DNA from: an uncultured Rhodospirillales bacterium
GTDB taxonomy: Bacteria; Pseudomonadota; Alphaproteobacteria; ATCC43930; CGMCC-115725
Direction: 5' to 3'
Length of the DNA: 64,000 nt
NCBI GenBank assembly: GCA_903822185.1
Contig: CAIJOA010000028.1
Coordinates: forward strand, 124,001 to 188,000
A program made the position numbers and the translations under genes. Below are positions 1 through 64,000 of this stretch, piece by piece. The notes under the pieces were generated by a model. That model was not told the DNA's origin. It worked only from the letters and a program-made list of their open reading frames with translations, and did not search any database. Positions within the stretch are counted from its first letter, which is position 1. Each line of letters begins with the position of its first letter.

Positions 1-520
1 CCTGAAGCTGGACCCAGTTGCAGGGAACGGTGCCGTATTCGATGTAACGCAGCGTGTCGGCCATCACCATCGGCTCCCACGCCGGCAGCTCGGGAACCGG
101 TGACGGGCCGAGATAGGCGAAGATCATCCCGGCCAGTTCGCGCGCGTGATAACCGTCGATCTGCACCTTGTCCTTGAAGGTGCTGCCCTCGGGCTCCATC
201 GGCTGATCGATGCACTTGCCGGTTCGGCTGTAAGCCCAGCCGTGATAGGGGCAAACGATCGCATCGTCGTGATGCGGCGAAGGAAAGCCGTATTTCAGAT
301 CGACGAGACGATGCGCGCAACGCTTGCCGACAAGACCCAATGTCCCGTTGCGTGCGCGGAACAGCGTCAGGTCTTCGCCGAGGACGCGCACCGACATCAC
401 GGGATTCTTTGCGAGCTGCGCCGTCGCGGCGATCGGATGCCAATACTGCCGCAGCAGATTACCCATCGGCGTCCCGGCGCTGGTTTGGGTCAGCCGTTCA
501 TTCTGTTCCGCGGTCAACAT
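1..520 (-). CDS. Rieske non-heme iron oxygenase, alpha subunit-like (C-terminal part outside window)
   Basis: The first ~173 residues are present and the gene runs off the left edge. A Rieske [2Fe-2S] motif is visible: C68-x-H70 and C90-x-x-H93, with a 19-residue spacer instead of the 16 seen in the other three Rieske proteins of this window. Such proteins use electrons from a reductase to hydroxylate or demethylate aromatic or heterocyclic substrates at a mononuclear iron in the part not seen here. The ATG at 520 has an AAGGAG ribosome site. It lies 25 bp downstream of the deacetylase-like gene and is probably co-transcribed with it. The substrate is unknown. Confidence 0.85.
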   Translation of the reverse strand, partial: MLTAEQNERLTQTSAGTPMGNLLRQYWHPIAATAQLAKNPVMSVRVLGEDLTLFRARNGTLGLVGKRCAHRLVDLKYGFPSPHHDDAIVCPYHGWAYSRTGKCIDQPMEPEGSTFKDKVQIDGYHARELAGMIFAYLGPSPVPELPAWEPMVMADTLRYIEYGTVPCNWVQLQ

Positions 521-545
521 GTCGTTTCTCCTTTAGGCAAAATCG

Positions 546-1403
546 TCAATGAGTCGGCAACGCCGGGATGGCCGCTTCGACCACGTCCCGTCCGGTGGCA
601 AACCAAACGCCGCGCGCTGCGAGATTTTGCAGCGCTTCGGCCATAAAACGGATGCGGTGGGGCTGTCCCATGATCCAGGGGTGGATGCTCAGCGCCATCA
701 GCGGCGCGATATCGCCAGTATCGGCGATCATGACATCGGCTGCTTCCTCGACCGCGCGGCGCCAGCGCCAGGCCGTGAGACGCCGCTGTTCGATCATGAA
801 GGCATCATCGAGTTCCACGAGAATCGGCAGCGACGCCAACGTGCCCTTCGGCACGGTCATCGCATAAGGCCGCTCGTCATTGGGCCAATCGCAGACATAT
901 CGCACGCCCTCCTCGGCGAGCAGCGCCGGAGTGCGTGTGGATTCGCCAAATTCCGGGCCGAGCCAACCGACCGGACGAACGCCTGTGTAGCTTTCGAACA
1001 GCGACAGCGATTTCTGGATATAGCCGCGCTCTTCCTCTTCGCTCATCGCGCTGCTGATCGGCGCATTACCGACGAGACCATGGCCGATGAATTCCCACCC
1101 GGCCTTACGGCAGACATCGACCAGAAACGGATTGTGCTTTGCCGTGTGAATATCCAACGCCGCCGTGCCGCGCAGACCGACGTGCGCCATCGCTTCCATG
1201 ATCCGGAAGATGCCGACCCGGTTGCCATAGTCGCGGCGAGAATATTCCGACTGCTGAACCGCCGTCGGCGGCTCGAAATGCTCGAGATGAACGATCGCAC
1301 AGACGGCAAGCGGCGCATTCTTCGGCCACGGCACAACCGTCGGATCTGGATACGCGCGCAGCGCATAATAGGGATGGTCCATGCCGGGCTGACGCGCGGT
1401 CAC
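546..1403 (-). CDS. Polysaccharide deacetylase-like (NodB-fold) hydrolase
   Basis: About 285 residues. It resembles the carbohydrate-esterase-4/PuuE-like group, with conserved DYGNRVG, GHGLV and SIHPWIMGQPHR stretches. The group includes chitin/peptidoglycan deacetylases but also allantoinase-like amide hydrolases, and a small-molecule amidohydrolase role is plausible beside a Rieske oxygenase. I chose the GTG at 1403 because it overlaps the upstream stop as GTGA (4-bp overlap, translational coupling). An ATG at 1382 (MDHPYY) and an upstream ATG at 1436 are alternatives. It is a diverged paralogue of the gene immediately upstream. Confidence 0.75.
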   Translation of the reverse strand: MTARQPGMDHPYYALRAYPDPTVVPWPKNAPLAVCAIVHLEHFEPPTAVQQSEYSRRDYGNRVGIFRIMEAMAHVGLRGTAALDIHTAKHNPFLVDVCRKAGWEFIGHGLVGNAPISSAMSEEEERGYIQKSLSLFESYTGVRPVGWLGPEFGESTRTPALLAEEGVRYVCDWPNDERPYAMTVPKGTLASLPILVELDDAFMIEQRRLTAWRWRRAVEEAADVMIADTGDIAPLMALSIHPWIMGQPHRIRFMAEALQNLAARGVWFATGRDVVEAAIPALPTH

Positions 1404-2341
1404 GAGCCGGCCTCGTCGAGATTCCGTACCGGCCATTGCTGCCGATGCTGGGCGACGTGGCGCTGTGTCTCGTCGTAATAATTCGCCAGATAATATTCGG
1501 CGATCTCATCCGCCGTCGTCCGCCACACACCCTCATGGGAAAGGATGTAGGAAAGAGCTTCGTCGAGATAGCGGATGCGGTGCGCCTGGCCGGTCAGGAA
1601 GGGATGCAGCGAAATGCACAGCACCCTCCCCGACTGCTCCCCCTCGGCATAGAGCACGTCGAACTGATCTTTGACCATACGCAGGAAGTCTTCGCCTTCA
1701 TAATTGAGCTTGAAGAGCGAGGAGTCATTCAGTTCTTGGGTATAGGGAACCGAGACCATCCGCGCCCCGCCCGCGACCTTGAGCGGGAACGGCTGATCGT
1801 CATGGAACCAGTCGGTGTGATAGATGAGCCCCGCCTCGACCATCAATTCGGGCGTGCGGTCGGTCTTGGACTGCAACGGCCCGAACATGCCTTTGAGCGG
1901 CTTGCCGGTATGGCGCAAAACGAGATCGCAGGATTCGCGGTAATAAGCGCGTTCATCCTCGATGCTAAGATTATAGAGCGTCCGCATCGGATAGAGCCCG
2001 TGCGACATGAAGGCCCAATCGCGCTTGACCATGGCGTCGCGCAGTTCCGGAAAATGCTCCAGCATCGCGATGCCAAGGGCGACGGTCGGGCGCAGCTTAT
2101 GCTGCTCGAACACTTCGGCGAGGCGCCAGAAACCGACCCGGTTGCCGTAATCGTGGTGGGCGTAAAACTTGGTATCGGGATGAGCCATACGCGGCCAGTA
2201 ATTCCGCACCTTGTCCGGCAAGGGCAGATATTCGTAATGGCCGATGTTGGGGGCGATCCAGAAGGCGAGCCGCGCGCCGTTCGGCCACCGGATGACCGGC
2301 CGGTCGATGCTGGGCAAATAATCGAAACGGTCGATCGCCAT
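1400..2341 (-). CDS. Polysaccharide deacetylase-like (NodB-fold) hydrolase
   Basis: About 313 residues, first gene of a three-gene minus-strand operon (two deacetylase-like proteins, then a Rieske oxygenase). It shares the DYGNRVGF motif (residues ~64-71), SHGLYP (~113) and a C-terminal SLHPFLTGQAHR motif with its neighbour, so the pair arose by tandem duplication. No signal peptide is evident, which argues against cell-wall deacetylation and for a cytoplasmic amide or ester hydrolase. The ATG at 2341 is preferred over 2359 because GGAG lies just upstream of it. The precise substrate is not recognisable. Confidence 0.75.
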   Translation of the reverse strand: MAIDRFDYLPSIDRPVIRWPNGARLAFWIAPNIGHYEYLPLPDKVRNYWPRMAHPDTKFYAHHDYGNRVGFWRLAEVFEQHKLRPTVALGIAMLEHFPELRDAMVKRDWAFMSHGLYPMRTLYNLSIEDERAYYRESCDLVLRHTGKPLKGMFGPLQSKTDRTPELMVEAGLIYHTDWFHDDQPFPLKVAGGARMVSVPYTQELNDSSLFKLNYEGEDFLRMVKDQFDVLYAEGEQSGRVLCISLHPFLTGQAHRIRYLDEALSYILSHEGVWRTTADEIAEYYLANYYDETQRHVAQHRQQWPVRNLDEAGS

Positions 2342-2588
2342 CCGTGCTCCACGGGCCATGCAGCAGACCCGGCACGATGATCAAGCCGTGCGGAGAGCGA
2401 GTAAATCCAGATTCTATGAAACGGGCCGTTGCTTTTAGAGCAACAGTTTACCCGTTCAGCGCCGGATACGCCGATCCGCTAAAACCGATAAAGGCCGATT
2501 ATCAGGCCACGGTGCTCATTGCAAATCCGTCGAATTGGGGACAATCGCGCAATTACTTTGACTTTAAGCCCCCCGAGGGCCAAGGGGG

Positions 2589-2615
2589 TTAGCACTCACG
2601 CCATTAGACTGCCAA
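2589..2615. promoter_or_regulatory. CIRCE operator (HrcA binding site) upstream of groES
   Basis: The sequence reads TTAGCACTC, nine bases, then GACTGCCAA. The left arm matches the CIRCE consensus exactly and the right arm matches GAGTGCTAA at 7 of 9 positions with the canonical 9-bp spacer. HrcA normally represses groESL through this element until heat shock. It lies 45 bp before the groES ATG. A TTGACT at 2558-2563 could be a -35 box, but I see no convincing -10. The rest of the ~320-bp gap from 2342 shows nothing I can name. Confidence 0.85.
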
Positions 2616-2659
2616 GCGCGCCCCCGCGCCGCAATCCCGTTTGTTTGAAAGACATCATT

Positions 2660-4656
<1,997 letters not shown>

Positions 4657-4671
4657 CCGATTGCGGAATGT

Positions 4672-4707
4672 TTCTCATCCGTGCCTGCATAAGGGCACGG
4701 GTGAGAA
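4672..4707 (+). terminator. Stem-loop after groEL
   Basis: A 14-bp stem (4672-4685 with 4694-4707, one G-T wobble) with an 8-base loop lies 15 bp after the groEL stop. No T-run follows, so it may act as a 3' stabilising or attenuating hairpin rather than a classic intrinsic terminator. Confidence 0.55.
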
Positions 4708-4764
4708 GTTCCCGTCATCGACAGAACGACAATCCAACCATGCATTCCAGCGTTAAGGCAGTAT

Positions 4765-5007
4765 ATGGCGAACAAACAACCCGTTCTCGGACAACGCTAT
4801 CGGAATCTGGGTTCCTCATTTTGGAACGCGGAGTGGATCGTCAACGCCATCTTCAAAGGCACCGACGCCGTTCAATATGCCGACCTGCGATCGGCGTCAG
4901 ACCATACCCAGCATAAAACGCTGGCGCTTTCGGTGGTGGCGGACGCGACGCGATTTGCCTTGGTCGAGACCTCGCCGAATCCTGAAGCACAGGACGTCGC
5001 GCTATGA
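4765..5007 (+). CDS. Small hypothetical protein
   Basis: 80 residues with no signal peptide or membrane segment. The pattern GQRYRNLGSSFWNAEWIV, then TDAVQYADLRSASD and KTLALSVVADATRF, looks like a compact folded domain, and I recall similar unnamed alphaproteobacterial proteins. The function is unknown. It lies 108 bp after groEL beyond the hairpin, with a weak ribosome site (AAGG). The next small ORF starts 10 bp downstream, so the two may be co-transcribed. Confidence 0.55.
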   Translation: MANKQPVLGQRYRNLGSSFWNAEWIVNAIFKGTDAVQYADLRSASDHTQHKTLALSVVADATRFALVETSPNPEAQDVAL

Positions 5008-5017
5008 GGCAACGTCC

Positions 5018-5191
5018 ATGACCGAACCACAAACGCTCCGCGATGCAGCAACAAAGTGCATGACCGTCGCACGGTCCGTAACAGACGCGGTCGTAAAAGC
5101 CGAACTTCTCGCCATGGCCGATAAGTTCACGCTATCCACCGACCAGCTCGACCAGATGAACAAAATCCCGAAGCCAGCGAATCATTCTTAG
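5018..5191 (+). CDS. Small hypothetical helical protein
   Basis: 57 residues: MTEPQTLRDAATKCMTVARSV at the start, then an Ala/Val/Met-rich amphipathic stretch (VVKAELLAMADKFTLS), predicted mostly helical. It resembles the short unnamed alphaproteobacterial proteins with an AxxC near residue 15. The ATG at 5018 has GAGGCA upstream and lies 10 bp after the preceding small gene. Its stop is 14 bp from the convergent end of the glucan synthase. The function is unknown. Confidence 0.5.
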   Translation: MTEPQTLRDAATKCMTVARSVTDAVVKAELLAMADKFTLSTDQLDQMNKIPKPANHS

Positions 5192-5205
5192 CGAGACGCA
5201 GCTCT

Positions 5206-8200
5206 TTATCCGAGAACGAGATTTAGGTGATGGGTCGCACCGTCATTCACCAACCCAATCTTCATGGGCCGTTCCGAGATCAAAACACCATCAAGTTCTA
5301 CCTGTGAGATGCCGCGATTAACCCCGTGGGGATTTTCGACTGCAATCAGGTATTCGGTTTCCTGATAGCGGAAGCGAATTTCAAACCGCGGCCAGGCGTT
5401 CGGTACGCACGGCTCGATCAGCAGTGCGTCGCCCTTCACGCGGAAACCAAGAATCCATTCCAGCCCGGCGCGATACATCCATCCCGCCGACCCCGTGTAC
5501 CAGGTCCATCCGCCGCGTCCTACATGAGGCGGCTCTGCATACACATCGGCACACACGACATAAGGCTCGACGCGGTACCGTAATGCGCCTGCGGGGGTAT
5601 CGGCGTGGTGGATCGGATTGAGCATCGAGAACAGCTCGGTTGCCTTATCGCCGTCGCCGAGCATCGCAAAAGCCATCACCGACCAGATGGCGGCATGGGT
5701 ATATTGCCCGCCGTTCTCACGCACTCCCGGGGGATAGCCCTTGATGTATCCGGGCTCTTGTACCCCCTTATCGAAGGGCGGCGTGAACAACAGGAGAAGG
5801 CCGTCTTCGCGGCGCACAAGCTGCTCGTTCACCGCCGCCATCGCGCGCGTACTGCGCTCCGCTATCGCCGCCCCGGAGATGACGCTCCAAGATTGGGCGA
5901 TCGAATCGATCCGGCATTCGGTACTACCGGCAGATCCCAGAGCGGCACCGTCATCGAAATAGCCGCGACGATACCAGCCACCATCCCAGCCTTCTTTTTC
6001 GAGGGCCACCTGCAAAGTCAGCGCATGTTGCCGCCAGGCAGTTGCCCGCGCCGATTCACCGCGTTCTTCGGCCAAAGCTGCGAACGCCGATAGCGTCGTG
6101 TGAAGGAACCAGCCGAGCCAAATACTTTCGCCCTTCCCGCCTTCACCGACACGATTCATGCCGTCGTTCCAGTCGCCCGTCCCCATCAACGGCAAGCCGT
6201 GACTGCCGACCGCCAGGCTTTGATCCAAGGCCAGAGCGCAATGCTCGAAAAGCGTCGCGCGTGAATCCGAGGTTATTGGCTGAAAGAACGCGTCATGGGC
6301 ACCAGGATCGAGACTTGGGCCTTCGAGAAAGGCAACGGGTTCGTCGAGAACACTGCGATCGTTTGTGACCTCGACATAGTGCGCCACCGTATAAGCCAGC
6401 CAAGCGCGGTCGTCGGAGACGCGTGTCCGCACCCCCTGCCCCGATTGCGGTAGCCACCAATGCTGCACGTCACCTTCGCGGAATTGTCGCGCGGCGGCAC
6501 GCAGCAAATGCGCACGGGTCAGTGCCGGCTTCGATACGGCCAGTGCCATGCCGTCTTGAAGCTGGTCTCGGAATCCAAAAGCGCCGCTCGCCTGATAAAA
6601 CCCCGAACGCGCCCAAATCCGGCACACGAGCGCCTGATAAAGCAGCCAGCGGTTGACCATGATATCCATGGCGGGTTCCGGCGTCTTGACCTGTACCGTT
6701 CCAAGAACGTCGTCCCATTGTCTCTTTACCGCTGCCAACACGGCATTAAGATCGGCAGCGCGATAACGCGCGATCAGCGACAGCGCCTCGCCTTTCGAAC
6801 CTGCCTCACCGAGACAGAAGACGATCTCGGTTGCGCCATTGATCTCCAACGTGACATGCGTTTGCAGCACACCACATGGATCGAACCCAGCGCCGGTTCG
6901 ATTTGACAGAAGACTATTGCGGGCCAGCGCGGCGGGATAATCGAGCGTACCGTTGCGGCCGAGAAACTCCGTACGGTCGCCGGTCCATCCTTGTTGGCGT
7001 CCACCAAGATCCATGAACGCTACGCGCGCGCCGTTTTCCGCTCGCCATGGATTTCGCGCCAGTAACGCGCTGCTTGCGGGATCGATCTCTGTGACCAGCG
7101 CATGCGCGGTTGCGCCGCGCACCGTGCCCAGCACCCACTCGACATAAGCCGTTACCGAGAGCCGGCGAGCCCGGCCCGAATTGTTCTTGATCGTCAGGCG
7201 CGAAATCTTAATCGGATCGTCTATCGGCACATACTGCAACAGCGTCAGGGCGATTCCATGTGATTCATGCTCGAACCGGCTGTAACCTTGACCATGACGG
7301 ATGACGTAAGACGAATCTTCTTCGCGGATAGGCAACGCCGTCGGTCCCCAGACCTCACCGTTCTCCTCGTCACGGATGTAGATAGCCTCGCCCGGCGGAT
7401 CGCTGATCGGATCGTTCGACCATGGCGTCAGTTGGTTTTCCCGGCTGTTGGCCGACCAGCTATAGCTGCTGCCTTCAGCCGAAACCTGGAAGCCGAAAGA
7501 GGGATTGGCGATCACATTGATCCAAGGCGCCGGTGTGCAACGCGATCCGGTCAAAATCGTCACATATTCGCGGCCATCCGGCGTGAAGCCGCCAAATCCA
7601 TTGAAGAAGCGCAAATCGAGGAACGCAGGAACCGGCCCCGGCGTGCGCCGCACGAGGAGGTTACGTTTCGTCGGCGCAACGATCGGCTTGGCATCCATCA
7701 GACGCTTAACCTGCTCGGCAAGAGTCCCGCGACGGCTCAAAAGAACGACGCGGGCGATCGTTTGCAATGCATTGCGCGTATCGATCGAGACAAGATCGGC
7801 CCGCAAAATAAAGACGGCACCCCGAACGCCTTCGCCTAAAGAAGGCGATCGAGACTGATTAGTGCGCGCGACCGTTTCAAGGGCGGCCTGCAAATCTTGG
7901 GTATAGGAAGCCGGTCGTTCGTTCAGAATCACGAGATCGACCGGCAATTTCTTCATGCGCCAATATTCATGCGCGCGAACCAGTTGGCGGCCGATTTCTA
8001 AATCCTCAACCTCGTCGATCCGAAGAAGAACGATCGGCAAGTCGCCGGATATTCCATGGACCCAAAGCGCCGAAGGGCCCAGCTCGTTTCGTTTCAGAAT
8101 ATCCGAGGATGGGCGCAAGGTCGGATCGGAGTAAATCACTCGATTGGCAAGCCGCTGAAACAGATGCGCCTCATCCGATGAAATGCCGAGATATCGGAGC

Positions 8201-11200
8201 TGTACCTGCGCTTGGGTCCAAGCCCGTGTCACCGCCCGCGCATAGGCTGCGGCATCGCGATGCTTATCGGCCAGGTCGAGCGCTTCGATCCGCGACGGCG
8301 CCACCAGGGTCCAAAATGCGATCCGCGCAGTGCTGCCTGGCGCAATACGCACGCGACAACGCAAGCTGAAGATCGGATCGAGGACAGTTCCGACCGTATT
8401 GGAAAGCCCGCGTCCGTCGATCATCGCCATAGGTGTCCGAATTGCGTGCCCACGTCCAATGAAGCGGGATCGATCGGTTTCGTATTGGATGTCGCCGACG
8501 GCCGAGCCTTCAATCACCGCCAGATGCGCCGCCCAGATATCGGGCTCGCCGGGTGACCGCTTCCGGCGCGTGGCCAGCAATGTGGCTCCGTCTTCGACAA
8601 ATTCGGTTTCAACGAAAAGCTTGGAAAAAGCCGGGTGTGCGGTATCGGCCGCCATGGGCGCCAGAACCAGCTCGGCATAGGAGGTCAATTCGATCTCCCG
8701 CGTTTGCCTGCCGAGATTGGTAATGGAGATCCTGCGTACCTCGGCATCGTCTTCCGGCGAGACAGCGACTTCGAGCGTCGTTGTCATCGTTCCGTCGCGG
8801 CGGATGATTTCGGCGCGATCCTCGGAAAAAGCGACGTCGTAGCTATCCGGTTCGGCGCCGCTGGGCTGATATCCGGCAGACCAGACGACACCGCTGCGTA
8901 CATCGCGCAGAAATATATAGGAGCCCCAGGCATCCGCCGTGACGTCTTCACGCCACCGGGTTACCGCGAGATCTTTCCAATGGCTGTAACCCGACCCCGC
9001 ACTGGTGATCATCACCGCATAATTGCTATTCGAAAGAAGATGAGCGCGCGGAACAAGATCATGCGGCGACTGGAAACGGCGAACCATCGGCGGGATAAGA
9101 TCGCGGACATTCGCAGCCGCTTTCCCGCCTTCGATAAGGGGATCGGCGAACGTGATATCGCGCGGCAGTCGTTCCTGAAGCAGCAACTCCGTCGCTTGCA
9201 CCAACGGTTCGGCGTGAAAGCGCGCACGCATAATGCCGTTCTGAAGGGCATTGAGAATCGCGACGACCGTCATTCCCTGGTGATGCGCCATATACGCCCG
9301 AACGACCGCAACGGTTTTGCCGTCAGGCAGACGAGCCTTGGTGTAGTCCAAGGACTCGTACCAGCCATACCGTCCACGGCCGCCCGCGTTTTTCAGCCGG
9401 GCGAAATTCTTCGCTGCGGCATCCGGATCGATCATTGCCGCAAGAGCCGTCGCATACGGAGCGTATAACAGCATTCTCGCCGAGTCCTCGCTTAAGTCCG
9501 AGGCCGGGAATTCCGAAATTGGAATATTGGTAGGTGAATTCCAAATCGCGCGCATTAAAGGCGGACTCTGAAATCCCCCAAGGGATACCCAGTTCCGCGC
9601 CGTATTGTATCTGCCGTCGGACAATAAGGCGCGCGGTTTGTTCCAACACGCTGCCCGTCGGTGCGCGCATCACCAAAGACGGCATCAGATATTCAAACAT
9701 CGAACCCGACCAAGAGATCAGGGCAGAGCCTCGATCAACCGGTGCCAGCGAACGACCCAGCCGAAACCAATGCCGCCCCGGCACATCGCCTTTAGCGATC
9801 GCGATGAAACTTGCCAGTCTCGCCTCGGAAGCCAGCAGGTCGTAGCAACTTGGATCGAGTGTTCCATCATCGAGCCGATAGCCGATCGACAGAAGTTGAC
9901 GTTCTTTATCGAGAAGAAAGCCGAATTCCGTCGCGGTGAACATCGTTTGCGCACGATCGGAAATCGTAGCGATACGGCGCATGAGCATGTCTGCAGCGCG
10001 GGCAGAGGTTTCGAGAGCCTCGATAAGCGCATCCACGCCTGCGGTTTCGGTGGGTGACTTAACACCGTCCGCGCGACGAATCTTTATGGCAACGGCAGAA
10101 TCTTCGCAACGATCCGGCACGTCGTGCAGGTTTGGCATCGACGCCCCAGCGAGAGTGGTGTCCCCCTCCGATGGGGTTTTGTCGATCCACGGAAATAAGA
10201 CTTGAAGATCGCGTTGATGGCTCAAGATGCAAGAACCGACAGCCTCGACCCAGCAGAGTAAATCAGCAGCATCGCCGCGTTCAATGACGACCGTCCGAGC
10301 ATAAGTCGTCGCCTTATCGACAGCGGTTTTAAGGTCCGCCAATTGCCGGGCTACATCGATTGGTGTCGCCGATATCGGCTTTAGGGCAGCCGAAAGGATA
10401 TCGAAAGTCTGGCCTAGGTCCTTTTGTGCTTTTGTCGGTCTGCCGTCGATATCGACAAGGTCGTGCAACGCATCACGCGCCAACGCCAAGCTATCGGCGA
10501 TCCCTGTCGTCCAATTTACGGCGATAGCTCTCTCCCCGCTCATTCCACGGCAAGCATTGGAAAGGGCAATGAGATGGCCGGCGAGATTTCCGCTATCGAC
10601 CGAGGATATATATTTGGGATCGAGCGGGCGGAGATCCCGCGTGTCATACCAATTATAGAAATGCCCGCGGAAGCTTTCGAGGTCATTCAGCGTTGCGAAT
10701 GTCGCCTCAAGGCGCTCGACAGTTTCGAGGGTCCCGATCCAGCCGAAATCACGCGCGGCAATCACCGAAAGCAGATACATGCCGATATTCGTCGGCGACG
10801 TTCGGTGGGCCAAAACAGCCTTTGGCTCTTCTTGAAAATTGTCCGGCGGCAGCATGTGATCTTCCGCCGTCACGAAGGTTGCGAAGAACTGCCACGTACG
10901 ACGGGCGACGAGACGCAGCGACTGGGCTTGCGCAGTAGAGATCAGCCCCAGATCAGCCGGTGCAGGTGGTTGGCTCGTCCATCGCGCGACCGCGGGCGAC
11001 AATATCCATAGAGCCAGAAAAGGTGCGGCGATCAGCCATGCACCGGGTTTATCGACAGCGAGTAATGCCATCGCCGCGACGGCGATCACGAGGCTCCCGA
11101 CCATCTGGCGATAGAAGCCCCCGATATTTAAGCGCACGCCGATTTTCGCCTGCGCGGCTGTCACCCACTCGAGGAGAAAACGGTGTGAGAACCCAAGACG

Positions 11201-13930
11201 AAAGAGCGTACGTAGAACGGCGTCACCCATCAACCAAGCCTGATGAGCCAAGAAGGTGATAACGAGGATAATCTGCATCGCCGCCAATTGCAGATCGCCG
11301 CCAACAGCGCGCACATGATGGTGCGCTGAGACACGGCCCGGACGAGGTACAAACCCGAGGATAAAGGGCAAAAGAGCGGGCAGCGCGATCGTCGCGACGA
11401 CGAATCCGGTAAAGACCGAAGCGGAGACAAAAGGAAGAGCCCAACCGCAAAGCAAAGCCACAACCAACAGCGGCGCTGAAAGCGAGCGGCGAAGATTGTC
11501 GATCATCTTCCAGTAGCCGATGATCGGAATATCGGCGGCCAGGGCTTTGCCATTCGAATACCGCCCCCGGCCGATAAGCCATGGCAGCAATTGCCAATCG
11601 CCGCGCGCCCAGCGATGTTGCCGCGCGGCCGCGATGTCATATCGCGACGGGAACTCTTCGACGACTTCGATATCGGAGACCAATCCCGCACGCGCGAAGA
11701 TTCCCTCGAACAGATCGTGGCTGAGAAGCGTGTTTTCCGGAATACGGTCCTTTAGTGCGGCCTCGAAGAAGTCCACATCGTAAATGCCCTTGCCGGAATA
11801 GGACCCCTCGCCGAAAAGATCCTGATACACATCGGACACGGCGAAGGCATAGGGGTCGAGGCCACTCGCGCTGGAAAAGACCCGTTGGTAAAGCGATCCC
11901 TCACGACCTATCGGAAGCGACGGGGTAACCCGCGGCTGCAAAATGGCATGTCCCTCGACCACACGCTGGCCATGCGCGTCGAGGACCGGCCGATTGAGCG
12001 GGTGCGCCATCTTTCCGACCAGACGCCTGGCCGCAGCACGGGGCAAGCGGGTATCCCCGTCCAACGTGACGACATAACGAACGCCTGAAATGAAGGGCGT
12101 ATGGGCCTCATCGGTCAGAAATGTCGTATCTGTCGAACCGCGAAGCCAACGATTGAGCTCATGAAGCTTTCCGCGCTTCCGTTCCCATCCAATCCATTTC
12201 CCTTGCGCCGGGTTCCAGAGGCGTCGGCGATGTAGGAGCAGGAATCTTTGGCCATGGGGCGCCGGGCCGTACCGACGATTGAGGTCGGCAACCCCGGCAT
12301 AAGCGGCGTCGAGAAGATCGTTGTCACCCGGTGCGCTCTCCGTTGCCGAATCCGTCCAATCCGACAACAGCGCGAAGTGAAGATCGCCATCAGGGCTTGC
12401 GAGGTAATGGACCTCCAGATGCTCGATCTGCTCGGCGATCGCTGCTGGTGTCGTTAGAAGCGTCGGCACGACGATTATGGTTCGCAGATCAGGTGGGACG
12501 CCGTCGCGGAGCGCCAACCCCGGCAAGGTCGTTGCCCCGAACCGATTGCTTGCAAAGCAGTTCACCAGCGCAATCACCAAGTCTGATGCCGGTATCATGA
12601 CAATGAACGCGAGACCGGTAAGGACCCAAACGCCGGCCGATTCAGTGCCCCAGCGCAGAACAAGAGCAACGAGAAGCGCGGTCGCAAGGGTAATAACGCC
12701 GAGATACCCGGAAATGCCGGCAATCGCATTCGCCCGGCCTAGCCATTTCGTAACGGGGAGCCGAAAGCCAAGCTCTTTCTCGAAAGAGCGACGACCATTG
12801 GCGATCAGATAATATCCCGGATCGGCCTTTTGGAGATTACCTTCCATCGCTGCGCAGGCCGAAAGAACACGTTGTGCAATTTCGAGTTCCGAATTGTCCG
12901 AACCACGCGCGAGTTCTTCGATAGCGCGGCGATAGAGATCGCGGCTTGGAAAATCCATCGCGGCAAAATCGCTGCCGGCACGAAGCGTGGCATCGACGAG
13001 GCTAAATTGCTCGAAGAGATTGCGCCAATTCACGGCGGAGATCAGCCGCATGCTCGTGATGATGTTGCGGACGGTGACGTTGTCTTCGCCCTGGCTTTGA
13101 TGTTCCTCGCGGACGATTTCGTCCGCGGAGGTGCCTTGCGCCTTGAGACGGCGATCGAGCCAGAGAAGCGCCGGCGTTACCTTGGGATCTTGATCGCGAA
13201 GCCGTTGCACCAACTGCACTGCGAAAGCCTGCGGCAGCTTGACGTGGTTGAGATGACCTAACGCCTTCTCGGCTGTTTCCGTTTCCACGGTATCGACGCC
13301 CAACAGGTGCGTCGCCAGAATATCCGCGTCCCGCCGCGCCGAGCGCCGCGCAACGATTTGCTCGGCCAGCCGGCGCAGATTCTCCACCAATACGATCCGC
13401 AAGGTAATCGCAATCGCCCAGAGTTCGCCGATGGTCAGGGGCTGAACACGCTGATATGCCTGCACGAACCGGCACAGCATCTCGGCGTCGAACCGGCTGT
13501 CGGTGTGCGCGACAAAGGCCCAGGCCAGCCCAAAGACGCGCGGAAAGCCTTCGAAGGGTCCGTCAGCTAATTTCGGAAGCTCGCGATAATAGGCAGGCGG
13601 CAGATCATCTTTGATCTCATTAATCTGTGCGGCGATGATATGAAAATTATCGACCAACCATTCGGCGGCCGGCGTGATCGGATCATCATCGCCGGTCGCA
13701 TCCGCCATCGTGCGATAGGCCGCGAGGAGAACCTGGCTATTTTCATCGAGCCGTTTGGCTAAAGGGCGTCCTGCCCTCTGTTTCGGTGAAACGCTCTGCG
13801 CCGCGGCGAGGCTCTCGCCGTGCTGCTCGAGACGCTCGGCACTAAAAAGCTCGGCGCGAACCGGCTCGTCGGTCGCCCAGGCGGCATTCATCGGCGATCG
13901 AGGAATTCCCCGACCAAACAGAGATTTCAA
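5206..13930 (-). pseudogene. ndvB: Cyclic beta-1,2-glucan synthase (NdvB/Cgs type), interrupted by a one-base frameshift
   Basis: Corrected for one base, this encodes about 2,907 residues, the usual Cgs size. It is an inner-membrane enzyme making periplasmic cyclic glucans for osmoadaptation and host interaction. Domains in order: N-terminal region; membrane segments near 410-465; GT84 glycosyltransferase (TIIVVPTLL ~483, DGDTRLP ~624, QHRWARGDWQ ~773); further membrane segments ~820-1000; glycoamylase-like linker; C-terminal GH94 phosphorylase-like part with GTGDWNDGMN near 2586 and FGFRDQLQD. The frame breaks at 9463-9464: upstream reads LGLKRGLGENAVI and the next frame continues APYATALAAMIDP. 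Removing one base of GTTATACGCT restores V-I-A-P. The start is a TTG at 13930 after AAAGGGAAAA; an ATG at 13891 is possible. It is either a recent mutation or an assembly error. Confidence 0.9.
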
Positions 13931-14399
13931 TTTTCCCTTTCTACTTGGAAGGCTTCGGAATCCGGATACGCGGTTTCCTCAACCAATAAGTATCGGCATC
14001 GCTTGATCGGAGGTTTCACCGATCTCGGAAATACGCCGAATAATGCGACAGACATTGAAGGCGCCGTGGACTTCGAATAGCTCGATAAAGCACGCGGCAT
14101 CTCACGGTTATAATAATAGCACATATATCGCCGGTAGTTTGGATTTCTATTTGAGGAATTTGTCGAATGACCTCGGTTGATTTCTTTCCAGATACAGAGT
14201 TTCGACAATAAAAAGCCTTAAATAGGATTGTTCGAATCTACATTCGTCTCGATGACATGAATACTTCAGTCGTCTGAAGATACGTTGCCCGCTTGAGGAT
14301 ACGGCGGAAGCGCAATATGATATGAATACCTACGCTACGCGGCATTACCGGTCGCGGCTGGCCTCAGTTTGACAAATAAGTAATGACGGGAGCACTACC
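13931..14399. other. 470-bp AT-richer intergenic region
   Basis: I see no gene here. The base composition is clearly lower in GC than the flanks. It must hold the divergent promoters for the glucan synthase and the flavin monooxygenase. A 6-bp inverted repeat CTTCAG-TCGT-CTGAAG lies at 14264-14279, too small to assign. No repeat, tRNA or insertion-sequence remnant was recognised. Confidence 0.5.
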
Positions 14400-15377
14400 A
14401 TGAAGTTCTGCATGCATCTCAGCACACGTATTCAGGACAAAGGGAAAGAGCTTTCGCTCCTCAACTGCCTGACCGACCTCGCGCTTGACGCGGATGCCAG
14501 TGGATTTGGCGCGATCTCCCTGACCGAGCATCATCTCCACGAGAACCAGGGCTACCAGAATTCGCTGCTGTTCGCCTGCGCGCTCGCGCCGCGGCTTAAA
14601 AATGCGACACTCATTCTTTCCACGGTGAATCCGGCGCTGCATCACCCGGTGCGGCTGGTCGAATCCTGCAACCTGATCGACCAGTTGAACGGCGGGCGGT
14701 TTGTCGTCGTGTTCGGCTCCGGCTTCAAGGACACCGACCTCATCGCGTTCGGACGCGATCTAGAGCAGCGCAACCGGCTGTTCGAGGAAGGGCTGCAAGC
14801 GGCCCTCGACATTTGGGCCTATGACGGCAAGGGCGGACCGCTCGAATACGTCGCCGGCGCCGACCGCGGAACGCTCGCGACCGCCGTCAACCCGTCTTCC
14901 TTCCGTAAGCCGCGCCCGATCATGGGACGCGGAACCATGAATCAGGCAGCCATCGCCGATTGCGCCGCACGCGGCTGGCCGCTGTTTACGGCGATCAAAG
15001 ACGCCGCGACCGCGCGCGATGTGCTGGCCAAGTATTATGCGCTGCTCGATGCCTCCGGCCACGACGCGGAGACAGTTGCGACCGCCAAAGAATGGTCGGG
15101 ATTGGGCAAGGCGCTACACGTGGCGGAGACGGATGCGCAGGCCCGATCGGAAGCCGAAGCTTTCTTCATCAAGAATCCGACTGGGGCGATCGCGCGCAAC
15201 CCTGACGATATGATCTGCGGCAGCCCGGAAACCGTCACGCGCAAGATGCGCGAATTTGCGGCGGCCGGCGTGAGCGTGATGACCTCCGCGTTCCTCATCG
15301 ACATCGACAACCTGCCGCAACTTCATCGCAGCGTTCGCCTGTTCAAAGAACAGGTCATGCCGGCAATGGCGTCCTAA
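14400..15377 (+). CDS. LLM-class flavin-dependent oxidoreductase (luciferase-like monooxygenase)
   Basis: 325 residues with the bacterial-luciferase TIM-barrel pattern: LTEHH-HE near residue 42, LSTVNPALHHPVRLVE (~77-92), and a C-terminal GSPETVTRKMREFAAAGV motif typical of F420/FMN-dependent members. It likely oxidises a small substrate with reduced FMN supplied by a separate flavin reductase (one candidate lies at 61379). The ATG at 14400 has GGGAG upstream. It is monocistronic, ending at a strong hairpin, and convergent to the chimeric remnant. The substrate is unknown. Confidence 0.85.
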   Translation: MKFCMHLSTRIQDKGKELSLLNCLTDLALDADASGFGAISLTEHHLHENQGYQNSLLFACALAPRLKNATLILSTVNPALHHPVRLVESCNLIDQLNGGRFVVVFGSGFKDTDLIAFGRDLEQRNRLFEEGLQAALDIWAYDGKGGPLEYVAGADRGTLATAVNPSSFRKPRPIMGRGTMNQAAIADCAARGWPLFTAIKDAATARDVLAKYYALLDASGHDAETVATAKEWSGLGKALHVAETDAQARSEAEAFFIKNPTGAIARNPDDMICGSPETVTRKMREFAAAGVSVMTSAFLIDIDNLPQLHRSVRLFKEQVMPAMAS

Positions 15378-15386
15378 AGCACAGAC

Positions 15387-15415
15387 GATGGAATGCCGCC
15401 CGGCGGCATTCCATC
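15387..15415. terminator. Perfect hairpin between convergent transcripts
   Basis: A 29-base element in which the 14-base arms GATGGAATGCCGCC and its complement flank a single C; it folds as a 12-bp stem with a 5-base loop. It lies 9 bp after the LLM gene and 4 bp from the remnant's end. No strong T-run follows. Confidence 0.6.
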
Positions 15416-15419
15416 CGAA

Positions 15420-15762
15420 TTACTCCAGAGATAGAACGACTTTTCCCCGGGTATGTCCGCCCGCGACATGCTCGTGAGCACGCGGGGTTTCCACCAGTGG
15501 AAAGACAGCATCGATATGCGGGCGCAGTTTGCCGCTATCCGCGAGCTTTGCCAATTCAGCCATCGTCGCGCCGTCCGGTTTAACGAAGACATTCGCCGCC
15601 GCCGCGTTTGGCGCCGGTCCGGCCACGCCGCGTCGCGGTTTCGACTTTGACGACGTCCGCGCCGAGATCGGCCAGCATCCGGGCGCAAAACGGCCCGGCG
15701 ACGATATGCCCGAAATCGAGCACCCGGATACCCGCGAGCGGCAGAGATTGATTGGCGACCAT
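15420..15762 (-). pseudogene. Chimeric remnant: CaiB/BaiF CoA-transferase start joined to oxidoreductase end
   Basis: From 15762 the reading frame gives the unmistakable N-terminus of a family III CoA transferase ([17 protein letters not shown], then [13 protein letters not shown]), and homology ends after ~42 residues near 15635. From about 15605 to the stop at 15420, a different frame gives the C-terminal ~60 residues of a zinc-type/quinone NADPH oxidoreductase ([22 protein letters not shown], then RGKVVLSLE). The two parts are out of frame. This is best explained by a deletion that fused two formerly adjacent genes. It cannot make either enzyme. The frameshifted LysR gene diverges from it. 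Confidence 0.75.
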
Positions 15763-15815
15763 GGCCGAAGCTTACGTCCGGCCGCCCCCGTAACGTCCAA
15801 TAGAAAACTTGCGCG

Positions 15816-15835
15816 ATTGATATCAATACGATATC
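15816..15835. promoter_or_regulatory. Candidate LysR-type operator
   Basis: A perfect 12-bp palindrome ATTGATATCAAT (15816-15827) is followed by a second GATATC at 15830, so two GATATC cores are 11 bp apart, one helical turn. It sits in the divergent gap between the LysR start and the CoA-transferase remnant, the usual place of a LysR box. Confidence 0.45.
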
Positions 15836-15844
15836 GGTTTCCGA

Positions 15845-16775
15845 ATGGAGTTGACGCAATTACGCTATTTTATCGCGATCGGCGAGGTCGAAAACTTCCG
15901 TTTGGCGGCGGAAAATCTGTCCATCGCTCAGCCCGCCTTGTCGCGCCAGATCACCAATCTCGAAAAGGAGTTGGGCACGCTCTTGTTCGAGCGCCTACCG
16001 CGTGGCGTTCGCCTGTCGCACGCAGGGCGGCGCTTCATGGTCGAAGCCAAGGCGATCCTCGCCCAACTGGACGAAGCCAGCGAAGTTGCCGCGCGCCGAC
16101 AAAGGCCATACCGGCTCCCTGCGGGTGAACTATTCCGTCGTCGGCAGCGCCCATGGCGTAACGCCGGCCTGTGTTCACGCCTTCCGCGCCGCCGCGCCGC
16201 AGGTCGAATTGATCCTGCGGCCGATGTCATCCACCCTGCAGGAAGACGCTTTGCGGAGCGGCCAGATCGATGCGGCCTTTCTTTATCTGAAGCCCGAAAG
16301 CTGGCCCGAATTCGGGCATCTGCAATTGAGCGCCGATAACGTCCTGCTGGCGATACCGTCTCATCACAAACTCGCCCGCCGCCGCGAAATTCGGCTCGCC
16401 CATCTCGTGGATCAGCCCCTCATCCGTATCTATCCGGGCGTCCATCCGCCGTTCCACGATGTCTTCACATCCGCGTTCGGCCGGGCCGGCGTGACGCTGC
16501 GCTTTACCGAAGAAGTCAGCTCGGCGTCCCAGGTGATGACATTGGTGTCCCTCGGCTTCGGTCTCGGCCTTGTCAGCGCCGCCGAGCAATATGAGCGCCC
16601 GAATGGCGTGGTGCTGAAGCCTATTCATGGCCTGAAACTACCGTCTTCGTTCAATCTAGCATGGCGGCGCGACAATACATCGCCGGCCCTGTCCCTCTTG
16701 ATCGACGTGACCAGCGAAGTTGCCGCGCGCTCACAAACGACACACGGCCAACCCATCCAGAAGATGGGGCCGTAG
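15845..16775 (+). pseudogene. LysR-family transcriptional regulator, frameshifted
   Basis: The N-terminal winged helix-turn-helix is intact (MELTQLRYFIAIGEVENFRLAA, continuing SIAQPALSRQITNLEKELG). The effector domain continues in another frame (DKGHTGSLRVNYSVVG onward to residue ~309, with LGFGLGLVSAAEQY). The shift lies at about 16096 in GCGCGCCGAC; removing one C restores A-R-D-K-G-H-T-G. As it stands the product would stop at ~164 residues. It was presumably a regulator of the adjacent, now deleted, CoA-transferase/oxidoreductase genes. It could also be a sequencing error. Confidence 0.85.
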
Positions 16776-16874
16776 GCACTCCTCGCTCTCCGATTGACAG
16801 TCCCACGAACAGACATAAAAACTCTCTGAAAGGCTCCGAGAAAATTTACAACGGAGCTTTCGGGGGGAAGAACC

Positions 16875-17855
16875 ATGGCTATCCACATCAATGCGCGACG
16901 CTGCTCGGCCGCGATCGTCGCGACGTTCGCGCTAATGACGGCAGCGATGTCGAATGCTGCCGCAGGCGACACCATCACGGTCGGCAAGTCGGTCGCGACC
17001 GCATGGCCTTTCACGCCGATCGACGTCGGCGTCGAACTCGGCTTTTTCAGAGAGCACGGCTTCGACAAGGTGGAGATCGTGTCGTTCGGCGGCGACGCCA
17101 AGTTGCAACAAGGGCTGCTGACCAAGGATATCGATTTCGGTCTCGCCTCGGGACCCGGCATGGCATTCAGCGCTAAGGGCGGCGGCGGGATATCCATCGC
17201 AGCCTATCTGCTTGCGCCGCGTAATCTGGGTATCGCAGTTCCCGAGGATTCGACGATGACCGTGGCGGATTTCAAAGGCAAGAAGCTCGCCGTTTCGACA
17301 CCCGGCTCGCTGACCTATTGGCTGGTCCAACGGCTGTCGGACAAGATGGGCTGGGGCGTGGACGGAATTACGCCCGTCGCGCTGGAAGCGCCGCAGGCCC
17401 GATTTGCTGCGCTTCAAACTCATCAAGTCGATGGCATCGTGAACTCGACGGAACTGACCTTCTCGTTGCAGCAGAAAGACCGGGTCAAAGAAATATATAA
17501 CTTTGCCGACCTCGTCCCGAAGTTCATCACCGACGTCGTCGTGGCCCGTAAAGAACTCGTTGCGGATAACCCGGAGATGGTCCGGCGTTTCGCAGCCGCA
17601 TGGCTCGAAACGACCGAGTACATGCACACGCATAAAGATAAGACGGTCGAGATTACCGCCCGTGTCCTTAATCATTCCACCGAACTGATGGCGCGGATCT
17701 ACGATTGGGAAATGCCGGAATTTTCGCACACGGATCGCTTCGATCCGGAGGCAGTCGCGCTGTTGAAACAGAGTTTCATCGATACAAAGGTGCTGGATCG
17801 AACGCCCGCCGATAGCGAGCTATTTACCGAAGCCTTCCTGCCGAAGTCGAAGTGA
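16875..17855 (+). CDS. ABC-type solute-binding protein (NMT1/SsuA-like)
   Basis: 326 residues with an N-terminal signal peptide (residues ~1-30, ending NAAAG), so it is periplasmic. The two-lobed NMT1/SsuA pattern is present: a start on ITVGKSVA, GVELGFFREHGFD, GGDAKLQQ, GPGMAFSAKGG, FKGKKLAVSTPGS, and a C-terminal DSELFTEAF. The family binds sulfonates, pyrimidine precursors or aromatic acids. It is a paralogue of the proteins at 22552 and 36993. No permease or ATPase gene accompanies it. GGGGGAAG precedes the ATG. It is convergent to the amidohydrolase and ends 5 bp from it. Confidence 0.88.
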   Translation: MAIHINARRCSAAIVATFALMTAAMSNAAAGDTITVGKSVATAWPFTPIDVGVELGFFREHGFDKVEIVSFGGDAKLQQGLLTKDIDFGLASGPGMAFSAKGGGGISIAAYLLAPRNLGIAVPEDSTMTVADFKGKKLAVSTPGSLTYWLVQRLSDKMGWGVDGITPVALEAPQARFAALQTHQVDGIVNSTELTFSLQQKDRVKEIYNFADLVPKFITDVVVARKELVADNPEMVRRFAAAWLETTEYMHTHKDKTVEITARVLNHSTELMARIYDWEMPEFSHTDRFDPEAVALLKQSFIDTKVLDRTPADSELFTEAFLPKSK

Positions 17856-17860
17856 TCGCC

Positions 17861-19117
17861 CTAGGATTCCCAATTTGCGGTAAGAGCGTCCATGCTCAGC
17901 TTATGGATCGCTCCCGCTTTCATAATGAGCTTCATCGCGTTCTTGTTTTGAAGAATGGCGATATCGTTTAACGGATTTCCTTCCACAATGAGCAAGTCGG
18001 CAAGATAACCGCTCTTCACCAATCCGATTTCGTCGGCCATGCGCATAAGCCATGCGCTGCCGTGGGTGGCGGCTGAAAGTATTTCCGCCGGTTCATACCC
18101 AAACTTTGTCTGAAACAGCTCCAGTTCCCACGCTTCGCGGCCGTGAGGATTGTGCGGGAAGCCATAGTCGCCGCCTGGCAGAACGCGTATGCCGCGCTTT
18201 CGCATTTCCGGAATGACGCGGCGTTGCGCTTCGTCGATCATTTCAAGTCCCCCCTGCGCATCCGGATGTTTCTCCGGCGCACCGTCGGGAATGAGATGCC
18301 GCTTTGTCAGACCGGCCTCGATGATGCCGTTCGCCGGCACGACGACGAATTTTTCTTTTTGAGATTCCATCAGATCGAGCGTCTCTTCATCGGCGAAATT
18401 GCAGTGATAGATCGCGTCGAAACCGTGAAGGATCGCCAGCTTGATGGATTCCGAACTGTAACAGTGCCCGGCGATCGCCTTGCCGTTTTCCTTCGCGATA
18501 CGCGATGCCAGTGCGATTTCGTCGGGCGTGTAGGTCAAGATTTGAAAATTTTGCGGGAAGACCGATCCCGGTCCCGACACGATGAACTTAAAGGTATCGA
18601 CACCAAGCTCGATCATTTCGCGGCAGAATTTTTCCAACTCCTCGACACCGGGGCCAGAGGATTTACTGTTGCGCCCGGAATTGCCCTGCACCGACCGCTC
18701 GAAAGACGCCGCCTTCAAACGCGGGCCTGGCAGATAGCCCCCCGCGATCTCGTCGCGAAGCCGAACCTCAACCGCGGGGTTGGTCGCACCGCCCGAGAAT
18801 GCCGAGGTATAGCCATGATCGAGCAATGTCTTGGCGTTGTGGGCCGTGATGTAGGCATGTTCTTCGGGCCCGGGCATGAAACTCCGCGCAACACGATCGA
18901 TCGCGTGCGGAAACGTAAGATGCGAATGAGGTTCGATAAGCCCCGGCATCAGCGTCCCGCCGTAACCATCGATCACGTCGGCGCCGGGAACATTGATCTG
19001 GCCGGAACCTCGCGCGACGACTGAGATTTTCTCGTTCTCGACTAAAACCTCGCCAGGAAATGGCTCAAATCCCGTTCCATCGAAGATCGATACATTTTTG
19101 ATTAAGGTCGCAGTCAT
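17861..19117 (-). CDS. Amidohydrolase (imidazolonepropionase/prolidase-like)
   Basis: 418 residues, cytoplasmic. A complete binuclear-type metal site is visible: H64-x-H66 (PHSH), a candidate carboxylated K177 (FKF), H218 (AGHCY), H238 (YHCNF) and D317 (GGDYG). These enzymes hydrolyse cyclic amides, peptide-like amides or imidazolones. It lies 21 bp downstream of the carboxylesterase gene and is probably co-transcribed with it, suggesting sequential ester and amide hydrolysis of one compound. The exact substrate is unknown. Confidence 0.85.
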   Translation of the reverse strand: MTATLIKNVSIFDGTGFEPFPGEVLVENEKISVVARGSGQINVPGADVIDGYGGTLMPGLIEPHSHLTFPHAIDRVARSFMPGPEEHAYITAHNAKTLLDHGYTSAFSGGATNPAVEVRLRDEIAGGYLPGPRLKAASFERSVQGNSGRNSKSSGPGVEELEKFCREMIELGVDTFKFIVSGPGSVFPQNFQILTYTPDEIALASRIAKENGKAIAGHCYSSESIKLAILHGFDAIYHCNFADEETLDLMESQKEKFVVVPANGIIEAGLTKRHLIPDGAPEKHPDAQGGLEMIDEAQRRVIPEMRKRGIRVLPGGDYGFPHNPHGREAWELELFQTKFGYEPAEILSAATHGSAWLMRMADEIGLVKSGYLADLLIVEGNPLNDIAILQNKNAMKLIMKAGAIHKLSMDALTANWES

Positions 19118-19138
19118 TTCGATTCTCCTGCAATCCGC

Positions 19139-20656
19139 CTAGTGGGAAGAACGATGTTCGCTGTTCCGGCGCGCCGCGTAGAATTCGAGAACGGCGCGAT
19201 TGGGTAAGAGCCCCGATTTCATTTGACCATCGAGAAAGAGGGCTTGGCCGCCCGACGTGGTGAATTCCGGCCATTCCGGTCCCGGCGCGCCATCGCGGGC
19301 AAACGCGATGATCGCCTCGCTCATCTTATGGGCCAACGCGCGATCCGATGCCCGCCAGGGAAACGGTTTCGTATCGAGCGAGTCAAATGCGTACCACAAT
19401 TCCGATCCATGCCAGGCCCCATAACCGCCGGGGGGTACCGGTTCGCGAAATTGCCGTTCGGATGGCAACGGTGTCGGATGACAGAAATAGTAATTGAATA
19501 CCGGCGCTTTCGACGTCGCGGCGTGGAGACTGGCCCAACGCCATGTTTGATGGGCAAAGGTCCCGTCACGACGGACACGATAGCTTTGGGCGATTGCCTC
19601 GGCGTCATCGGCGGCCGGATATAGATCGAGAAACGCGGGAGCCGCATCGCCGAAGGTGGTGCGTGCAAAATCCTGGAGCCCCGCCAGGCTCTGTAGCGGC
19701 GCCATCGGATAGGGCGAAGAATCCTCACTCGTAAATCCCGTGATCAGCGGAACGGGCGCCTGCTCCCCGTTCGCGAAAACGGCATCGACGCTGCGACTGA
19801 GCAGACGACCATCGATGATCGGCCCCCATTGGCCGCGTCCGGAATAGAACGAATCCGCTGGCAGGTCGCGCATCTCCTCCAGAGTTCGAGCACCCAGTTT
19901 CTCCAGGAACTCTTCGCCGGCTTTTTCCGCGCTGGCAAAATCGGCCATCGGCGCCGTCATGATGCCGCCGTTGAACCGGCCGCCGCTGCCGCCAATCGCG
20001 CGATGAAAAAGACCGCGCGCCGCCTCCGAGGCCATCATGATGCTGACTTCGGCAGCGCCGGCCGATTGACCATAGATCGTGACCCGATCGGGATCGCCGC
20101 CAAACGCCGCGATGTTCTCCTTCACCCAACGCAACGCCGCGATGATATCCATGGAGCCGTAATTACCGGACGTACCGGCTTCTTTGCTCAACGCCGGATG
20201 TGCAAGAAAGCCAAGCGCGCCGAGCCGATAGTTGAACGTGACAACCACGGCGCCCTTTGAAGCGAGATTTGTACCCCAGGATACCGGATGCGATCCGCCC
20301 CCGACGCGGTGGCCCCCGCCGAAAATCCAGACGATCACGGGCAGGCGATCACTTGGCGCACGCGCGCCGGTCCAGACGTTGAGATAGAGGCAATCCTCGC
20401 TCATGCCGCATTCGGGCGGGTCGTCGAACGAAAAGAGACTCATGATTGCGTTTCGCGGAACGAGCGGTTGTTGGCAGACCGATCCGAACCGGTCGCACAG
20501 GCGTATTCCGTCCCAGGACTTTACCGGTTGAGGATCGCGCCAACGCAAGTCACCGACGGGCGGCGCCGCAAAGGGAATGCCCTTATAGGCGCGGACAGCA
20601 CCGTCACTCACGCCCGAAACAAGGCCACCGCTGACGTGAACGGGATCCGCGATCAT
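19139..20656 (-). CDS. Type B carboxylesterase/lipase
   Basis: 505 residues. Family signatures: SEDCLYLNVWTG (~86-97), oxyanion glycines in IFGGGHRVGGG (~111), nucleophile S198 in IYGQSAGAAE, and a likely catalytic His in GAWHGSELWYAF, with an acidic residue in GFTSEDSS. No signal peptide is evident, so it is probably cytoplasmic. It is divergent from a TetR gene with an operator-like palindrome between them, so TetR control is likely. The amidohydrolase follows. Confidence 0.9.
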   Translation of the reverse strand: MIADPVHVSGGLVSGVSDGAVRAYKGIPFAAPPVGDLRWRDPQPVKSWDGIRLCDRFGSVCQQPLVPRNAIMSLFSFDDPPECGMSEDCLYLNVWTGARAPSDRLPVIVWIFGGGHRVGGGSHPVSWGTNLASKGAVVVTFNYRLGALGFLAHPALSKEAGTSGNYGSMDIIAALRWVKENIAAFGGDPDRVTIYGQSAGAAEVSIMMASEAARGLFHRAIGGSGGRFNGGIMTAPMADFASAEKAGEEFLEKLGARTLEEMRDLPADSFYSGRGQWGPIIDGRLLSRSVDAVFANGEQAPVPLITGFTSEDSSPYPMAPLQSLAGLQDFARTTFGDAAPAFLDLYPAADDAEAIAQSYRVRRDGTFAHQTWRWASLHAATSKAPVFNYYFCHPTPLPSERQFREPVPPGGYGAWHGSELWYAFDSLDTKPFPWRASDRALAHKMSEAIIAFARDGAPGPEWPEFTTSGGQALFLDGQMKSGLLPNRAVLEFYAARRNSEHRSSH

Positions 20657-20688
20657 CGACGGCTCCTCCCTTGAGCGCTGATTGAATT

Positions 20689-20702
20689 TAGATCACAATC
20701 TA
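20689..20702. promoter_or_regulatory. Candidate TetR operator
   Basis: The inverted repeat TAGAT-CACA-ATCTA lies in the gap between the divergent esterase and TetR genes, 33 bp before the esterase ATG. Position and symmetry fit a TetR site, but the arms are short. Confidence 0.35.
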
Positions 20703-20762
20703 TTTAGAGTATGATCGGATTTGCCGAAGTGCGTCAAGGTCGCGAAAGGCTGGGAGATTGTT

Positions 20763-21431
20763 TTGACCGAGGTGATCAACGCAGGATCAGCTTCCGACCT
20801 GCCACTCGGCCTGCGCGAAAGAAATAAGGCCGAGAAGTTGCGACGGCTTCGCGATGCCGCGCGAACGCTTTTCATCAAACAGGGATATGACGAAACGACG
20901 ATGCGAAGCATCGCCGAGCGCGCCGATATCGGTTTCGGTACCCTTTTTACCTATGCGTCCGATAAGCGCGATCTGTTGTTCCTGATCTTCAATGATAACC
21001 TGGATGAGACGGCTGACGCTGCGTTCAAACACGCAACGGCCAAGCGAATTTTCCTCGAACAACTGATCGCTTATTTCGAGAACTTCTATCGCTTTTTCCT
21101 GCCCCAGCCCGAGCTATCGCGCCTCGTCCTGCGCGAGATGACTTTTTATGTCAAAGGTCATCAGGCAGAACAATTTCGAGACGGCGTCAGCCGTATTTAT
21201 CACCATCTCGCCTCTTTGGCCGAGACAGCGCAGACAAGCGGCACGCTGGGGACATCGGAACAACCGGTTATCCTAGCTCAGGCACTGATGGCGACCTTCA
21301 GCCAAGAGATTCGCCGTTGGATCGCCACCGATGATCCTGATCTTTCCAAAGGCCTCGCACGCTTGCGCCGAATGCTCGCCTTGCAAATATCCGGGCTCCA
21401 GCCTCGCGAGGGGGCACTCGGACGGCGCTGA
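20763..21431 (+). CDS. TetR-family transcriptional regulator
   Basis: About 222 residues. The N-terminal helix-turn-helix reads ARTLFIKQGYDETTMRSIAE followed by RADIGFGTLFTYASDKRDLL; the rest is a helical ligand domain. I chose the TTG at 20763 because GGGAG lies 6 bp upstream; an in-frame TTG at 20721 is the alternative. It heads a plus-strand cluster (quinone oxidoreductase, solute-binding protein, crotonase) and diverges from the esterase, so it may control both directions. Ligand unknown. Confidence 0.85.
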   Translation: MTEVINAGSASDLPLGLRERNKAEKLRRLRDAARTLFIKQGYDETTMRSIAERADIGFGTLFTYASDKRDLLFLIFNDNLDETADAAFKHATAKRIFLEQLIAYFENFYRFFLPQPELSRLVLREMTFYVKGHQAEQFRDGVSRIYHHLASLAETAQTSGTLGTSEQPVILAQALMATFSQEIRRWIATDDPDLSKGLARLRRMLALQISGLQPREGALGRR

Positions 21432-21532
21432 ATCGCCACTTCAAGAAACGCATTCAGACATACTGATACTGAGAAGCAGACGCCGTCTCGACGCAAATCG
21501 GGCGCGCTTCAAACGAGGGAGGATATCGATCG

Positions 21533-22504
21533 ATGGTTCATGCAATTCGGATTCATAAGACCGGCGGCCCAGAGGTTCTGTCCTGGGAAGAAGTCACCGT
21601 CGGCAAGCCCGATCCAGGCCAAGTGCGCATTCGGCAAACGGCAGCGGGCCTGAATTTCTTCGACATTACCATCCGCGAAGGAAATTTTCCCGTCGCGCTC
21701 CCCACCGTTCTTGGCAATGAGGGCGCGGGTATCGTCGAAGAATTGGGTCCAGACGTTACCGACTTCAGCATCGGCGATCGCGTCGCCTACTGCACCGCCC
21801 CCACCGGCTCCTACGCCGAAGCACGGCTCGTACCGGCAGAGAAACTGATCAAAATTCCCGACGGCGTCAGCGATCAGGACGCAGCGGCAACACTGCTGAA
21901 GGGGCTGACAGCCTGGTATTTGCTTCGCGAAGCCTATCGCGTGAAATACGGTGAAACGATTCTTTTTCACGCCATCGCCGGGGGTGTCGGTGTCTTGGCC
22001 TGCCAATGGGCACGGCATCTCGGCGTCAACGTGATCGGCACGTGTAGCACGTCGAAGATAGCGCTCGCCAAAGCAAACGGCGCAACGCACGTCATCGATT
22101 ACACCAAGGAAGATTTTGTCCAACGCGTCATCGACATTACCGAGGGCAAGAAAGTACCCGTGGTTTTCGATTCTGTCGGCAAGGACACTTTTCTCAAGTC
22201 CATCGATTGCCTCGCGCCGCGGGGTGTTCTCGCTTCCTTCGGGTCGGCATCTGGGGCCGTCGAACCCTTCACCACGGACCTGCTCGCGATGAAGGGGGCA
22301 CTTTATGTCACGCGCCCCACCCTCGCCCATTACGCGCCGACAACCGAGACGTTGCGCACGGCGGCAAAGGAGATGTTCGACCTCGTGGCCAAAGGTATCT
22401 TGAAGGCGCATATCGGACAGACCTACCCCCTCAAAGAGGCGGCACAGGCGCACCGCGATCTCGCGGCGCGCAAAACAATTGGTTCGACAGTTTTTGCCAT
22501 ATGA
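21533..22504 (+). CDS. NADPH:quinone oxidoreductase (zinc-free MDR family)
   Basis: 323 residues. Qor-type medium-chain reductase: GLNFFDITIREG (~40), GNEGAGIVEELG, GDRVAY, the nucleotide-binding HAIAGGVGVLACQWA (~145) and a C-terminal AAQAHRDLAARKTIGSTVF. The cysteine ligands of zinc alcohol dehydrogenases are absent. It reduces quinones or enones with NADPH in the cytoplasm. It is the second gene of the TetR-led cluster, and the next gene starts 47 bp downstream. Confidence 0.9.
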   Translation: MVHAIRIHKTGGPEVLSWEEVTVGKPDPGQVRIRQTAAGLNFFDITIREGNFPVALPTVLGNEGAGIVEELGPDVTDFSIGDRVAYCTAPTGSYAEARLVPAEKLIKIPDGVSDQDAAATLLKGLTAWYLLREAYRVKYGETILFHAIAGGVGVLACQWARHLGVNVIGTCSTSKIALAKANGATHVIDYTKEDFVQRVIDITEGKKVPVVFDSVGKDTFLKSIDCLAPRGVLASFGSASGAVEPFTTDLLAMKGALYVTRPTLAHYAPTTETLRTAAKEMFDLVAKGILKAHIGQTYPLKEAAQAHRDLAARKTIGSTVFAI

Positions 22505-22551
22505 AACGGCGCGATGATCTTCGCGCGCAACAAAATGGAAAGGTGAGGAAA

Positions 22552-23529
22552 ATGACGAAGAAGAAGGCTCAATGGATTTCGTCGCTGATGATCGCCACGG
22601 CCATCGGCTCGATCGCGTTTGGTCAAACGGCGTTCGCCGCCGATAAGGTACGGGTTGCCAAATCGGCCGACGTCGCCTGGACACAGGTTTTGCTGGATGT
22701 CGGTGCGCGTGAAGGTATCTTCGCGAAATACGGTCTGGATGTCGAAGTAAGCGCGCTCGCCGGTGACGCCAAGGTTCAGCAGGCGCTGGCCGCAAACAGC
22801 ATCGAGTTCGGCCTGGGGGGCGGCCCGTCGATGGCCTTTTCCGTCAAAGGCGCTCCCGTCATCGCCGTCGCGGCTTTCGCCGCTGAACCGCGCAATATCG
22901 CCATTGTCGTAAACATGGACTCCCCGCTCAAAACGGCGGCAGACCTTAAAGGCAAGCTCATCGCTGTGACGACGGTCGGGTCCCTCACCGATTGGTTCGT
23001 CCATCATCTCTCGGCCCAAGAAGGCTGGGGTCCAGACGGCGTCAAGACGATCGCGCTTGGCTCGTTCGCTCCCGCGCTTGCCGCGATGAGGACAGGACAG
23101 GTCGATGGCGTTATGGCGTCGGTCGAAAGCGGCTACGGACTTGAAGAAAAAGGCCAGGGAAAGATTTTTGTCCGGATGGCGAAATACGCCCCGCATTTCA
23201 TCACCCATGTCATTTTCGCGCGTAACGATCTGGTCAACGACAATCCCGATCTCGTCACACGCTTCCTCAAGGGCTTTTTTGCCAGTGTCGCTTTCGAGAA
23301 AGCGAACAAGGACAAAACGACCGCCATCGCCATGGACGTCCTGCGCCAGTCCAAAACGGCGATGGATCACAGCTATGACGACGAAATCGCCATGTTCGAA
23401 GATGACGGGCATTTCGATCCGGCGGCGGTCGCCGTGATTAAAGATTCCCTGGTCGATATGGCCATGCTGCCGGAAAAGCCAAAGGACGAGCAGCTCTTCA
23501 CGACACGCTTCACCCCCGTGAAGCCGTGA
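22552..23529 (+). CDS. ABC-type solute-binding protein (NMT1/SsuA-like)
   Basis: 325 residues with a signal peptide (residues ~1-30, Lys-rich start, ending AFAAD). It has the same layout as the protein at 16875: VRVAKSADVAWTQ, VGAREGIFAKYGLDV, GDAKVQQ, GGGPSMAFSVKG, and a C-terminal DEQLFTTRF. It is periplasmic and its ligand is unknown. The ATG at 22552 follows AAAGGTGAGG; upstream in-frame codons lie inside the preceding gene and are rejected. It sits between the quinone oxidoreductase and crotonase genes with 47-bp gaps on both sides. No transporter partners are present. Confidence 0.88.
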   Translation: MTKKKAQWISSLMIATAIGSIAFGQTAFAADKVRVAKSADVAWTQVLLDVGAREGIFAKYGLDVEVSALAGDAKVQQALAANSIEFGLGGGPSMAFSVKGAPVIAVAAFAAEPRNIAIVVNMDSPLKTAADLKGKLIAVTTVGSLTDWFVHHLSAQEGWGPDGVKTIALGSFAPALAAMRTGQVDGVMASVESGYGLEEKGQGKIFVRMAKYAPHFITHVIFARNDLVNDNPDLVTRFLKGFFASVAFEKANKDKTTAIAMDVLRQSKTAMDHSYDDEIAMFEDDGHFDPAAVAVIKDSLVDMAMLPEKPKDEQLFTTRFTPVKP

Positions 23530-23576
23530 TATGAACCATCTTTCAATAACCTTTCTCGTTTTGATCGGAGCGTAAC

Positions 23577-24356
23577 GTGGCAGACGATATTCTTTACAAA
23601 GTGACCGATGGCATCGCCCGCGTCACCTTCAACCGCCCCCAGGCGCGCAATGCCTTCACCTTCGCCATGTACGAGCGTCTGGCTGAGATTTGCCAGACTG
23701 CCGAGCAGGATCGTTCGATCAAAGTGATCGTCTTGACGGGTGCCGGTGAAAAGGCATTTGCCTCCGGCACGGACATCTCCCAATTCAAAGAGTTCAAGAC
23801 GAACGAAGATGTTCTTACTTACGAAAGCCGCATCGATCGCGTTATCGGCACACTCGAGAAATGCAGCGTGCCAACGATCGCCGCGATCGCCGGGGCCTGC
23901 ACCGGCGGCGGTGGTGCGATTGCCGCAGCTTGCGATCTGCGCATCGCCACCGCCAATTCGCGTTTCGGCTTCCCGGTTGCCCGTACCCTCGGCAATTGCC
24001 TGTCGATGGGAAATTACGCACGGCTGGTTGCCTTGATCGGCATTCCGCGCGCCAAGGAGATCATCTTCACCGCAAGGCTGGTCGATGCCGATGAGGCTTT
24101 GCGTATCGGTCTCGTAAGCGAAGTCCTACCCGACGAAGCGGCGCTGATGGTACGGGCCGACGCCCTGGCCAAGACCGTCGCCAATCTGGCACCGCTGACG
24201 CTGCGTGCGACCAAGGAAGCCATGTACCGCTTGGCGCCACGCATCCCTCCCGGTGAAGGTCAGGACCTCATTCTGATGTGCTATATGAGCAAAGACTTCC
24301 GCGAAGGTTTGGATGCGTTTCTGAATAAACGCACGCCGAACTGGCAAGGCGAATAG
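23577..24356 (+). CDS. Enoyl-CoA hydratase/isomerase family (crotonase) protein
   Basis: 259 residues, GTG start. The crotonase fold is clear: VTFNRPQARNAF, oxyanion-hole segments AFASGTDISQF (~60) and GACTGGGGAIAAACD (~107), and LVDADEAL. Both catalytic glutamates of true hydratases appear replaced: alanine in GGGGAI where GGGCE is usual, and FPVAR where xPE is usual. It therefore probably catalyses another crotonase reaction (isomerisation, thioester hydrolysis, decarboxylation or C-C cleavage) on a CoA ester. It is the last gene before a strong terminator. Confidence 0.88.
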   Translation: MADDILYKVTDGIARVTFNRPQARNAFTFAMYERLAEICQTAEQDRSIKVIVLTGAGEKAFASGTDISQFKEFKTNEDVLTYESRIDRVIGTLEKCSVPTIAAIAGACTGGGGAIAAACDLRIATANSRFGFPVARTLGNCLSMGNYARLVALIGIPRAKEIIFTARLVDADEALRIGLVSEVLPDEAALMVRADALAKTVANLAPLTLRATKEAMYRLAPRIPPGEGQDLILMCYMSKDFREGLDAFLNKRTPNWQGE

Positions 24357-24361
24357 AACAA

Positions 24362-24393
24362 AAAGCCGAAGGGGAAAAAATCCCTTCGGCTTT
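24362..24393. terminator. Bidirectional intrinsic terminator
   Basis: A perfect 12-bp stem (AAAGCCGAAGGG and its complement) with an 8-base loop, flanked by A-rich and T-rich sequence on the two sides. It ends the crotonase transcript and the convergent solute-binding-protein transcript. Confidence 0.88.
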
Positions 24394-24403
24394 CGCTTTG
24401 GCG

Positions 24404-25501
24404 TTACTGCTTCAGCACGATCTTAATCAGCTTGCCCAGATCTTCGTTAATACCGGGATGCGATCCCCACCAGTCGGTCGTGACGCTGGTAAAGGTCATG
24501 CCTTCTTTTTGCAGCGCCGTTATCTCCTTATGCGTATCGGTATCGGGATAGGTATCGAGCTCGGTGCCGAACAGATCGCGCAGGATTTTGCTCTGCCCTT
24601 CCGGCGACGAGGCGTAGAGCGCGAAAAGAATCGCGGCGTTGGGATGCGCTGCATTGGTCGGCACGCCGACATAATCGTAGCGCCGCTCGCCGGCATCATG
24701 CAGCACGGCCTGATCGAGCACGCCGCGATAATGTTCGATATTGGCCTCCGACCCCGAACATGATAGCGCCAAGCCGGGAATTTCACCCGACGCGATCCGG
24801 TCGATGCCCGCACAGGCGACGAGGCCACCGATATTCGGTGCAAGCTGGCGCAGAAACGCTTCGGTCTTTTCGTAGCCCCAAACATCCTTCGCCAACAGAA
24901 CGTCGAACCCGGCGAGATAGGGCGTCGTATAAATCTTGCCCTTATATTCCGGTTTCAACAGGTCGTTCATCACCGTGGCTTTGGCGAATTGGGGTTCGAT
25001 CTTTTTGTTGTAGAGAATTCCCGGCACCTTCGTGACGATCCGAAGCGCTTGGCCGTTCGCCTCGGCGATTTCGGGCGTGATGCGGCCAGGATAAAGCTCG
25101 GTCCAAGGCACCTGCATGAACACGCCGCGCGTCAGCGTCGGCGTGAATTCGACCGCGGTGCCGTTATAGAGGTCGGTGGTTGCAGGCTGCCCCGCTTGCT
25201 TCTCTGTCTGAATCTTCGCCACCATCGGCGCGAAGGACGGTCCTGGGAAATAGGTGATGTCGAGATCGACGCCGAACATCTGCTTAACCCCGGCCTTTCC
25301 GATGCGCGCACCTTCGGGACCGCCGAGGATGTTCACGGCATAGGACAGCGTGAGCTTTCCTTCCTGCTTGGCACCGTCGATTATCTTCTGTAGGGCGGGC
25401 GACATCGGAATCGTTTCGGCACGCGCGGGGCCGAATAGGACTGTCGTTCCGACGAATGCCGCGGCAGCGGCGCTGAAAATGCGGCAGCGATCGAACTTCA
25501 T
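24404..25501 (-). CDS. ABC-type solute-binding protein (iron/polyamine-type, family 1-like)
   Basis: 365 residues with a signal peptide (residues ~1-28, ending ARAE). It is related to extracellular solute-binding family 1 / Fbp-like proteins: ALQKIIDGAKQEGKLTLSYA near the mature start, PWTELYPGRITPE, YKGKIYTTPY, and a C-terminal DTDTHKEITALQKEGM. It is periplasmic. The ATG at 25501 has GGGGAG 5 bp upstream; a TTG four codons earlier is less likely. It diverges from hyuA and is distantly similar in layout to the protein at 35366. The ligand is unknown and no permease is adjacent. Confidence 0.85.
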   Translation of the reverse strand: MKFDRCRIFSAAAAAFVGTTVLFGPARAETIPMSPALQKIIDGAKQEGKLTLSYAVNILGGPEGARIGKAGVKQMFGVDLDITYFPGPSFAPMVAKIQTEKQAGQPATTDLYNGTAVEFTPTLTRGVFMQVPWTELYPGRITPEIAEANGQALRIVTKVPGILYNKKIEPQFAKATVMNDLLKPEYKGKIYTTPYLAGFDVLLAKDVWGYEKTEAFLRQLAPNIGGLVACAGIDRIASGEIPGLALSCSGSEANIEHYRGVLDQAVLHDAGERRYDYVGVPTNAAHPNAAILFALYASSPEGQSKILRDLFGTELDTYPDTDTHKEITALQKEGMTFTSVTTDWWGSHPGINEDLGKLIKIVLKQ

Positions 25502-25699
25502 GGCGCTCCCCAAACAGATATCATTGACGCTCCCCTTTTTGGGGCTTCGATCAGTAGCATAGCAGTCCGTCCCTTGAGGCGGAAACCTTTCCGTATGTGG
25601 CTCGTGATGAACCCGCCCCTTGCGCTATAGTGGTAGAAGACCGGCCGGCGGGGCGTATCTCCCGCGAGAGCGAAGAGTACGTGTTTAGGGAGTTGAGAC

Positions 25700-27751
25700 A
25701 TGGCCTACGTGGTGGCAGTTGATATCGGCGGCACCTTCACCGATCTCGTCGCCTACGATCACGATACGCAGAAGGTGATCTACACCAAAAGTCCGACGAC
25801 CTATCACAATCTGGTCGAAGGCATCATCGACTGCTTCGACAAAGGCAAAATCACCCCGGCCGATGCAAACTTCCTCAATCACGGCACGACGCTTGTCATC
25901 AATGCCCTGATCCAACGCCGTGGTGCGAAGACCGCCCTTGTTACCTCGGCGGGATTTCGTGACGTCCTCGAAATCGCCCGCGCCAACCGCCCCGACCCCT
26001 TCGACCTGCATTACCAACGCGATGAACCGCTGATCCCGCGTGAACTGCGTTTCGAAGTTCCCGAACGCATGAACGCCGCCGGCGAGGTCATCGTGCCACT
26101 CGATCACACGGCGCTCGAAACCCTGGCGGCGGAACTGAAGCGGCTGGAGATCGAGGCCATTGCCGTCTTCTTCATGAATTCCTATCGCGACCCAGACCAT
26201 GAGTTGCGCGCCGCCGAAACGCTCCGTCGGTTGTTGCCCGACGTCTATATCACCTGCAGCACCGAGTTGACGCGGGAATGGTACGAGTATGAGCGTTGCT
26301 CGACAGCCGCGGCCAATGCATATGTCGGCCCCCAGGTGAGCAACTACATCCGCCGCCTCGAAAGTGAATTCCAAAGCAAGGGTTACGATGGTCCCATCTT
26401 TATGATGGGATCGAACGGCGGCTTGCTGTCGGTATCGCGAACCTGCCGCCAGCCGATCGGCCTCGTTGAATCAGGCCCCATCGGCGGCTGCATCGGCGCA
26501 GGCGCATTCGCCGAAGCGTTGGGCATCGACAACGTCGTCGCCTTCGACATGGGCGGCACGACGGCCAAATGCGCGCTGGTCGAGCATGGCCGCTTCGCCG
26601 TCGATTCCGTCTATTACGCCGACGGCTATGTGAAGGGGTTCCCGATCAAGTCGCCCGTCATCAACATCGTCGAGGTCGGTTCCGGCGGCGGGTCGATCCT
26701 TTGGCTCGATGACCAAAAACGGATTCACGTCGGGCCGCAAAGCGCCAGCTCGACGCCTGGTCCGGTCTGTTATCGTCGTGGCGGCACCGAGCCGACTGTG
26801 ACCGATGCAAATCTGATTCTGGGCCGGCTCAACGCCGAACGGTTTCTGGGTGGCGAGCTGACGCTCGATCCTGCCGGCGCATTGAAAGCGATGTCGGAAA
26901 AAATCGCGGGGCCGCTCGGCTATCCCGGCGAACAAGGCGCGATCGAGATGGCCGAGGGTAGCCTTGCCATCGCGACGGTGGTTATGGCGGGGGCCATTCG
27001 CCGCGTATCGATCGAGCACGGGCTCGATCCACGCGACTTCGCGCTCTTTGCTTATGGCGGTTGCGGACCACTTCACGCCGCGGCGATCGCACGCGAACTT
27101 TCGATCCCGACCGTCATCATCCCCCCAGAGCCGGGGAATTTCTCGGCCATCGGCATGTTGCTGGCCGACGCGCGGATCGATAACGCGAAGACGCTCACCG
27201 GGCTGCTGGACGAGCAGATGGTCGAAACGATGCGGCACCAATACGGCACGGTGGAAGACGAGGCGCAGGAAGCGCTGGCGCGCGAATTCGGCGCGACCGA
27301 GGTATTCTTCCAGCGTCATGCCGAAATGCGTTTTCGCGGCCAGCGGCACAATATTAAGGTCGAGCTGACCGGGCTCGACAACGTCGATTCCATCCATGAG
27401 GCATTCACCCGCGATTACAAACGGCGTTACGGCTTTGCCGATTCAAAGGCGCCTTGCGAGATTCAGGTGCTAATGGTCTCGGCCTTTGCGAAATTGCGTC
27501 GGCCCGATATCGCCCATCTGCCACGTCGTGCCGGAGCCGGCCAAGCTGAGACCACACGGCCCGTCTATTTCAAGGCCGCCGGCGGCATGGTGCCGACCAA
27601 AGTCTATGACCGCGGCACCCTTCCCGCCGGTTTCACCGCGGCGGGGCCTGCCGTGATCGAAGAATACGGCTCAACCACCGTCATCGGCCCCAAGGATCGG
27701 TTCGAGGTCGGACGGATGGGCGAAATTCGCATCAATTGCAGCGGCACGTGA
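25700..27751 (+). CDS. Hydantoinase/oxoprolinase subunit A family (HyuA-like)
   Basis: 683 residues. The N-terminal ASKHA-type phosphate loop DIGGTFTDLVAYD (8-20) and a second GGTTAKCALVE motif (~286) mark the HyuA / acetone-carboxylase-beta / 5-oxoprolinase family, which activates a substrate with ATP. It forms a complex with HyuB encoded 11 bp downstream. Family reactions include ATP-dependent hydrolysis of N-methylhydantoin or oxoproline and carboxylation of ketones such as acetophenone. Sequence alone does not choose among these. Confidence 0.92.
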   Translation: MAYVVAVDIGGTFTDLVAYDHDTQKVIYTKSPTTYHNLVEGIIDCFDKGKITPADANFLNHGTTLVINALIQRRGAKTALVTSAGFRDVLEIARANRPDPFDLHYQRDEPLIPRELRFEVPERMNAAGEVIVPLDHTALETLAAELKRLEIEAIAVFFMNSYRDPDHELRAAETLRRLLPDVYITCSTELTREWYEYERCSTAAANAYVGPQVSNYIRRLESEFQSKGYDGPIFMMGSNGGLLSVSRTCRQPIGLVESGPIGGCIGAGAFAEALGIDNVVAFDMGGTTAKCALVEHGRFAVDSVYYADGYVKGFPIKSPVINIVEVGSGGGSILWLDDQKRIHVGPQSASSTPGPVCYRRGGTEPTVTDANLILGRLNAERFLGGELTLDPAGALKAMSEKIAGPLGYPGEQGAIEMAEGSLAIATVVMAGAIRRVSIEHGLDPRDFALFAYGGCGPLHAAAIARELSIPTVIIPPEPGNFSAIGMLLADARIDNAKTLTGLLDEQMVETMRHQYGTVEDEAQEALAREFGATEVFFQRHAEMRFRGQRHNIKVELTGLDNVDSIHEAFTRDYKRRYGFADSKAPCEIQVLMVSAFAKLRRPDIAHLPRRAGAGQAETTRPVYFKAAGGMVPTKVYDRGTLPAGFTAAGPAVIEEYGSTTVIGPKDRFEVGRMGEIRINCSGT

Positions 27752-27762
27752 GGGGAAGCGAC

Positions 27763-29475
27763 ATGGACACGATCCGCCAACAGACCAAGCTCGATCCGAT
27801 CACGCTCGAAGTGCTGCGTTACGGTGTCGTTTCGATCACGGACCAAATCGACGCCAACATCACCCGCACGGCCTTCAGCCCGTATGTCTATGAATATAAG
27901 GATTTCGCCGTCGGTCTTGTCGATGTCGAGGGGCATCTCGTCGCGCAATCGACCGGCGGCATGCCGCCCTTCGTCGCGGATTCGGTCGGCACCGCGGTGC
28001 GCGACGGGCTCAAGATTTACGGGCGCGAACGGTTGTTCGAAGGCGATGTCGTCGTCTGCAATCATTCGACGGTGCAAGGCCAGCATCTCAACAACACGGT
28101 GATGTACACACCGATCTATGCCGGAACGGGCGAAAAGACCCTCGTAGGATTTTTCGCCATCAATGTTCATTGGATCGATATCGGCGGCGTGGTCAGCGGC
28201 CAGACGACCGACATCTTCATGGAAGGCCTTCAGCTTCGCTCGATCAAACTATGGTCGAAGGGCGAACCGATTGAGGAAGTCTATCGCATCATTGAAAACA
28301 ACACGCGCCTGCCGGTCGATCTGATGGGCGATATCTCGGCGCAGCTTGCCGGATGCCTGCTCGGCCGCGACCTCACCATCGCGCTCGCAAATCGCTATGG
28401 CGTCGAGACTTTCTTGTCGGCGATCGACATCATCCTCGATCAAAGCGAGGCTGCATCGCGCGCCGCGATCCGGGCGATGCCGGATGGGGTATATGAAGCG
28501 GAAACCTTCCTCGACAATGATACGGTCACCGATGTGCCGGTTCCGATCCGCTGCAAGATCACCGTCGCGGGCGACGAACTCACGGTCGATTTCAGCGAGA
28601 TCGCCGACGAAGCCGCCGGGAACATCAATTCCGGCTATTTCGGCGGCGGCATGACGGCGGCGCGGTGCGCCTTCAAATATCTGGTCATGCCGCGCGAGCC
28701 CGCCAATGAAGGCGTCTATCGGCCGCTGAAGCTGATCCTACCCGAAGGCAAGATCATCAGCGCGCGTCCGGGCTCGCCGATGGGCGGCTATCCCTTCCCG
28801 CTTCCTAGCGTGATGGACTGCGTCATCCATGCATTGGAGCGGGCTGTACCCGACCGCGTGACCGGCGCACATTTCGGCACTCATTCCGGCTTCATGGTGC
28901 ATGGCCGCCGTGCCGATGGCAGCCGCTTCCTTGGCCACGATAGCGGCCATGGCGGTTGGGGCGCGGGCTCGTTCCATGACGGCGCCGGGCCATTCCGGAC
29001 GATGGCGCATGGCGACACCCGCCTCATCCCGATGGAATTGCAAGAAAGCATCTTGCCGTTCCGCGTCGATGCGCTCGAACTTCGCGCAGACTCAGGCGGT
29101 GCAGGTAAGTTCCGCGGCGGTATGGGCTTCCGTAAGAAATACGTAATCTTGGCGCCTTGCTTTCTGCAGACGAACGTCGATCGTACGAAGTATCCGCCCT
29201 GGGGTGTTCAAGGCGGCAAGGAAGCGAAGCCCGGCCGCGTCACGCTTTATCGGACCGACGGGACGACGGAGATCGTTTCGAAGGTGAAAAACCACAAGCT
29301 CGTCCCGGGCGATATCGTCGTGCTCGAAACCGGCGGCGGCGGCGGCTGGGGTAAACCCGAGGACCGTTCGCTCGACGCGATACGCCGCGATCTGACGCGG
29401 GGGTACATCACGCCGGAAGGGGCGAAACTCGAATACGGCGTGCATATCACCGGAGACAAAATCAGCCGCGTCTAG
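27763..29475 (+). CDS. Hydantoinase B / oxoprolinase family (HyuB-like)
   Basis: 570 residues. HyuB signature features: LDPITLEVLRYGVVSI at the start, STGGMPPFVADS, GGYPFPLPSVMD, and the Gly-rich C-terminal ETGGGGGWGKPEDR. It is the catalytic partner of HyuA. The ATG at 27763 follows AGGGGAAG, while an earlier in-frame codon overlaps hyuA. A solute-binding protein and a MarR regulator follow on the same strand, making a self-contained uptake-degradation-regulation module. Confidence 0.92.
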   Translation: MDTIRQQTKLDPITLEVLRYGVVSITDQIDANITRTAFSPYVYEYKDFAVGLVDVEGHLVAQSTGGMPPFVADSVGTAVRDGLKIYGRERLFEGDVVVCNHSTVQGQHLNNTVMYTPIYAGTGEKTLVGFFAINVHWIDIGGVVSGQTTDIFMEGLQLRSIKLWSKGEPIEEVYRIIENNTRLPVDLMGDISAQLAGCLLGRDLTIALANRYGVETFLSAIDIILDQSEAASRAAIRAMPDGVYEAETFLDNDTVTDVPVPIRCKITVAGDELTVDFSEIADEAAGNINSGYFGGGMTAARCAFKYLVMPREPANEGVYRPLKLILPEGKIISARPGSPMGGYPFPLPSVMDCVIHALERAVPDRVTGAHFGTHSGFMVHGRRADGSRFLGHDSGHGGWGAGSFHDGAGPFRTMAHGDTRLIPMELQESILPFRVDALELRADSGGAGKFRGGMGFRKKYVILAPCFLQTNVDRTKYPPWGVQGGKEAKPGRVTLYRTDGTTEIVSKVKNHKLVPGDIVVLETGGGGGWGKPEDRSLDAIRRDLTRGYITPEGAKLEYGVHITGDKISRV

Positions 29476-29508
29476 CAGAGAGTACTTCAAAGATGGGGGG
29501 AGACATCG

Positions 29509-30438
29509 ATGAGATATGTCATTCGCGTTTTGTGGATTTTCGCGTTGGTCTTATCACTCGGCGTCGCGCCGGTACGAGCGGAAACCAAAATCACCATCGG
29601 CAGCGCAGGCACCGCCGGTGCGGCTCTTTTCGCCGCAAAGCATGAAGGCTTCTTTGCAAAGCGCGGCCTCGATGCCTCCATCGTCATGATCCGGCTCAAT
29701 CCGGATTTCCCGCCCGCGCTCATCGCCGGCTCGATCGATATCGCTCTTATGACGACGCCGACCTTTTTCCAGGCCATCGAAGGCGGGATCGATCTCGTCG
29801 TCCTTGCCGGTGGCACGGTAACAACGCGGGCACCGGCCGATCAGGCCGTCATTGCCGCGAACGGCAGCGGGATCAAAACAGCGCAAGACTATATCGGCCG
29901 TAAGATCGGCGTGCCGGGCATCGGCGCCGGTCTCCATGTTCTCTTCCGCTATTGGCTGGACCAGAACGGCATCGACCCTGCCAAGATCGAATTCGCTGAA
30001 ATTTCGATGCCGCAAATGCGGGATACGCTTGCCGCCAAAAGGATCGACGCCGTCGTCGCGGTCGAACCCTTCGTTTCGCAAATTCTCGGTGCGAATGTCG
30101 GTTATAAAGCCCTGTCGCTGAGCGATGAACTTCCGGTCGGGAAGCCTATGGTCATGTACACCGCCACGCGGTCCTGGTCGGAACACCATGCCGCGGACAT
30201 CAAAGCGTTCCGCGATGCGATCATCGAAGGCGGCAATTTCGCCAAGACCGAACCCGACAAGACGCGCGAAGACGTCAATATCTACGCCAAGCTTCCGCCG
30301 CAGATCATGAAGACGATCGAGATCAGCGAGCAGGTGCCTGACATCGGGCCCGACCAGCTTGCCTGGTGGTCAACCGTGATGAAACGTCAGCGGATGCTGA
30401 CCAAAGATATCGACGTGACCAATCTCGTCATGAAATAA
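29509..30438 (+). CDS. ABC-type solute-binding protein (NMT1/SsuA-like)
   Basis: 309 residues with a signal peptide (residues 1-24, ending PVRA). Mature start ETKITIGSAGTAGAALFAAK, then GFFAKRGLDASIV, SIDIALMTTPTFFQAIEGG, and IGRKIGVPGIGAGLHVLF. It is periplasmic and presumably binds the hyuAB substrate, from which it is separated by 33 bp. GGGGGGAGA precedes the ATG. It is less like the other NMT1 proteins here than they are to one another. No permease or ATPase gene is present. Confidence 0.88.
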   Translation: MRYVIRVLWIFALVLSLGVAPVRAETKITIGSAGTAGAALFAAKHEGFFAKRGLDASIVMIRLNPDFPPALIAGSIDIALMTTPTFFQAIEGGIDLVVLAGGTVTTRAPADQAVIAANGSGIKTAQDYIGRKIGVPGIGAGLHVLFRYWLDQNGIDPAKIEFAEISMPQMRDTLAAKRIDAVVAVEPFVSQILGANVGYKALSLSDELPVGKPMVMYTATRSWSEHHAADIKAFRDAIIEGGNFAKTEPDKTREDVNIYAKLPPQIMKTIEISEQVPDIGPDQLAWWSTVMKRQRMLTKDIDVTNLVMK

Positions 30439-30498
30439 ATAGAGGGTAAGCAGCCCTCGCCTTCCTAAAAGCAGGCGATTGCGCTACCCCTTAACGTC

Positions 30499-30975
30499 AT
30501 GCCCAAGAAAGCTTCTTCACCGCCGCCCCGTGTCTATATGCTCGGCCGCGCCAGTTTCGGTTTCAAGGCCGTTCATGTCGCGCAACGGTGGCAGCGCCGG
30601 CTGGAAAAGGCGCTCGAGCCGGTGGGCCTCACCCATCTGCAATTCATCTTGTTGGCCACGATCGATTGGCTGGAACGGTCCGGCGAAGTGCCGTCGCAAG
30701 CGCGGCTCGCCAATTTCACCCTGTTCGACCGGATGATGATTTCAAAGGTGCTGACGCTGCTAACCCAAAAAGGGTTGGTCGAGCGCGACACCCATCCCTC
30801 GATCCCCAAGGCGAAACGCGTCGATCTGACGGCGGACGGACGGCGCGCGTTGGAACAGGCGCGGCCACTTTGGGCCGAAACCGAGCAGCGCTATTTCGGC
30901 CAGGTCGGGGCCGAGGGCATGGCACAATTGGGCGCGCTCCTCGATGACTTGCTGGAGATGAGCGCCGACGACTGA
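30499..30975 (+). CDS. MarR-family transcriptional regulator
   Basis: 158 residues. Winged helix: LTHLQFILLATIDWLERS, then SQARLANFTLFDRMMISKVL and the wing VERDTHPSIPKAKRVDLTADG. It is a dimeric DNA-binding repressor whose ligand is usually a phenolic or aromatic acid. It sits 60 bp after the solute-binding protein and likely regulates the hyuAB module. It ends 13 bp from the convergent amidohydrolase. Confidence 0.9.
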   Translation: MPKKASSPPPRVYMLGRASFGFKAVHVAQRWQRRLEKALEPVGLTHLQFILLATIDWLERSGEVPSQARLANFTLFDRMMISKVLTLLTQKGLVERDTHPSIPKAKRVDLTADGRRALEQARPLWAETEQRYFGQVGAEGMAQLGALLDDLLEMSADD

Positions 30976-30988
30976 GGGGGCCTCGTCG

Positions 30989-31957
30989 TCACCGTAAGCG
31001 AAATACCTTCTCGGCATTGCCGCCAAGCATCAGCGCCTTGTCTTCGGCGGTGATCGGCAGGCTTTCGACATGACCAGGACCGTGCGCCGTATAAGGATAA
31101 TCGGTGCCGAACATCATATGATCGCGTCCGACATAGTTATGCGCCAGCATGAGGGCGTTCTGATCGATCGCGCAGGAATCGTAATAAAGATTCTTGGCAT
31201 ATTCCTCGAACGGTCGGTTCTTCATTTTCTCGCGTGCGACCGGCTGGCTGCGTGGAATCGCCTGCAGCCGGTTCATAATCGCCAGCATGCCCGCACCCGT
31301 ATGAGCGACGATGAACTTCATATCCGGGTTCCTCGCGAAGACACCGTTGAGGATCATACGCGTCACGCAGATCTGGGTCTCGAAGAAGAACCCCATCATC
31401 AGCGACAGATTATATTCCGGCAGATCATCGGCAAAGGGCGGGAAATTCGGATGCTCGACGACCGCCATCTTGTGATGATTGATGCGCGCCCAGACGGGTT
31501 CGAACCGCTCGTCAGACAGCGGCACGCCATTGACGTTGGAGCCGACCGAGATGCCGCAGACCTCGGGCATGGCGGCAATGCGATCGATTTCCTTGACCGA
31601 CGCCGGGACATCGTCGAGCGGCAGACTGGCCAAGGCGCGAATTCGGTCCGGGAACATCCGCGCACGATCGACCACCTCGTCATTGGCGATGACCGCGACT
31701 TCGGCCTGCATCTCCTTCGGGAAGATGTAGAGATTGGGCGTGGTGAGCGAGATCAGCGACATATCGATGCCGCGCTTGTCCATCTCGCCGATGTGATGAC
31801 GCGGATCGTACCACTCGGGATTGATATTGATGATGGTCTCGCCGTCTTTCAAAAGGCCAAGGCCGTATTGGCTCGGCGCCGTCGTGACGCCCGGAATCTT
31901 CATCATCGCCTCGTAATAGGCGCGTCCGATGATGTGCGCGTGTACATCGATCTTCAT
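30989..31957 (-). CDS. ACMSD-type amidohydrolase (metal-dependent decarboxylase or hydrolase)
   Basis: 322 residues, TIM-barrel amidohydrolase_2 family. Metal ligands visible: H6-x-H8 (DVHAH), H169 (VEHPN), H219 (VAHTGAG) and D286 (FGTDYPY). The pattern matches 2-amino-3-carboxymuconate-6-semialdehyde decarboxylase and related zinc enzymes. It is the last gene of a tight four-gene minus operon with two Rieske oxygenases and an alpha/beta hydrolase (gaps 10-13 bp). A decarboxylation or hydrolysis step on a ring or ring-cleavage product is the natural reading; the substrate is unknown. Confidence 0.9.
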   Translation of the reverse strand: MKIDVHAHIIGRAYYEAMMKIPGVTTAPSQYGLGLLKDGETIININPEWYDPRHHIGEMDKRGIDMSLISLTTPNLYIFPKEMQAEVAVIANDEVVDRARMFPDRIRALASLPLDDVPASVKEIDRIAAMPEVCGISVGSNVNGVPLSDERFEPVWARINHHKMAVVEHPNFPPFADDLPEYNLSLMMGFFFETQICVTRMILNGVFARNPDMKFIVAHTGAGMLAIMNRLQAIPRSQPVAREKMKNRPFEEYAKNLYYDSCAIDQNALMLAHNYVGRDHMMFGTDYPYTAHGPGHVESLPITAEDKALMLGGNAEKVFRLR

Positions 31958-31970
31958 GCTGTGGTCTTTC

Positions 31971-33158
31971 CTAATTGCCGCTCGCCGGCGCGTCGGTCAT
32001 CTCGGCCCATAGCCGATCCGGCCGCTTCCATTGCTGCAACGGGCGCCCTGCCGCGAAGGCCTGAAGCTCTTGCTTCCACAACCGCCGCAGCAGCGCAATC
32101 GCGACATCGGTCTGGCCCAGCATTTCCTTATGCTCGCGCGTCGCCATCGGGCCTAGGCTCGTCATCACGGTACAATCCTGCACCTGAACGAGCTGACCGC
32201 CGCCGATCGACCGGTTTTCCTTGATCGCGGCGAAGTCCGTCGTCCCGTCGATGATCGATTGCGCGATAGCCGGAACCTGTCCCGCCTGCTGCGTCATCCC
32301 CAGCGCCTCGCCACGTTTTTTGAAGGCCTCGGCTTCTTCGGCCTTCAGCGGGTAAATCCGTAGATCGAAACGGATATGCGATTCGTCGTCGCGCGGGATG
32401 CGCCAGCTGCGCGCGAAAGCCCCGACCTTCTCGCCGTTCAAGGGCGGCACCGCCCATTCATGCGTATTGGGCATAGTGAAAATCATCGTGTCGTAGGCCG
32501 ACAAGCCGCCGCTGAGACCCGGCACGCTGACGCGAATACCGAATTCCGTCTGATCGACGTTGACCCGTTGCGGCGTTTTGAAATGGAAATGCCAATGCAG
32601 GAATTCGGTATGAGCGTAGTCGATCGAATTTTCGAGCTGCGCCCAGTAATTCGCGTTCCACGTTCCCGTTGTCAGTAAAGTCACATACGCGCTGTTCTCG
32701 AATTCGGGAAAGCGCTCGAACACCGGCGGCTCGCCATCGCCGAGATAGGCGAAGATCAAACCGAGATATTCCTCGATCGGATAGGCCCGCACCTTGACCT
32801 TGTCGCAGAAGGGACGCGGCTCTGCCGGCTGCTTCACGCATTGGCCCGTGCCGTCATAGGCCCAGCCGTGATAGGCGCATTTGATGTCGTTGCCCTCAAC
32901 CCAGCCGACCGACAGCTTCGCGCCGCGATGGGCGCAACGCGCCTCGAGCATGCGCGCGATGCCGTCCTCGCCGCGAAATAGCGTGAAATCCTCACTCATG
33001 ATACGGACGGGCTTGGCCTTGCCTTTCAGCAGATCGACACCGCGATACACCGGTTGCCAGAAAGAGCGCAGGTAGCGTCCGGCGATGGTGTCGGGTCCAG
33101 TTCGTAGGAAATCATGAAAGGTGATATCGATGTCGCGGGTTTCGTTCATGTCGGGCAT
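31971..33158 (-). CDS. Rieske non-heme iron oxygenase alpha subunit-like
   Basis: 395 residues. The Rieske [2Fe-2S] site is C75-x-H77 and C94-x-x-H97; the mononuclear iron motif follows as ENSIDYAHTEFLHWHF (His at the second and third positions). The N-terminus TFHDFLRTGPDTIAGRYLRSFW matches the phthalate-dioxygenase/aromatic-demethylase branch. It is about two-thirds identical by eye to the gene just upstream, a tandem duplication. The ATG at 33158 has AGGAAG upstream, 10 bp after the neighbour's stop. No ferredoxin or reductase gene is encoded nearby. Confidence 0.93.
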   Translation of the reverse strand: MPDMNETRDIDITFHDFLRTGPDTIAGRYLRSFWQPVYRGVDLLKGKAKPVRIMSEDFTLFRGEDGIARMLEARCAHRGAKLSVGWVEGNDIKCAYHGWAYDGTGQCVKQPAEPRPFCDKVKVRAYPIEEYLGLIFAYLGDGEPPVFERFPEFENSAYVTLLTTGTWNANYWAQLENSIDYAHTEFLHWHFHFKTPQRVNVDQTEFGIRVSVPGLSGGLSAYDTMIFTMPNTHEWAVPPLNGEKVGAFARSWRIPRDDESHIRFDLRIYPLKAEEAEAFKKRGEALGMTQQAGQVPAIAQSIIDGTTDFAAIKENRSIGGGQLVQVQDCTVMTSLGPMATREHKEMLGQTDVAIALLRRLWKQELQAFAAGRPLQQWKRPDRLWAEMTDAPASGN

Positions 33159-33168
33159 GATTTTCTTC

Positions 33169-34383
33169 CTATTCCGCGGCGTTGCCGGTGGGGGCCATGG
33201 CGTCCCACAAGGATGATGGCCGCTGCCAATCGCGCAGTTCGCGGCCGGCGGCAAATGCCTGCAGTTCTTGTTTCCACAAGCGGCGCAGATGCAAGATGCC
33301 GAGATCGGTCTGGCCTAGCATTTCTTTATGGTCGCGGCTTGCCATCGGCCCCATGCTGGTCATGACCGTGCAATCCTGAATCGTGGTCAGAAACGGGCCG
33401 CTGTAAGTCGTTGGATCATCCTTGATCATCTGCAGGTCCATCTCGCCCGAAATGATCTTCTGCGCCACCTCGCCGGTCTTGCCTTGGTCACGCGGCGGAT
33501 TGCGCTCAACGACCTTGTCGCGAAAAGCCGCATCGTTTTTGTCGCCAAATGGGAAGGCGCGGTAATCGAAGCGTATATGTGATTCATCGTCGAGCGGGAT
33601 ACGCCAGCTGCGTGCAAAATTTCCCATCGTCGGGTCTTTTCCCGGCGGCCCGGCCCATTCATGCATATTCGGCATCACCAGATACATCGTGTCGTAATCG
33701 ATCGAGGTATCGCTGAGGCCCGGCACGCAGACCTTCACGCCATACTTGGTTTCGTTGACGTCGATCCGCGACGGCGTCTTGAAATGAAAATGCCAATGCA
33801 GGAATTCGGTATGGGCATAGTCGATTGCGTTTTCGAGCTGCGTCCAATAGTTCGCCGGCCAAACGTCGGTGGTCAGCAGGGTGAAATATTTATCGCCTTC
33901 GAATTCCGGCGAGCGCGGAAAAACCGGCGGCTCTCCCTCACCCAGATACGCGAAGATCAGGCCCAGATATTCTTGGACCGGATAAGCCCGTACCTTGACC
34001 TTGTCGCAGAACGGGCGGGGCTCTGCCGGCTGCTTCACACATTGCCCGACGCCATCGTAAGCCCAGCCGTGATAGGCGCATTTGATGTCGTTGCCCTCGA
34101 CCCAACCGACCGAGAGCTTCGCGCCGCGATGGGCGCAACGTGCCTCCAACATCCGAATCGCGCCGTCCCCTCCGCGGAACAGCACGAAGTCCTCGCTCAT
34201 GATGCGCACCGGCTTCGCCTTGCCGACCGGCACGTCCTCGGCACGATGAACCGGCTGCCAGAACGAGCGCAGATAGCGGCCGCCGATCGTGTCCGGCCCG
34301 GTGCGCAGGAAATCGTGATAGGTGATCTCGGGGCCGGGATGGTTATGGCCGAGCGACGGCGTGGTCGAAGGGGCTTCGGTCAT
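33169..34383 (-). CDS. Rieske non-heme iron oxygenase alpha subunit-like
   Basis: 404 residues. Rieske ligands C83, H85, C102 and H105; mononuclear iron motif around NAIDYAHTEFLHWHF (H191 and H196). It is the closest paralogue of the next gene and differs mainly in the C-terminal substrate-pocket half, which suggests two related substrates or two successive positions of attack. It needs an external electron-transfer partner. The ATG at 34383 lies 10 bp after the alpha/beta hydrolase stop, while a longer in-frame start would overlap that gene and is rejected. Confidence 0.93.
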   Translation of the reverse strand: MTEAPSTTPSLGHNHPGPEITYHDFLRTGPDTIGGRYLRSFWQPVHRAEDVPVGKAKPVRIMSEDFVLFRGGDGAIRMLEARCAHRGAKLSVGWVEGNDIKCAYHGWAYDGVGQCVKQPAEPRPFCDKVKVRAYPVQEYLGLIFAYLGEGEPPVFPRSPEFEGDKYFTLLTTDVWPANYWTQLENAIDYAHTEFLHWHFHFKTPSRIDVNETKYGVKVCVPGLSDTSIDYDTMYLVMPNMHEWAGPPGKDPTMGNFARSWRIPLDDESHIRFDYRAFPFGDKNDAAFRDKVVERNPPRDQGKTGEVAQKIISGEMDLQMIKDDPTTYSGPFLTTIQDCTVMTSMGPMASRDHKEMLGQTDLGILHLRRLWKQELQAFAAGRELRDWQRPSSLWDAMAPTGNAAE

Positions 34384-34393
34384 GGATGTCTCC

Positions 34394-35209
34394 TTACGAT
34401 TGCGCGTGGGACGGTGCGCGCAAAAAATCTTCGACGAGGCGGAAGGTCCGCGCGCGTCTGTCGCGTTGCGGCCAGTGACCGCATTGCTGCAGCACGTGCA
34501 TTTCCGCATTGCGCATCAGATGAAGCATCGCCAGCCCGCGTTCCGGCGTGGCCGACGGATCATCCGCGCCCCAGATCAGTAGGCTCGGGATCGTCAAACG
34601 ATGCAGTTCGCCGTAAAGCGACGGCGGGCGCGGCGCTAACCGGCGTTGCCGTTCGGCCTCGGCATTCTTGCCGCTGCTGGCCTCACAGAACTGCTGCACA
34701 AGCTCGTTGGTCAATTGGTCGCGGTTCACGAGGACGAGCGACAGCAATGCACGGGCATTCTCGAACGTCGGTGTGTATTCCTGCACCACTGCGCCGACAG
34801 TCGGCCGCGCCGGATCGCGCGGCGCCGCCTGTGGCGGCAGTACGTTGCTGGGCATAATGACGAGCCGTTCGACGCGCGGATCCGCCAGCGCGATCGACGC
34901 GCCGATATAAGTGCCCATCGAGCAGCCCCAGATCGCGTAGCGATCCGGATTGACGAAATCGATGAAGGCGCGCGCGTGCGCGATGCGCGCCTCGATCGCA
35001 AAATCCGTCGGATTGTCGGTGAGGCCATAGCCGGCCAGATCCGGCGCATAGACCGAATAGCCGGCACGCGCGAAATGATCGACCGTCGAGGCGAACTCGA
35101 TCGCGGCGGTCGATCCTGGAAGCTGCCCATGCAACAGGAACAGCGCCGGGCCTGATCCAGCGTGGTGATAATGAGTGTTGAGTCCGGCAATCGTAGCGAA
35201 GTGGGACAC
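34394..35209 (-). CDS. Alpha/beta hydrolase (meta-cleavage C-C hydrolase-like)
   Basis: 271 residues. Catalytic triad: S97 in GCSMG, D216/D217 in IWGADDPSATPE, and H245 in QQCGHWPQ; oxyanion HGQLPGST near residue 27. The H-W after the catalytic His and the overall layout recall MhpC/BphD hydrolases that split ring-cleavage products. It is the first gene of the four-gene operon with two Rieske oxygenases and an ACMSD-like protein. It could instead be an esterase; no extradiol dioxygenase lies in the same operon. Confidence 0.85.
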   Translation of the reverse strand: MSHFATIAGLNTHYHHAGSGPALFLLHGQLPGSTAAIEFASTVDHFARAGYSVYAPDLAGYGLTDNPTDFAIEARIAHARAFIDFVNPDRYAIWGCSMGTYIGASIALADPRVERLVIMPSNVLPPQAAPRDPARPTVGAVVQEYTPTFENARALLSLVLVNRDQLTNELVQQFCEASSGKNAEAERQRRLAPRPPSLYGELHRLTIPSLLIWGADDPSATPERGLAMLHLMRNAEMHVLQQCGHWPQRDRRARTFRLVEDFLRAPSHAQS

Positions 35210-35294
35210 GGCTTCAGATCGACTTTCCGCGCGGCATTCCGCCCCGCGCGATCCCGCCTTCCCGTTGCCCGAACATCCTCAACTCCCTTGCTCT

Positions 35295-35318
35295 TTGTCA
35301 CGCATAGTGTCATGACAA
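35295..35318. promoter_or_regulatory. Candidate operator between divergent transcripts
   Basis: It holds a perfect 10-bp palindrome TGTCATGACA (35308-35317) within a wider TTGTCA-N12-TGACAA inverted repeat. The position, in the gap between the Rieske operon and the divergent solute-binding-protein gene, suits a shared regulator. No regulator gene is adjacent. Confidence 0.35.
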
Positions 35319-35365
35319 CAATCACAGGTCAAAGCCCGCGTGAATGGCGACCGTTCGGAGGAAAT

Positions 35366-36484
35366 ATGCCCGACAAATCCATCAACATCGCTCGGTCTCT
35401 CGGTTGCGCGGCAACGGTTTTGCTGGCGCTGTCCGCCCCTGTCGCTGCGCAGGATTGGAAGGCGGAATTGGATCGAACCGTCGCCGCCGCCAATAAAGAA
35501 GGCACGCTGGTCATCAATTCCCAGCCGAACCAAGCCGCACGCGATTTCCTGACCCACGAATTCAGTAAAGCCTATCCCGAGATTAAGCTGTCGATGTCCG
35601 TGCTGCCGCCAGGACAATTCATCCTGCGCGTCCGCAACGAACAACAAACCAATAATTATCTGTGGGACGTCGCCCTCGCCGGTCCACCCAGCGGCTTCGC
35701 CCTAGCCAAAGAGGGCGCCCTTGACCCGGTCCAGCCGGAATTCATCGCGCCCGACATCAAGAGCCCCGACACCTGGGACGGATGGGATTCGGCCTTCATT
35801 GATGCGCAGGGCAAATACGTCTTCGCGATGTCGAAATATATCGCGGGGCCCTGGTATGACGCGCTGCGCATTCCACAAGAGAAGGTCGCGCAGCTTGGGA
35901 TGAAGGTGCTGCTCGACCCAGCCTATAAAGGCAAAGTCATCTGGCACGATCCGACCGAGCCGGGCTCGGGAACGTCTTATGGCTATTTGGTCAATCAGAA
36001 ACTCGGGGACGATGGCCTGAAGCAGCTTATCGTCGATCAGAAAGTCACCTTCGTCGCGCAGCAATTCCAGGTCGTCGAGGCGATGGCGCGCGGCACGGCC
36101 TGGATCGGCATGGGCCCGCCGGTGCGATCGTTGATAGCGCCTTACGCTCAAGCCGGCATCAAAACCGATATCCGTACCTTCGGCACGTCAAGCGAGGTCG
36201 CACTGGAAGGCGTCGGCGGCTCCGGGCTTTTCATTTTCAAGAATCGCCCGCATCCGAACGCGACCAAGGTCTTCATCAACTGGCTGCTCAGCAAGCAGGT
36301 CCAGCATGACATGGCCGTGGCGCTCGATCAGGATTCACGGCGGCAAGATCTGACCTCGATCGCGCAGTCTGATTCTATCCCGGTGAAAGGCGCGAAATAT
36401 GTGACGCCGCAACGCGAGGACAGCGCCAGCGCCGTCGAGGCAACGCTGAAGCGTATCGCCGACGATCGTAAACTATCGCAATAG
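35366..36484 (+). CDS. ABC-type solute-binding protein (iron/polyamine-type, family 1-like)
   Basis: 372 residues with a signal peptide (residues ~1-28, ending PVAAQ). Mature start AELDRTVAAANKEGTLVINS; later YKGKVIWHDPTEPGSGTSYG and FINWLLSKQVQ, typical of Fbp/PotD-like family 1 proteins. The ATG at 35366 follows a perfect GGAGG; the longer in-frame start is rejected. It diverges from the Rieske operon, so it probably captures that pathway's substrate. No permease or ATPase is present. Confidence 0.88.
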   Translation: MPDKSINIARSLGCAATVLLALSAPVAAQDWKAELDRTVAAANKEGTLVINSQPNQAARDFLTHEFSKAYPEIKLSMSVLPPGQFILRVRNEQQTNNYLWDVALAGPPSGFALAKEGALDPVQPEFIAPDIKSPDTWDGWDSAFIDAQGKYVFAMSKYIAGPWYDALRIPQEKVAQLGMKVLLDPAYKGKVIWHDPTEPGSGTSYGYLVNQKLGDDGLKQLIVDQKVTFVAQQFQVVEAMARGTAWIGMGPPVRSLIAPYAQAGIKTDIRTFGTSSEVALEGVGGSGLFIFKNRPHPNATKVFINWLLSKQVQHDMAVALDQDSRRQDLTSIAQSDSIPVKGAKYVTPQREDSASAVEATLKRIADDRKLSQ

Positions 36485-36487
36485 CAT

Positions 36488-36523
36488 CATCGTCCGCCGA
36501 CCGCATTTGGCCGGCGGACGATG
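36488..36523. terminator. Convergent hairpin terminator
   Basis: A perfect 12-bp stem (CATCGTCCGCCG and its complement) with a 12-base loop, placed between the convergent solute-binding-protein and VOC genes. No long T-run is present. Confidence 0.65.
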
Positions 36524-36530
36524 TTCTAGA

Positions 36531-36956
36531 TCAAGTCGTGACGAGCTTCTTGCGCTGCACGCGCTGGTCTTCAGTCTCGACATCGTCGAAGCCGTGCTCC
36601 GAGATATCGAACCAATTTCCCTCCGGATCGCAGCCGCGATATTCGGCATAGGGCCGCGTCGCCGGCCGCTTCTTGGGTTCTTCGACGCCGGCTTCAACCA
36701 ACTGCTGGGAAATATCGGCGGTGTCATCGACCGTGAAGCCGAAATGATTGATGCCGCATGCCGCTTCGCCGTCGAGACGATGCGGTAGGATGGCGAGGCT
36801 CAAATAGCCATCGGTCAAAAACCAGGCTTTGCCTTCGGTCTTGGTCGCTTCCGCTTTGTGCGCGACGTCCATCTTGAAGACGTCTTGATAGAAGGCGGCG
36901 ACCTTATCCGGGTCCCGCGTCATGATGGCGATATGGCGAATTGTCGGCCGTCCCAT
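36531..36956 (-). CDS. VOC-superfamily (glyoxalase/extradiol-dioxygenase fold) protein
   Basis: 141 residues, a single vicinal-oxygen-chelate module. The classic metal triad is visible: H8 (IRHIAIM), H71 (GINHFGF) and E120 (FDISEHG). Such proteins bind Fe, Mn or Zn and act as ring-cleaving dioxygenases, lyases, isomerases or resistance proteins. It is first in a minus-strand pair with a solute-binding-protein gene 36 bp upstream (36993), so it likely acts on that protein's ligand. The single-domain size fits a small lactoylglutathione-lyase-like enzyme. Confidence 0.87.
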   Translation of the reverse strand: MGRPTIRHIAIMTRDPDKVAAFYQDVFKMDVAHKAEATKTEGKAWFLTDGYLSLAILPHRLDGEAACGINHFGFTVDDTADISQQLVEAGVEEPKKRPATRPYAEYRGCDPEGNWFDISEHGFDDVETEDQRVQRKKLVTT

Positions 36957-36992
36957 GAACTCTCTCCTTGTTTGTCGTTTCGCGAAAATTGA

Positions 36993-37955
36993 TTAGGGCA
37001 GAAATGCTTCGGTGATCAGGTCTTCGTCGGGTGCTGTTTTATCGGTTAGACCAAGATCGATCAGCGACTGTTTGACCGCCGCCAGTTTCTTGCGGTCGAA
37101 ATGCCCGTCCATAAAAAAGTAAGGCATCTCTATATCGTACCCTATCGCCGCAGCCTCGTCGGGTAGCTGCGTCGATCTCTGGGTGATTTTGACTGTCTCG
37201 GCCTTATGGTCCTTCATATAGCGCATGGTTTCGAACCAGGCGGCAAGAAACCGGCGCAGCGTGTCCGGATGTTCTTTCATCATCGGTTCGGACGCATAGA
37301 TAACATTCGCGATGAAATTTTGAATCTCGTCGCCGGCATTGGCGAGAGCCCGGAACCGGCCTTTGCTTTCCGGCATCATCACGCGCGCCGTCGTGCCGAC
37401 GATCGCATCGGCGCTCTTCGCGGTCAGCCCGGCATAGAGTCCACTTTGTGAGCCGAGATAAGCGACGGTGACTTGATCCGCGGTGATACCATGCTGCTTC
37501 AAGATGGTCAGGGCGATCCAGCTCGTGAAGGAACCGGTTGTGCTGCTGGCGATGATCTTGCCTTTAAGGTCTTCGACCTTTTTGATCTTATCGTCGTCGC
37601 GTACCACCAAGGATAGCGACGCGAGATCGTTTCCAAACGCTGCGACGCCGCGCTCCGGCGCACCCTTCGTGAGGAACAACATGTCGGAACCGGTGCCGAC
37701 GATGACATCGACCGCGCCGGCGTTCATGGCTTGGTGAACCTTCGCACCGCCGGCGAAATCGATGCGTTCGACATCGAGGCCGTATTTCTTAAAGATGCCG
37801 GCCTCGTTGCCAACGTCGGGGCCGGCAAACGAGAAGCCCGCCGCTTCCGGTGTGCCGACGCGAACTTTATCGTTAGCCTGGGCATTGGTTGCGAACAGCG
37901 CGACGAGCATCGCCGCTGCGGCGCAACACCCTACCGGATATCCGATCTTCGACAT
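36993..37955 (-). CDS. ABC-type solute-binding protein (NMT1/SsuA-like)
   Basis: 320 residues with a signal peptide (residues ~1-27, ending NAQAN). Mature start DKVRVGTPEAAGFSFAG, then NEAGIFKKYGLDVERIDFAGG and DEDLITEAFLP at the end, the same architecture as the proteins at 16875 and 22552. The ATG at 37955 has GGGGGAAA upstream; longer in-frame starts lack a ribosome site. It is transcribed into the VOC gene. No permease or ATPase is present. Confidence 0.88.
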   Translation of the reverse strand: MSKIGYPVGCCAAAAMLVALFATNAQANDKVRVGTPEAAGFSFAGPDVGNEAGIFKKYGLDVERIDFAGGAKVHQAMNAGAVDVIVGTGSDMLFLTKGAPERGVAAFGNDLASLSLVVRDDDKIKKVEDLKGKIIASSTTGSFTSWIALTILKQHGITADQVTVAYLGSQSGLYAGLTAKSADAIVGTTARVMMPESKGRFRALANAGDEIQNFIANVIYASEPMMKEHPDTLRRFLAAWFETMRYMKDHKAETVKITQRSTQLPDEAAAIGYDIEMPYFFMDGHFDRKKLAAVKQSLIDLGLTDKTAPDEDLITEAFLP

Positions 37956-38064
37956 TTCCCCCACCCTATTCCGTTCTTTAAGACGGATCATATCGGCGAT
38001 CCCCCTCCAATGGATAGGGGGCTGTATGAATGGCCGTGACGATTGCCCATATCGCCAAAGCAAA

Positions 38065-38090
38065 ATGGGCAGCACCGAAGTGCCGCCCAT
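38065..38090 (-). terminator. Intrinsic terminator after the UbiD-family gene
   Basis: An 11-bp stem with a 4-base loop (cgaa on the plus strand), containing one G-T wobble in the minus-strand transcript and followed there by TTTTG. It lies 25 bp after the UbiD stop. Confidence 0.75.
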
Positions 38091-38115
38091 CTTAATTTTA
38101 GCCGAAACCTTGGGC

Positions 38116-39723
38116 TCAGAGCCCGTCGTTCGGATCGTGATAAAGTTCGCCGACGATCGCGGTAACGCCCGGCTCCGACTTGGCCAGATAGTATTTGCCG
38201 TTCTTATCGCGGCCAAGCTTACCGGCAGCGCGCAAAGCATCGAGTGCGGCGGCCACTTCGCGTCCGTCGTCGCTGCCGACGCTCTCCACGACATCCGCAT
38301 AGAACATCGGCGATGCGGTCAGCGCTTGCTCGACCGTCTGGAAGCGCGCCGGACCTTTGAAGACTTTCGCCGCGCTGCGCGTTAGCGGGATTTCATCGGC
38401 ACGGCCGATCGGACGCGTGCAATCGAAGCCGGCCTTGGCGCCGATACGGCGGCCGTTGAGCGACGGGTCCATCGGCATACCGGAGATGCCCTTAAGGACG
38501 ATCAGGTCCTCGTCGGCCTGGAACCGGGTTCCCATCGCCCATTCGACATGACGCTCGTCCCGGATATCGATGTCTTCGTCGAAGACATAGATATGCTTCA
38601 ACCGCATAATCGCGCCGAACAGCGAATGGATCGCCTGCTTGGCCTCGCCCGCCGTGCGCTGTTTGAGCGAGATGCGCAGCGTGTTCGAACCGCCGCCGAC
38701 CATGCGCATGCAGGCATCGACCGGCTGACGTCCCGCCGCCTTCAAGAGACGGATCGCTTCGGCCTCGGTGCGCATCGCGGTGATGTTCGCGCTGTCGGTC
38801 TGATCAAGATTGAACGCGACGCCATGCTGCAGCGTGTGATGGATCGCATCGCGGCGCATCGTGATCGCCGTGCAATGGAAGATCGGGTCCATGTGAATGG
38901 CGCCGTAATAGCCCATATATTCGCCGAACGGACCTTCCGGCTCGATATAGCCGCGCTCGTCGAAATAACCTTCGAGGGTCATCTCGGCATCGGCGGGCAC
39001 CCAGATGTCGTTGGTGATGCTTTTGACGATGCCCATCGGCTCGCCGCGGAAGTTGGCGATCAAAGCCAGTTCATCGCCAGGGCTGCGGCCGGTCGCGCCG
39101 ATGAAATCGAGCGGATGGCCACCGACGGTGAAAGTGACCGGAAGCCGCTCGCCACGCGCAACGCTCGCCTGATAGATGCGCTTCAAGTCGGACGGCGCCG
39201 TGATGTTGGTGCCGGTTTCGTTGCGGTTGCGCAGGCTGAGACGGCGGCAGCCGACGTTGCGGCGGCCGGTCGCTGGATCGATCACGAAATCGATTGCCGA
39301 GCTCATATAGCAGCTGCCGTCGAAGGCATGATGCGGATAGAACGGCAGCTTGGTCAGATCGACTTCATCGCCTTTGAAGACGAGCTGATGAACCGGCGCA
39401 TCCTTCGACGACATTTCGACCAAAGGCTGCGGCGTCGCGAGACGGCGGAAATACTCGTCGAACAATTTGTCTTCGCTGACGCCGAACGCGGCAGCGAGAC
39501 GGCGGCGGTTGCCGGCTGTCTTGGCGACGACCTCGAGATTCTGTGGGCCGGCGCTCTTGAAAAGCTGGGCCTTGTCCGAACTCTCTATGATACGGCCGAG
39601 ATCGGTCAGCCCCACATGTTCTTCGTGGATCTCGACCTCGCCCATCGCGATCAACTGATCGACGAAGCGCCGCAAACGGAATTTTTCGGTATCGACTTTG
39701 CCCACGCCGGTAACGCCGTCCAT
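38116..39723 (-). CDS. UbiD-family prenyl-FMN-dependent (de)carboxylase
   Basis: 535 residues. The catalytic constellation of the family is visible: R161 in NVGCRRLSLR and the two glutamates E263 and E268 in PEGPFGEYMGYYG. UbiD-like enzymes reversibly decarboxylate aromatic or acrylic acids using prenylated FMN made by a UbiX partner, which is not in this window. The ATG at 39723 follows GAGGAG; an ATG five codons upstream is possible. It diverges from the solute-binding-protein/aldolase/amidohydrolase/dioxygenase cluster, with which it shares a 171-bp promoter gap. Confidence 0.93.
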   Translation of the reverse strand: MDGVTGVGKVDTEKFRLRRFVDQLIAMGEVEIHEEHVGLTDLGRIIESSDKAQLFKSAGPQNLEVVAKTAGNRRRLAAAFGVSEDKLFDEYFRRLATPQPLVEMSSKDAPVHQLVFKGDEVDLTKLPFYPHHAFDGSCYMSSAIDFVIDPATGRRNVGCRRLSLRNRNETGTNITAPSDLKRIYQASVARGERLPVTFTVGGHPLDFIGATGRSPGDELALIANFRGEPMGIVKSITNDIWVPADAEMTLEGYFDERGYIEPEGPFGEYMGYYGAIHMDPIFHCTAITMRRDAIHHTLQHGVAFNLDQTDSANITAMRTEAEAIRLLKAAGRQPVDACMRMVGGGSNTLRISLKQRTAGEAKQAIHSLFGAIMRLKHIYVFDEDIDIRDERHVEWAMGTRFQADEDLIVLKGISGMPMDPSLNGRRIGAKAGFDCTRPIGRADEIPLTRSAAKVFKGPARFQTVEQALTASPMFYADVVESVGSDDGREVAAALDALRAAGKLGRDKNGKYYLAKSEPGVTAIVGELYHDPNDGL

Positions 39724-39894
39724 CAGGTGTCTCCTCAATATCGCGGTTGCCCCGGTTCCCGGATCGTCCGGCCGGCGATGTGTTCTGGGACTGAGTTTAG
39801 CGGCCCCCGGGGCGTTGCTTCAAATCCTTCTGCACGGACCCGCCCGGCCCTCTATACTCGCGGAAAGATCGGCACTCCGAGGGAGGATAAAGGC

Positions 39895-40866
39895 ATGATT
39901 CGCAAATATTTTTGGCGCATGGCGATGGGCGCGGCTCTCTGTGGGTCGCTTGCCGTTCAGGCACAAGCCACCGAAAAACTGGTCGCCGGGATCGCCGGTC
40001 AGGCGTCGCCGATGACCTGGCCTTTCACCATCGCCATGGAAAAGGGTTTCCTTGCCAAACACGGCATTGAATTCGACCTTATCTATGCGCCGAGCGCGGC
40101 CAGCGTGCTGCAGCAGCTTGTCGGCGGTTCCGTCGATCTGGTCGCCAGCACCGGTATTAACGAACCAATCCATGCCGCCGCAAAAGGCGCGCCGGTCGGC
40201 ATCCTGCGCATCCTCGGCCGGGTGCCGCCCTATTCCATCCTCGCCCAGCCCAGCATCCATTCGCTCAAGGAACTGAAAGGCAAGACGGTCGCGATCGGCG
40301 GGTTGGTCGATATCAGCCGGCTCTATTTCGACCGGATGTTGATTCCCAACGGCGTCAAATGGGGCGAGTACGATCCGATCGTCATCGGCGCGACCACCGG
40401 ACGGATGGCCGCGCTCAAATCCGGCGCTGTCGCCGCGACCATGCTGTTACCGCCCTATAGCTTCCAGGCGGAAGCGCAAGGTTTCAACGATATCGGCCTC
40501 GCCGTCGATTACGCTTCCGACTTGCCATTCAGTGCCGCCGTCCTTTCGATTCCGTGGGCGACCAAGCATCAGGCGCTCGCCAAAGGTATCCTTTCAGCGT
40601 TCGATGATGGGCTCGCCTGGTTTAACGACAAGGCCAACCGCGACGAAGCGATCAAGATTTTGATGACGCGCCTCAGCATGAGTGAAGCCGATGTCTCGCG
40701 TAGCTATGATCTCCTGCACAAAATCAATTTCTTTGCGCCCGACGACAAGGTTTCGCGCGCCACGCTGCGCCATATCATCACCGACATGAAGGCGATCGGC
40801 GATTACGAGGAGGAAGTCAGCATCGACAAGCTGACCATCCCCGGCGTGACCGAGGTCGTTGACTGA
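39895..40866 (+). CDS. ABC-type solute-binding protein (NMT1/SsuA-like)
   Basis: 323 residues with a signal peptide (residues ~1-25, ending VQAQA). Mature part: LVAGIAGQASPMTWPFTIAM, GFLAKHGIEFDLIY, GGSVDLVASTGINEPIHAAA, LKGKTVAIGGLVDIS. The ATG at 39895 follows GGGAGGA; an apparent in-frame extension upstream is antisense to the UbiD gene and is rejected. It heads a plus-strand cluster: the class II aldolase gene begins 4 bp after its stop. No permease or ATPase is present. Confidence 0.9.
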   Translation: MIRKYFWRMAMGAALCGSLAVQAQATEKLVAGIAGQASPMTWPFTIAMEKGFLAKHGIEFDLIYAPSAASVLQQLVGGSVDLVASTGINEPIHAAAKGAPVGILRILGRVPPYSILAQPSIHSLKELKGKTVAIGGLVDISRLYFDRMLIPNGVKWGEYDPIVIGATTGRMAALKSGAVAATMLLPPYSFQAEAQGFNDIGLAVDYASDLPFSAAVLSIPWATKHQALAKGILSAFDDGLAWFNDKANRDEAIKILMTRLSMSEADVSRSYDLLHKINFFAPDDKVSRATLRHIITDMKAIGDYEEEVSIDKLTIPGVTEVVD

Positions 40867-40870
40867 CATC

Positions 40871-41605
40871 ATGAGCGGCATTGAGGAAAAGCTGCGCCAT
40901 CAGGTCGCTGCCGTTAGCCTGATCCTCAATGCCGAAAACATCCTCGGCTATAGCGGGCATATCAGCGTCCGCTTGCCGGGGACCGACACGTTCCTGATCC
41001 AGCCGGGCGATCAAAGCCGCGGGCAGTTGCGGCCGGAACATCTGTTGGTCTGCGGCATGGACGGTAAATCGCGTAGCCTGTCAAACAAGGAAAGGCCGCC
41101 GTCCGAGGTCTATATCCATGCGGAGATATTCCGCGCCCGTCCCGACGTCGAGGCCATCGCCCATTTCCACCATGATCTGACGACGACCTTCACGCTGGTC
41201 GAGGGTACCGCCCTGGTTCCGGTCAAGAATCACGCCGTGCGCTGGGAAAGCGGCATCCCGACCCATTCCGATCCGAGCCATGTTTCGACGCCCGCGCTGG
41301 GCCGCGCCGCTGCCGACACACTGGGCAAGCATCACGCGATGCTGATCCGCGCGCATGGTCAAGTCGTGGTTGCCGAAGATTTACCGTCGCTTCTGACCGA
41401 CTGCATGCACTTCACCGAGAATGCCGAGGCGCTTTATCGCGCGATGACACTCGGCAATGTCATTCCTCTCAACGCGACCGAGATGGCCGCTTTCCGGAAT
41501 GATTTCCACCGCCCGCGGCACGTCGCGAAGCTTTGGGATTATTACATAGGCAGAGGCTTTGACGGCGTCGTCCTGCCGTCGGCGTGGCGCGATATTCTGC
41601 ATTAG
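40871..41605 (+). CDS. Class II aldolase/adducin-family protein
   Basis: 244 residues. Family metal site: H98 and H100 in AIAHFHHD and H162 in RAHGQVVV, with an acidic E79 after PPS. Members perform retro-aldol cleavage or decarboxylation/dehydration of hydroxy acids with Zn or Mn. The ATG at 40871 lies 4 bp after the upstream stop, so translation is probably coupled; a TTG at 40859 is less likely. It may release pyruvate or a similar fragment from the pathway intermediate. Confidence 0.88.
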   Translation: MSGIEEKLRHQVAAVSLILNAENILGYSGHISVRLPGTDTFLIQPGDQSRGQLRPEHLLVCGMDGKSRSLSNKERPPSEVYIHAEIFRARPDVEAIAHFHHDLTTTFTLVEGTALVPVKNHAVRWESGIPTHSDPSHVSTPALGRAAADTLGKHHAMLIRAHGQVVVAEDLPSLLTDCMHFTENAEALYRAMTLGNVIPLNATEMAAFRNDFHRPRHVAKLWDYYIGRGFDGVVLPSAWRDILH

Positions 41606-41620
41606 CCAGGGCATCATCAC

Positions 41621-42487
41621 ATGGATAATTTTCCCAACTTCGATCCTAACCCGCGCAAACCGATCATCGCGCCGCCGCCGCTAACGTGCGACAGCCAGGT
41701 ACATTACTTCACAAAGTCGCCGCGCTTTCCGCAGATTCAAAATCCATCCTACCCGGCGCCGGATGCGACGCTCGACGATGTCCTGAAGATGCACCGCACG
41801 CTGGGAATCGACCGCGGTGTGCTGGTTCATCCCATCCCATACGGCACAGACAACAGCCTTTTGTTCGAAGTGCTGAAGCAGGCCGGACCAAATTATCGCG
41901 GTATCGCGGTCATCAACGATGACGTCAGCGACAAAGAGCTGCAGCGGATGCATGACGCGGGCGTGCGGGGAGTTCGATTCAGCTTTCTGCGCGTCTTGAA
42001 CATTCGGCCCCGCGCGGAACTGTTTCAACGCACGCTGGAACGCATCGCGCCCATGGGTTGGTGCGTAAAAGTCCATTTCGGCGGCGAGGAAGTGTTCGAG
42101 CTGGAGCCGACCTTACGATCGGCGAAAATTCCGCTGGTCATCGACCATATCGGCGGCACGAATATCGGCCTTGGCCTCGACCAACCGGCCTTCCAGCTTC
42201 TGCTGAAGCTGATGCGCGAACCGAATATCTGGATGATGCTGTCGAACGGCGACCGCAATTCGGCGACCGGTTACCCCTGGGACGACACGATACCCTTTGC
42301 CGAGGCTTTGATGGCGGTTGCACCCGACAGTCTGGTCTGGGGCACGGACTGGCCGCACGTTCGTTATTTCCAGAAAATGCCGAACGATGGCGACCTGCTG
42401 GAACTGGCCTATCGCTACATGCCAGATCCCGCAATGCGCCAGCGCATCCTGGTGGATAACCCGGCGCGGCTGTTCGGTTTTATCTGA
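41621..42487 (+). CDS. Amidohydrolase, 2-pyrone-4,6-dicarboxylate lactonase-like
   Basis: 288 residues, TIM-barrel amidohydrolase_2. The usual N-terminal HxH reads Q26-V-H28 (CDSQVHYF), so the first metal ligand is replaced. Further signature residues are in VKVHFGG, VIDHIGG and the WGTDWPHV aspartate. The LigI-like lactonase group hydrolyses lactones of aromatic catabolism with little or no metal, which would fit. It is the third gene of the cluster, 15 bp after the aldolase. Confidence 0.87.
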   Translation: MDNFPNFDPNPRKPIIAPPPLTCDSQVHYFTKSPRFPQIQNPSYPAPDATLDDVLKMHRTLGIDRGVLVHPIPYGTDNSLLFEVLKQAGPNYRGIAVINDDVSDKELQRMHDAGVRGVRFSFLRVLNIRPRAELFQRTLERIAPMGWCVKVHFGGEEVFELEPTLRSAKIPLVIDHIGGTNIGLGLDQPAFQLLLKLMREPNIWMMLSNGDRNSATGYPWDDTIPFAEALMAVAPDSLVWGTDWPHVRYFQKMPNDGDLLELAYRYMPDPAMRQRILVDNPARLFGFI

Positions 42488-42572
42488 GCCCGGCCGGCAC
42501 ATTGCGGCTCGCCGAAGAGACTGTTAGATAATCCTGACCAAGGAAGCCCGAGGCGAGGGCTCAGGAGGATCG

Positions 42573-43259
42573 ATGATACTTCACGTCCCCGCACTCTTGA
42601 AACGCGAGCAAGTCGCCGAGGCCCGGCGGGCACTCGATCGCGCGGAATGGGTCGATGGCGCCGGCAGCGCGATGGGCGTTGTTGCCGATGTCAAAAAGAA
42701 CCACGAGATTCCCAGCCATCACCCGGTCTCGCAACAGATCGGCAAGATGATCTTCGCCGCCTTGCAGAACAATGTGACCTTCGTCACCCGCGCCTTGCCG
42801 ATCCGAATTTGCCCGCCCTTGTTCAGCCGCTATGTCGGCGGCGCCGGCGAGACCTATGGCGAGCATACCGATGGTGGTCTTTTTCAGATGCCGTCGCCGA
42901 ACCTGCCGATGCGCGGCGATCTGGCCGCAACCGTCTTTCTCTGCTCGCCCGATGAGTATGAAGGCGGCGAGTTGACCATCCACGACACCTTCGGCAGCCA
43001 CAGCGTCAAGCTGCCGGCGGGCGATATGATCGTCTATCCCGCCTCAAGCCTTCACAAGGTCGAGCCCGTAACCGGCGGCAAACGCTTTGTCGGATTTTTC
43101 TGGGCGCAAAGCGCTATCCGCGACGACAGCAAACGTTCGCTGCTCGCCGATCTCGATCGGGCGATCGAGGAATGCAACGCCGCCGGCCCGAATAACCCGG
43201 GCATCATGCGGCTGCACGGTGTTTATAATAATCTGCTGCGCATTTGGGCCGAGACGTAA
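42573..43259 (+). CDS. PKHD-type Fe(II)/2-oxoglutarate hydroxylase (PiuC-like)
   Basis: 228 residues, normal for the family. Iron ligands H98, D100 (GEHTDG) and H161 (SLHKVEP), with 2-oxoglutarate-binding R171 (GKRFVGFF). PiuC-like proteins usually sit next to siderophore receptors, but no receptor is nearby here. It follows the amidohydrolase by 85 bp on the same strand. Role: oxygen-dependent hydroxylation of an unknown substrate or iron-related function. Confidence 0.92.
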   Translation: MILHVPALLKREQVAEARRALDRAEWVDGAGSAMGVVADVKKNHEIPSHHPVSQQIGKMIFAALQNNVTFVTRALPIRICPPLFSRYVGGAGETYGEHTDGGLFQMPSPNLPMRGDLAATVFLCSPDEYEGGELTIHDTFGSHSVKLPAGDMIVYPASSLHKVEPVTGGKRFVGFFWAQSAIRDDSKRSLLADLDRAIEECNAAGPNNPGIMRLHGVYNNLLRIWAET

Positions 43260-43261
43260 AA

Positions 43262-43276
43262 GCCTCGGCCCGAGGC
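43262..43276 (-). terminator. Small terminator hairpin
   Basis: GCCTCGG-c-CCGAGGC, followed on the minus strand by TTTTAC. It is located between the convergent PiuC-like and MarR genes and suits the end of the MarR transcript. Confidence 0.6.
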
Positions 43277-43284
43277 GGTCAAAA

Positions 43285-43776
43285 CTACTTGGTCAGCTTG
43301 GTTAGATTGTTGATCATCTGAACGGACGTTTTGCGGAAATTATCCAACTGCGCTTTGGCGATGCCTTTTTCGGCATCCTTCGTGATCGACTGGACCACTT
43401 TCAGCATCTTATCGCGCAGCTTGTTCGCCTTCGGCGTCAGCCACACTTGCGCGCGGCGGCTGTCTTCCTTGCTGCGAACGCGGCGAATGAAGCCTGACTT
43501 TTCCATCGTCCGCAGCGCCATCGCCGCCGTCGGCTCTTTGGTCCCCACGCGCTTGCTGAGTTCCCGCTGCGAAAGACCATCTTCTTCCCACAAGACGCGC
43601 AGGAAATACCATTGACCGCGCTTGATGCCGGACGTTGCAATGCGTATTTCCAGAACCTGCTGTAGAGCGCGATTGACGTGACGAACGAGCTGGCTTGAAA
43701 CTTGATCGGTCGAGGCTTCGACATGCCCGTCTGATTTTTTCACCGAAGATGCTTTTGCCTTACGACCTGCTGCCAA
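43285..43776 (-). CDS. MarR-family transcriptional regulator
   Basis: 163 residues with a basic N-terminal arm. Winged helix: SGIKRGQWYFLRVLWEED, LSQRELSKRVGTKEPTAAMA, then the wing RRVRSKEDSRRAQVWLTPKA. It probably represses its own gene through the palindrome at 43799-43812 and possibly the divergent solute-binding-protein/VOC cluster. Effectors of this family are commonly aromatic acids. Confidence 0.9.
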   Translation of the reverse strand: MAAGRKAKASSVKKSDGHVEASTDQVSSQLVRHVNRALQQVLEIRIATSGIKRGQWYFLRVLWEEDGLSQRELSKRVGTKEPTAAMALRTMEKSGFIRRVRSKEDSRRAQVWLTPKANKLRDKMLKVVQSITKDAEKGIAKAQLDNFRKTSVQMINNLTKLTK

Positions 43777-43798
43777 TTTCCTTGAATCCCTGCAAATA

Positions 43799-43812
43799 AA
43801 ACCTACAGGTTT
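43799..43812. promoter_or_regulatory. Candidate MarR operator
   Basis: A near-perfect 14-bp palindrome AAACCT-AC-AGGTTT lies 22 bp before the MarR ATG, the usual place and geometry of an autoregulatory MarR box. Confidence 0.5.
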
Positions 43813-44274
43813 CTAACATGCAGATCGGGATCACGCCACCCTATGCGATAAATTTCATGTGCATGATTCTAAACACCATGAAAGATAGGAATCTAAGTAT
43901 CGATGGTTTTGATTGCCGTACCGACTCGCGTCTTTATCCTTGCCGACCGATTCCAATCAGTGAACCCCTCGGTCGAGATGACATTGGGATCGGGTACGCT
44001 TCTCACTTATACAAGCGATCGGTGTGCAGCCTATGCGTGAATAGCATTGCCAGCTTGTCACCTCACTCGCGAAATAGGCGAAAGCATCTTCCCAAAAATC
44101 GTTAGTAGGCGCATCGCATTTAACGCCGTCGCGACGACGGGTCATGTGGCACGAGCCTTTCGCTTATTGCCTTGTTCTCTAGACACGCGTATGGAAGTGG
44201 AAACGGCAATGCGGCGCCCCACCCGTCAGGTTCGGCGGTGCCCGCGGAAGCCTGACCATGGGAGGCTTGCGGGC
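43813..44274. other. Intergenic region between MarR and the next cluster
   Basis: No gene is recognisable in about 460 bp. The composition is lower in GC than the genes around it. An inverted repeat TTTCATG (43853-43859) / CATGAAA (43877-43883) could be a second regulator site or a mere chance pairing. The GGGAGG for the following gene is at 44260-44265. Confidence 0.45.
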
Positions 44275-45270
44275 ATGAGGATCGGGATCACTGTTTGGAT
44301 TGGGCTGACAGCCGTTCTTGCCGCCAAGACCGCGTTCGCTGAAGACACCTCGCTCGCCCTGCCCTCCATAACTCCGGGTTTCACGGCCATCTATGTTGCC
44401 GAGGACCGTGGCTTTTGGCGTGATCAGGGACTGACGGTCAAAGTCTCGCAGATTGCCGGTGTCGGCACGATCAATGCCGTCATCGCCGGCAGCATCGATT
44501 TTTCGGGCAGTACCGCCGGAACCTTGATCCGCGCCGCCGCGGCCGGGCAAAGAATGATGGCCATCGCCAACCTGACCGACAGGCCGATGGACGAGATCGT
44601 GCTGCGCAAGGATGTCGCCGCCCGCCTGAATTTCGATGCCAAAGCACCGCTCGTCGAACGGGCTGCATTGCTCAAGGGCCTCAATATCGCCGTCGATGCG
44701 ATCAACACGATCAATCATGGCTTCCTGCGCTACGTCGCCAAGAAGGGCGGGCTCGACCCCGACCGCGATATCACCGTCGCACCGATGCAATCGCCCACCA
44801 TGGCGGCGGCCTTGGTGTCGAAGGCGATCGACGGCATGTCGATATCGGTGCCTTGGACGACGGCCGTCGTGGTTGATGGCAACGCCGTGACGCTGGCCAG
44901 TGTTCCCAACGGCGACTTCCCCGAGCTTCGGCCTTTCGGTGGCGGGCTGATCGTCACCCGCCCGACCTTCTGCACCGAGAAGCACAGCATCTGCGTCGCC
45001 ATGGGCCGCGGCATCGTCGCCGCCAACCGCTTCATTCAGGAACATCCGGATGAGACACTGGCCATTATCAAGCCGCGCTTCCCACAGCTTAGCGAGGTAA
45101 CGCTAGCGACCGCGCTGCAGAATTACCGGTCCGCCTCGCCCGTACCGCCTGCGGTTACCCCGGCGGTGCTGACCAATTCCCAGACCTTCGAGGTCAATGG
45201 CGGGTTGACCAAACCGGAAAACGTGCTGAAATCCTATGATGGGATGTTCACCGACGAGTTCGTCCGCTGA
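44275..45270 (+). CDS. ABC-type solute-binding protein (NMT1-like)
   Basis: 331 residues with a signal peptide (residues 1-22, ending KTAFA). Mature part: SLALPSITPGFTAIYVAED, GVGTINAVIAGSIDFSGS, a cysteine pair in TFCTEKHSIC, and the tail KSYDGMFTDEFVR. It is a clear paralogue of the protein at 47160, with the same cysteine pair and the same tail. The ATG at 44275 follows GGGAGG; a longer in-frame start is rejected. It pairs with a VOC gene 19 bp downstream. Confidence 0.9.
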   Translation: MRIGITVWIGLTAVLAAKTAFAEDTSLALPSITPGFTAIYVAEDRGFWRDQGLTVKVSQIAGVGTINAVIAGSIDFSGSTAGTLIRAAAAGQRMMAIANLTDRPMDEIVLRKDVAARLNFDAKAPLVERAALLKGLNIAVDAINTINHGFLRYVAKKGGLDPDRDITVAPMQSPTMAAALVSKAIDGMSISVPWTTAVVVDGNAVTLASVPNGDFPELRPFGGGLIVTRPTFCTEKHSICVAMGRGIVAANRFIQEHPDETLAIIKPRFPQLSEVTLATALQNYRSASPVPPAVTPAVLTNSQTFEVNGGLTKPENVLKSYDGMFTDEFVR

Positions 45271-45289
45271 AGACGAAAAATAGGAGGGA

Positions 45290-45769
45290 ATGATGACGAC
45301 CAGCCAAAGCGATATCGCCCAAGGGCCCGTGCTGAACCAGCCGGTCATGCTCTCGCATGGTACGATCAGCTGTCGCAATCTTGAAGCGTCGCGCCGCTTC
45401 TACGAGGAGTTTCTCGGGCTCGATTGTGTTCATCACACAGGACGCGGCCTGCTGCTTCGTAAAGGCGGCTATCTCGTTATCGTCTGTCTCGAAGTCGGCG
45501 AGCATGTGAAGCCGGTCGATCGCCAGCATCACTGGGGCCTCGATCTCGAATCCCGCGAAGCTGTCGATCGCGCACTCAAGCTGGCGCATGATCTCGCCGA
45601 CAAATACGGCATCCATCAAATCTCGCGGATCACCGATCACCACGATAGCTACTCATTCTATTTCCGCGACCTCGACGCCAATTACTGGGAATTCCAGTAT
45701 GTCGGCGGCGGCCAAGACAACGGCGAAGGACGCTACGACAAATTCTTCAGCCGAGGCGATATCGACTAG
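45290..45769 (+). CDS. VOC-superfamily (extradiol-dioxygenase-like) protein
   Basis: 159 residues, one VOC module. Likely metal residues: H23 (LSHGTISC), H80/H81 (QHHWGLDL) and E134 (NYWEFQYVG), the order seen in ring-cleavage dioxygenases and glyoxalases. It begins just after the solute-binding protein (AGGAGGGAATG; ATG at 45290 or 45293) and overlaps the end of the convergent MFS gene by 4 bp. It probably transforms the compound bound by its neighbour. Confidence 0.87.
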   Translation: MMTTSQSDIAQGPVLNQPVMLSHGTISCRNLEASRRFYEEFLGLDCVHHTGRGLLLRKGGYLVIVCLEVGEHVKPVDRQHHWGLDLESREAVDRALKLAHDLADKYGIHQISRITDHHDSYSFYFRDLDANYWEFQYVGGGQDNGEGRYDKFFSRGDID

Positions 45770-46983
45770 CGCAGCGCCGTCCTCAAACGTCCGAGCAGAC
45801 CAAGCTGCCAGGCGCATAGCCCGGCGAGGAGATAAAGCCCAACGGCGAAGCCGCCCGTGACGTCATAGAGCGTGCCGATCGTCAGAGGTCCCAACACGCC
45901 GCCGATCTCGCCGGCGGTGAAATACATGCCGCCCGCCGCGCCCATACGGCGCGTATCGACTTCCTTCAATTCCATCATCACCAGCACGACGATGACCGAG
46001 AGCGAGCCCCGCGCCAGCCCTTGGAGAATGAGACCCAGCACCAGCGCGCCATGACTGCTCCATTGCAACAGCAACGGCGCCAGCATCTGTGCCGTGAACA
46101 ATGCCGCGAGCATCTTCATCCGGCGTTGCGGCACGGCATAGCGCGGAAAGACTAGGGCACCGACAACACCGACCAACACCGGTACGCTGGCCCAGAGCCC
46201 GGCACTGGCCGGGTCCATACCGCCATAGCGCAGCATCTCAGGCAGCCAGTTGTTAAGACCGTGTCCGAAGAAGAACGTGCCGATGGCGAGAAAGAGCACC
46301 ACCCGCATCGCCGGGGCGCGGAACAATTCGCGATAGACGCCGGCATGGGATTGGCGCGGTTCGGCCGCGCGGCTCTTTTCCATCGCCCGGCTGGCGCCTT
46401 GGCTGCTGATGATGGTCCAACCGATCGTCGCCAACAACGCGAGACAGCCGTACCCAATCAGCACGACACGCCAACTGCCGCCGGCGATCGACAAGCCGAG
46501 GCTCGAGGTCAGCGACAGCGCACCGATCGTCCCGATCGACTGACCGGCGTTATAAAGCCCCATAGCAAGGCCACGCTCGCGGCCGACGAACCATTGGCTG
46601 ATGACGGTCGGTGCGCCGACCGAAACCAACGGTCCGCCGATGCCAAAGGCCGCAACCGCCAACAGCAACGTGACGTAGTCGGTCGCAAAGCCGCGTGCGA
46701 TACCCGAGGCCGCAACCACCAGCGCACCCAGCGCCAAGCCGCGCCGCGGTCCCAGCCGGTCCAACAAGGCACCGCACGGAATCGCCGCGCCGATATAGAC
46801 GAGTTGCCACGCCCCGAGGATGCTGCCCATCTGGGTGTAGCTGAGATCCAGTTCGGTGGTGATGTGCGAGACCAACGGGGCAATCGCCGCGGCGGTTGAG
46901 CCGAAGCAGAAATAGAGCATCCAGACGCCGGCGAGCATCGCCCAGCGATGCGGATGTGCTTGCGGTTCGGAGGGAGGCGCCAT
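45766..46983 (-). CDS. MFS transporter
   Basis: 405 residues, twelve predicted membrane helices. MFS signature: GALLDRLGPRRGLALG between helices 2 and 3. The resemblance is to oxalate/formate- or monocarboxylate-type permeases. It could take up or export the aromatic acid handled by the two flanking solute-binding-protein/VOC modules. It is third in the minus-strand run after the VOC and solute-binding-protein genes, separated from the latter by a palindromic repeat. Confidence 0.9.
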   Translation of the reverse strand: MAPPSEPQAHPHRWAMLAGVWMLYFCFGSTAAAIAPLVSHITTELDLSYTQMGSILGAWQLVYIGAAIPCGALLDRLGPRRGLALGALVVAASGIARGFATDYVTLLLAVAAFGIGGPLVSVGAPTVISQWFVGRERGLAMGLYNAGQSIGTIGALSLTSSLGLSIAGGSWRVVLIGYGCLALLATIGWTIISSQGASRAMEKSRAAEPRQSHAGVYRELFRAPAMRVVLFLAIGTFFFGHGLNNWLPEMLRYGGMDPASAGLWASVPVLVGVVGALVFPRYAVPQRRMKMLAALFTAQMLAPLLLQWSSHGALVLGLILQGLARGSLSVIVVLVMMELKEVDTRRMGAAGGMYFTAGEIGGVLGPLTIGTLYDVTGGFAVGLYLLAGLCAWQLGLLGRLRTALR

Positions 46984-47048
46984 CCGAGGCGAGTAATTGA
47001 AGGGTAGCTTCAGCGCAAGTCTTTACCGCGCCGTATCGCCCTCGACGT

Positions 47049-47144
47049 CCCCCCCGGGCCCTCGGTTCCAGCCTTTGGCTGGCCCGAGGACAAGCTTCAC
47101 GACCCGGGGGGCCATCGATGGATTGCCGGGTCGAGCCGGGCAAT
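47049..47144. repeat. Compound palindromic intergenic repeat
   Basis: A 9-bp outer stem (CCCCCCGGG with CCCGGGGGG at 47103-47111) encloses an inner hairpin (CCTCGG and CCAGCC pairing with GGCTGG and CCGAGG). It is followed by a second hairpin (ATTGCC ... GGCAAT, 47122-47144). The pattern resembles dispersed intergenic palindromes I have seen in alphaproteobacterial genomes. It may also end transcription. Confidence 0.6.
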
Positions 47145-47159
47145 GACGAGATAAAAAGA

Positions 47160-48179
47160 TCAGTGCAAGAATTCCTCGGTGAATAGACCGTCATAGGATT
47201 TGACCTGATCTTCTGGCTTCATCAGTCCCGCCTCGACATTGAGACGGTCGGCATTCGCCAATTCGATCGCGTTGATGCCCGGCATCAGCGGCGTCGCGTC
47301 CGTGATCTCGGCAAGCGACCGTTCCAGCGCGGCGACGCTGATATCCTTGTAGCGTTCTTTGAGGAAGCCCAGCGTCTCGTCAGGATGCTCATGGATGAAA
47401 TGCGCCGCTGCAATCATTGCGTGGCCGACCTTCGTGCAGATCGAGGCGTGTTCCTTGCAATAATCCGGACGGGTCACGACGACGTTGTAGGCGAAGGGCG
47501 TGATGCCCGGCGGGTCGCCATTGAGGCCGCTCGCGATCAGCACAGCCTTGCCCTCGGTAATGACTTTCTCTGGCCAGGGCGGGCCGAACGAGAAGCCATC
47601 GATCGCCTTGCGATCGAGAGCGGCCAGCATGTCGGCCGGCTGCAACGGCGCGACGACGACCTTCTCGGGATCGTAGCCGCCTGCCTTGGCGACGACGCGA
47701 AGATAGGCATGGACGATCGAGTTGATGGAATCGACACCCATCGTCCGGCCCAGCAGCATCTGCGCCCGCGCCGCCAACGGCGCCTTGGGATCGAAATGAA
47801 TCGCCTCGGCCACGTCTTTACGCAGGATGACCTCGCCGGGCAGCTTGTCGATCGTGTTAGCGATGGCGAGCATCCGCTGACCGTGCGCCGCCGCGCGATT
47901 GAGAGTCAGGCCGCTCGACATCGAGAAGTCGGCGCTGCCGGACACTACCGCGTTAAAGGCCCCGACGCCGGTCACGAGAATGACGTTCGCGTCGAGGCCT
48001 TCTTTTTCATAAAGATGCGCCGCCTCGGCGACATAGTCCGACAAGAAGATCAGCGCCAGGGCCGGCAGCGCGATTGTCACCTTCTCGGTCGCCGCCCGTG
48101 CTGGGGTAGCCAGGTTGAGCAGTAAGACCAACGCCAGGATTGCAGACAGTCTCGTCGCGACCGTACCGATGCTACGCAT
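47160..48179 (-). CDS. ABC-type solute-binding protein (NMT1-like)
   Basis: 339 residues with a signal peptide (residues ~1-29, ending TPARA). Mature part: VTIALPALALIFLSDYVAE, GVGAFNAVVSGSADFSMSSG, a cysteine pair in DYCKEHASIC, and the tail KSYDGLFTEEFLH. It is a paralogue of 44275. The ATG at 48179 follows GGGGAGG. It lies 39 bp after the two-domain VOC gene. No permease or ATPase is present. Confidence 0.9.
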   Translation of the reverse strand: MRSIGTVATRLSAILALVLLLNLATPARAATEKVTIALPALALIFLSDYVAEAAHLYEKEGLDANVILVTGVGAFNAVVSGSADFSMSSGLTLNRAAAHGQRMLAIANTIDKLPGEVILRKDVAEAIHFDPKAPLAARAQMLLGRTMGVDSINSIVHAYLRVVAKAGGYDPEKVVVAPLQPADMLAALDRKAIDGFSFGPPWPEKVITEGKAVLIASGLNGDPPGITPFAYNVVVTRPDYCKEHASICTKVGHAMIAAAHFIHEHPDETLGFLKERYKDISVAALERSLAEITDATPLMPGINAIELANADRLNVEAGLMKPEDQVKSYDGLFTEEFLH

Positions 48180-48218
48180 GAATCCTCCCCTTCGTTGCGA
48201 CGCCTTTCGACGGCGTCT

Positions 48219-49454
48219 TTATCCGAGCGGTCCCAGCAGCGTTTCGCCGTCGAAGGAATCCGATTTTGCCTCGACTGTCTCGGGCCATTTGTCGTTATCG
48301 ACCTTGGTCCGCGCCGACGCGGGGCGCGCCTTCCCGTCCCAACCGAGCTGTTCCATGTAGTAGTAAAGCTGAACCAGGTGGCCATCGGGATCGACGGCGA
48401 AGGCCGAATAGTCGATACCGGGGAACAATTCGGGCGGCAGGTATTTGATCGTGACGCCGCTGGCCTTAAGGAAATCGACAGCATTGCGAAGCTGCTGATA
48501 ATCGCCGAGTTGATTTCCGAAGCTCATGCAGGTCGTGTGCGGGGAGAGTCCAAGCTTCTCGCGCAGCGCGATCGGATAGAGCGCCAGCGAATGATGCTCG
48601 GTGTTGCAGCGTAGGAAGACGCAGCGATGCCCCTGATACGTCACTTCCTCGGTGATGCGCAGGCCCATCGTGCCCGTGTAGAAAGCGAGACACTTCTCCA
48701 TGTCTTTGACGAACAGCCGCACCGGTCCGATCTTGATGACCTTGAACGGCCGGGCCAGCATCACGCCGCCGACATCGTATTTGAACGGCCCCTTCTCGAC
48801 ATGGCGGAAGCCCTCGCCGAGATCCATGCCCTCGCCCTTGAACATCTCGAGTTCCTGGTACTCGCACATCTGCGGCAGCGACGGCTTGTCATCGAAGCGG
48901 CGCTTGCGCACGCCCGGCGGCTTGGCGCGCAGGTCCCAACCGATCTGCTCGATACCGTAATAGATTTCGTTGGTATGGCCTTCCGGATCGGGCGGATAGG
49001 AATGCCAGTTGGAGCCGGGCACGTCGCGTCCGATGCGGCCCGGATTAACGCCGATGGACTTGAACCAGTCGATGCCGTCACCGACCTCGCGCAACGTGCC
49101 GACCTGCCAGGTGATCTGGTTGGTCGTGATCTCGGGATTGAAGGGACCATGGCCTTGCGCCATCTGGTCCATCGCCCGCTTCGGGAAAAGAACATGCGAG
49201 TGATGGTCAGTGCCATGGCTGGTGAAATACCCAACCGTAGAACCGAGCCCATCCAACGCACCGGGCGGCCGGACCTTGGCAAAGTCGAGCATGTCGGTGA
49301 TGCGGAAGCCGAGAAGATCACGATAGAACGCGATCCCGTCTTCCATGTTGGTCATGTTGTAACCGAAATGCCCGAGGCGCCGGATCTTGAACGGCCGGTC
49401 CAACAAGACCCCGCCGACACTGAACTTACCGCCCACTTTCGTGATGCCATCCAT
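48219..49454 (-). CDS. Two-domain VOC protein (catechol 2,3-dioxygenase-like)
   Basis: 411 residues, two VOC modules: the first starts RPFKIRRLGHFGYN and ends HTNEIYYGIEQ; the second starts RPFKVIKIGPVRLFV and ends HLVQLYYYMEQ. This is the architecture of extradiol ring-cleavage dioxygenases, but the expected metal triad is incomplete in both halves (only H and E are clear in the first, and the second begins without the His). It may therefore be a diverged or different VOC enzyme. GGAGGGAA precedes the ATG. First gene of a minus-strand module with a solute-binding protein and an MFS transporter. Confidence 0.85.
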   Translation of the reverse strand: MDGITKVGGKFSVGGVLLDRPFKIRRLGHFGYNMTNMEDGIAFYRDLLGFRITDMLDFAKVRPPGALDGLGSTVGYFTSHGTDHHSHVLFPKRAMDQMAQGHGPFNPEITTNQITWQVGTLREVGDGIDWFKSIGVNPGRIGRDVPGSNWHSYPPDPEGHTNEIYYGIEQIGWDLRAKPPGVRKRRFDDKPSLPQMCEYQELEMFKGEGMDLGEGFRHVEKGPFKYDVGGVMLARPFKVIKIGPVRLFVKDMEKCLAFYTGTMGLRITEEVTYQGHRCVFLRCNTEHHSLALYPIALREKLGLSPHTTCMSFGNQLGDYQQLRNAVDFLKASGVTIKYLPPELFPGIDYSAFAVDPDGHLVQLYYYMEQLGWDGKARPASARTKVDNDKWPETVEAKSDSFDGETLLGPLG

Positions 49455-49553
49455 GCCCGTTCCCTCCGATAGGCGGCTGCCTGTTCGCGCCGCGCTTTAT
49501 GTATCGGGGGATGATGCGCGCCGCCGCGCCGGGCTGTCAAAGGCAAAGAAAAA

Positions 49554-49578
49554 CGCGCAGCCCCAAGGGAGCTGCGCG
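49554..49578 (-). terminator. Intrinsic terminator after the cytochrome c gene
   Basis: An 11-bp stem (CGCGCAGC plus CCC, with one unpaired base) and a 2-base turn, followed on the minus strand by TTTTTC. It lies 30 bp after the cytochrome stop and ends the ThDP-enzyme/cytochrome operon. Confidence 0.88.
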
Positions 49579-49607
49579 CTGAAGGACAGGCTTGCGCCCG
49601 GTCGCCC

Positions 49608-50141
49608 CTATTTGGCGGCTGTCTGTTTCACACCGAAATTCTGGTCGAGATAGGTGACGATGCTCGTCACCTGATCGCCCGAAATCGGCGAGCCGTAGAA
49701 GACCATCCGATTGACGATCTTTTCCCATTGATCCTTAGACCGGTTGGTCGCCGCCACGCGATCGACGCCATGGCACAGCGCGCAACCGCCCTCGACCAAT
49801 TCCTTGCCCGCGCCATCCGGCAGCTTTACGTCCACCGGCTGTTGATTGGGGAACGGCACGCCCGGACCGAAAGACGTCGCCAGATATTTGGTGGCAGCGT
49901 CGATGTCGTTCGGTCCGATCTGCGCGCCGCGCAGCACCATGTCATAGATCTGATTGCGCCAGCCGGCTTCGTTCATCCGAAGCTGGGTGATCGCATTCGG
50001 CGCATGACATTGCGTGCAGGCGACAGCGACGATCTCGCGACCCGGCCCTTCGGGGAAAGGATTGCCCTGTTGTGCCTGAGCCGACATCGCAACGCCGAAG
50101 GTCGTAGCCACGAAGGCGATCGCTAAAATGAGCTTTCTCAT
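49608..50141 (-). CDS. Secreted two-heme cytochrome c
   Basis: 177 residues: signal peptide (1-23, ending SAQA), then two covalent heme sites CTQCH (42-46) and CALCH (120-124), each with a downstream Met candidate for the sixth ligand (M68 and M146). The two halves look like duplicated class I domains. It acts in the periplasm as an electron carrier. The ATG at 50141 lies 2 bp after the stop of the Tat-exported ThDP enzyme, so the pair is translationally linked and the cytochrome is probably its electron acceptor. Confidence 0.92.
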   Translation of the reverse strand: MRKLILAIAFVATTFGVAMSAQAQQGNPFPEGPGREIVAVACTQCHAPNAITQLRMNEAGWRNQIYDMVLRGAQIGPNDIDAATKYLATSFGPGVPFPNQQPVDVKLPDGAGKELVEGGCALCHGVDRVAATNRSKDQWEKIVNRMVFYGSPISGDQVTSIVTYLDQNFGVKQTAAK

Positions 50142-50143
50142 GA

Positions 50144-52048
50144 TCAAACCTTCCGCGTACGCATATCGGCGATGGAGAACGGCGGATACCATTCCGAGGC
50201 CGCACCGACACCGGCGCGATCGACATGGATGTCCAACAGATAAGGCCGGCCCTCGATGTTGGCCCGCTTGGCGCGGCCGAGCGCATCCTGGATTTTGCCC
50301 GGCTCGATAACGACCTCGGCTTCGACGCCGAAGGCTTCCGACGCCTTGGCGTGATTGACGTCGGGGCTGCCGTTGTAACAGGTCATGTCCTTGCCGGTCT
50401 TGAACTGTTGTCCGGCGATGAAGGTCCAGATTCGGTTGCGCTCGTTGTTGTAGCTCATGTTGTTGACGACGATATTCGTCACCGGCGCCTTGTAGCGCGA
50501 CTGGCTCCACAGCGGCTGCGGGCCGCCGAACATGAAGCTGCCGTCGCCGACGCACGAGACGACCGGACGATCCGGCCGCGCCAGCTTGGCGCCCATCGCC
50601 GCAGCGACGCCCCACCCGAGGATGTTCGGCCCGGTCGAGATGTAGGACTTGTCCGCACCGCCCCACGCGAGGAACGGGTCCATCGAACGGCCGGAATCGC
50701 AATCCGACACATAGATGGTGTCTTTCTCGAGCCCTTTTTCGAGCTCGACGCCCAGCCGTACCATGTTGATCGAGTTGCCGCTGCCGGCGTCTTTGTCGGT
50801 CGCCATCGCCTGACGCAGCTTGGCCATACCGGCGCTGTACTCGCCCGCGCGTCCGGCGCGGCCATCGGCGATCTGCTTCAGCTTCTCCTTCGTCGCCATC
50901 GCCTTGACGGCGGTGATGATGTCGGCGACGCCGAGTTTGATATCCGAAACCAGCGGCATGTTCACCGGCCAGGCACGCGCGAGGCCAGTCGGATCGCGAC
51001 GCATCGAGATGAGAGTCGTTCCCTGCATCTGCTTTTCGGCACCCTGATCGCCGATGTTGAAATGCACATCGACCGGACCGGGGAAGCGCATGTTGCGTAC
51101 GAAGGCGCCGATGAACAGCGGATGCTTGGTCGGGAACGGCTTCGACCAGTTGCCCTGCCCGCCTTGGCCGGCAACCGGAATGCCCAGCAGCTCGGCGAGC
51201 TGCAGCACTTCCATCTCGGCCTGGCACATCGTCACTTCGTCGCCGACGGTGATCAGCGGGTTCTTCGCCTCGATCAACATCTTGGCGACGGCCTCGGTAT
51301 CCTTTTGATCCGGTCGAATGCGCATCGGGACGCTGAACAGTTTCTTGTCATAGACCTGCGCGGTGGCTTGCGCCTTCAGCAGATCGTCGGGGATCGACAG
51401 GAAGACTGGACCGGACGGCGGCGTCGTCGCGAACTTCAGCGCGCGGCGCGTCACGTCAGCAATGCCCGCGGTCGATTCAGCGACCCAGAACCATTTGGTG
51501 ATCGGCTGGAGCATCGGCTCCTGGTGATCGTAATCCTGCGCGTAATCGCGGCCCGCCGTTTCGGTGCCGAACGCGGCAACGGTCAGCAGGACCGGAATCT
51601 GATCCTTCCAGCTATTGACCAATTGGGTCATGCCGTTCGGCAAGCCGACATTGGCGATATGGGCCACGCCGACATTGCCCGAGAGCCGCGCATAGCCATC
51701 GGCCATGGCGACAACGGCGCCTTCCTGGATGCCCTTGATGAGCTGGATTTCGGGCACATCGACCGCGGCATCATAGAACGGCGCATCGCCGGTCGAAGGA
51801 TTGAAGAACATATATTTAACGCCGGCGGACTTGAGCTGCTGCATGTACAGCATGCCGCCATTGCCCTTCACCTCGCGGATGCCGTCGGTGCCGCCCGGCG
51901 CCGCGGCCTGCGCCATGGCGGGCGTCGGCGCGAAGGAATCGGCCAGGGTCTTCGCAGCCACGCCACTGACGCCGACGGCGCTGAGGCCGCGCATCAACTG
52001 CCGGCGCGAGATTCCGCTGTCGAGATACTTCTTGAGTAGGTCTTTCAT
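50144..52048 (-). CDS. Tat-exported thiamine-diphosphate-dependent enzyme
   Basis: 634 residues. A twin-arginine signal is present (S14-R15-R16-Q17-L18-M19-R20, hydrophobic stretch, AMA-QA cleavage near 46), unusual for this family, which is normally cytoplasmic. The remainder is a full acetolactate-synthase/benzoylformate-decarboxylase-type enzyme: the cofactor-activating E109 in GIQEGAVVAMADGYAR and the ThDP/Mg motif GDG (501-503) to NN (529-530). It should decarboxylate or oxidise a 2-oxo acid or similar compound in the periplasm, passing electrons to the two-heme cytochrome encoded next. A divergent gamma-resorcylate-decarboxylase-like gene lies 152 bp away. Confidence 0.92.
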   Translation of the reverse strand: MKDLLKKYLDSGISRRQLMRGLSAVGVSGVAAKTLADSFAPTPAMAQAAAPGGTDGIREVKGNGGMLYMQQLKSAGVKYMFFNPSTGDAPFYDAAVDVPEIQLIKGIQEGAVVAMADGYARLSGNVGVAHIANVGLPNGMTQLVNSWKDQIPVLLTVAAFGTETAGRDYAQDYDHQEPMLQPITKWFWVAESTAGIADVTRRALKFATTPPSGPVFLSIPDDLLKAQATAQVYDKKLFSVPMRIRPDQKDTEAVAKMLIEAKNPLITVGDEVTMCQAEMEVLQLAELLGIPVAGQGGQGNWSKPFPTKHPLFIGAFVRNMRFPGPVDVHFNIGDQGAEKQMQGTTLISMRRDPTGLARAWPVNMPLVSDIKLGVADIITAVKAMATKEKLKQIADGRAGRAGEYSAGMAKLRQAMATDKDAGSGNSINMVRLGVELEKGLEKDTIYVSDCDSGRSMDPFLAWGGADKSYISTGPNILGWGVAAAMGAKLARPDRPVVSCVGDGSFMFGGPQPLWSQSRYKAPVTNIVVNNMSYNNERNRIWTFIAGQQFKTGKDMTCYNGSPDVNHAKASEAFGVEAEVVIEPGKIQDALGRAKRANIEGRPYLLDIHVDRAGVGAASEWYPPFSIADMRTRKV

Positions 52049-52200
52049 GTACGTCTCTCCCCCTTTCGCCGCCCCGTGGAATCCGACATTCGCCGGGTGG
52101 GCAACGACTGTAGGCCAAGATGCCCTTTTTTTGGGCCTGCCGCAACGTGGATTGCAGTGGGAAATCTGGGTATGAGTCCGGAAATCAGGGAGGAATCGGC

Positions 52201-53181
52201 ATGCGGATCATCGCTATCGAAGAGCATATGACCACCCCGCTCTATAACGAGCACAACGTGCCGACGCCGCGGCGCCTCAACTCGATGCGCCACCGGCGTG
52301 AGTTGCTGGGCCACGACGTCGAGGAAGAACTGCTCGACGTTTCCAACAGCCGCGTCGCCGCCATGAACGAGGCCGGCATCGACTTCCAGATGCTGTCGAT
52401 GACCATGCCCGGCCCGCAGGGACTTCCCACCGCCGAAGCCGTTGCCGTGGCGCTCGACGCCAATGAACGCATGGCCGACGCGATGCGCACCCACCCCACC
52501 CGTTTCGGCGCGTTCGCCTGCCTGCCGACACCCGATGTCGCCGCCTCGGTGAAGGAGCTGGAGCGCACGGTGACGAAGCTCGGCTTCAAAGGCGCGATGA
52601 TCAACGGCCACACCAACGGCGAATTCCTCGACAACAAGAAGTTCTGGCCGATCTTCGAAGCGGCCCAGGCGCTGGACGTGCCGGTCTATATGCACCCGCG
52701 CGACCCGCATCCCTGCTCCAAGCCCTATTTCGAGGGTTATCCCGAGATCGCCAGCGCCGCCTGGGGCTTCACGATGGACACCGTCGCGCATTTCCTGCGC
52801 CTGTGCTTCGCCGGCGTGTTCGAGACCTTTCCCAATCTCAAATTCATGCTTGGCCATAACGGCGAAGGCATTCCCTTCTATCTCGACCGGCTCGAGAACC
52901 ACACCGCCATCGGGATGAAGGAACACGGCTTCAAGAAGACGATCACCGACGTGATGATGCAAAACGTCATTGTCACGACGAGCGGCAATTTCTCGGTGCC
53001 GGCGTTGATGTGTACGGTCGCCGTACTCGGCATCGACCGCGTGATTTTCTCGGTCGATTGGCCTTATGAATCGAATAAGATGGGCGTCGAATTCCTCAAC
53101 AGCCTGCCGCTCAGCGCCAGCGACAAGGAAAAGCTGGCGCACGGTAATGCCGAGAAGCTGCTGGGCTTGCCGACCGCCTAA
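52201..53181 (+). CDS. Amidohydrolase, gamma-resorcylate decarboxylase/ACMSD-like
   Basis: 326 residues. The N-terminal IAIEEHM with E8, then H165 (VYMHPRD), H219 (LGHNGEG) and D286 (FSVDWPYE), is the metal-ligand pattern of 2,6-dihydroxybenzoate (gamma-resorcylate) decarboxylase and relatives, which decarboxylate phenolic acids without oxidation. The ATG at 52201 follows GAGGAAT. It diverges from the ThDP-enzyme/cytochrome operon. The substrate is inferred to be a phenolic acid, not shown. Confidence 0.9.
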   Translation: MRIIAIEEHMTTPLYNEHNVPTPRRLNSMRHRRELLGHDVEEELLDVSNSRVAAMNEAGIDFQMLSMTMPGPQGLPTAEAVAVALDANERMADAMRTHPTRFGAFACLPTPDVAASVKELERTVTKLGFKGAMINGHTNGEFLDNKKFWPIFEAAQALDVPVYMHPRDPHPCSKPYFEGYPEIASAAWGFTMDTVAHFLRLCFAGVFETFPNLKFMLGHNGEGIPFYLDRLENHTAIGMKEHGFKKTITDVMMQNVIVTTSGNFSVPALMCTVAVLGIDRVIFSVDWPYESNKMGVEFLNSLPLSASDKEKLAHGNAEKLLGLPTA

Positions 53182-53250
53182 AATTGGGTTCGTTTCGTAA
53201 TTTTCCTGTTTTTCGTTTAAGCCCAAGACGTTAGCGCTTGCATGACGGTC

Positions 53251-53351
53251 GTGCGTCCCTCGACGACGCTCGGGACGAGGTATTCCCAGTTCTTGCATCG
53301 ATAAATGCAACGCATAAACAACCTCGTCCCGAGCGCAGTCGAGGGACGCAC
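53251..53351. repeat. Long imperfect inverted repeat
   Basis: Arms of 31 bp (53251-53281 and 53321-53351) with 2 mismatches are separated by 39 bp that itself holds TTGCAT-N6-ATGCAA (53293-53310). The whole can form a two-tier cruciform or a strong RNA hairpin. It lies between convergent genes and resembles a mobile or dispersed palindromic element; no transposase is encoded. Confidence 0.75.
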
Positions 53352-53443
53352 GTTACCAGCGCAATCGATTTGGTAAGGTCGGTCGTTCGGATCAAGAGCA
53401 CGTCCAAACAAATCCGATTTCCAAGTGGCGTCCAGCGCCGATA

Positions 53444-54496
53444 TCACGCGAAGGCCGGCGCGACCTCGGCCATGAAGCGAGCCATCTCTTCTTTCACCTG
53501 TGCATGGGGCTTCAGTCCCATGTTGAAATAGAGGATGACCTCGTCGAAGCCAGCGGCTTCTACTTTGCGCTTCAGCGTGTCGATAATCTGTTGTGGCGAA
53601 CCGATCAGAACCGCGTTCTCGTTGAAATCCTCGGCCTTCATCGACTGATAACGTTCGACGATTTTGACGAAGTATTTGTAGTCCTCGGGCGCTGTCTTGG
53701 GATCGCCGGGGAAAGCCGGCGAGGTACATTCTTGATGATAGCGAAGCTGGCGTTCGCGTGCGGCGCGCTCCTGTTCCGGCGTATCGGCGAAGTGAATAAA
53801 ATAGCTGGTAATCAGCCGCTTCGGCGCTCTGCCCCTGGCAGCACAGGCTTCGCGGTAGAGCTTACCGACTTGCATCAAGCCGCCATGGACGGAATTTGCC
53901 GCCCCGGCCGCCACGACCAACCCCGTCCCCAACCGCGCCGCCAACTCGATCGAGGGCTGCGAGAATGACGCGACATAGATCGGCATCGGTTTCTGCACCG
54001 GGGTCGGCGTCACCCACACATCGTCGAAGTTATAGTATTTGCCGTGATGCGAAATCGCGCCGTCGCTTTCCCACAAACGCTGCACGATCTCGAGGCCTTC
54101 GGCGAACACCGCCGAATTCTCCTCGAACTTCGCGCCGAAGGGTTGGTATTCGCGCCGGTCGTAACCGCGGCCGGTGGCGAAATCGACGCGGCCGTCGCTG
54201 AGCAAGTCCAGCGTCGCCCATTGCTCGGCGACACGGATGGGATGATGCAGCGGCAACACCGTGATCGCCGGGGCGAGGCGAATGCGTTTCGTCTTCGCCG
54301 CGACATACATCAGCACCATCTCGGGCGATGAATTGACGCCGAGGGTGCTGAAATGATGCTCGCCGACCCAAGCCGAATGAAACCCGAGTTCCTCGGCGTA
54401 GATCGCTTCAGCGGCGATCGTTTTGACGAACTCGTTCGGCGTACGCGGATTGCCCCGATAGTTATTGTCGCTCAGCGTGAAGTAACCGAATTTCAT
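53444..54496 (-). CDS. LLM-class flavin-dependent monooxygenase
   Basis: 350 residues with the luciferase-like barrel: FVKTIAAEAIYAEELGFHSA, WVGEHHFSTLG, LAPAITVLPLHHPIRVAEQW and LATGRGYDRREYQPFG-type segments. It uses reduced FMN to oxygenate an unknown substrate. It lies 7 bp downstream of a 2OG-Fe(II) oxygenase gene and is probably co-transcribed with it, a pairing of two different oxygenases. A flavin reductase gene at 61379 could supply reduced flavin. Confidence 0.9.
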   Translation of the reverse strand: MKFGYFTLSDNNYRGNPRTPNEFVKTIAAEAIYAEELGFHSAWVGEHHFSTLGVNSSPEMVLMYVAAKTKRIRLAPAITVLPLHHPIRVAEQWATLDLLSDGRVDFATGRGYDRREYQPFGAKFEENSAVFAEGLEIVQRLWESDGAISHHGKYYNFDDVWVTPTPVQKPMPIYVASFSQPSIELAARLGTGLVVAAGAANSVHGGLMQVGKLYREACAARGRAPKRLITSYFIHFADTPEQERAARERQLRYHQECTSPAFPGDPKTAPEDYKYFVKIVERYQSMKAEDFNENAVLIGSPQQIIDTLKRKVEAAGFDEVILYFNMGLKPHAQVKEEMARFMAEVAPAFA

Positions 54497-54503
54497 CGGA
54501 CGA

Positions 54504-55598
54504 TCACGAACGCTTCTGGAAACGGCTGGCGGTTTGCACCGCGATTCCGGGACGACCGGTACGATGATATTGCTCGATCAGCATCTGGGTATATTCCTCG
54601 GCATTGACCGGCGGATAGAGCGCCGGGTTGTCGGGACTCTGGCATGTCTCGATACATTTTATCTCGGCCGTCGCCGGCGGGCCGACGAAGAACGTTACGG
54701 AAATTCGCTCCTCGCCGCTGAAATTGGCGACGCGATGAAGATTCGAAGTGAAAAGATCGTTGGTCTGAAGCGCAATCAAATCACCGATATTGACGATTAG
54801 CGTACCCGGGATCGGCACGACATCGACCCACTGCCCTGCCGAATTCCGAACCTGCAGCCCGCCCAGCTTGTCCTGTGCGACAATGGTGAAAGAGCCGTAG
54901 TCGGTATGCGGCGAGAAGTTCCACTGCGTGCTGCTGAGGGTTGCGGGATCCAGCGGCGGATAATAATTGAACACCATCGTGTCGCCGAAACGGCCGTTCT
55001 CAGTTTCGAAATAAGTCTCGTCCAACCCGAGGCCGCGCGCGATGGCCCAGCTGATCTTCTGCGTCAGCGCGTTGGTGCGATAAAGCGTATTGGTGACGTA
55101 ATCGCGAAATCCCGGCAAGGCTGCCTCGTCGGGCCATAAATGCGTGGCAGGCGGATAGGCACTCAGGTGATCGCTCGCGCTCATCGCATACTCGCGGGCG
55201 AAATAAAGCCGCTCTTTCACATCGACGATTTTTTCCGAACCGGGCGTCGCATTGAGACCGCCCGGCGGCACATAGCCTTTACCCTGGTTCCATTGCAGCT
55301 TTTTCTTCTCGGTAAGCGGCAGGGCGAAGAAGCGCTTGCCCCAACTCAGCAGCGTATCGAGTTCGGCCTGGCTGAAACCATGGCCCGTAGCATAGAAGAA
55401 CCCGATATCGATCGATGCTTGCCGGACCTGTTGGGCAACACGCTCCCGTTCGGCCGGATCACCGTTTTTCGTGAAAGGCGACAGGTCGATGATTGGCAGC
55501 GATGCGAGGTTATTGCGGGCAATGCCCTGGCCGAGATAGCGATTGTCGAAATCGCTGAAATTATCGACTGCGCCGTCGCTGATCGTCTCGAGCGCCAT
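54504..55598 (-). CDS. Isopenicillin N synthase-like 2OG-Fe(II) oxygenase
   Basis: 364 residues. Iron ligands H231-x-D233 (SPHTDYG) and H288 (NLHRV), with the 2-oxoglutarate carboxylate-binding pair R298-x-S300 (ERISV). The DIOX_N part is at residues ~33-140. Such enzymes hydroxylate, demethylate or cyclise small molecules. The ATG at 55598 follows GGGAGAAG; an ATG seven codons earlier is possible. First gene of the pair with the LLM monooxygenase. Confidence 0.92.
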   Translation of the reverse strand: MALETISDGAVDNFSDFDNRYLGQGIARNNLASLPIIDLSPFTKNGDPAERERVAQQVRQASIDIGFFYATGHGFSQAELDTLLSWGKRFFALPLTEKKKLQWNQGKGYVPPGGLNATPGSEKIVDVKERLYFAREYAMSASDHLSAYPPATHLWPDEAALPGFRDYVTNTLYRTNALTQKISWAIARGLGLDETYFETENGRFGDTMVFNYYPPLDPATLSSTQWNFSPHTDYGSFTIVAQDKLGGLQVRNSAGQWVDVVPIPGTLIVNIGDLIALQTNDLFTSNLHRVANFSGEERISVTFFVGPPATAEIKCIETCQSPDNPALYPPVNAEEYTQMLIEQYHRTGRPGIAVQTASRFQKRS

Positions 55599-55675
55599 TG
55601 TCTTCTCCCTGATCGCCACCCTGGTTCGGATCGGGCGGATGCGGAAAACTACCGCCTCACCGTGGGCTTTGGCAA

Positions 55676-56098
55676 TTGGCAGAACTGGACAGTTCGCGGC
55701 CTACCCCTCAAGATAAACCGGTTGAAGCCGAGAAAAACTTTGGCGTGCCCTGCGGCACCTGCCAGCATTGCTGCAAGCATGAATGGATCATCATCGACCC
55801 GGCAAAGGGCGATGTGCTTGAGCTTTACGATACGACCGAGATCGTCAATCCGATCAACGGCCAACCGGCCCACGCCCTTAAACATAAAGACAATGGCGAC
55901 TGCATTTATCTGAGTGAAACCGGCTGCACCATCCATGGGCGGCACCCGGCGATTTGCCGAGCCTTCGATTGCCGGCGCTTCTATCTCAATATGCAGTCCC
56001 TGCCCCGCGCCGAACGACGCCGTCAATTAAAAACGATTCATCGTTTTCAAGAATCGTTCGATATCGGCAAACGCATGCAGGACGAATTCCCAGTCTAA
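55676..56098 (+). CDS. YkgJ-family cysteine-cluster protein
   Basis: 140 residues. The zinc/iron-sulfur cysteine cluster C26-x2-C29-x2-C32-C33 is followed by a second set around CTIHGRHPAICRAFDCRRFYL. The YkgJ family is common in proteobacteria and its exact role is unsettled. It starts with TTG at 55676 and has no clear ribosome site, so the true start may differ. It stands alone between other genes. Confidence 0.85.
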   Translation: MAELDSSRPTPQDKPVEAEKNFGVPCGTCQHCCKHEWIIIDPAKGDVLELYDTTEIVNPINGQPAHALKHKDNGDCIYLSETGCTIHGRHPAICRAFDCRRFYLNMQSLPRAERRRQLKTIHRFQESFDIGKRMQDEFPV

Positions 56099-56212
56099 CG
56101 CCGACTGCCTTTTTCCCGCCCCAACTCCCTTAATAATTTGGAACCGCACAGCAACGATTACGTTACCTCCTCAACCGGTGCGAAAGGCGCGCCGCCTTCA
56201 CTGGAGAACGTC

Positions 56213-56917
56213 ATGAAGATGCTTACATTTGCGGCGGTGATCGCGCTTTCGACAGCGAGCGTCGCGTTCGCGCAGAGCAACTCGACCGGTATGTCACCAA
56301 CCAATCCGCCTGCCGCCGCGAACATGGGTAGCGGCTCTTCGAACTCCAATTCGAGCATGGGCAGTTCGATGGCCAAACCGGCGATCAGCAGCGACAAGCC
56401 GAATTCGGGCGGTGCGATGAATTCGAACTCGAATTCCACGATGGGCAGCAGCTCAGCCAAAAGCGACATGAGCAAAACAAAGAGTTCGGCGAGCACCCAC
56501 AGCAAAGCGATGCACTCCAAGAGCAGCGACTCCATGGATAAAATGAACAGCGGCTCGAGCAGCCGCCGGTCGAAAGGGTCACGTGCCAGCCTGGATAACG
56601 CCGAGAACCCGGCCACCCAGCAGCTCAATCAACAGCAGCTTTCTGGTATGGGCGGCCAGCGTTCCGACAACAGCAACGGAATGAACGGTAGCGGCATGTC
56701 GAGCAATAGCGGCATGTCCAACACCAGCAACAGCGGAATGTCTCAATCTTCCGGCTCGACGATGTCACCGACTTCGCCGCGCGCGCTCAACAGCAGCTCG
56801 ACCATGAGCCAGCCGCAAAGCGCGGAAAATCCGAACAATTGTTCGGCCTCGATGCCGGGTTGCACGCCGAGCGCCGGTGGGTCGTCAAAAACCCCCGCCG
56901 CCGATACGCCGCGCTAA
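56213..56917 (+). CDS. Secreted Ser/Asn/Met/Gly-rich low-complexity protein
   Basis: 234 residues. A signal peptide (1-20, ending VAFAQS) is followed by a low-complexity chain of Ser, Asn, Met and Gly in short repeats (NSNSSMGSSM, SNSGMSNTSNSGMSQSSGS), with one Lys/Arg-rich patch in the middle and a C-terminal AENPNNCSASMPGC. I recognise no domain. It may be an envelope or extracellular protein and the Met-rich runs could bind metal, but nothing in the sequence proves it. A strong terminator follows. Confidence 0.75.
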   Translation: MKMLTFAAVIALSTASVAFAQSNSTGMSPTNPPAAANMGSGSSNSNSSMGSSMAKPAISSDKPNSGGAMNSNSNSTMGSSSAKSDMSKTKSSASTHSKAMHSKSSDSMDKMNSGSSSRRSKGSRASLDNAENPATQQLNQQQLSGMGGQRSDNSNGMNGSGMSSNSGMSNTSNSGMSQSSGSTMSPTSPRALNSSSTMSQPQSAENPNNCSASMPGCTPSAGGSSKTPAADTPR

Positions 56918-56935
56918 ACAGAGACCATTTCGGAG

Positions 56936-56961
56936 AAAGGCCGGCTTCCAAGCCGGCCTTT
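56936..56961. terminator. Strong bidirectional terminator
   Basis: A perfect 12-bp stem (AAAGGCCGGCTT and its complement) with a 2-base turn, followed by a T-rich run on the plus strand. It ends the low-complexity protein gene and abuts the convergent DUF962 gene. Confidence 0.92.
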
Positions 56962-56962
56962 T

Positions 56963-57301
56963 TTATTTTGGGCTTATCCCCGCTTTTTCGAGTTCGCCGG
57001 GTAACCTTCCCGACAGCCAGAACAGATAGAGCTTTAGGTCACTCGCCAATGACCAAACGGGATATCGGAAGGTCGCTGGCCGATTTCGCTCGATTGTGAA
57101 ATGACCGATCCAGGCTGGCCCATAGCCAAGCACAACCATTGCCAGCAGCCACCAGCCGTTGCGGGTAGCGATGGCCACAGCGAGGCAGCACAGCGTTAGG
57201 GTCGTACCGATATAGTGCCAACCGCGTGTCGCGGGCCGCGCGTGTTCACGCAGGTAATACCGCCAAAACGCCGGATAATTATCGATTCGCGGTGCATTCA
57301 T
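56963..57301 (-). CDS. Mpo1/DUF962-family small membrane protein
   Basis: 112 residues with two or three membrane segments. Family signatures: FWRYYLREHARPATRGWHYI, GYGPAWIGHFTIE and NRPATFRYPVWSLASD. In yeast the Mpo1 relative is a dioxygenase in phytosphingosine breakdown; for bacterial homologues the role is not established. The stop lies in the T-run of the adjacent terminator. Confidence 0.88.
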   Translation of the reverse strand: MNAPRIDNYPAFWRYYLREHARPATRGWHYIGTTLTLCCLAVAIATRNGWWLLAMVVLGYGPAWIGHFTIERNRPATFRYPVWSLASDLKLYLFWLSGRLPGELEKAGISPK

Positions 57302-57437
57302 CGGTGTATTGCGTCCGGTTCATGGTGGATATGCGGCTTATTCAAGGCACATTCCCAAACGCGAAAAATTTGTGCAAACTACCATCATCTTATTTTAGCC
57401 AAGCAGCTTTCCTAGACTTCAACACCTGGGCGAAGGA

Positions 57438-58286
57438 ATGGCAAATCGGATGGCAAGTAATTTAAAAGACGGTGTTGGCAACGCTTCGTGGACGGTCGCC
57501 GACATTCCGTTCGACGAAATCGATCATTCCCTGATCGTCGATAACAGCGAGCTGTTTTATCTTATTACGGCAGCGTCCTTTATAGAGATCACGTCTGATC
57601 TCTATACCCGTAATCTGATCGATTATTATCACGGCAATCCCGAGATCGAGCATTGGCTCGAAAATTATTGGGAACGCGAAGAACTGCAGCATGGCGCCGC
57701 ACTAAAGCTCTACGTCGAAACCGTCTGGCCCGATTTTCAGTGGGAAAAAGCCTATCACGACTTCGTCGATGAATATTCAACGACCTGCCAGATGGAGAAC
57801 CTCGCCGCGAACCGGTCGCTGGAGATGGTTGCGCGATGCGTGATCGAAACCGGTACGGCTTCGTTCTACCGAACCTTGTCCGAAGCGTCGCCCGAGCCGG
57901 TGCTCAAATTGATCACCACGAATATCAGCAACGATGAAGTCCGGCACTACAAACACTTCTATCGCTATTTCCTCGAATACCGTGATCGCGAGCGGCCGAG
58001 CCGCTTCTCCGTCCTCAAACAGCTTTGGCAACGCGGCACCTGCGTCAAGTCCGAGGATGCCTATATCGCCTACAAGCATGTCTTCCTCGAACGCAGCAAG
58101 GGTGAGGCTTTTACGATCGAAGGTTACGACAAATTCCGCGCCAGCTTCCGCCGCATCGGCAGGACTGCCTTTCCGTATGAAATGGCGGTAAAGATGATCC
58201 TGAAGCCGTTGGATCTGAGCGTCCCGGTTGGACGCGTGGTTCAACCGGCCGTCGAAACAACGGCGCGATTTTTGTTTTCGATCTAG
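57438..58286 (+). CDS. Ferritin-like diiron protein
   Basis: 282 residues, helical. Two ExxH metal motifs typical of diiron four-helix bundles: E82-L-Q-H85 (EELQHG) and E167-V-R-H170 (DEVRHYKHF), with further carboxylates E50 and E137 on the other helices. It resembles acyl-ACP-desaturase-like and other ferritin-like oxidases. No signal peptide. An MFS gene follows 11 bp downstream; the two are likely one operon, linking an iron-dependent oxidation with transport. Confidence 0.8.
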   Translation: MANRMASNLKDGVGNASWTVADIPFDEIDHSLIVDNSELFYLITAASFIEITSDLYTRNLIDYYHGNPEIEHWLENYWEREELQHGAALKLYVETVWPDFQWEKAYHDFVDEYSTTCQMENLAANRSLEMVARCVIETGTASFYRTLSEASPEPVLKLITTNISNDEVRHYKHFYRYFLEYRDRERPSRFSVLKQLWQRGTCVKSEDAYIAYKHVFLERSKGEAFTIEGYDKFRASFRRIGRTAFPYEMAVKMILKPLDLSVPVGRVVQPAVETTARFLFSI

Positions 58287-58297
58287 GACTTTTTCTC

Positions 58298-59551
58298 ATG
58301 GCCCAAGCTGCGCGCGTCGAAGAACCCGTTGTCGCGCGCCTACCGATCTGGTCCGTCCTCGCCCCCTTCGCGCTGATCTTCGGGCTTTGTAATTACTACC
58401 GCACGGTCAACGCCGTGCTGGCGCCCGATCTTATCAACGGCTTTCACCTCTCGGCCGGACAACTCGGCCTGCTGATATCGATCTATTTTCTGGTGTCGGC
58501 CCTCTTCCAAGCGCCCCTGGGCTTGCTAATGGACCGGTACGGGCCACGTCGCGTGCAGGGTGCGCTGATCCTGATCGGCGGCTGCGGCGTTCTCATCTTC
58601 GCCCTTGGCACAACCTGGCCGGTCCTGTTGCTTGGCCGTGTAGTCATGGGGATCGGCGCAGCCGGTGGGCTGATGACGGCGATCCAGGCTGTGACCTTAT
58701 GGTTTCCCGCCCCGCGTTGGCCGTTCTTCAACGGCATGGTCTTCAGCACCGGCGCCTTCGGTGCCTTGGTCGCGACCTTGCCGACCCGGTGGCTGCTCGA
58801 TCTCGTCGATTGGCATCATGTCCTGGTCGGGGTCGCGGTGGTCAGTTTCTTCGCCAGCTTCTGGCTATTCGGTATGGTGCCGGAAAAGAAGCGCCCGCCG
58901 AAAGGCGAGACGCTGCGGCAACAGCTCAGCGGCATGGGAGAGATTTATCGCGACCGCCTGTTCTGGCGTTTCGCGCCGCTGTACCTCGTCACCATCGGCA
59001 GCACCATCGCCTTTCAAAGCCTCTGGGCGGGTCCTTGGCTGAACGATGTCGCCGGTTTCGCCCCGACCGACATTGCTGTGCATCTGTTGGCTATGACCTT
59101 ACTGCAGATCGTCAGCTATTTCGGCGTCGGCTGGGTAGCGACGGAATTGGGCAAGCGCAACGTGCCGCTGACCCGGATCATGATGACCGGATCGGCGATT
59201 TATATCGTGATGCTGACGCCGCTTCTGTTCAGCAACGGTAACTGGGTATGGAGCGTCTTGCTCGGCGTCGGGCTGTTCTCGAATTCGAATACGCTCAGCT
59301 ATTCGATTCTGTCGAAGCATTTTCCCGCGACCATGACCGGCCGCGCGACGACGGCACTCAACTCGTTCTTCTTCGTCGGTGCGTTCTTCGTCCAGTTCAT
59401 GATCGGCGTGGTCATCGATCTCGTGCCGGCAACCACGCCCGGGCATTACCCCGCCCTCGCCTATCAACTCGCTTTCGCTGCGATGATCGTGCTGCAAGTC
59501 TGCGGTTGGGCTTGGTGTCTTATTCCGGTGAAGACGGCCGCGAAACTCTAA
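58298..59551 (+). CDS. MFS transporter
   Basis: 417 residues, twelve predicted membrane helices. The MFS motif between helices 2 and 3 reads GLLMDRYGPRRVQG. It follows the ferritin-like gene closely and overlaps the end of the convergent lipoprotein gene by 4 bp. The resemblance is to NarK/anion-type or drug-efflux MFS groups; I cannot tell direction or substrate. Confidence 0.9.
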   Translation: MAQAARVEEPVVARLPIWSVLAPFALIFGLCNYYRTVNAVLAPDLINGFHLSAGQLGLLISIYFLVSALFQAPLGLLMDRYGPRRVQGALILIGGCGVLIFALGTTWPVLLLGRVVMGIGAAGGLMTAIQAVTLWFPAPRWPFFNGMVFSTGAFGALVATLPTRWLLDLVDWHHVLVGVAVVSFFASFWLFGMVPEKKRPPKGETLRQQLSGMGEIYRDRLFWRFAPLYLVTIGSTIAFQSLWAGPWLNDVAGFAPTDIAVHLLAMTLLQIVSYFGVGWVATELGKRNVPLTRIMMTGSAIYIVMLTPLLFSNGNWVWSVLLGVGLFSNSNTLSYSILSKHFPATMTGRATTALNSFFFVGAFFVQFMIGVVIDLVPATTPGHYPALAYQLAFAAMIVLQVCGWAWCLIPVKTAAKL

Positions 59552-59730
59552 TTCGACGGCCCGCCAGGACTGTCCCGAACATAGAGCCAGCCGGGCAGCG
59601 GAAATCCCTGCGCATCGAGAAAACGGTCCGATTGATCGTAAGGACCGGTACCAGCAGACGGCATCGGATTGTCGGCCGTGCAGGCAGCGAGGATGGCGAC
59701 AAGACCGATCAACATCAGTGCGGTTTTCAT
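59548..59730 (-). CDS. Small predicted lipoprotein
   Basis: 60 residues with a lipoprotein signal peptide whose lipobox reads L-A-A-C (residues ~14-17), then a short hydrophilic tail (YDQSDRFLDAQGFPLPGW, then YVRDSP). It is probably membrane-anchored in the periplasm; function unknown. GGGAGG precedes the paired ATG-ATG start. The 3' end overlaps the convergent MFS gene. Confidence 0.7.
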   Translation of the reverse strand: MKTALMLIGLVAILAACTADNPMPSAGTGPYDQSDRFLDAQGFPLPGWLYVRDSPGGPSN

Positions 59731-59797
59731 CATGCCTCCCGTATGACTTTCGGATTGAAGCTTAGGCGCGTCCGCCCCTGTTCTCAATCTGCTGGCA

Positions 59798-59839
59798 TTC
59801 AAGCTTTAGTTATGGGCGGTTCAAGCTTTAGTGATGGCT
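59798..59839. repeat. Tandem direct repeat upstream of a solute-binding-protein gene
   Basis: Two copies of TTCAAGCTTTAGTkATGG (59798-59815 and 59820-59837), 17 of 18 bases alike, start 22 bp apart, two turns of the helix. Each contains an AAGCTT palindrome. They lie about 55 bp before the ATG at 59895 and could bind a dimeric regulator in tandem. Confidence 0.55.
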
Positions 59840-59894
59840 GGAACATTCCCGGCGAGAGGTCCAAGCTTGCGCATCGCTCAACGAGGAGGACGCC

Positions 59895-60773
59895 ATGGAT
59901 AAATTCATCATCGGGCCGCATTTCCGTTTGCAGGAATGGGTGGCGGAAGAAAAAGGCTATTTCCGCGATGAGGGGCTCGATTACGAGTTCCAGGAAACCA
60001 TGCCATCGACCAGCGGCGCGGCGCATCACCTTGGCAATCAAGTCGGCGCGTTTCAAACCATCGAGGCCGGCCGTACCTGCAACATCTCCGGCGCCTGTCA
60101 TTGGACGGTCAATGTCGCCGCCTCGTCGGGACACGGCAAGCTCTATGCCGATGCCTATTCGGTTTCGCCGGCCGGCGTGTTCGTACCGGCTGATTCACCG
60201 GTCAAGGAACCCAAGGATCTCGCCGGCGTGCCGATCTCGGTCGGTTATCAATCCGGGAGCCATTACGCGACGATCCAGGCGCTTGAGCAATATATGCCCC
60301 TCGCCGATATCAAACTTTCTTTCGCCGATGGCTTGCTGTTCAGCCGCATGGAAATGCTGTTCGATCGCAAAGTGCCCGCAGTGTCTGTCTTCAGCGGTCC
60401 GTACTACTTCATGGAACAGTTGGGTTTCCGCAAAATCATCGACAGCACTTTCATGATGGCGATGAGCGTCAACGGAAACCCCGATATGGAAGACGTGCGG
60501 AAATATTATAAAGCCTTGCGGCGCGCACAGCGCGACATCGACCTGCGGCCCGAGCTTTATACGCATTATTACAAGAAAGAATTTCCGCTGCGCTTTCACG
60601 ACATGATGGACACGCGCCGGTGGGGTCCGGGTGAACGGATCGTGTTCGAGCCCTACACCAAGGAAGTCTTCGAGGAATCCCAGCGATGGATCGCCGCACG
60701 CGGCATCTTCCCCGACGGCAATTTGGGCAGCGGCGATTACGACGCCTCCATCATCACCCTGGCCGCCGAATAG
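59895..60773 (+). CDS. NMT1/SsuA-like solute-binding-fold protein without signal peptide
   Basis: 292 residues. The N-terminus begins straight with the first strand (MDKFIIGPHFRLQEWVAEEK, then GYFRDEGLDYEF), so it is probably cytoplasmic, unlike the other ten solute-binding proteins here. A clear GAGGAGG fixes the ATG at 59895. Other features: AGRTCNISGACHWTVNVAAS, DLAGVPISVGYQSGSHYAT, PYYFMEQLGFRKIID. Cytoplasmic NMT1-fold members include THI5-type pyrimidine synthases, and a sensor or enzyme role is equally possible. No operon partner. Confidence 0.8.
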   Translation: MDKFIIGPHFRLQEWVAEEKGYFRDEGLDYEFQETMPSTSGAAHHLGNQVGAFQTIEAGRTCNISGACHWTVNVAASSGHGKLYADAYSVSPAGVFVPADSPVKEPKDLAGVPISVGYQSGSHYATIQALEQYMPLADIKLSFADGLLFSRMEMLFDRKVPAVSVFSGPYYFMEQLGFRKIIDSTFMMAMSVNGNPDMEDVRKYYKALRRAQRDIDLRPELYTHYYKKEFPLRFHDMMDTRRWGPGERIVFEPYTKEVFEESQRWIAARGIFPDGNLGSGDYDASIITLAAE

Positions 60774-60779
60774 AAGCAA

Positions 60780-60816
60780 CATCCCGAGCTTGTCTGGGGG
60801 AAACAAGCTCGGGATG
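60780..60816. terminator. Perfect hairpin between convergent genes
   Basis: A 14-bp perfect stem (CATCCCGAGCTTGT and its complement) with a 9-base loop, between the signal-less solute-binding protein and the convergent secreted protein. No T-run follows. Confidence 0.75.
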
Positions 60817-60823
60817 CCTGCGG

Positions 60824-61186
60824 TCAGAAGCCCTGGCTATAGGGCGTCATCAACATCGTCATCAGGCTTTTGCCGTCTTTGGTCTTCATGTCATCGACAA
60901 GATAGGCCTTGCCGTCATGCACCAGCACCATGCCGGCCAGCGGCTTCGAATGTTTCATCAGCTCGGTCGCTGTGGCCATGCTGACTTCGCGTTCGGTCAT
61001 CATACCTTTGTTGGAAATCAGCATCACCATATAGGGCGCGCCGCGCTGCTCGACGGCACTGGCCGTCGTATCGGCGCCGGCCATGCCTGGCAAGGCCGTC
61101 TCGGCGCGGGCCGATAACGGCAAGGCAGCCATGACGCCCAGCAGCGAAGCAAAAACAACGGCGATACGTGTGGAAACGGTCTTCAT
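60824..61186 (-). CDS. Small secreted hypothetical protein
   Basis: 120 residues with a signal peptide (residues ~1-28, ending PLSARAE). The mature part includes TASAVEQRGAPYMVMLISNK, EREVSMATATELMKHSKPLA and a Met-rich end LMTMLMTPYSQGF. I recognise no family. GAGGAG precedes the ATG at 61186. It is probably periplasmic. Confidence 0.7.
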   Translation of the reverse strand: MKTVSTRIAVVFASLLGVMAALPLSARAETALPGMAGADTTASAVEQRGAPYMVMLISNKGMMTEREVSMATATELMKHSKPLAGMVLVHDGKAYLVDDMKTKDGKSLMTMLMTPYSQGF

Positions 61187-61378
61187 AGCAATCTCTCCTC
61201 GGGTCTTTGGTTGGGGCGTCGCGATGCCGTCGCCCATAACCATCAATTCGTCCCGCGATCGAAAGAGTTACATCAGGCCGGGCAAATTCTTCGCCGCCGT
61301 TTTTCGGCAATCTGGCGAGCGCGGGACCACACTGCTACCATCCGGCCCGACAGATCGTTTCACGAGGAGGAAAAACCC

Positions 61379-61882
61379 ATGAATGCCGATGCAAAAAAAA
61401 TAACCCTGCGGATGATCCCCTACGGGATCTACGTGCTCACCGCTGATGACGGCAAAGGTAATATCGCCGCCGCGACCGTCAACTGGGTTACACAGACCGC
61501 CTTCGCGCCGCCGCTGGTGGTGATTGGCGTCAAAACCGATTCAGGCGCTTACGCCATCGTCAAAGAGACTAAGAGCTTTGCGCTGAACATGCTCGGCAAG
61601 GACCAGAAGGGTCTCGCCTTCACCTTCTTCAAGCCGGCGCAGGTTGCCGACGGCAAGATCAGCGGCCAGGCTTATCACAAAGGCACCAACGGTCAGCCGA
61701 TCCTCTCCGACGCGCCGGCCGCGATCGAGTGCAAAGTGACGACCATCGTTGAGCAAGGCGATCATCACATCGTCGTCGCCGAAGTCACCGAGGCACATCT
61801 AATGAAGCCGCCGACAGGTCGCGCAGACGCCGCCATCCTCGAGATGAAGGATTTGGGCGAGAATGTGTTTTATGGCGGCTAG
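61379..61882 (+). CDS. Flavin reductase-family protein
   Basis: 167 residues, flavin-binding split-barrel (flavin reductase-like) fold: IPYGIYVLTADDGKGNIAAA, TVNWVTQTAFAPPLVVIGVK, KSFALNMLGKDQKGLAF. It binds FMN or FAD and reduces it with NAD(P)H, supplying two-component monooxygenases such as the LLM proteins in this window, although they are not adjacent. GAGGAGG precedes the ATG at 61379. Confidence 0.9.
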   Translation: MNADAKKITLRMIPYGIYVLTADDGKGNIAAATVNWVTQTAFAPPLVVIGVKTDSGAYAIVKETKSFALNMLGKDQKGLAFTFFKPAQVADGKISGQAYHKGTNGQPILSDAPAAIECKVTTIVEQGDHHIVVAEVTEAHLMKPPTGRADAAILEMKDLGENVFYGG

Positions 61883-61977
61883 TGCCGGGTAAAAAAAATA
61901 CACTGGGCCAGGAATACTTTTCCGGCTTTGCGCGTTATCGGAGTACGCCCTTCGAGGGCGTTCCTCCCTAAACTTAG

Positions 61978-62006
61978 GGCCGCGGTTTTACTGCGGCCTT
62001 TTTTAT
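61978..62006. terminator. Intrinsic terminator
   Basis: GGCCGC (61978-61983) pairs with GCGGCC (61993-61998) across a 9-base loop, followed by TTTTTTATT. It serves the flavin reductase and lies against the convergent LivK-type gene. A second small hairpin CGCCCT-tcg-AGGGCG sits just upstream (61946-61960). Confidence 0.85.
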
Positions 62007-63178
62007 TGTGCAGCCTTCGGAAAGGTCAGGTTTGTTGGCAGATCTGGCTTTACCGTGCCGCGCGGATATTCGGGGATGATGCCAAAGATGATCGGCTTCA
62101 TCACGCCCTCCACTTCGCGGATTTGCATCGCGTAGCGCGGCGAGATCGGGTTGTTCATCGCGTCATAGCGAAAGCGGCCCTCGGGTGTTGCGATGTCGAT
62201 GGCCTTCAAAGCGGCGACCATCGCCTCGCGGTCGTCCGATTTACCGCCGAGTTTCGTCAGCGCGGTGTCGAGCAATTGACCTGAGATGTAACCGGCAGCC
62301 GCAGGCCATGACGGCATGTTCTTGGTCTCTTCGAAAAACGCCTTAGCGAAGATTTTGTTCTCAGGCGTATCGATGGTCGAGAAATAAGGCGACGAGCCGA
62401 TAAAACCTGCCGCCGCCTTTCCTTCCGCCGGAAGTGAAGCTTCATCGACGGTGGCCGAAGGACCGTGCAGCGGCAGCGGCTTCCCGTAATCGGCATATTG
62501 CTTGATGAAGCGCACACCGTCAGCGCCCGGCAGAAAGACGATCGCGACATCGGCGCTGGTATCGAACTGTCCGATCACCGAAGCGAAGTCAGCCATGCCC
62601 AAACGCGGGAACAGTTTCTGCACCATGACGCCGCCGGTGGCCTGAAATCCTTTCTCGACATTGGCGACGGAGGTCTGGCCTGCCGAGTAATTCGGCGCGA
62701 CCGCGATGGCGCGCTTATGCCCCGCCGTCCCGGCCAGATAGCCGTCGAGATAGCCTTCGCTATCGCCCGAGAAGGTCGTGCGGAAGATATATTTGCCGTC
62801 GAGAACATCATCGACCGTCGAGCCCATCAGCACCGGCATATGCTGGTCGATAAGGTAATCACGGATCGCAGCGCCCGATGCCGAGCTGATCGGCCCGACC
62901 AGCGCATCGATCTTGTCGGATTCCACGAGCTTCTTGGCTTTTCCGATCGCGGTTGAAGGATCGCCTGCCGTGTCCTCGGTCACGACCGTCACCGGCCGGC
63001 CACCAAGCTTGTTGTCGTGCAGTTTGAGATAAAGCAGGAAGCCCGCGCGCTGGCTGCTGCCGGTCGAGCCCAGCGACCCCGATAGTTCGCCCAGGAAGCC
63101 GATCTTTAACGGCGCCTGAGCATTGGCCGTGCCGATGACAAAAGCCGCCAACGCGATCCCGACGATCCATCCCCGCAT
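62003..63178 (-). CDS. Branched-chain amino acid-type (LivK-like) solute-binding protein
   Basis: 391 residues with a signal peptide (1-20, ending TANA). Mature start PLKIGFLGELSGSLGSTG, then GRPVTVVTEDTAGDPSTAIGKAKKL and DALVGPISSASGAA, typical of Periplasmic_binding_6 / ANF-receptor-like proteins. Many relatives in soil bacteria bind aromatic compounds rather than amino acids. The ATG at 63178 follows AAGGGG. It diverges from the Rieske gene at 63257, and no permease or ATPase gene is visible in the window. Confidence 0.92.
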   Translation of the reverse strand: MRGWIVGIALAAFVIGTANAQAPLKIGFLGELSGSLGSTGSSQRAGFLLYLKLHDNKLGGRPVTVVTEDTAGDPSTAIGKAKKLVESDKIDALVGPISSASGAAIRDYLIDQHMPVLMGSTVDDVLDGKYIFRTTFSGDSEGYLDGYLAGTAGHKRAIAVAPNYSAGQTSVANVEKGFQATGGVMVQKLFPRLGMADFASVIGQFDTSADVAIVFLPGADGVRFIKQYADYGKPLPLHGPSATVDEASLPAEGKAAAGFIGSSPYFSTIDTPENKIFAKAFFEETKNMPSWPAAAGYISGQLLDTALTKLGGKSDDREAMVAALKAIDIATPEGRFRYDAMNNPISPRYAMQIREVEGVMKPIIFGIIPEYPRGTVKPDLPTNLTFPKAAQ

Positions 63179-63256
63179 ACTTTTTCCCCTTATCGTTGAC
63201 GGCATAATACCAAGCCATCATCATCGAGCGAACTATTCGTGGGAGGCGGCAAGATC

Positions 63257-64000
63257 ATGGCGGCAGCGAACGATTACACGGACTTTGTCCATATCGGCCC
63301 GGGAACGCTGGCCGGCCGCTACCTCCGCCGCTTTTGGACGCCGGTTCATCCCGGCCGCGAGCTGGAAGCGGGCCAGGCCAAGCGCATTCAGATCCTCGGC
63401 GAGCATTTCACGCTCTATCGCGGCGAAAGCGGCACGCCCTATGTCGTGGCCGATCGTTGTGCCCACCGCTCGACCATGCTGTCGGTCGGTTGGGTTGAAG
63501 GCGAAGACATTCGCTGCTTTTATCACGGCTGGAAATTCGACGGCGCCGGCCAATGCACCGAGATGCCGGCAGAGAAACCCGGCCTCGAGAGCACCGTCAA
63601 GATCGGCGCTTATCCGACCCGCGAGTATCTCGGCATGATCTTCGCCTACCTGGGCGAAGGCGAAGCGCCGGAATTTCCGCGCTATCCCGTATTGGAAGAT
63701 GAAGAGGCCGGCGTGCTATGGGCCGACATGGACCCGGTGCCGATCCCGCATAACTATTTTCAGCGGATCGAGAACGCGACCGACGAAGTCCACATCATGT
63801 TCGCTCATGGCGATTTGTTCAAATCGTTGGGCATCGCCGAGATTCCCGAAGTGCGCGTTACCGAAACCGATTACGGCGTTCTGCAGGAAGGTATCCGCGC
63901 CAACGGAACGGTGAAGACCGCGCATTTCCACATGCCGACGATGAACTTCATCCAAATCCCGCCGGGTCCTGGCGAAGTCGGCTGGGCGCTGTTCATGACC
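63257..64000 (+). CDS. Rieske non-heme iron oxygenase (C-terminal part outside window)
   Basis: The first ~248 residues are present and the gene runs off the right edge. Rieske ligands C68-x-H70 and C87-x-x-H90 with a 16-residue spacer; the mononuclear-iron region starts at QRIENATDEVHIMFAHGD. It is in the same subfamily as the tandem pair at 31971-34383 and shares FHDFLRTG-like openings only loosely. GGGAGG precedes the ATG at 63257. It diverges from the LivK-type protein, which may bind its substrate. Confidence 0.9.
   Translation, partial: MAAANDYTDFVHIGPGTLAGRYLRRFWTPVHPGRELEAGQAKRIQILGEHFTLYRGESGTPYVVADRCAHRSTMLSVGWVEGEDIRCFYHGWKFDGAGQCTEMPAEKPGLESTVKIGAYPTREYLGMIFAYLGEGEAPEFPRYPVLEDEEAGVLWADMDPVPIPHNYFQRIENATDEVHIMFAHGDLFKSLGIAEIPEVRVTETDYGVLQEGIRANGTVKTAHFHMPTMNFIQIPPGPGEVGWALFMT

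Follow-up and report, generated by a model that had tools for sequence, protein, structure and literature searches.

A twin-arginine-motif thiamine diphosphate enzyme paired with a SorB-like diheme cytochrome c: a candidate periplasmic 2-oxo acid dehydrogenase

Described systems nearest to the locus

In textbook accounts, thiamine diphosphate (ThDP) chemistry takes place in the cytosol, and its electrons are handed to NAD-linked, ferredoxin, flavin, or quinone acceptors. Benzoylformate decarboxylase (BFD, MdlC) is a cytosolic enzyme without flavin. PoxB, a pyruvate:quinone oxidoreductase formerly named pyruvate dehydrogenase (cytochrome), is a flavoprotein of the cytoplasmic side that reduces ubiquinone and carries a C-terminal membrane-binding helix. 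Pyruvate:ferredoxin oxidoreductase is cytosolic and uses iron-sulfur clusters and CoA. Among cytochrome-linked systems, the gene of the SorAB enzyme of Starkeya novella adjoins that of a dedicated cytochrome c. We know of no FAD-free ThDP enzyme that reduces cytochrome c directly.

The locus considered here lies in a 64,000-nucleotide stretch of DNA, which as a whole is referred to as the window. Like SorAB (PDB 2blf), it would combine an exported cofactor enzyme with a small dedicated cytochrome c, but the catalytic subunit of SorAB is a molybdopterin enzyme whereas that of the window pair is a ThDP enzyme, and the window cytochrome differs from SorB in having two haems and in falling below the SorB cut-off. 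The window enzyme has the ThDP fold and the conserved Glu in common with BFD and with the ThDP-dependent HKA synthase BbmA; unlike BFD, it has an N-terminal extension with an arginine pair (RR) and a cytochrome partner. Like PoxB, it would feed electrons from a 2-oxo acid into respiration, but it is predicted to be periplasmic, shows no evident FAD motif, and would have cytochrome c as its acceptor. A metal redox centre that oxidizes a ThDP enamine in one-electron steps, as proposed here, is known from pyruvate:ferredoxin oxidoreductase, although the partner proteins of that enzyme are unrelated to those of the window pair. The alpha subunit of quinohemoprotein amine dehydrogenase contains a diheme cytochrome domain related to the window cytochrome (PF09098), whose catalytic neighbour is, unlike in that dehydrogenase, a ThDP enzyme. 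In keeping with the preliminary description, which knew of no characterized precedent, the available portions of the literature searched (including PMC4103569, PMC6050957, PMC3306737, and PMC10356861) describe neither an exported ThDP enzyme nor one coupled to cytochrome c.

The ThDP enzyme and its diheme cytochrome c

Table 1. Position and assignment of the gene pair and of the neighbouring genes in the window
Feature	Positions	Strand	Details	Basis
ThDP-dependent enzyme gene, with RR motif	50144..52048	-	634 aa, ATG start	ORF list, Pfam, alignments
Predicted twin-arginine signal peptide	51899..52048	-	about residues 1-50; SRRQL at 14-18	
Gap between ThDP TGA stop and cytochrome start	50142..50143	-	2 nt, operon-like	
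Secreted diheme cytochrome c, SorB-like	49608..50141	-	177 aa, ATG at 50141	profiles, PDB match
Two-domain VOC/extradiol-dioxygenase-like protein	48219..49454	-	downstream of cytochrome; context only	profiles
NMT1/SsuA-type substrate-binding protein	47160..48179	-	context only	profiles

The window ThDP protein scored above the cut-offs of all three Pfam domains (TPP_enzyme_N, TPP_enzyme_M, and TPP_enzyme_C) and contains the catalytic Glu and the GDG...NN motif that define the ThDP superfamily. The ThDP fold begins at about residue 60, Glu109 is the catalytic residue, and the ThDP/Mg motif consists of GDG at 501 to 503 followed by N529-N530. The preliminary description had read a complete ThDP enzyme from these residues, and its assignment was correct; E109, G501-D502-G503, and N529-N530 are invariant in the 14 aligned family members. 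Alignment of the family also revealed a conserved C-terminal RTRKV tail. The best PDB matches of a structure model of the protein (pLDDT 74.2, pTM 0.77) were HKA synthase BbmA (Z 41.0) and benzoylformate decarboxylases (Z ~39), with the FAD-containing ALS and pyruvate oxidase tied with BFD at Z 38 to 39; the fold, as modeled, is BFD/ALS-like. The benzoylformate decarboxylase profile PRK07092 gave 190.2 bits, under its cut-off of 493.

Two histidines of BFD, His70 and His281, which we take to be catalytic, have no counterpart in the window family. The His70 position is occupied by A132 or by a gap, depending on the alignment, and the His281 position by Q340 together with a shortened loop; His was absent from columns 132 and 340 in 14/14 family members, and H130 of the window protein, located two residues off the His70 column, is not conserved. 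Loss of His70 was considered as a mark of oxidation and was dropped, because group B retains a His at this position both with and without Tat.

Residues S14-R15-R16 are kept as S-R-R in all 14 family members, down to 35 to 37% identity, within an otherwise divergent N-terminus. These members are full-length proteins that were collected by similarity and not via the RR motif. A candidate cleavage site (AMA-Q, residues 44 to 47) was identified by eye, as was the resemblance of GGGGGAGAGA, upstream of the ThDP ATG, to a ribosome-binding site. Since the upstream open frame contains no further ATG, GTG, or TTG and S-R-R is kept throughout the family, a wrong start codon faking a Tat signal was ruled out. 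The NCBIfam profile TIGR01409 (TAT_signal_seq) narrowly missed the window protein, with 14.7 bits for a cut-off of 16.7; among 17 N-termini, 4 passed (L025, L047, L058, and L059), 8 were below the cut-off, and 5 gave no match. The twin-arginine motif announced in the preliminary description is present, and its conservation among homologues argues for export of the window ThDP enzyme.

The partner is a c-type cytochrome with two haem motifs, CTQCH (residues 42 to 46) and CALCH (residues 120 to 124), each followed in 9/9 relatives by a candidate axial Met (M68 and M146) located 22 residues past the haem His. A Sec-type signal was recognized by eye. This secreted protein with two CxxCH motifs, encoded 2 nt after the ThDP gene, was found just as first described. 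The SorB profile scored 64.4 bits in two stretches, below the equivalog cut-off of 93, PF09098 was above its cut-off (38.4 versus 25.2), and TIGR03908 was far below (37.5 bits versus 274.35). The best PDB structure match was SorB (2blf_B; Z 10.3, 76 residues aligned, rmsd 3.1), and the alpha subunit of quinohemoprotein amine dehydrogenase (1jju_A) matched with a Z of 5.9. Searched by itself against PDB sequences, the cytochrome gave no match, and a plasmid search with it gave one weak match. As judged from profile and structure comparisons, the protein is akin to SorB, which accepts the electrons in sulfite dehydrogenase; its neighbour is a ThDP enzyme in place of the molybdopterin subunit SorA.

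Distribution of the pair and of a second RR group

The close relatives of the window ThDP enzyme (clade I, 64 to 75% identity) have the diheme cytochrome gene directly downstream in 9/9 loci, with a gap of -1 to +4 nt, and the flanks, where compared, differ between loci around this constant pair. Among the 80 genomes searched, strong matches to the window cytochrome (E values of 3.4e-120 to 1.3e-48) were found in exactly the 9 genomes containing a clade I ThDP gene and in none of the 71 others. Four weak matches in non-clade I genomes all adjoin SorA-like Moco enzymes, and SorA-SorB neighbours were observed in L053 to L056. A chance neighbourhood of the two genes was ruled out because of the 9/9 loci and of the 9/9 versus 0/71 distribution of the cytochrome. 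Divergence of the ThDP protein was moderately correlated with that of the cytochrome (r = 0.50; 81 of 20,000 permutations as high), which weakly supports the pairing. Comparison of the loci argues for a coupling of the ThDP enzyme to the cytochrome.

The sister clade (clade II) presents another situation. An adjacent cytochrome gene was absent from 4 of its 5 full-length loci, and none was seen with the fragments L035 and L036. The gene order is cytochrome-ThDP-cytochrome in clade II member L048, the first of these cytochromes being a single-haem relative of the window protein. In two clade II genomes, the ThDP gene adjoins a gene for an RR-motif molybdoenzyme of the DMSO reductase II type; it might serve as redox partner, or it might point to a non-oxidative role of the ThDP enzyme in a pathway. 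The expectation that homologues keep the cytochrome beside the ThDP gene was therefore borne out in the close relatives and failed in most of the sister clade.

A second, distant group of RR-ThDP enzymes (24% identity to the window enzyme) has a CBB3/class I cytochrome c directly downstream in 4/4 loci, a type other than the diheme cytochrome of the window. Two of these loci lie in the window's own genome, and two were the best plasmid matches. The group extends to a betaproteobacterium with a Caballeronia zhejiangensis pair, WP_244808613.1 and WP_244808614.1, which comes from a cultured strain and is open to experiment. Overall, 14 of the 18 ThDP loci with an N-terminal RR motif had an adjacent cytochrome, as scored by a direct CxxCH scan, versus 0 of the 24 loci without the motif, with related loci among them not counting as independent. 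The 12 distinct ThDP genes of the window's own genome included 3 with the RR motif and 8 controls, C17:180021-181667 being left out; for control L008, the scan covered 531 nt downstream.

In a tree of the ThDP enzymes, the RR groups formed two separate sets. Columns entered the tree if 30% or more of the rows had a residue in them, so that signal-peptide columns may be included; these would draw the RR rows together, and the RR rows nevertheless stay apart. The root was placed for drawing only, and the tree suggests two gains of the RR motif only if the root lies among the motif-less enzymes. The occurrence of two cytochrome-linked groups suggests that the association of an RR-ThDP enzyme with a cytochrome arose more than once. 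In the cytosolic sisters of group B, an aldehyde dehydrogenase gene was adjacent in 5 of 10 annotated loci, and this enzyme is the counterpart of the same two-electron step with a different acceptor.

Proposed reaction and alternatives

We consider it probable that the pair forms a two-component periplasmic 2-oxo acid dehydrogenase, in which a ThDP subunit, probably free of FAD, reduces cytochrome c. The ThDP subunit would bind ThDP and fold in the cytoplasm prior to export by Tat. In the periplasm, it would attack a 2-oxo acid, perhaps an aryl-glyoxylate or some other acid derived from aromatic degradation, and release of CO2 would leave the ThDP enamine. This enamine would be neither protonated to the aldehyde nor oxidized by FAD; the partner diheme cytochrome c would take up its electrons in two one-electron steps and hand them on to the respiratory chain. 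Hydrolysis of the acyl-ThDP would yield the carboxylic acid. The periplasmic oxidase put forward in the preliminary description gains from the conserved RR motif, the pairs of the close relatives, and the 4/4 loci of the second RR group, and loses from clade II, which is mostly devoid of the cytochrome. If correct, this reading would provide an undescribed route for electrons of organic acids into respiration, would allow 2-oxo acids, perhaps from lignin-type aromatics, to be oxidized without import into the cell, and would assign a function to genes labeled only "thiamine pyrophosphate-binding protein." It would also bear on direct reduction of haem c by a ThDP enamine, as opposed to reduction of an iron-sulfur cluster or a flavin. 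A broader proposal, which we hold to be possible rather than probable, is that of a new class of FAD-free periplasmic ThDP 2-oxo acid:cytochrome c oxidoreductases, operating by direct enamine-to-haem transfer, that arose on two or more occasions when cytosolic decarboxylases acquired a Tat signal and exchanged an NAD-dependent aldehyde dehydrogenase for a cytochrome c partner.

The ThDP enzyme might be periplasmic and yet non-oxidative, acting as a decarboxylase, C-C lyase, or carboligase. In that case, the cytochrome would serve another periplasmic dehydrogenase, whose substrate would be either the aldehyde that is set free or a nearby metabolite. The nearest folds and profiles are indeed those of decarboxylases and carboligases, the RR enzymes of group B retain the His at the BFD His70 position, the aldehyde dehydrogenase of the cytosolic sisters indicates that oxidation can be a separate step, and a periplasmic-type molybdoenzyme adjoins the ThDP gene in the two clade II genomes. 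This explanation nonetheless appears unlikely to us: inspection of the clade I flanks, by eye and partly with profiles, revealed no recurring second dehydrogenase, the cytochrome is the constant partner in the inspected loci, and it is closer to a dedicated subunit (SorB) than to a diffusible carrier.

Electrons could also reach the cytochrome via an intermediate carrier, either a bound flavin or a third component not listed here, the enzyme being a relocated PoxB-like flavoenzyme. The modeled fold, common to the FAD-containing ALS and pyruvate oxidase, would accommodate such a relay, which we regard as improbable. Against it, the window protein has GAEKQ where, in the alignment, the ALS from the same genome (L060) has the RFDDR motif, presumably FAD binding in the ALS/POX subfamily, and the nearest profiles include that of the flavin-free BFD. 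It is highly improbable that the RR segment fails to function as a Tat signal, with a cytoplasmic enzyme and an adjacent cytochrome gene reflecting shared regulation only. The TIGR01409 cut-off was missed by 13 of the 17 N-termini, including that of the window protein, but the S-R-R invariance within a divergent N-terminus, the four N-termini that pass, and the lack of adjacent cytochromes at motif-less ThDP genes all stand against a cytoplasmic location.

Regarding the substrate of the proposed dehydrogenase, the neighbourhoods of the pair contained no conserved clue, and no single shared substrate could be read from them. Protocatechuate 4,5-dioxygenase genes near L047, a VanA-type Rieske oxygenase near L045, and a UbiD family protein near L023 hint at aromatic acids; no comparable genes were seen near L011 and L021. 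In L010, a relative of the same genus, a counterpart of the VOC/extradiol-dioxygenase-like protein was noticed by eye near the pair.

Anatomy of the gene pair and the predicted N-terminal signal

The preliminary description had claimed a complete thiamine diphosphate (ThDP) enzyme with a twin-arginine signal, encoded 2 nt before a secreted diheme cytochrome c. E109, GDG501-503 and N529-N530 of the enzyme lie at the positions claimed and are invariant in the 14 aligned members of the family, and the enzyme exceeded the Pfam cut-offs of TPP_enzyme_N, _M and _C. The 2-nt spacing and the two CxxCH motifs of the cytochrome were borne out by the sequence. A Met is located 22 residues past each haem His in all nine proteins of clade I (the window pair and its eight close relatives), and this arrangement is consistent with two His/Met haems.

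The part of the enzyme model that matches known structures starts near residue 60 and is preceded by an N-terminal extension containing the twin-arginine (RR) motif SRRQL (residues 14 to 18), of which S14-R15-R16 is kept in 14/14 aligned members, down to 35 to 37% overall identity. The claimed Tat signal held as a motif but not as a formal score, since with the curated Tat model TIGR01409 the window protein reached 14.7 bits, short of the required 16.7. Among the 17 N-termini scanned, which left out locus L024, four exceeded the cut-off (loci L025, L047, L058 and L059), eight fell below it, and five had no match. Judged from the sequences, the RR motif of the family is solid and its score with the formal model is marginal.

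Coordinates of the features discussed (L, individual loci; other positions refer to the window)
Feature	Position	Strand	Remark
ThDP enzyme gene	50144-52048	minus	634 aa
Diheme cytochrome c gene	49608-50141	minus	177 aa, 2 nt downstream of ThDP gene
VOC protein, two domains	48219-49454	minus	
NMT1-type substrate-binding proteins	16875-17855, 44047-45270, 47160-48179, 59895-60773		
Rieske proteins	31971-34509		
Amidohydro_2 proteins	30989-31957, 41621-42487, 52120-53181		
Two overlapping long ORFs	5206-13930	minus	different frames
RR-motif ThDP and single-haem cytochrome genes	L058:6551-8882		contig C32, window's genome
RR-motif ThDP and single-haem cytochrome genes	L059:6150-8463		contig C14, window's genome
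ThDP gene, then RR-motif molybdopterin enzyme gene	L022:5018-8850		same strand
ThDP gene, then RR-motif molybdopterin enzyme gene	L036:3-2538		same strand
Cytochrome, RR-motif ThDP enzyme, cytochrome	L048:682-3208		clade II
ThDP gene	L024:2488-4386		clade II

Distribution and recurrence of the pair

Besides the window, clade I comprises loci from an Acetobacteraceae MAG (L009) and three more genomes of its family (L045, L046 and L047), a MAG of the window's genus (L010), two genomes from the window's family (L020 and L021), and Bradyrhizobium sp. dw_411 (L011), with enzymes 64 to 75% identical to that of the window. The diheme cytochrome gene lies directly downstream of the ThDP gene in all nine loci (gaps of -1 to +4 nt). 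The flanks vary among the lineages compared (that of L046 is short, on a 3,562-nt contig); by eye, a VOC protein, an MFS transporter and a substrate-binding protein remain near the pair within the window's genus. The ThDP family is rare. With known positives included in every count, it was matched in 4 of the 43 genomes from the order, 3 of 385 in the class sample (the window's genome and two carrying distant members), 1 of 398 in the phylum sample (the window's genome), 1 of 265 Bradyrhizobium genomes (already known) and 4 of 299 in the family of L009 (of which one was already known).

The cytochrome was searched for in 80 genomes: 43 from the order, five from the family that holds clade II, the five remaining clade I genomes and 27 that had been negative in the ThDP search of the L009 family. 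Strong matches (E values of 3.4e-120 to 1.3e-48) were found in exactly the nine clade I genomes and in none of the 71 genomes without a clade I ThDP gene. Four of five additional weak matches (2e-8 to 6e-7) adjoin a molybdopterin enzyme resembling SorA, the catalytic subunit of sulfite dehydrogenase (best family SorA, all below the cut-off of 600), and the fifth immediately precedes a clade II ThDP gene.

The proposed co-occurrence of the enzyme with an adjacent cytochrome thus held throughout clade I (9/9 loci) but not in its sister clade II. All five full-length loci of clade II (35 to 37% identity to the window enzyme) have the RR motif; in four of them, contributed by two genomes of a single family, no cytochrome gene adjoins the ThDP gene. 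At the fifth, L048, the ThDP gene is preceded by a gene for a 97-residue single-haem cytochrome, which aligns to both halves of the diheme cytochrome of the window (35% across 68 residues and 28% across 67), and followed by one for a 99-residue single-haem cytochrome of a different type; this genome also has a clade I pair. No cytochrome gene was found within the available DNA of the clade II fragments L035, in which the neighboring gene encodes an aminotransferase, and L036; their N-termini are cut off by contig ends, and they were therefore not counted among the RR loci. The molybdopterin enzymes that follow the ThDP genes of L022 and L036 belong to the DMSO-reductase-II type, with PF00384 exceeding its cut-off, TIGR03479 as best family and ethylbenzene dehydrogenase alpha as second-best; both genes are partial at contig ends. 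The L024 enzyme, which lacks the conserved C-terminal RTRKV tail, may be truncated, since one internal TGA appears in the search matches.

The pairing recurs in a second group, group B. In the window's own genome, the ThDP genes of L058 and L059 (53% protein identity; 24% between L058 and the window enzyme) are followed after 13 and 10 nt, respectively, by a CBB3/class I cytochrome gene. The cytochromes of L058 and the window are not convincingly similar, matching only over short stretches at the signal and haem motif. The best two plasmid matches of L058, from the betaproteobacterium Caballeronia zhejiangensis (L062; "thiamine pyrophosphate-binding protein," then "c-type cytochrome" after 8 nt) and Novosphingobium sp. 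KACC 22771 (L063), both have the RR motif, and in both a cytochrome gene comes directly after the ThDP gene.

In total, a c-type cytochrome gene adjoins 14 of 18 RR-motif ThDP loci (clade I, 9/9; clade II, 1/5; group B, 4/4) versus 0 of 24 loci lacking the motif (16 plasmid homologues hand-picked from search result lists and 8 loci from the window's genome), these loci being related and hence not independent observations. A Fisher value calculated from these counts is therefore not to be read literally. In a tree of 39 sequences, the two RR groups were separate, each on a starred branch, and group B was sister to 13 cytosolic enzymes. If the root falls among enzymes without the motif, export would have been gained twice within this sample. 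An aldehyde dehydrogenase gene adjoins these cytosolic sisters in 5 of 10 annotated loci (one or two genes each in plasmid loci L067, L068, L070, L071 and L072; none in L065, L069, L073, L074 and L079), suggesting that the five loci encode 2-oxo acid decarboxylase-dehydrogenase pairs. The Caballeronia pair, the one RR locus examined in this respect, has no annotated aldehyde dehydrogenase gene next to it.

Active site, cytochrome type and candidate mechanism

The solved structures closest to the enzyme model (pLDDT 74.2, pTM 0.77) were the HKA synthase BbmA, at Z 41.0, and, at a Z of about 39, benzoylformate decarboxylases (BFD), level with ALS and pyruvate oxidase. We take BFD Ser26, Glu47, His70 and His281, numbered by counting along the BFD-window alignment, to be catalytic positions. 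Ser26 and Glu47 align with T86 and E109 of the window enzyme, whereas no His occurs at the positions of His70 and His281 in 14/14 members; the His281 loop is shortened, and H130, near the His70 position, is not conserved. The RFDDR motif of ALS is also absent. A His at the His70 position was dropped as a marker of oxidation because aligned group B enzymes have it both with and without the RR motif.

The window cytochrome best matched SorB in NCBIfam, in two stretches and below cut-off (64.4 versus 93 bits), and the best match of its predicted structure (mean pLDDT 80.7, pTM 0.65) was SorB of the Starkeya novella sulfite dehydrogenase (2blf_B; Z 10.3, rmsd 3.1, 76 aligned; runner-up Z 6.8). Since SorB is a dedicated electron-accepting subunit, the window cytochrome is more suggestive of a subunit than of a general-purpose carrier.

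The layout of the two genes, their motifs and conservation, and the co-occurrence and recurrence of the pairing are shown by the sequences; export, substrate, oxidation and acceptor chemistry we infer as follows. Most likely, a 2-oxo acid would be decarboxylated by the ThDP enzyme to the ThDP enamine, which the partner cytochrome would oxidize in two steps; hydrolysis of the oxidized intermediate would release an acid, and the electrons would enter the respiratory chain. A full-text literature search, outside which lie most subscription papers and all preprints, returned neither an exported ThDP enzyme nor one that is coupled to a cytochrome c. We regard the pair as a predicted periplasmic dehydrogenase of a familiar two-part design in which the catalytic subunit is new; it may represent a new enzyme class if electrons pass straight from the enamine to the haem.

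Genomic surroundings

Gene content gives only a hint of an aromatic context. L047 has protocatechuate 4,5-dioxygenase genes, the alpha subunit passing its cut-off, L045 has a VanA-type Rieske oxygenase and L023 a UbiD family protein; the window also holds Rieske and VOC proteins. By eye, the N-terminal half of the window VOC protein seems to have a His-His-Glu metal triad, with Gln replacing Glu in the C-terminal half. The NMT1-type, Rieske and Amidohydro_2 genes, within one 64-kb stretch, form a predicted catabolic island. Elsewhere in the window, one of the two overlapping ORFs has GH94 and a weak glucoamylase match, and the other matches no Pfam family; they may represent a cyclic glucan synthase gene split by a frameshift, real or due to sequencing.
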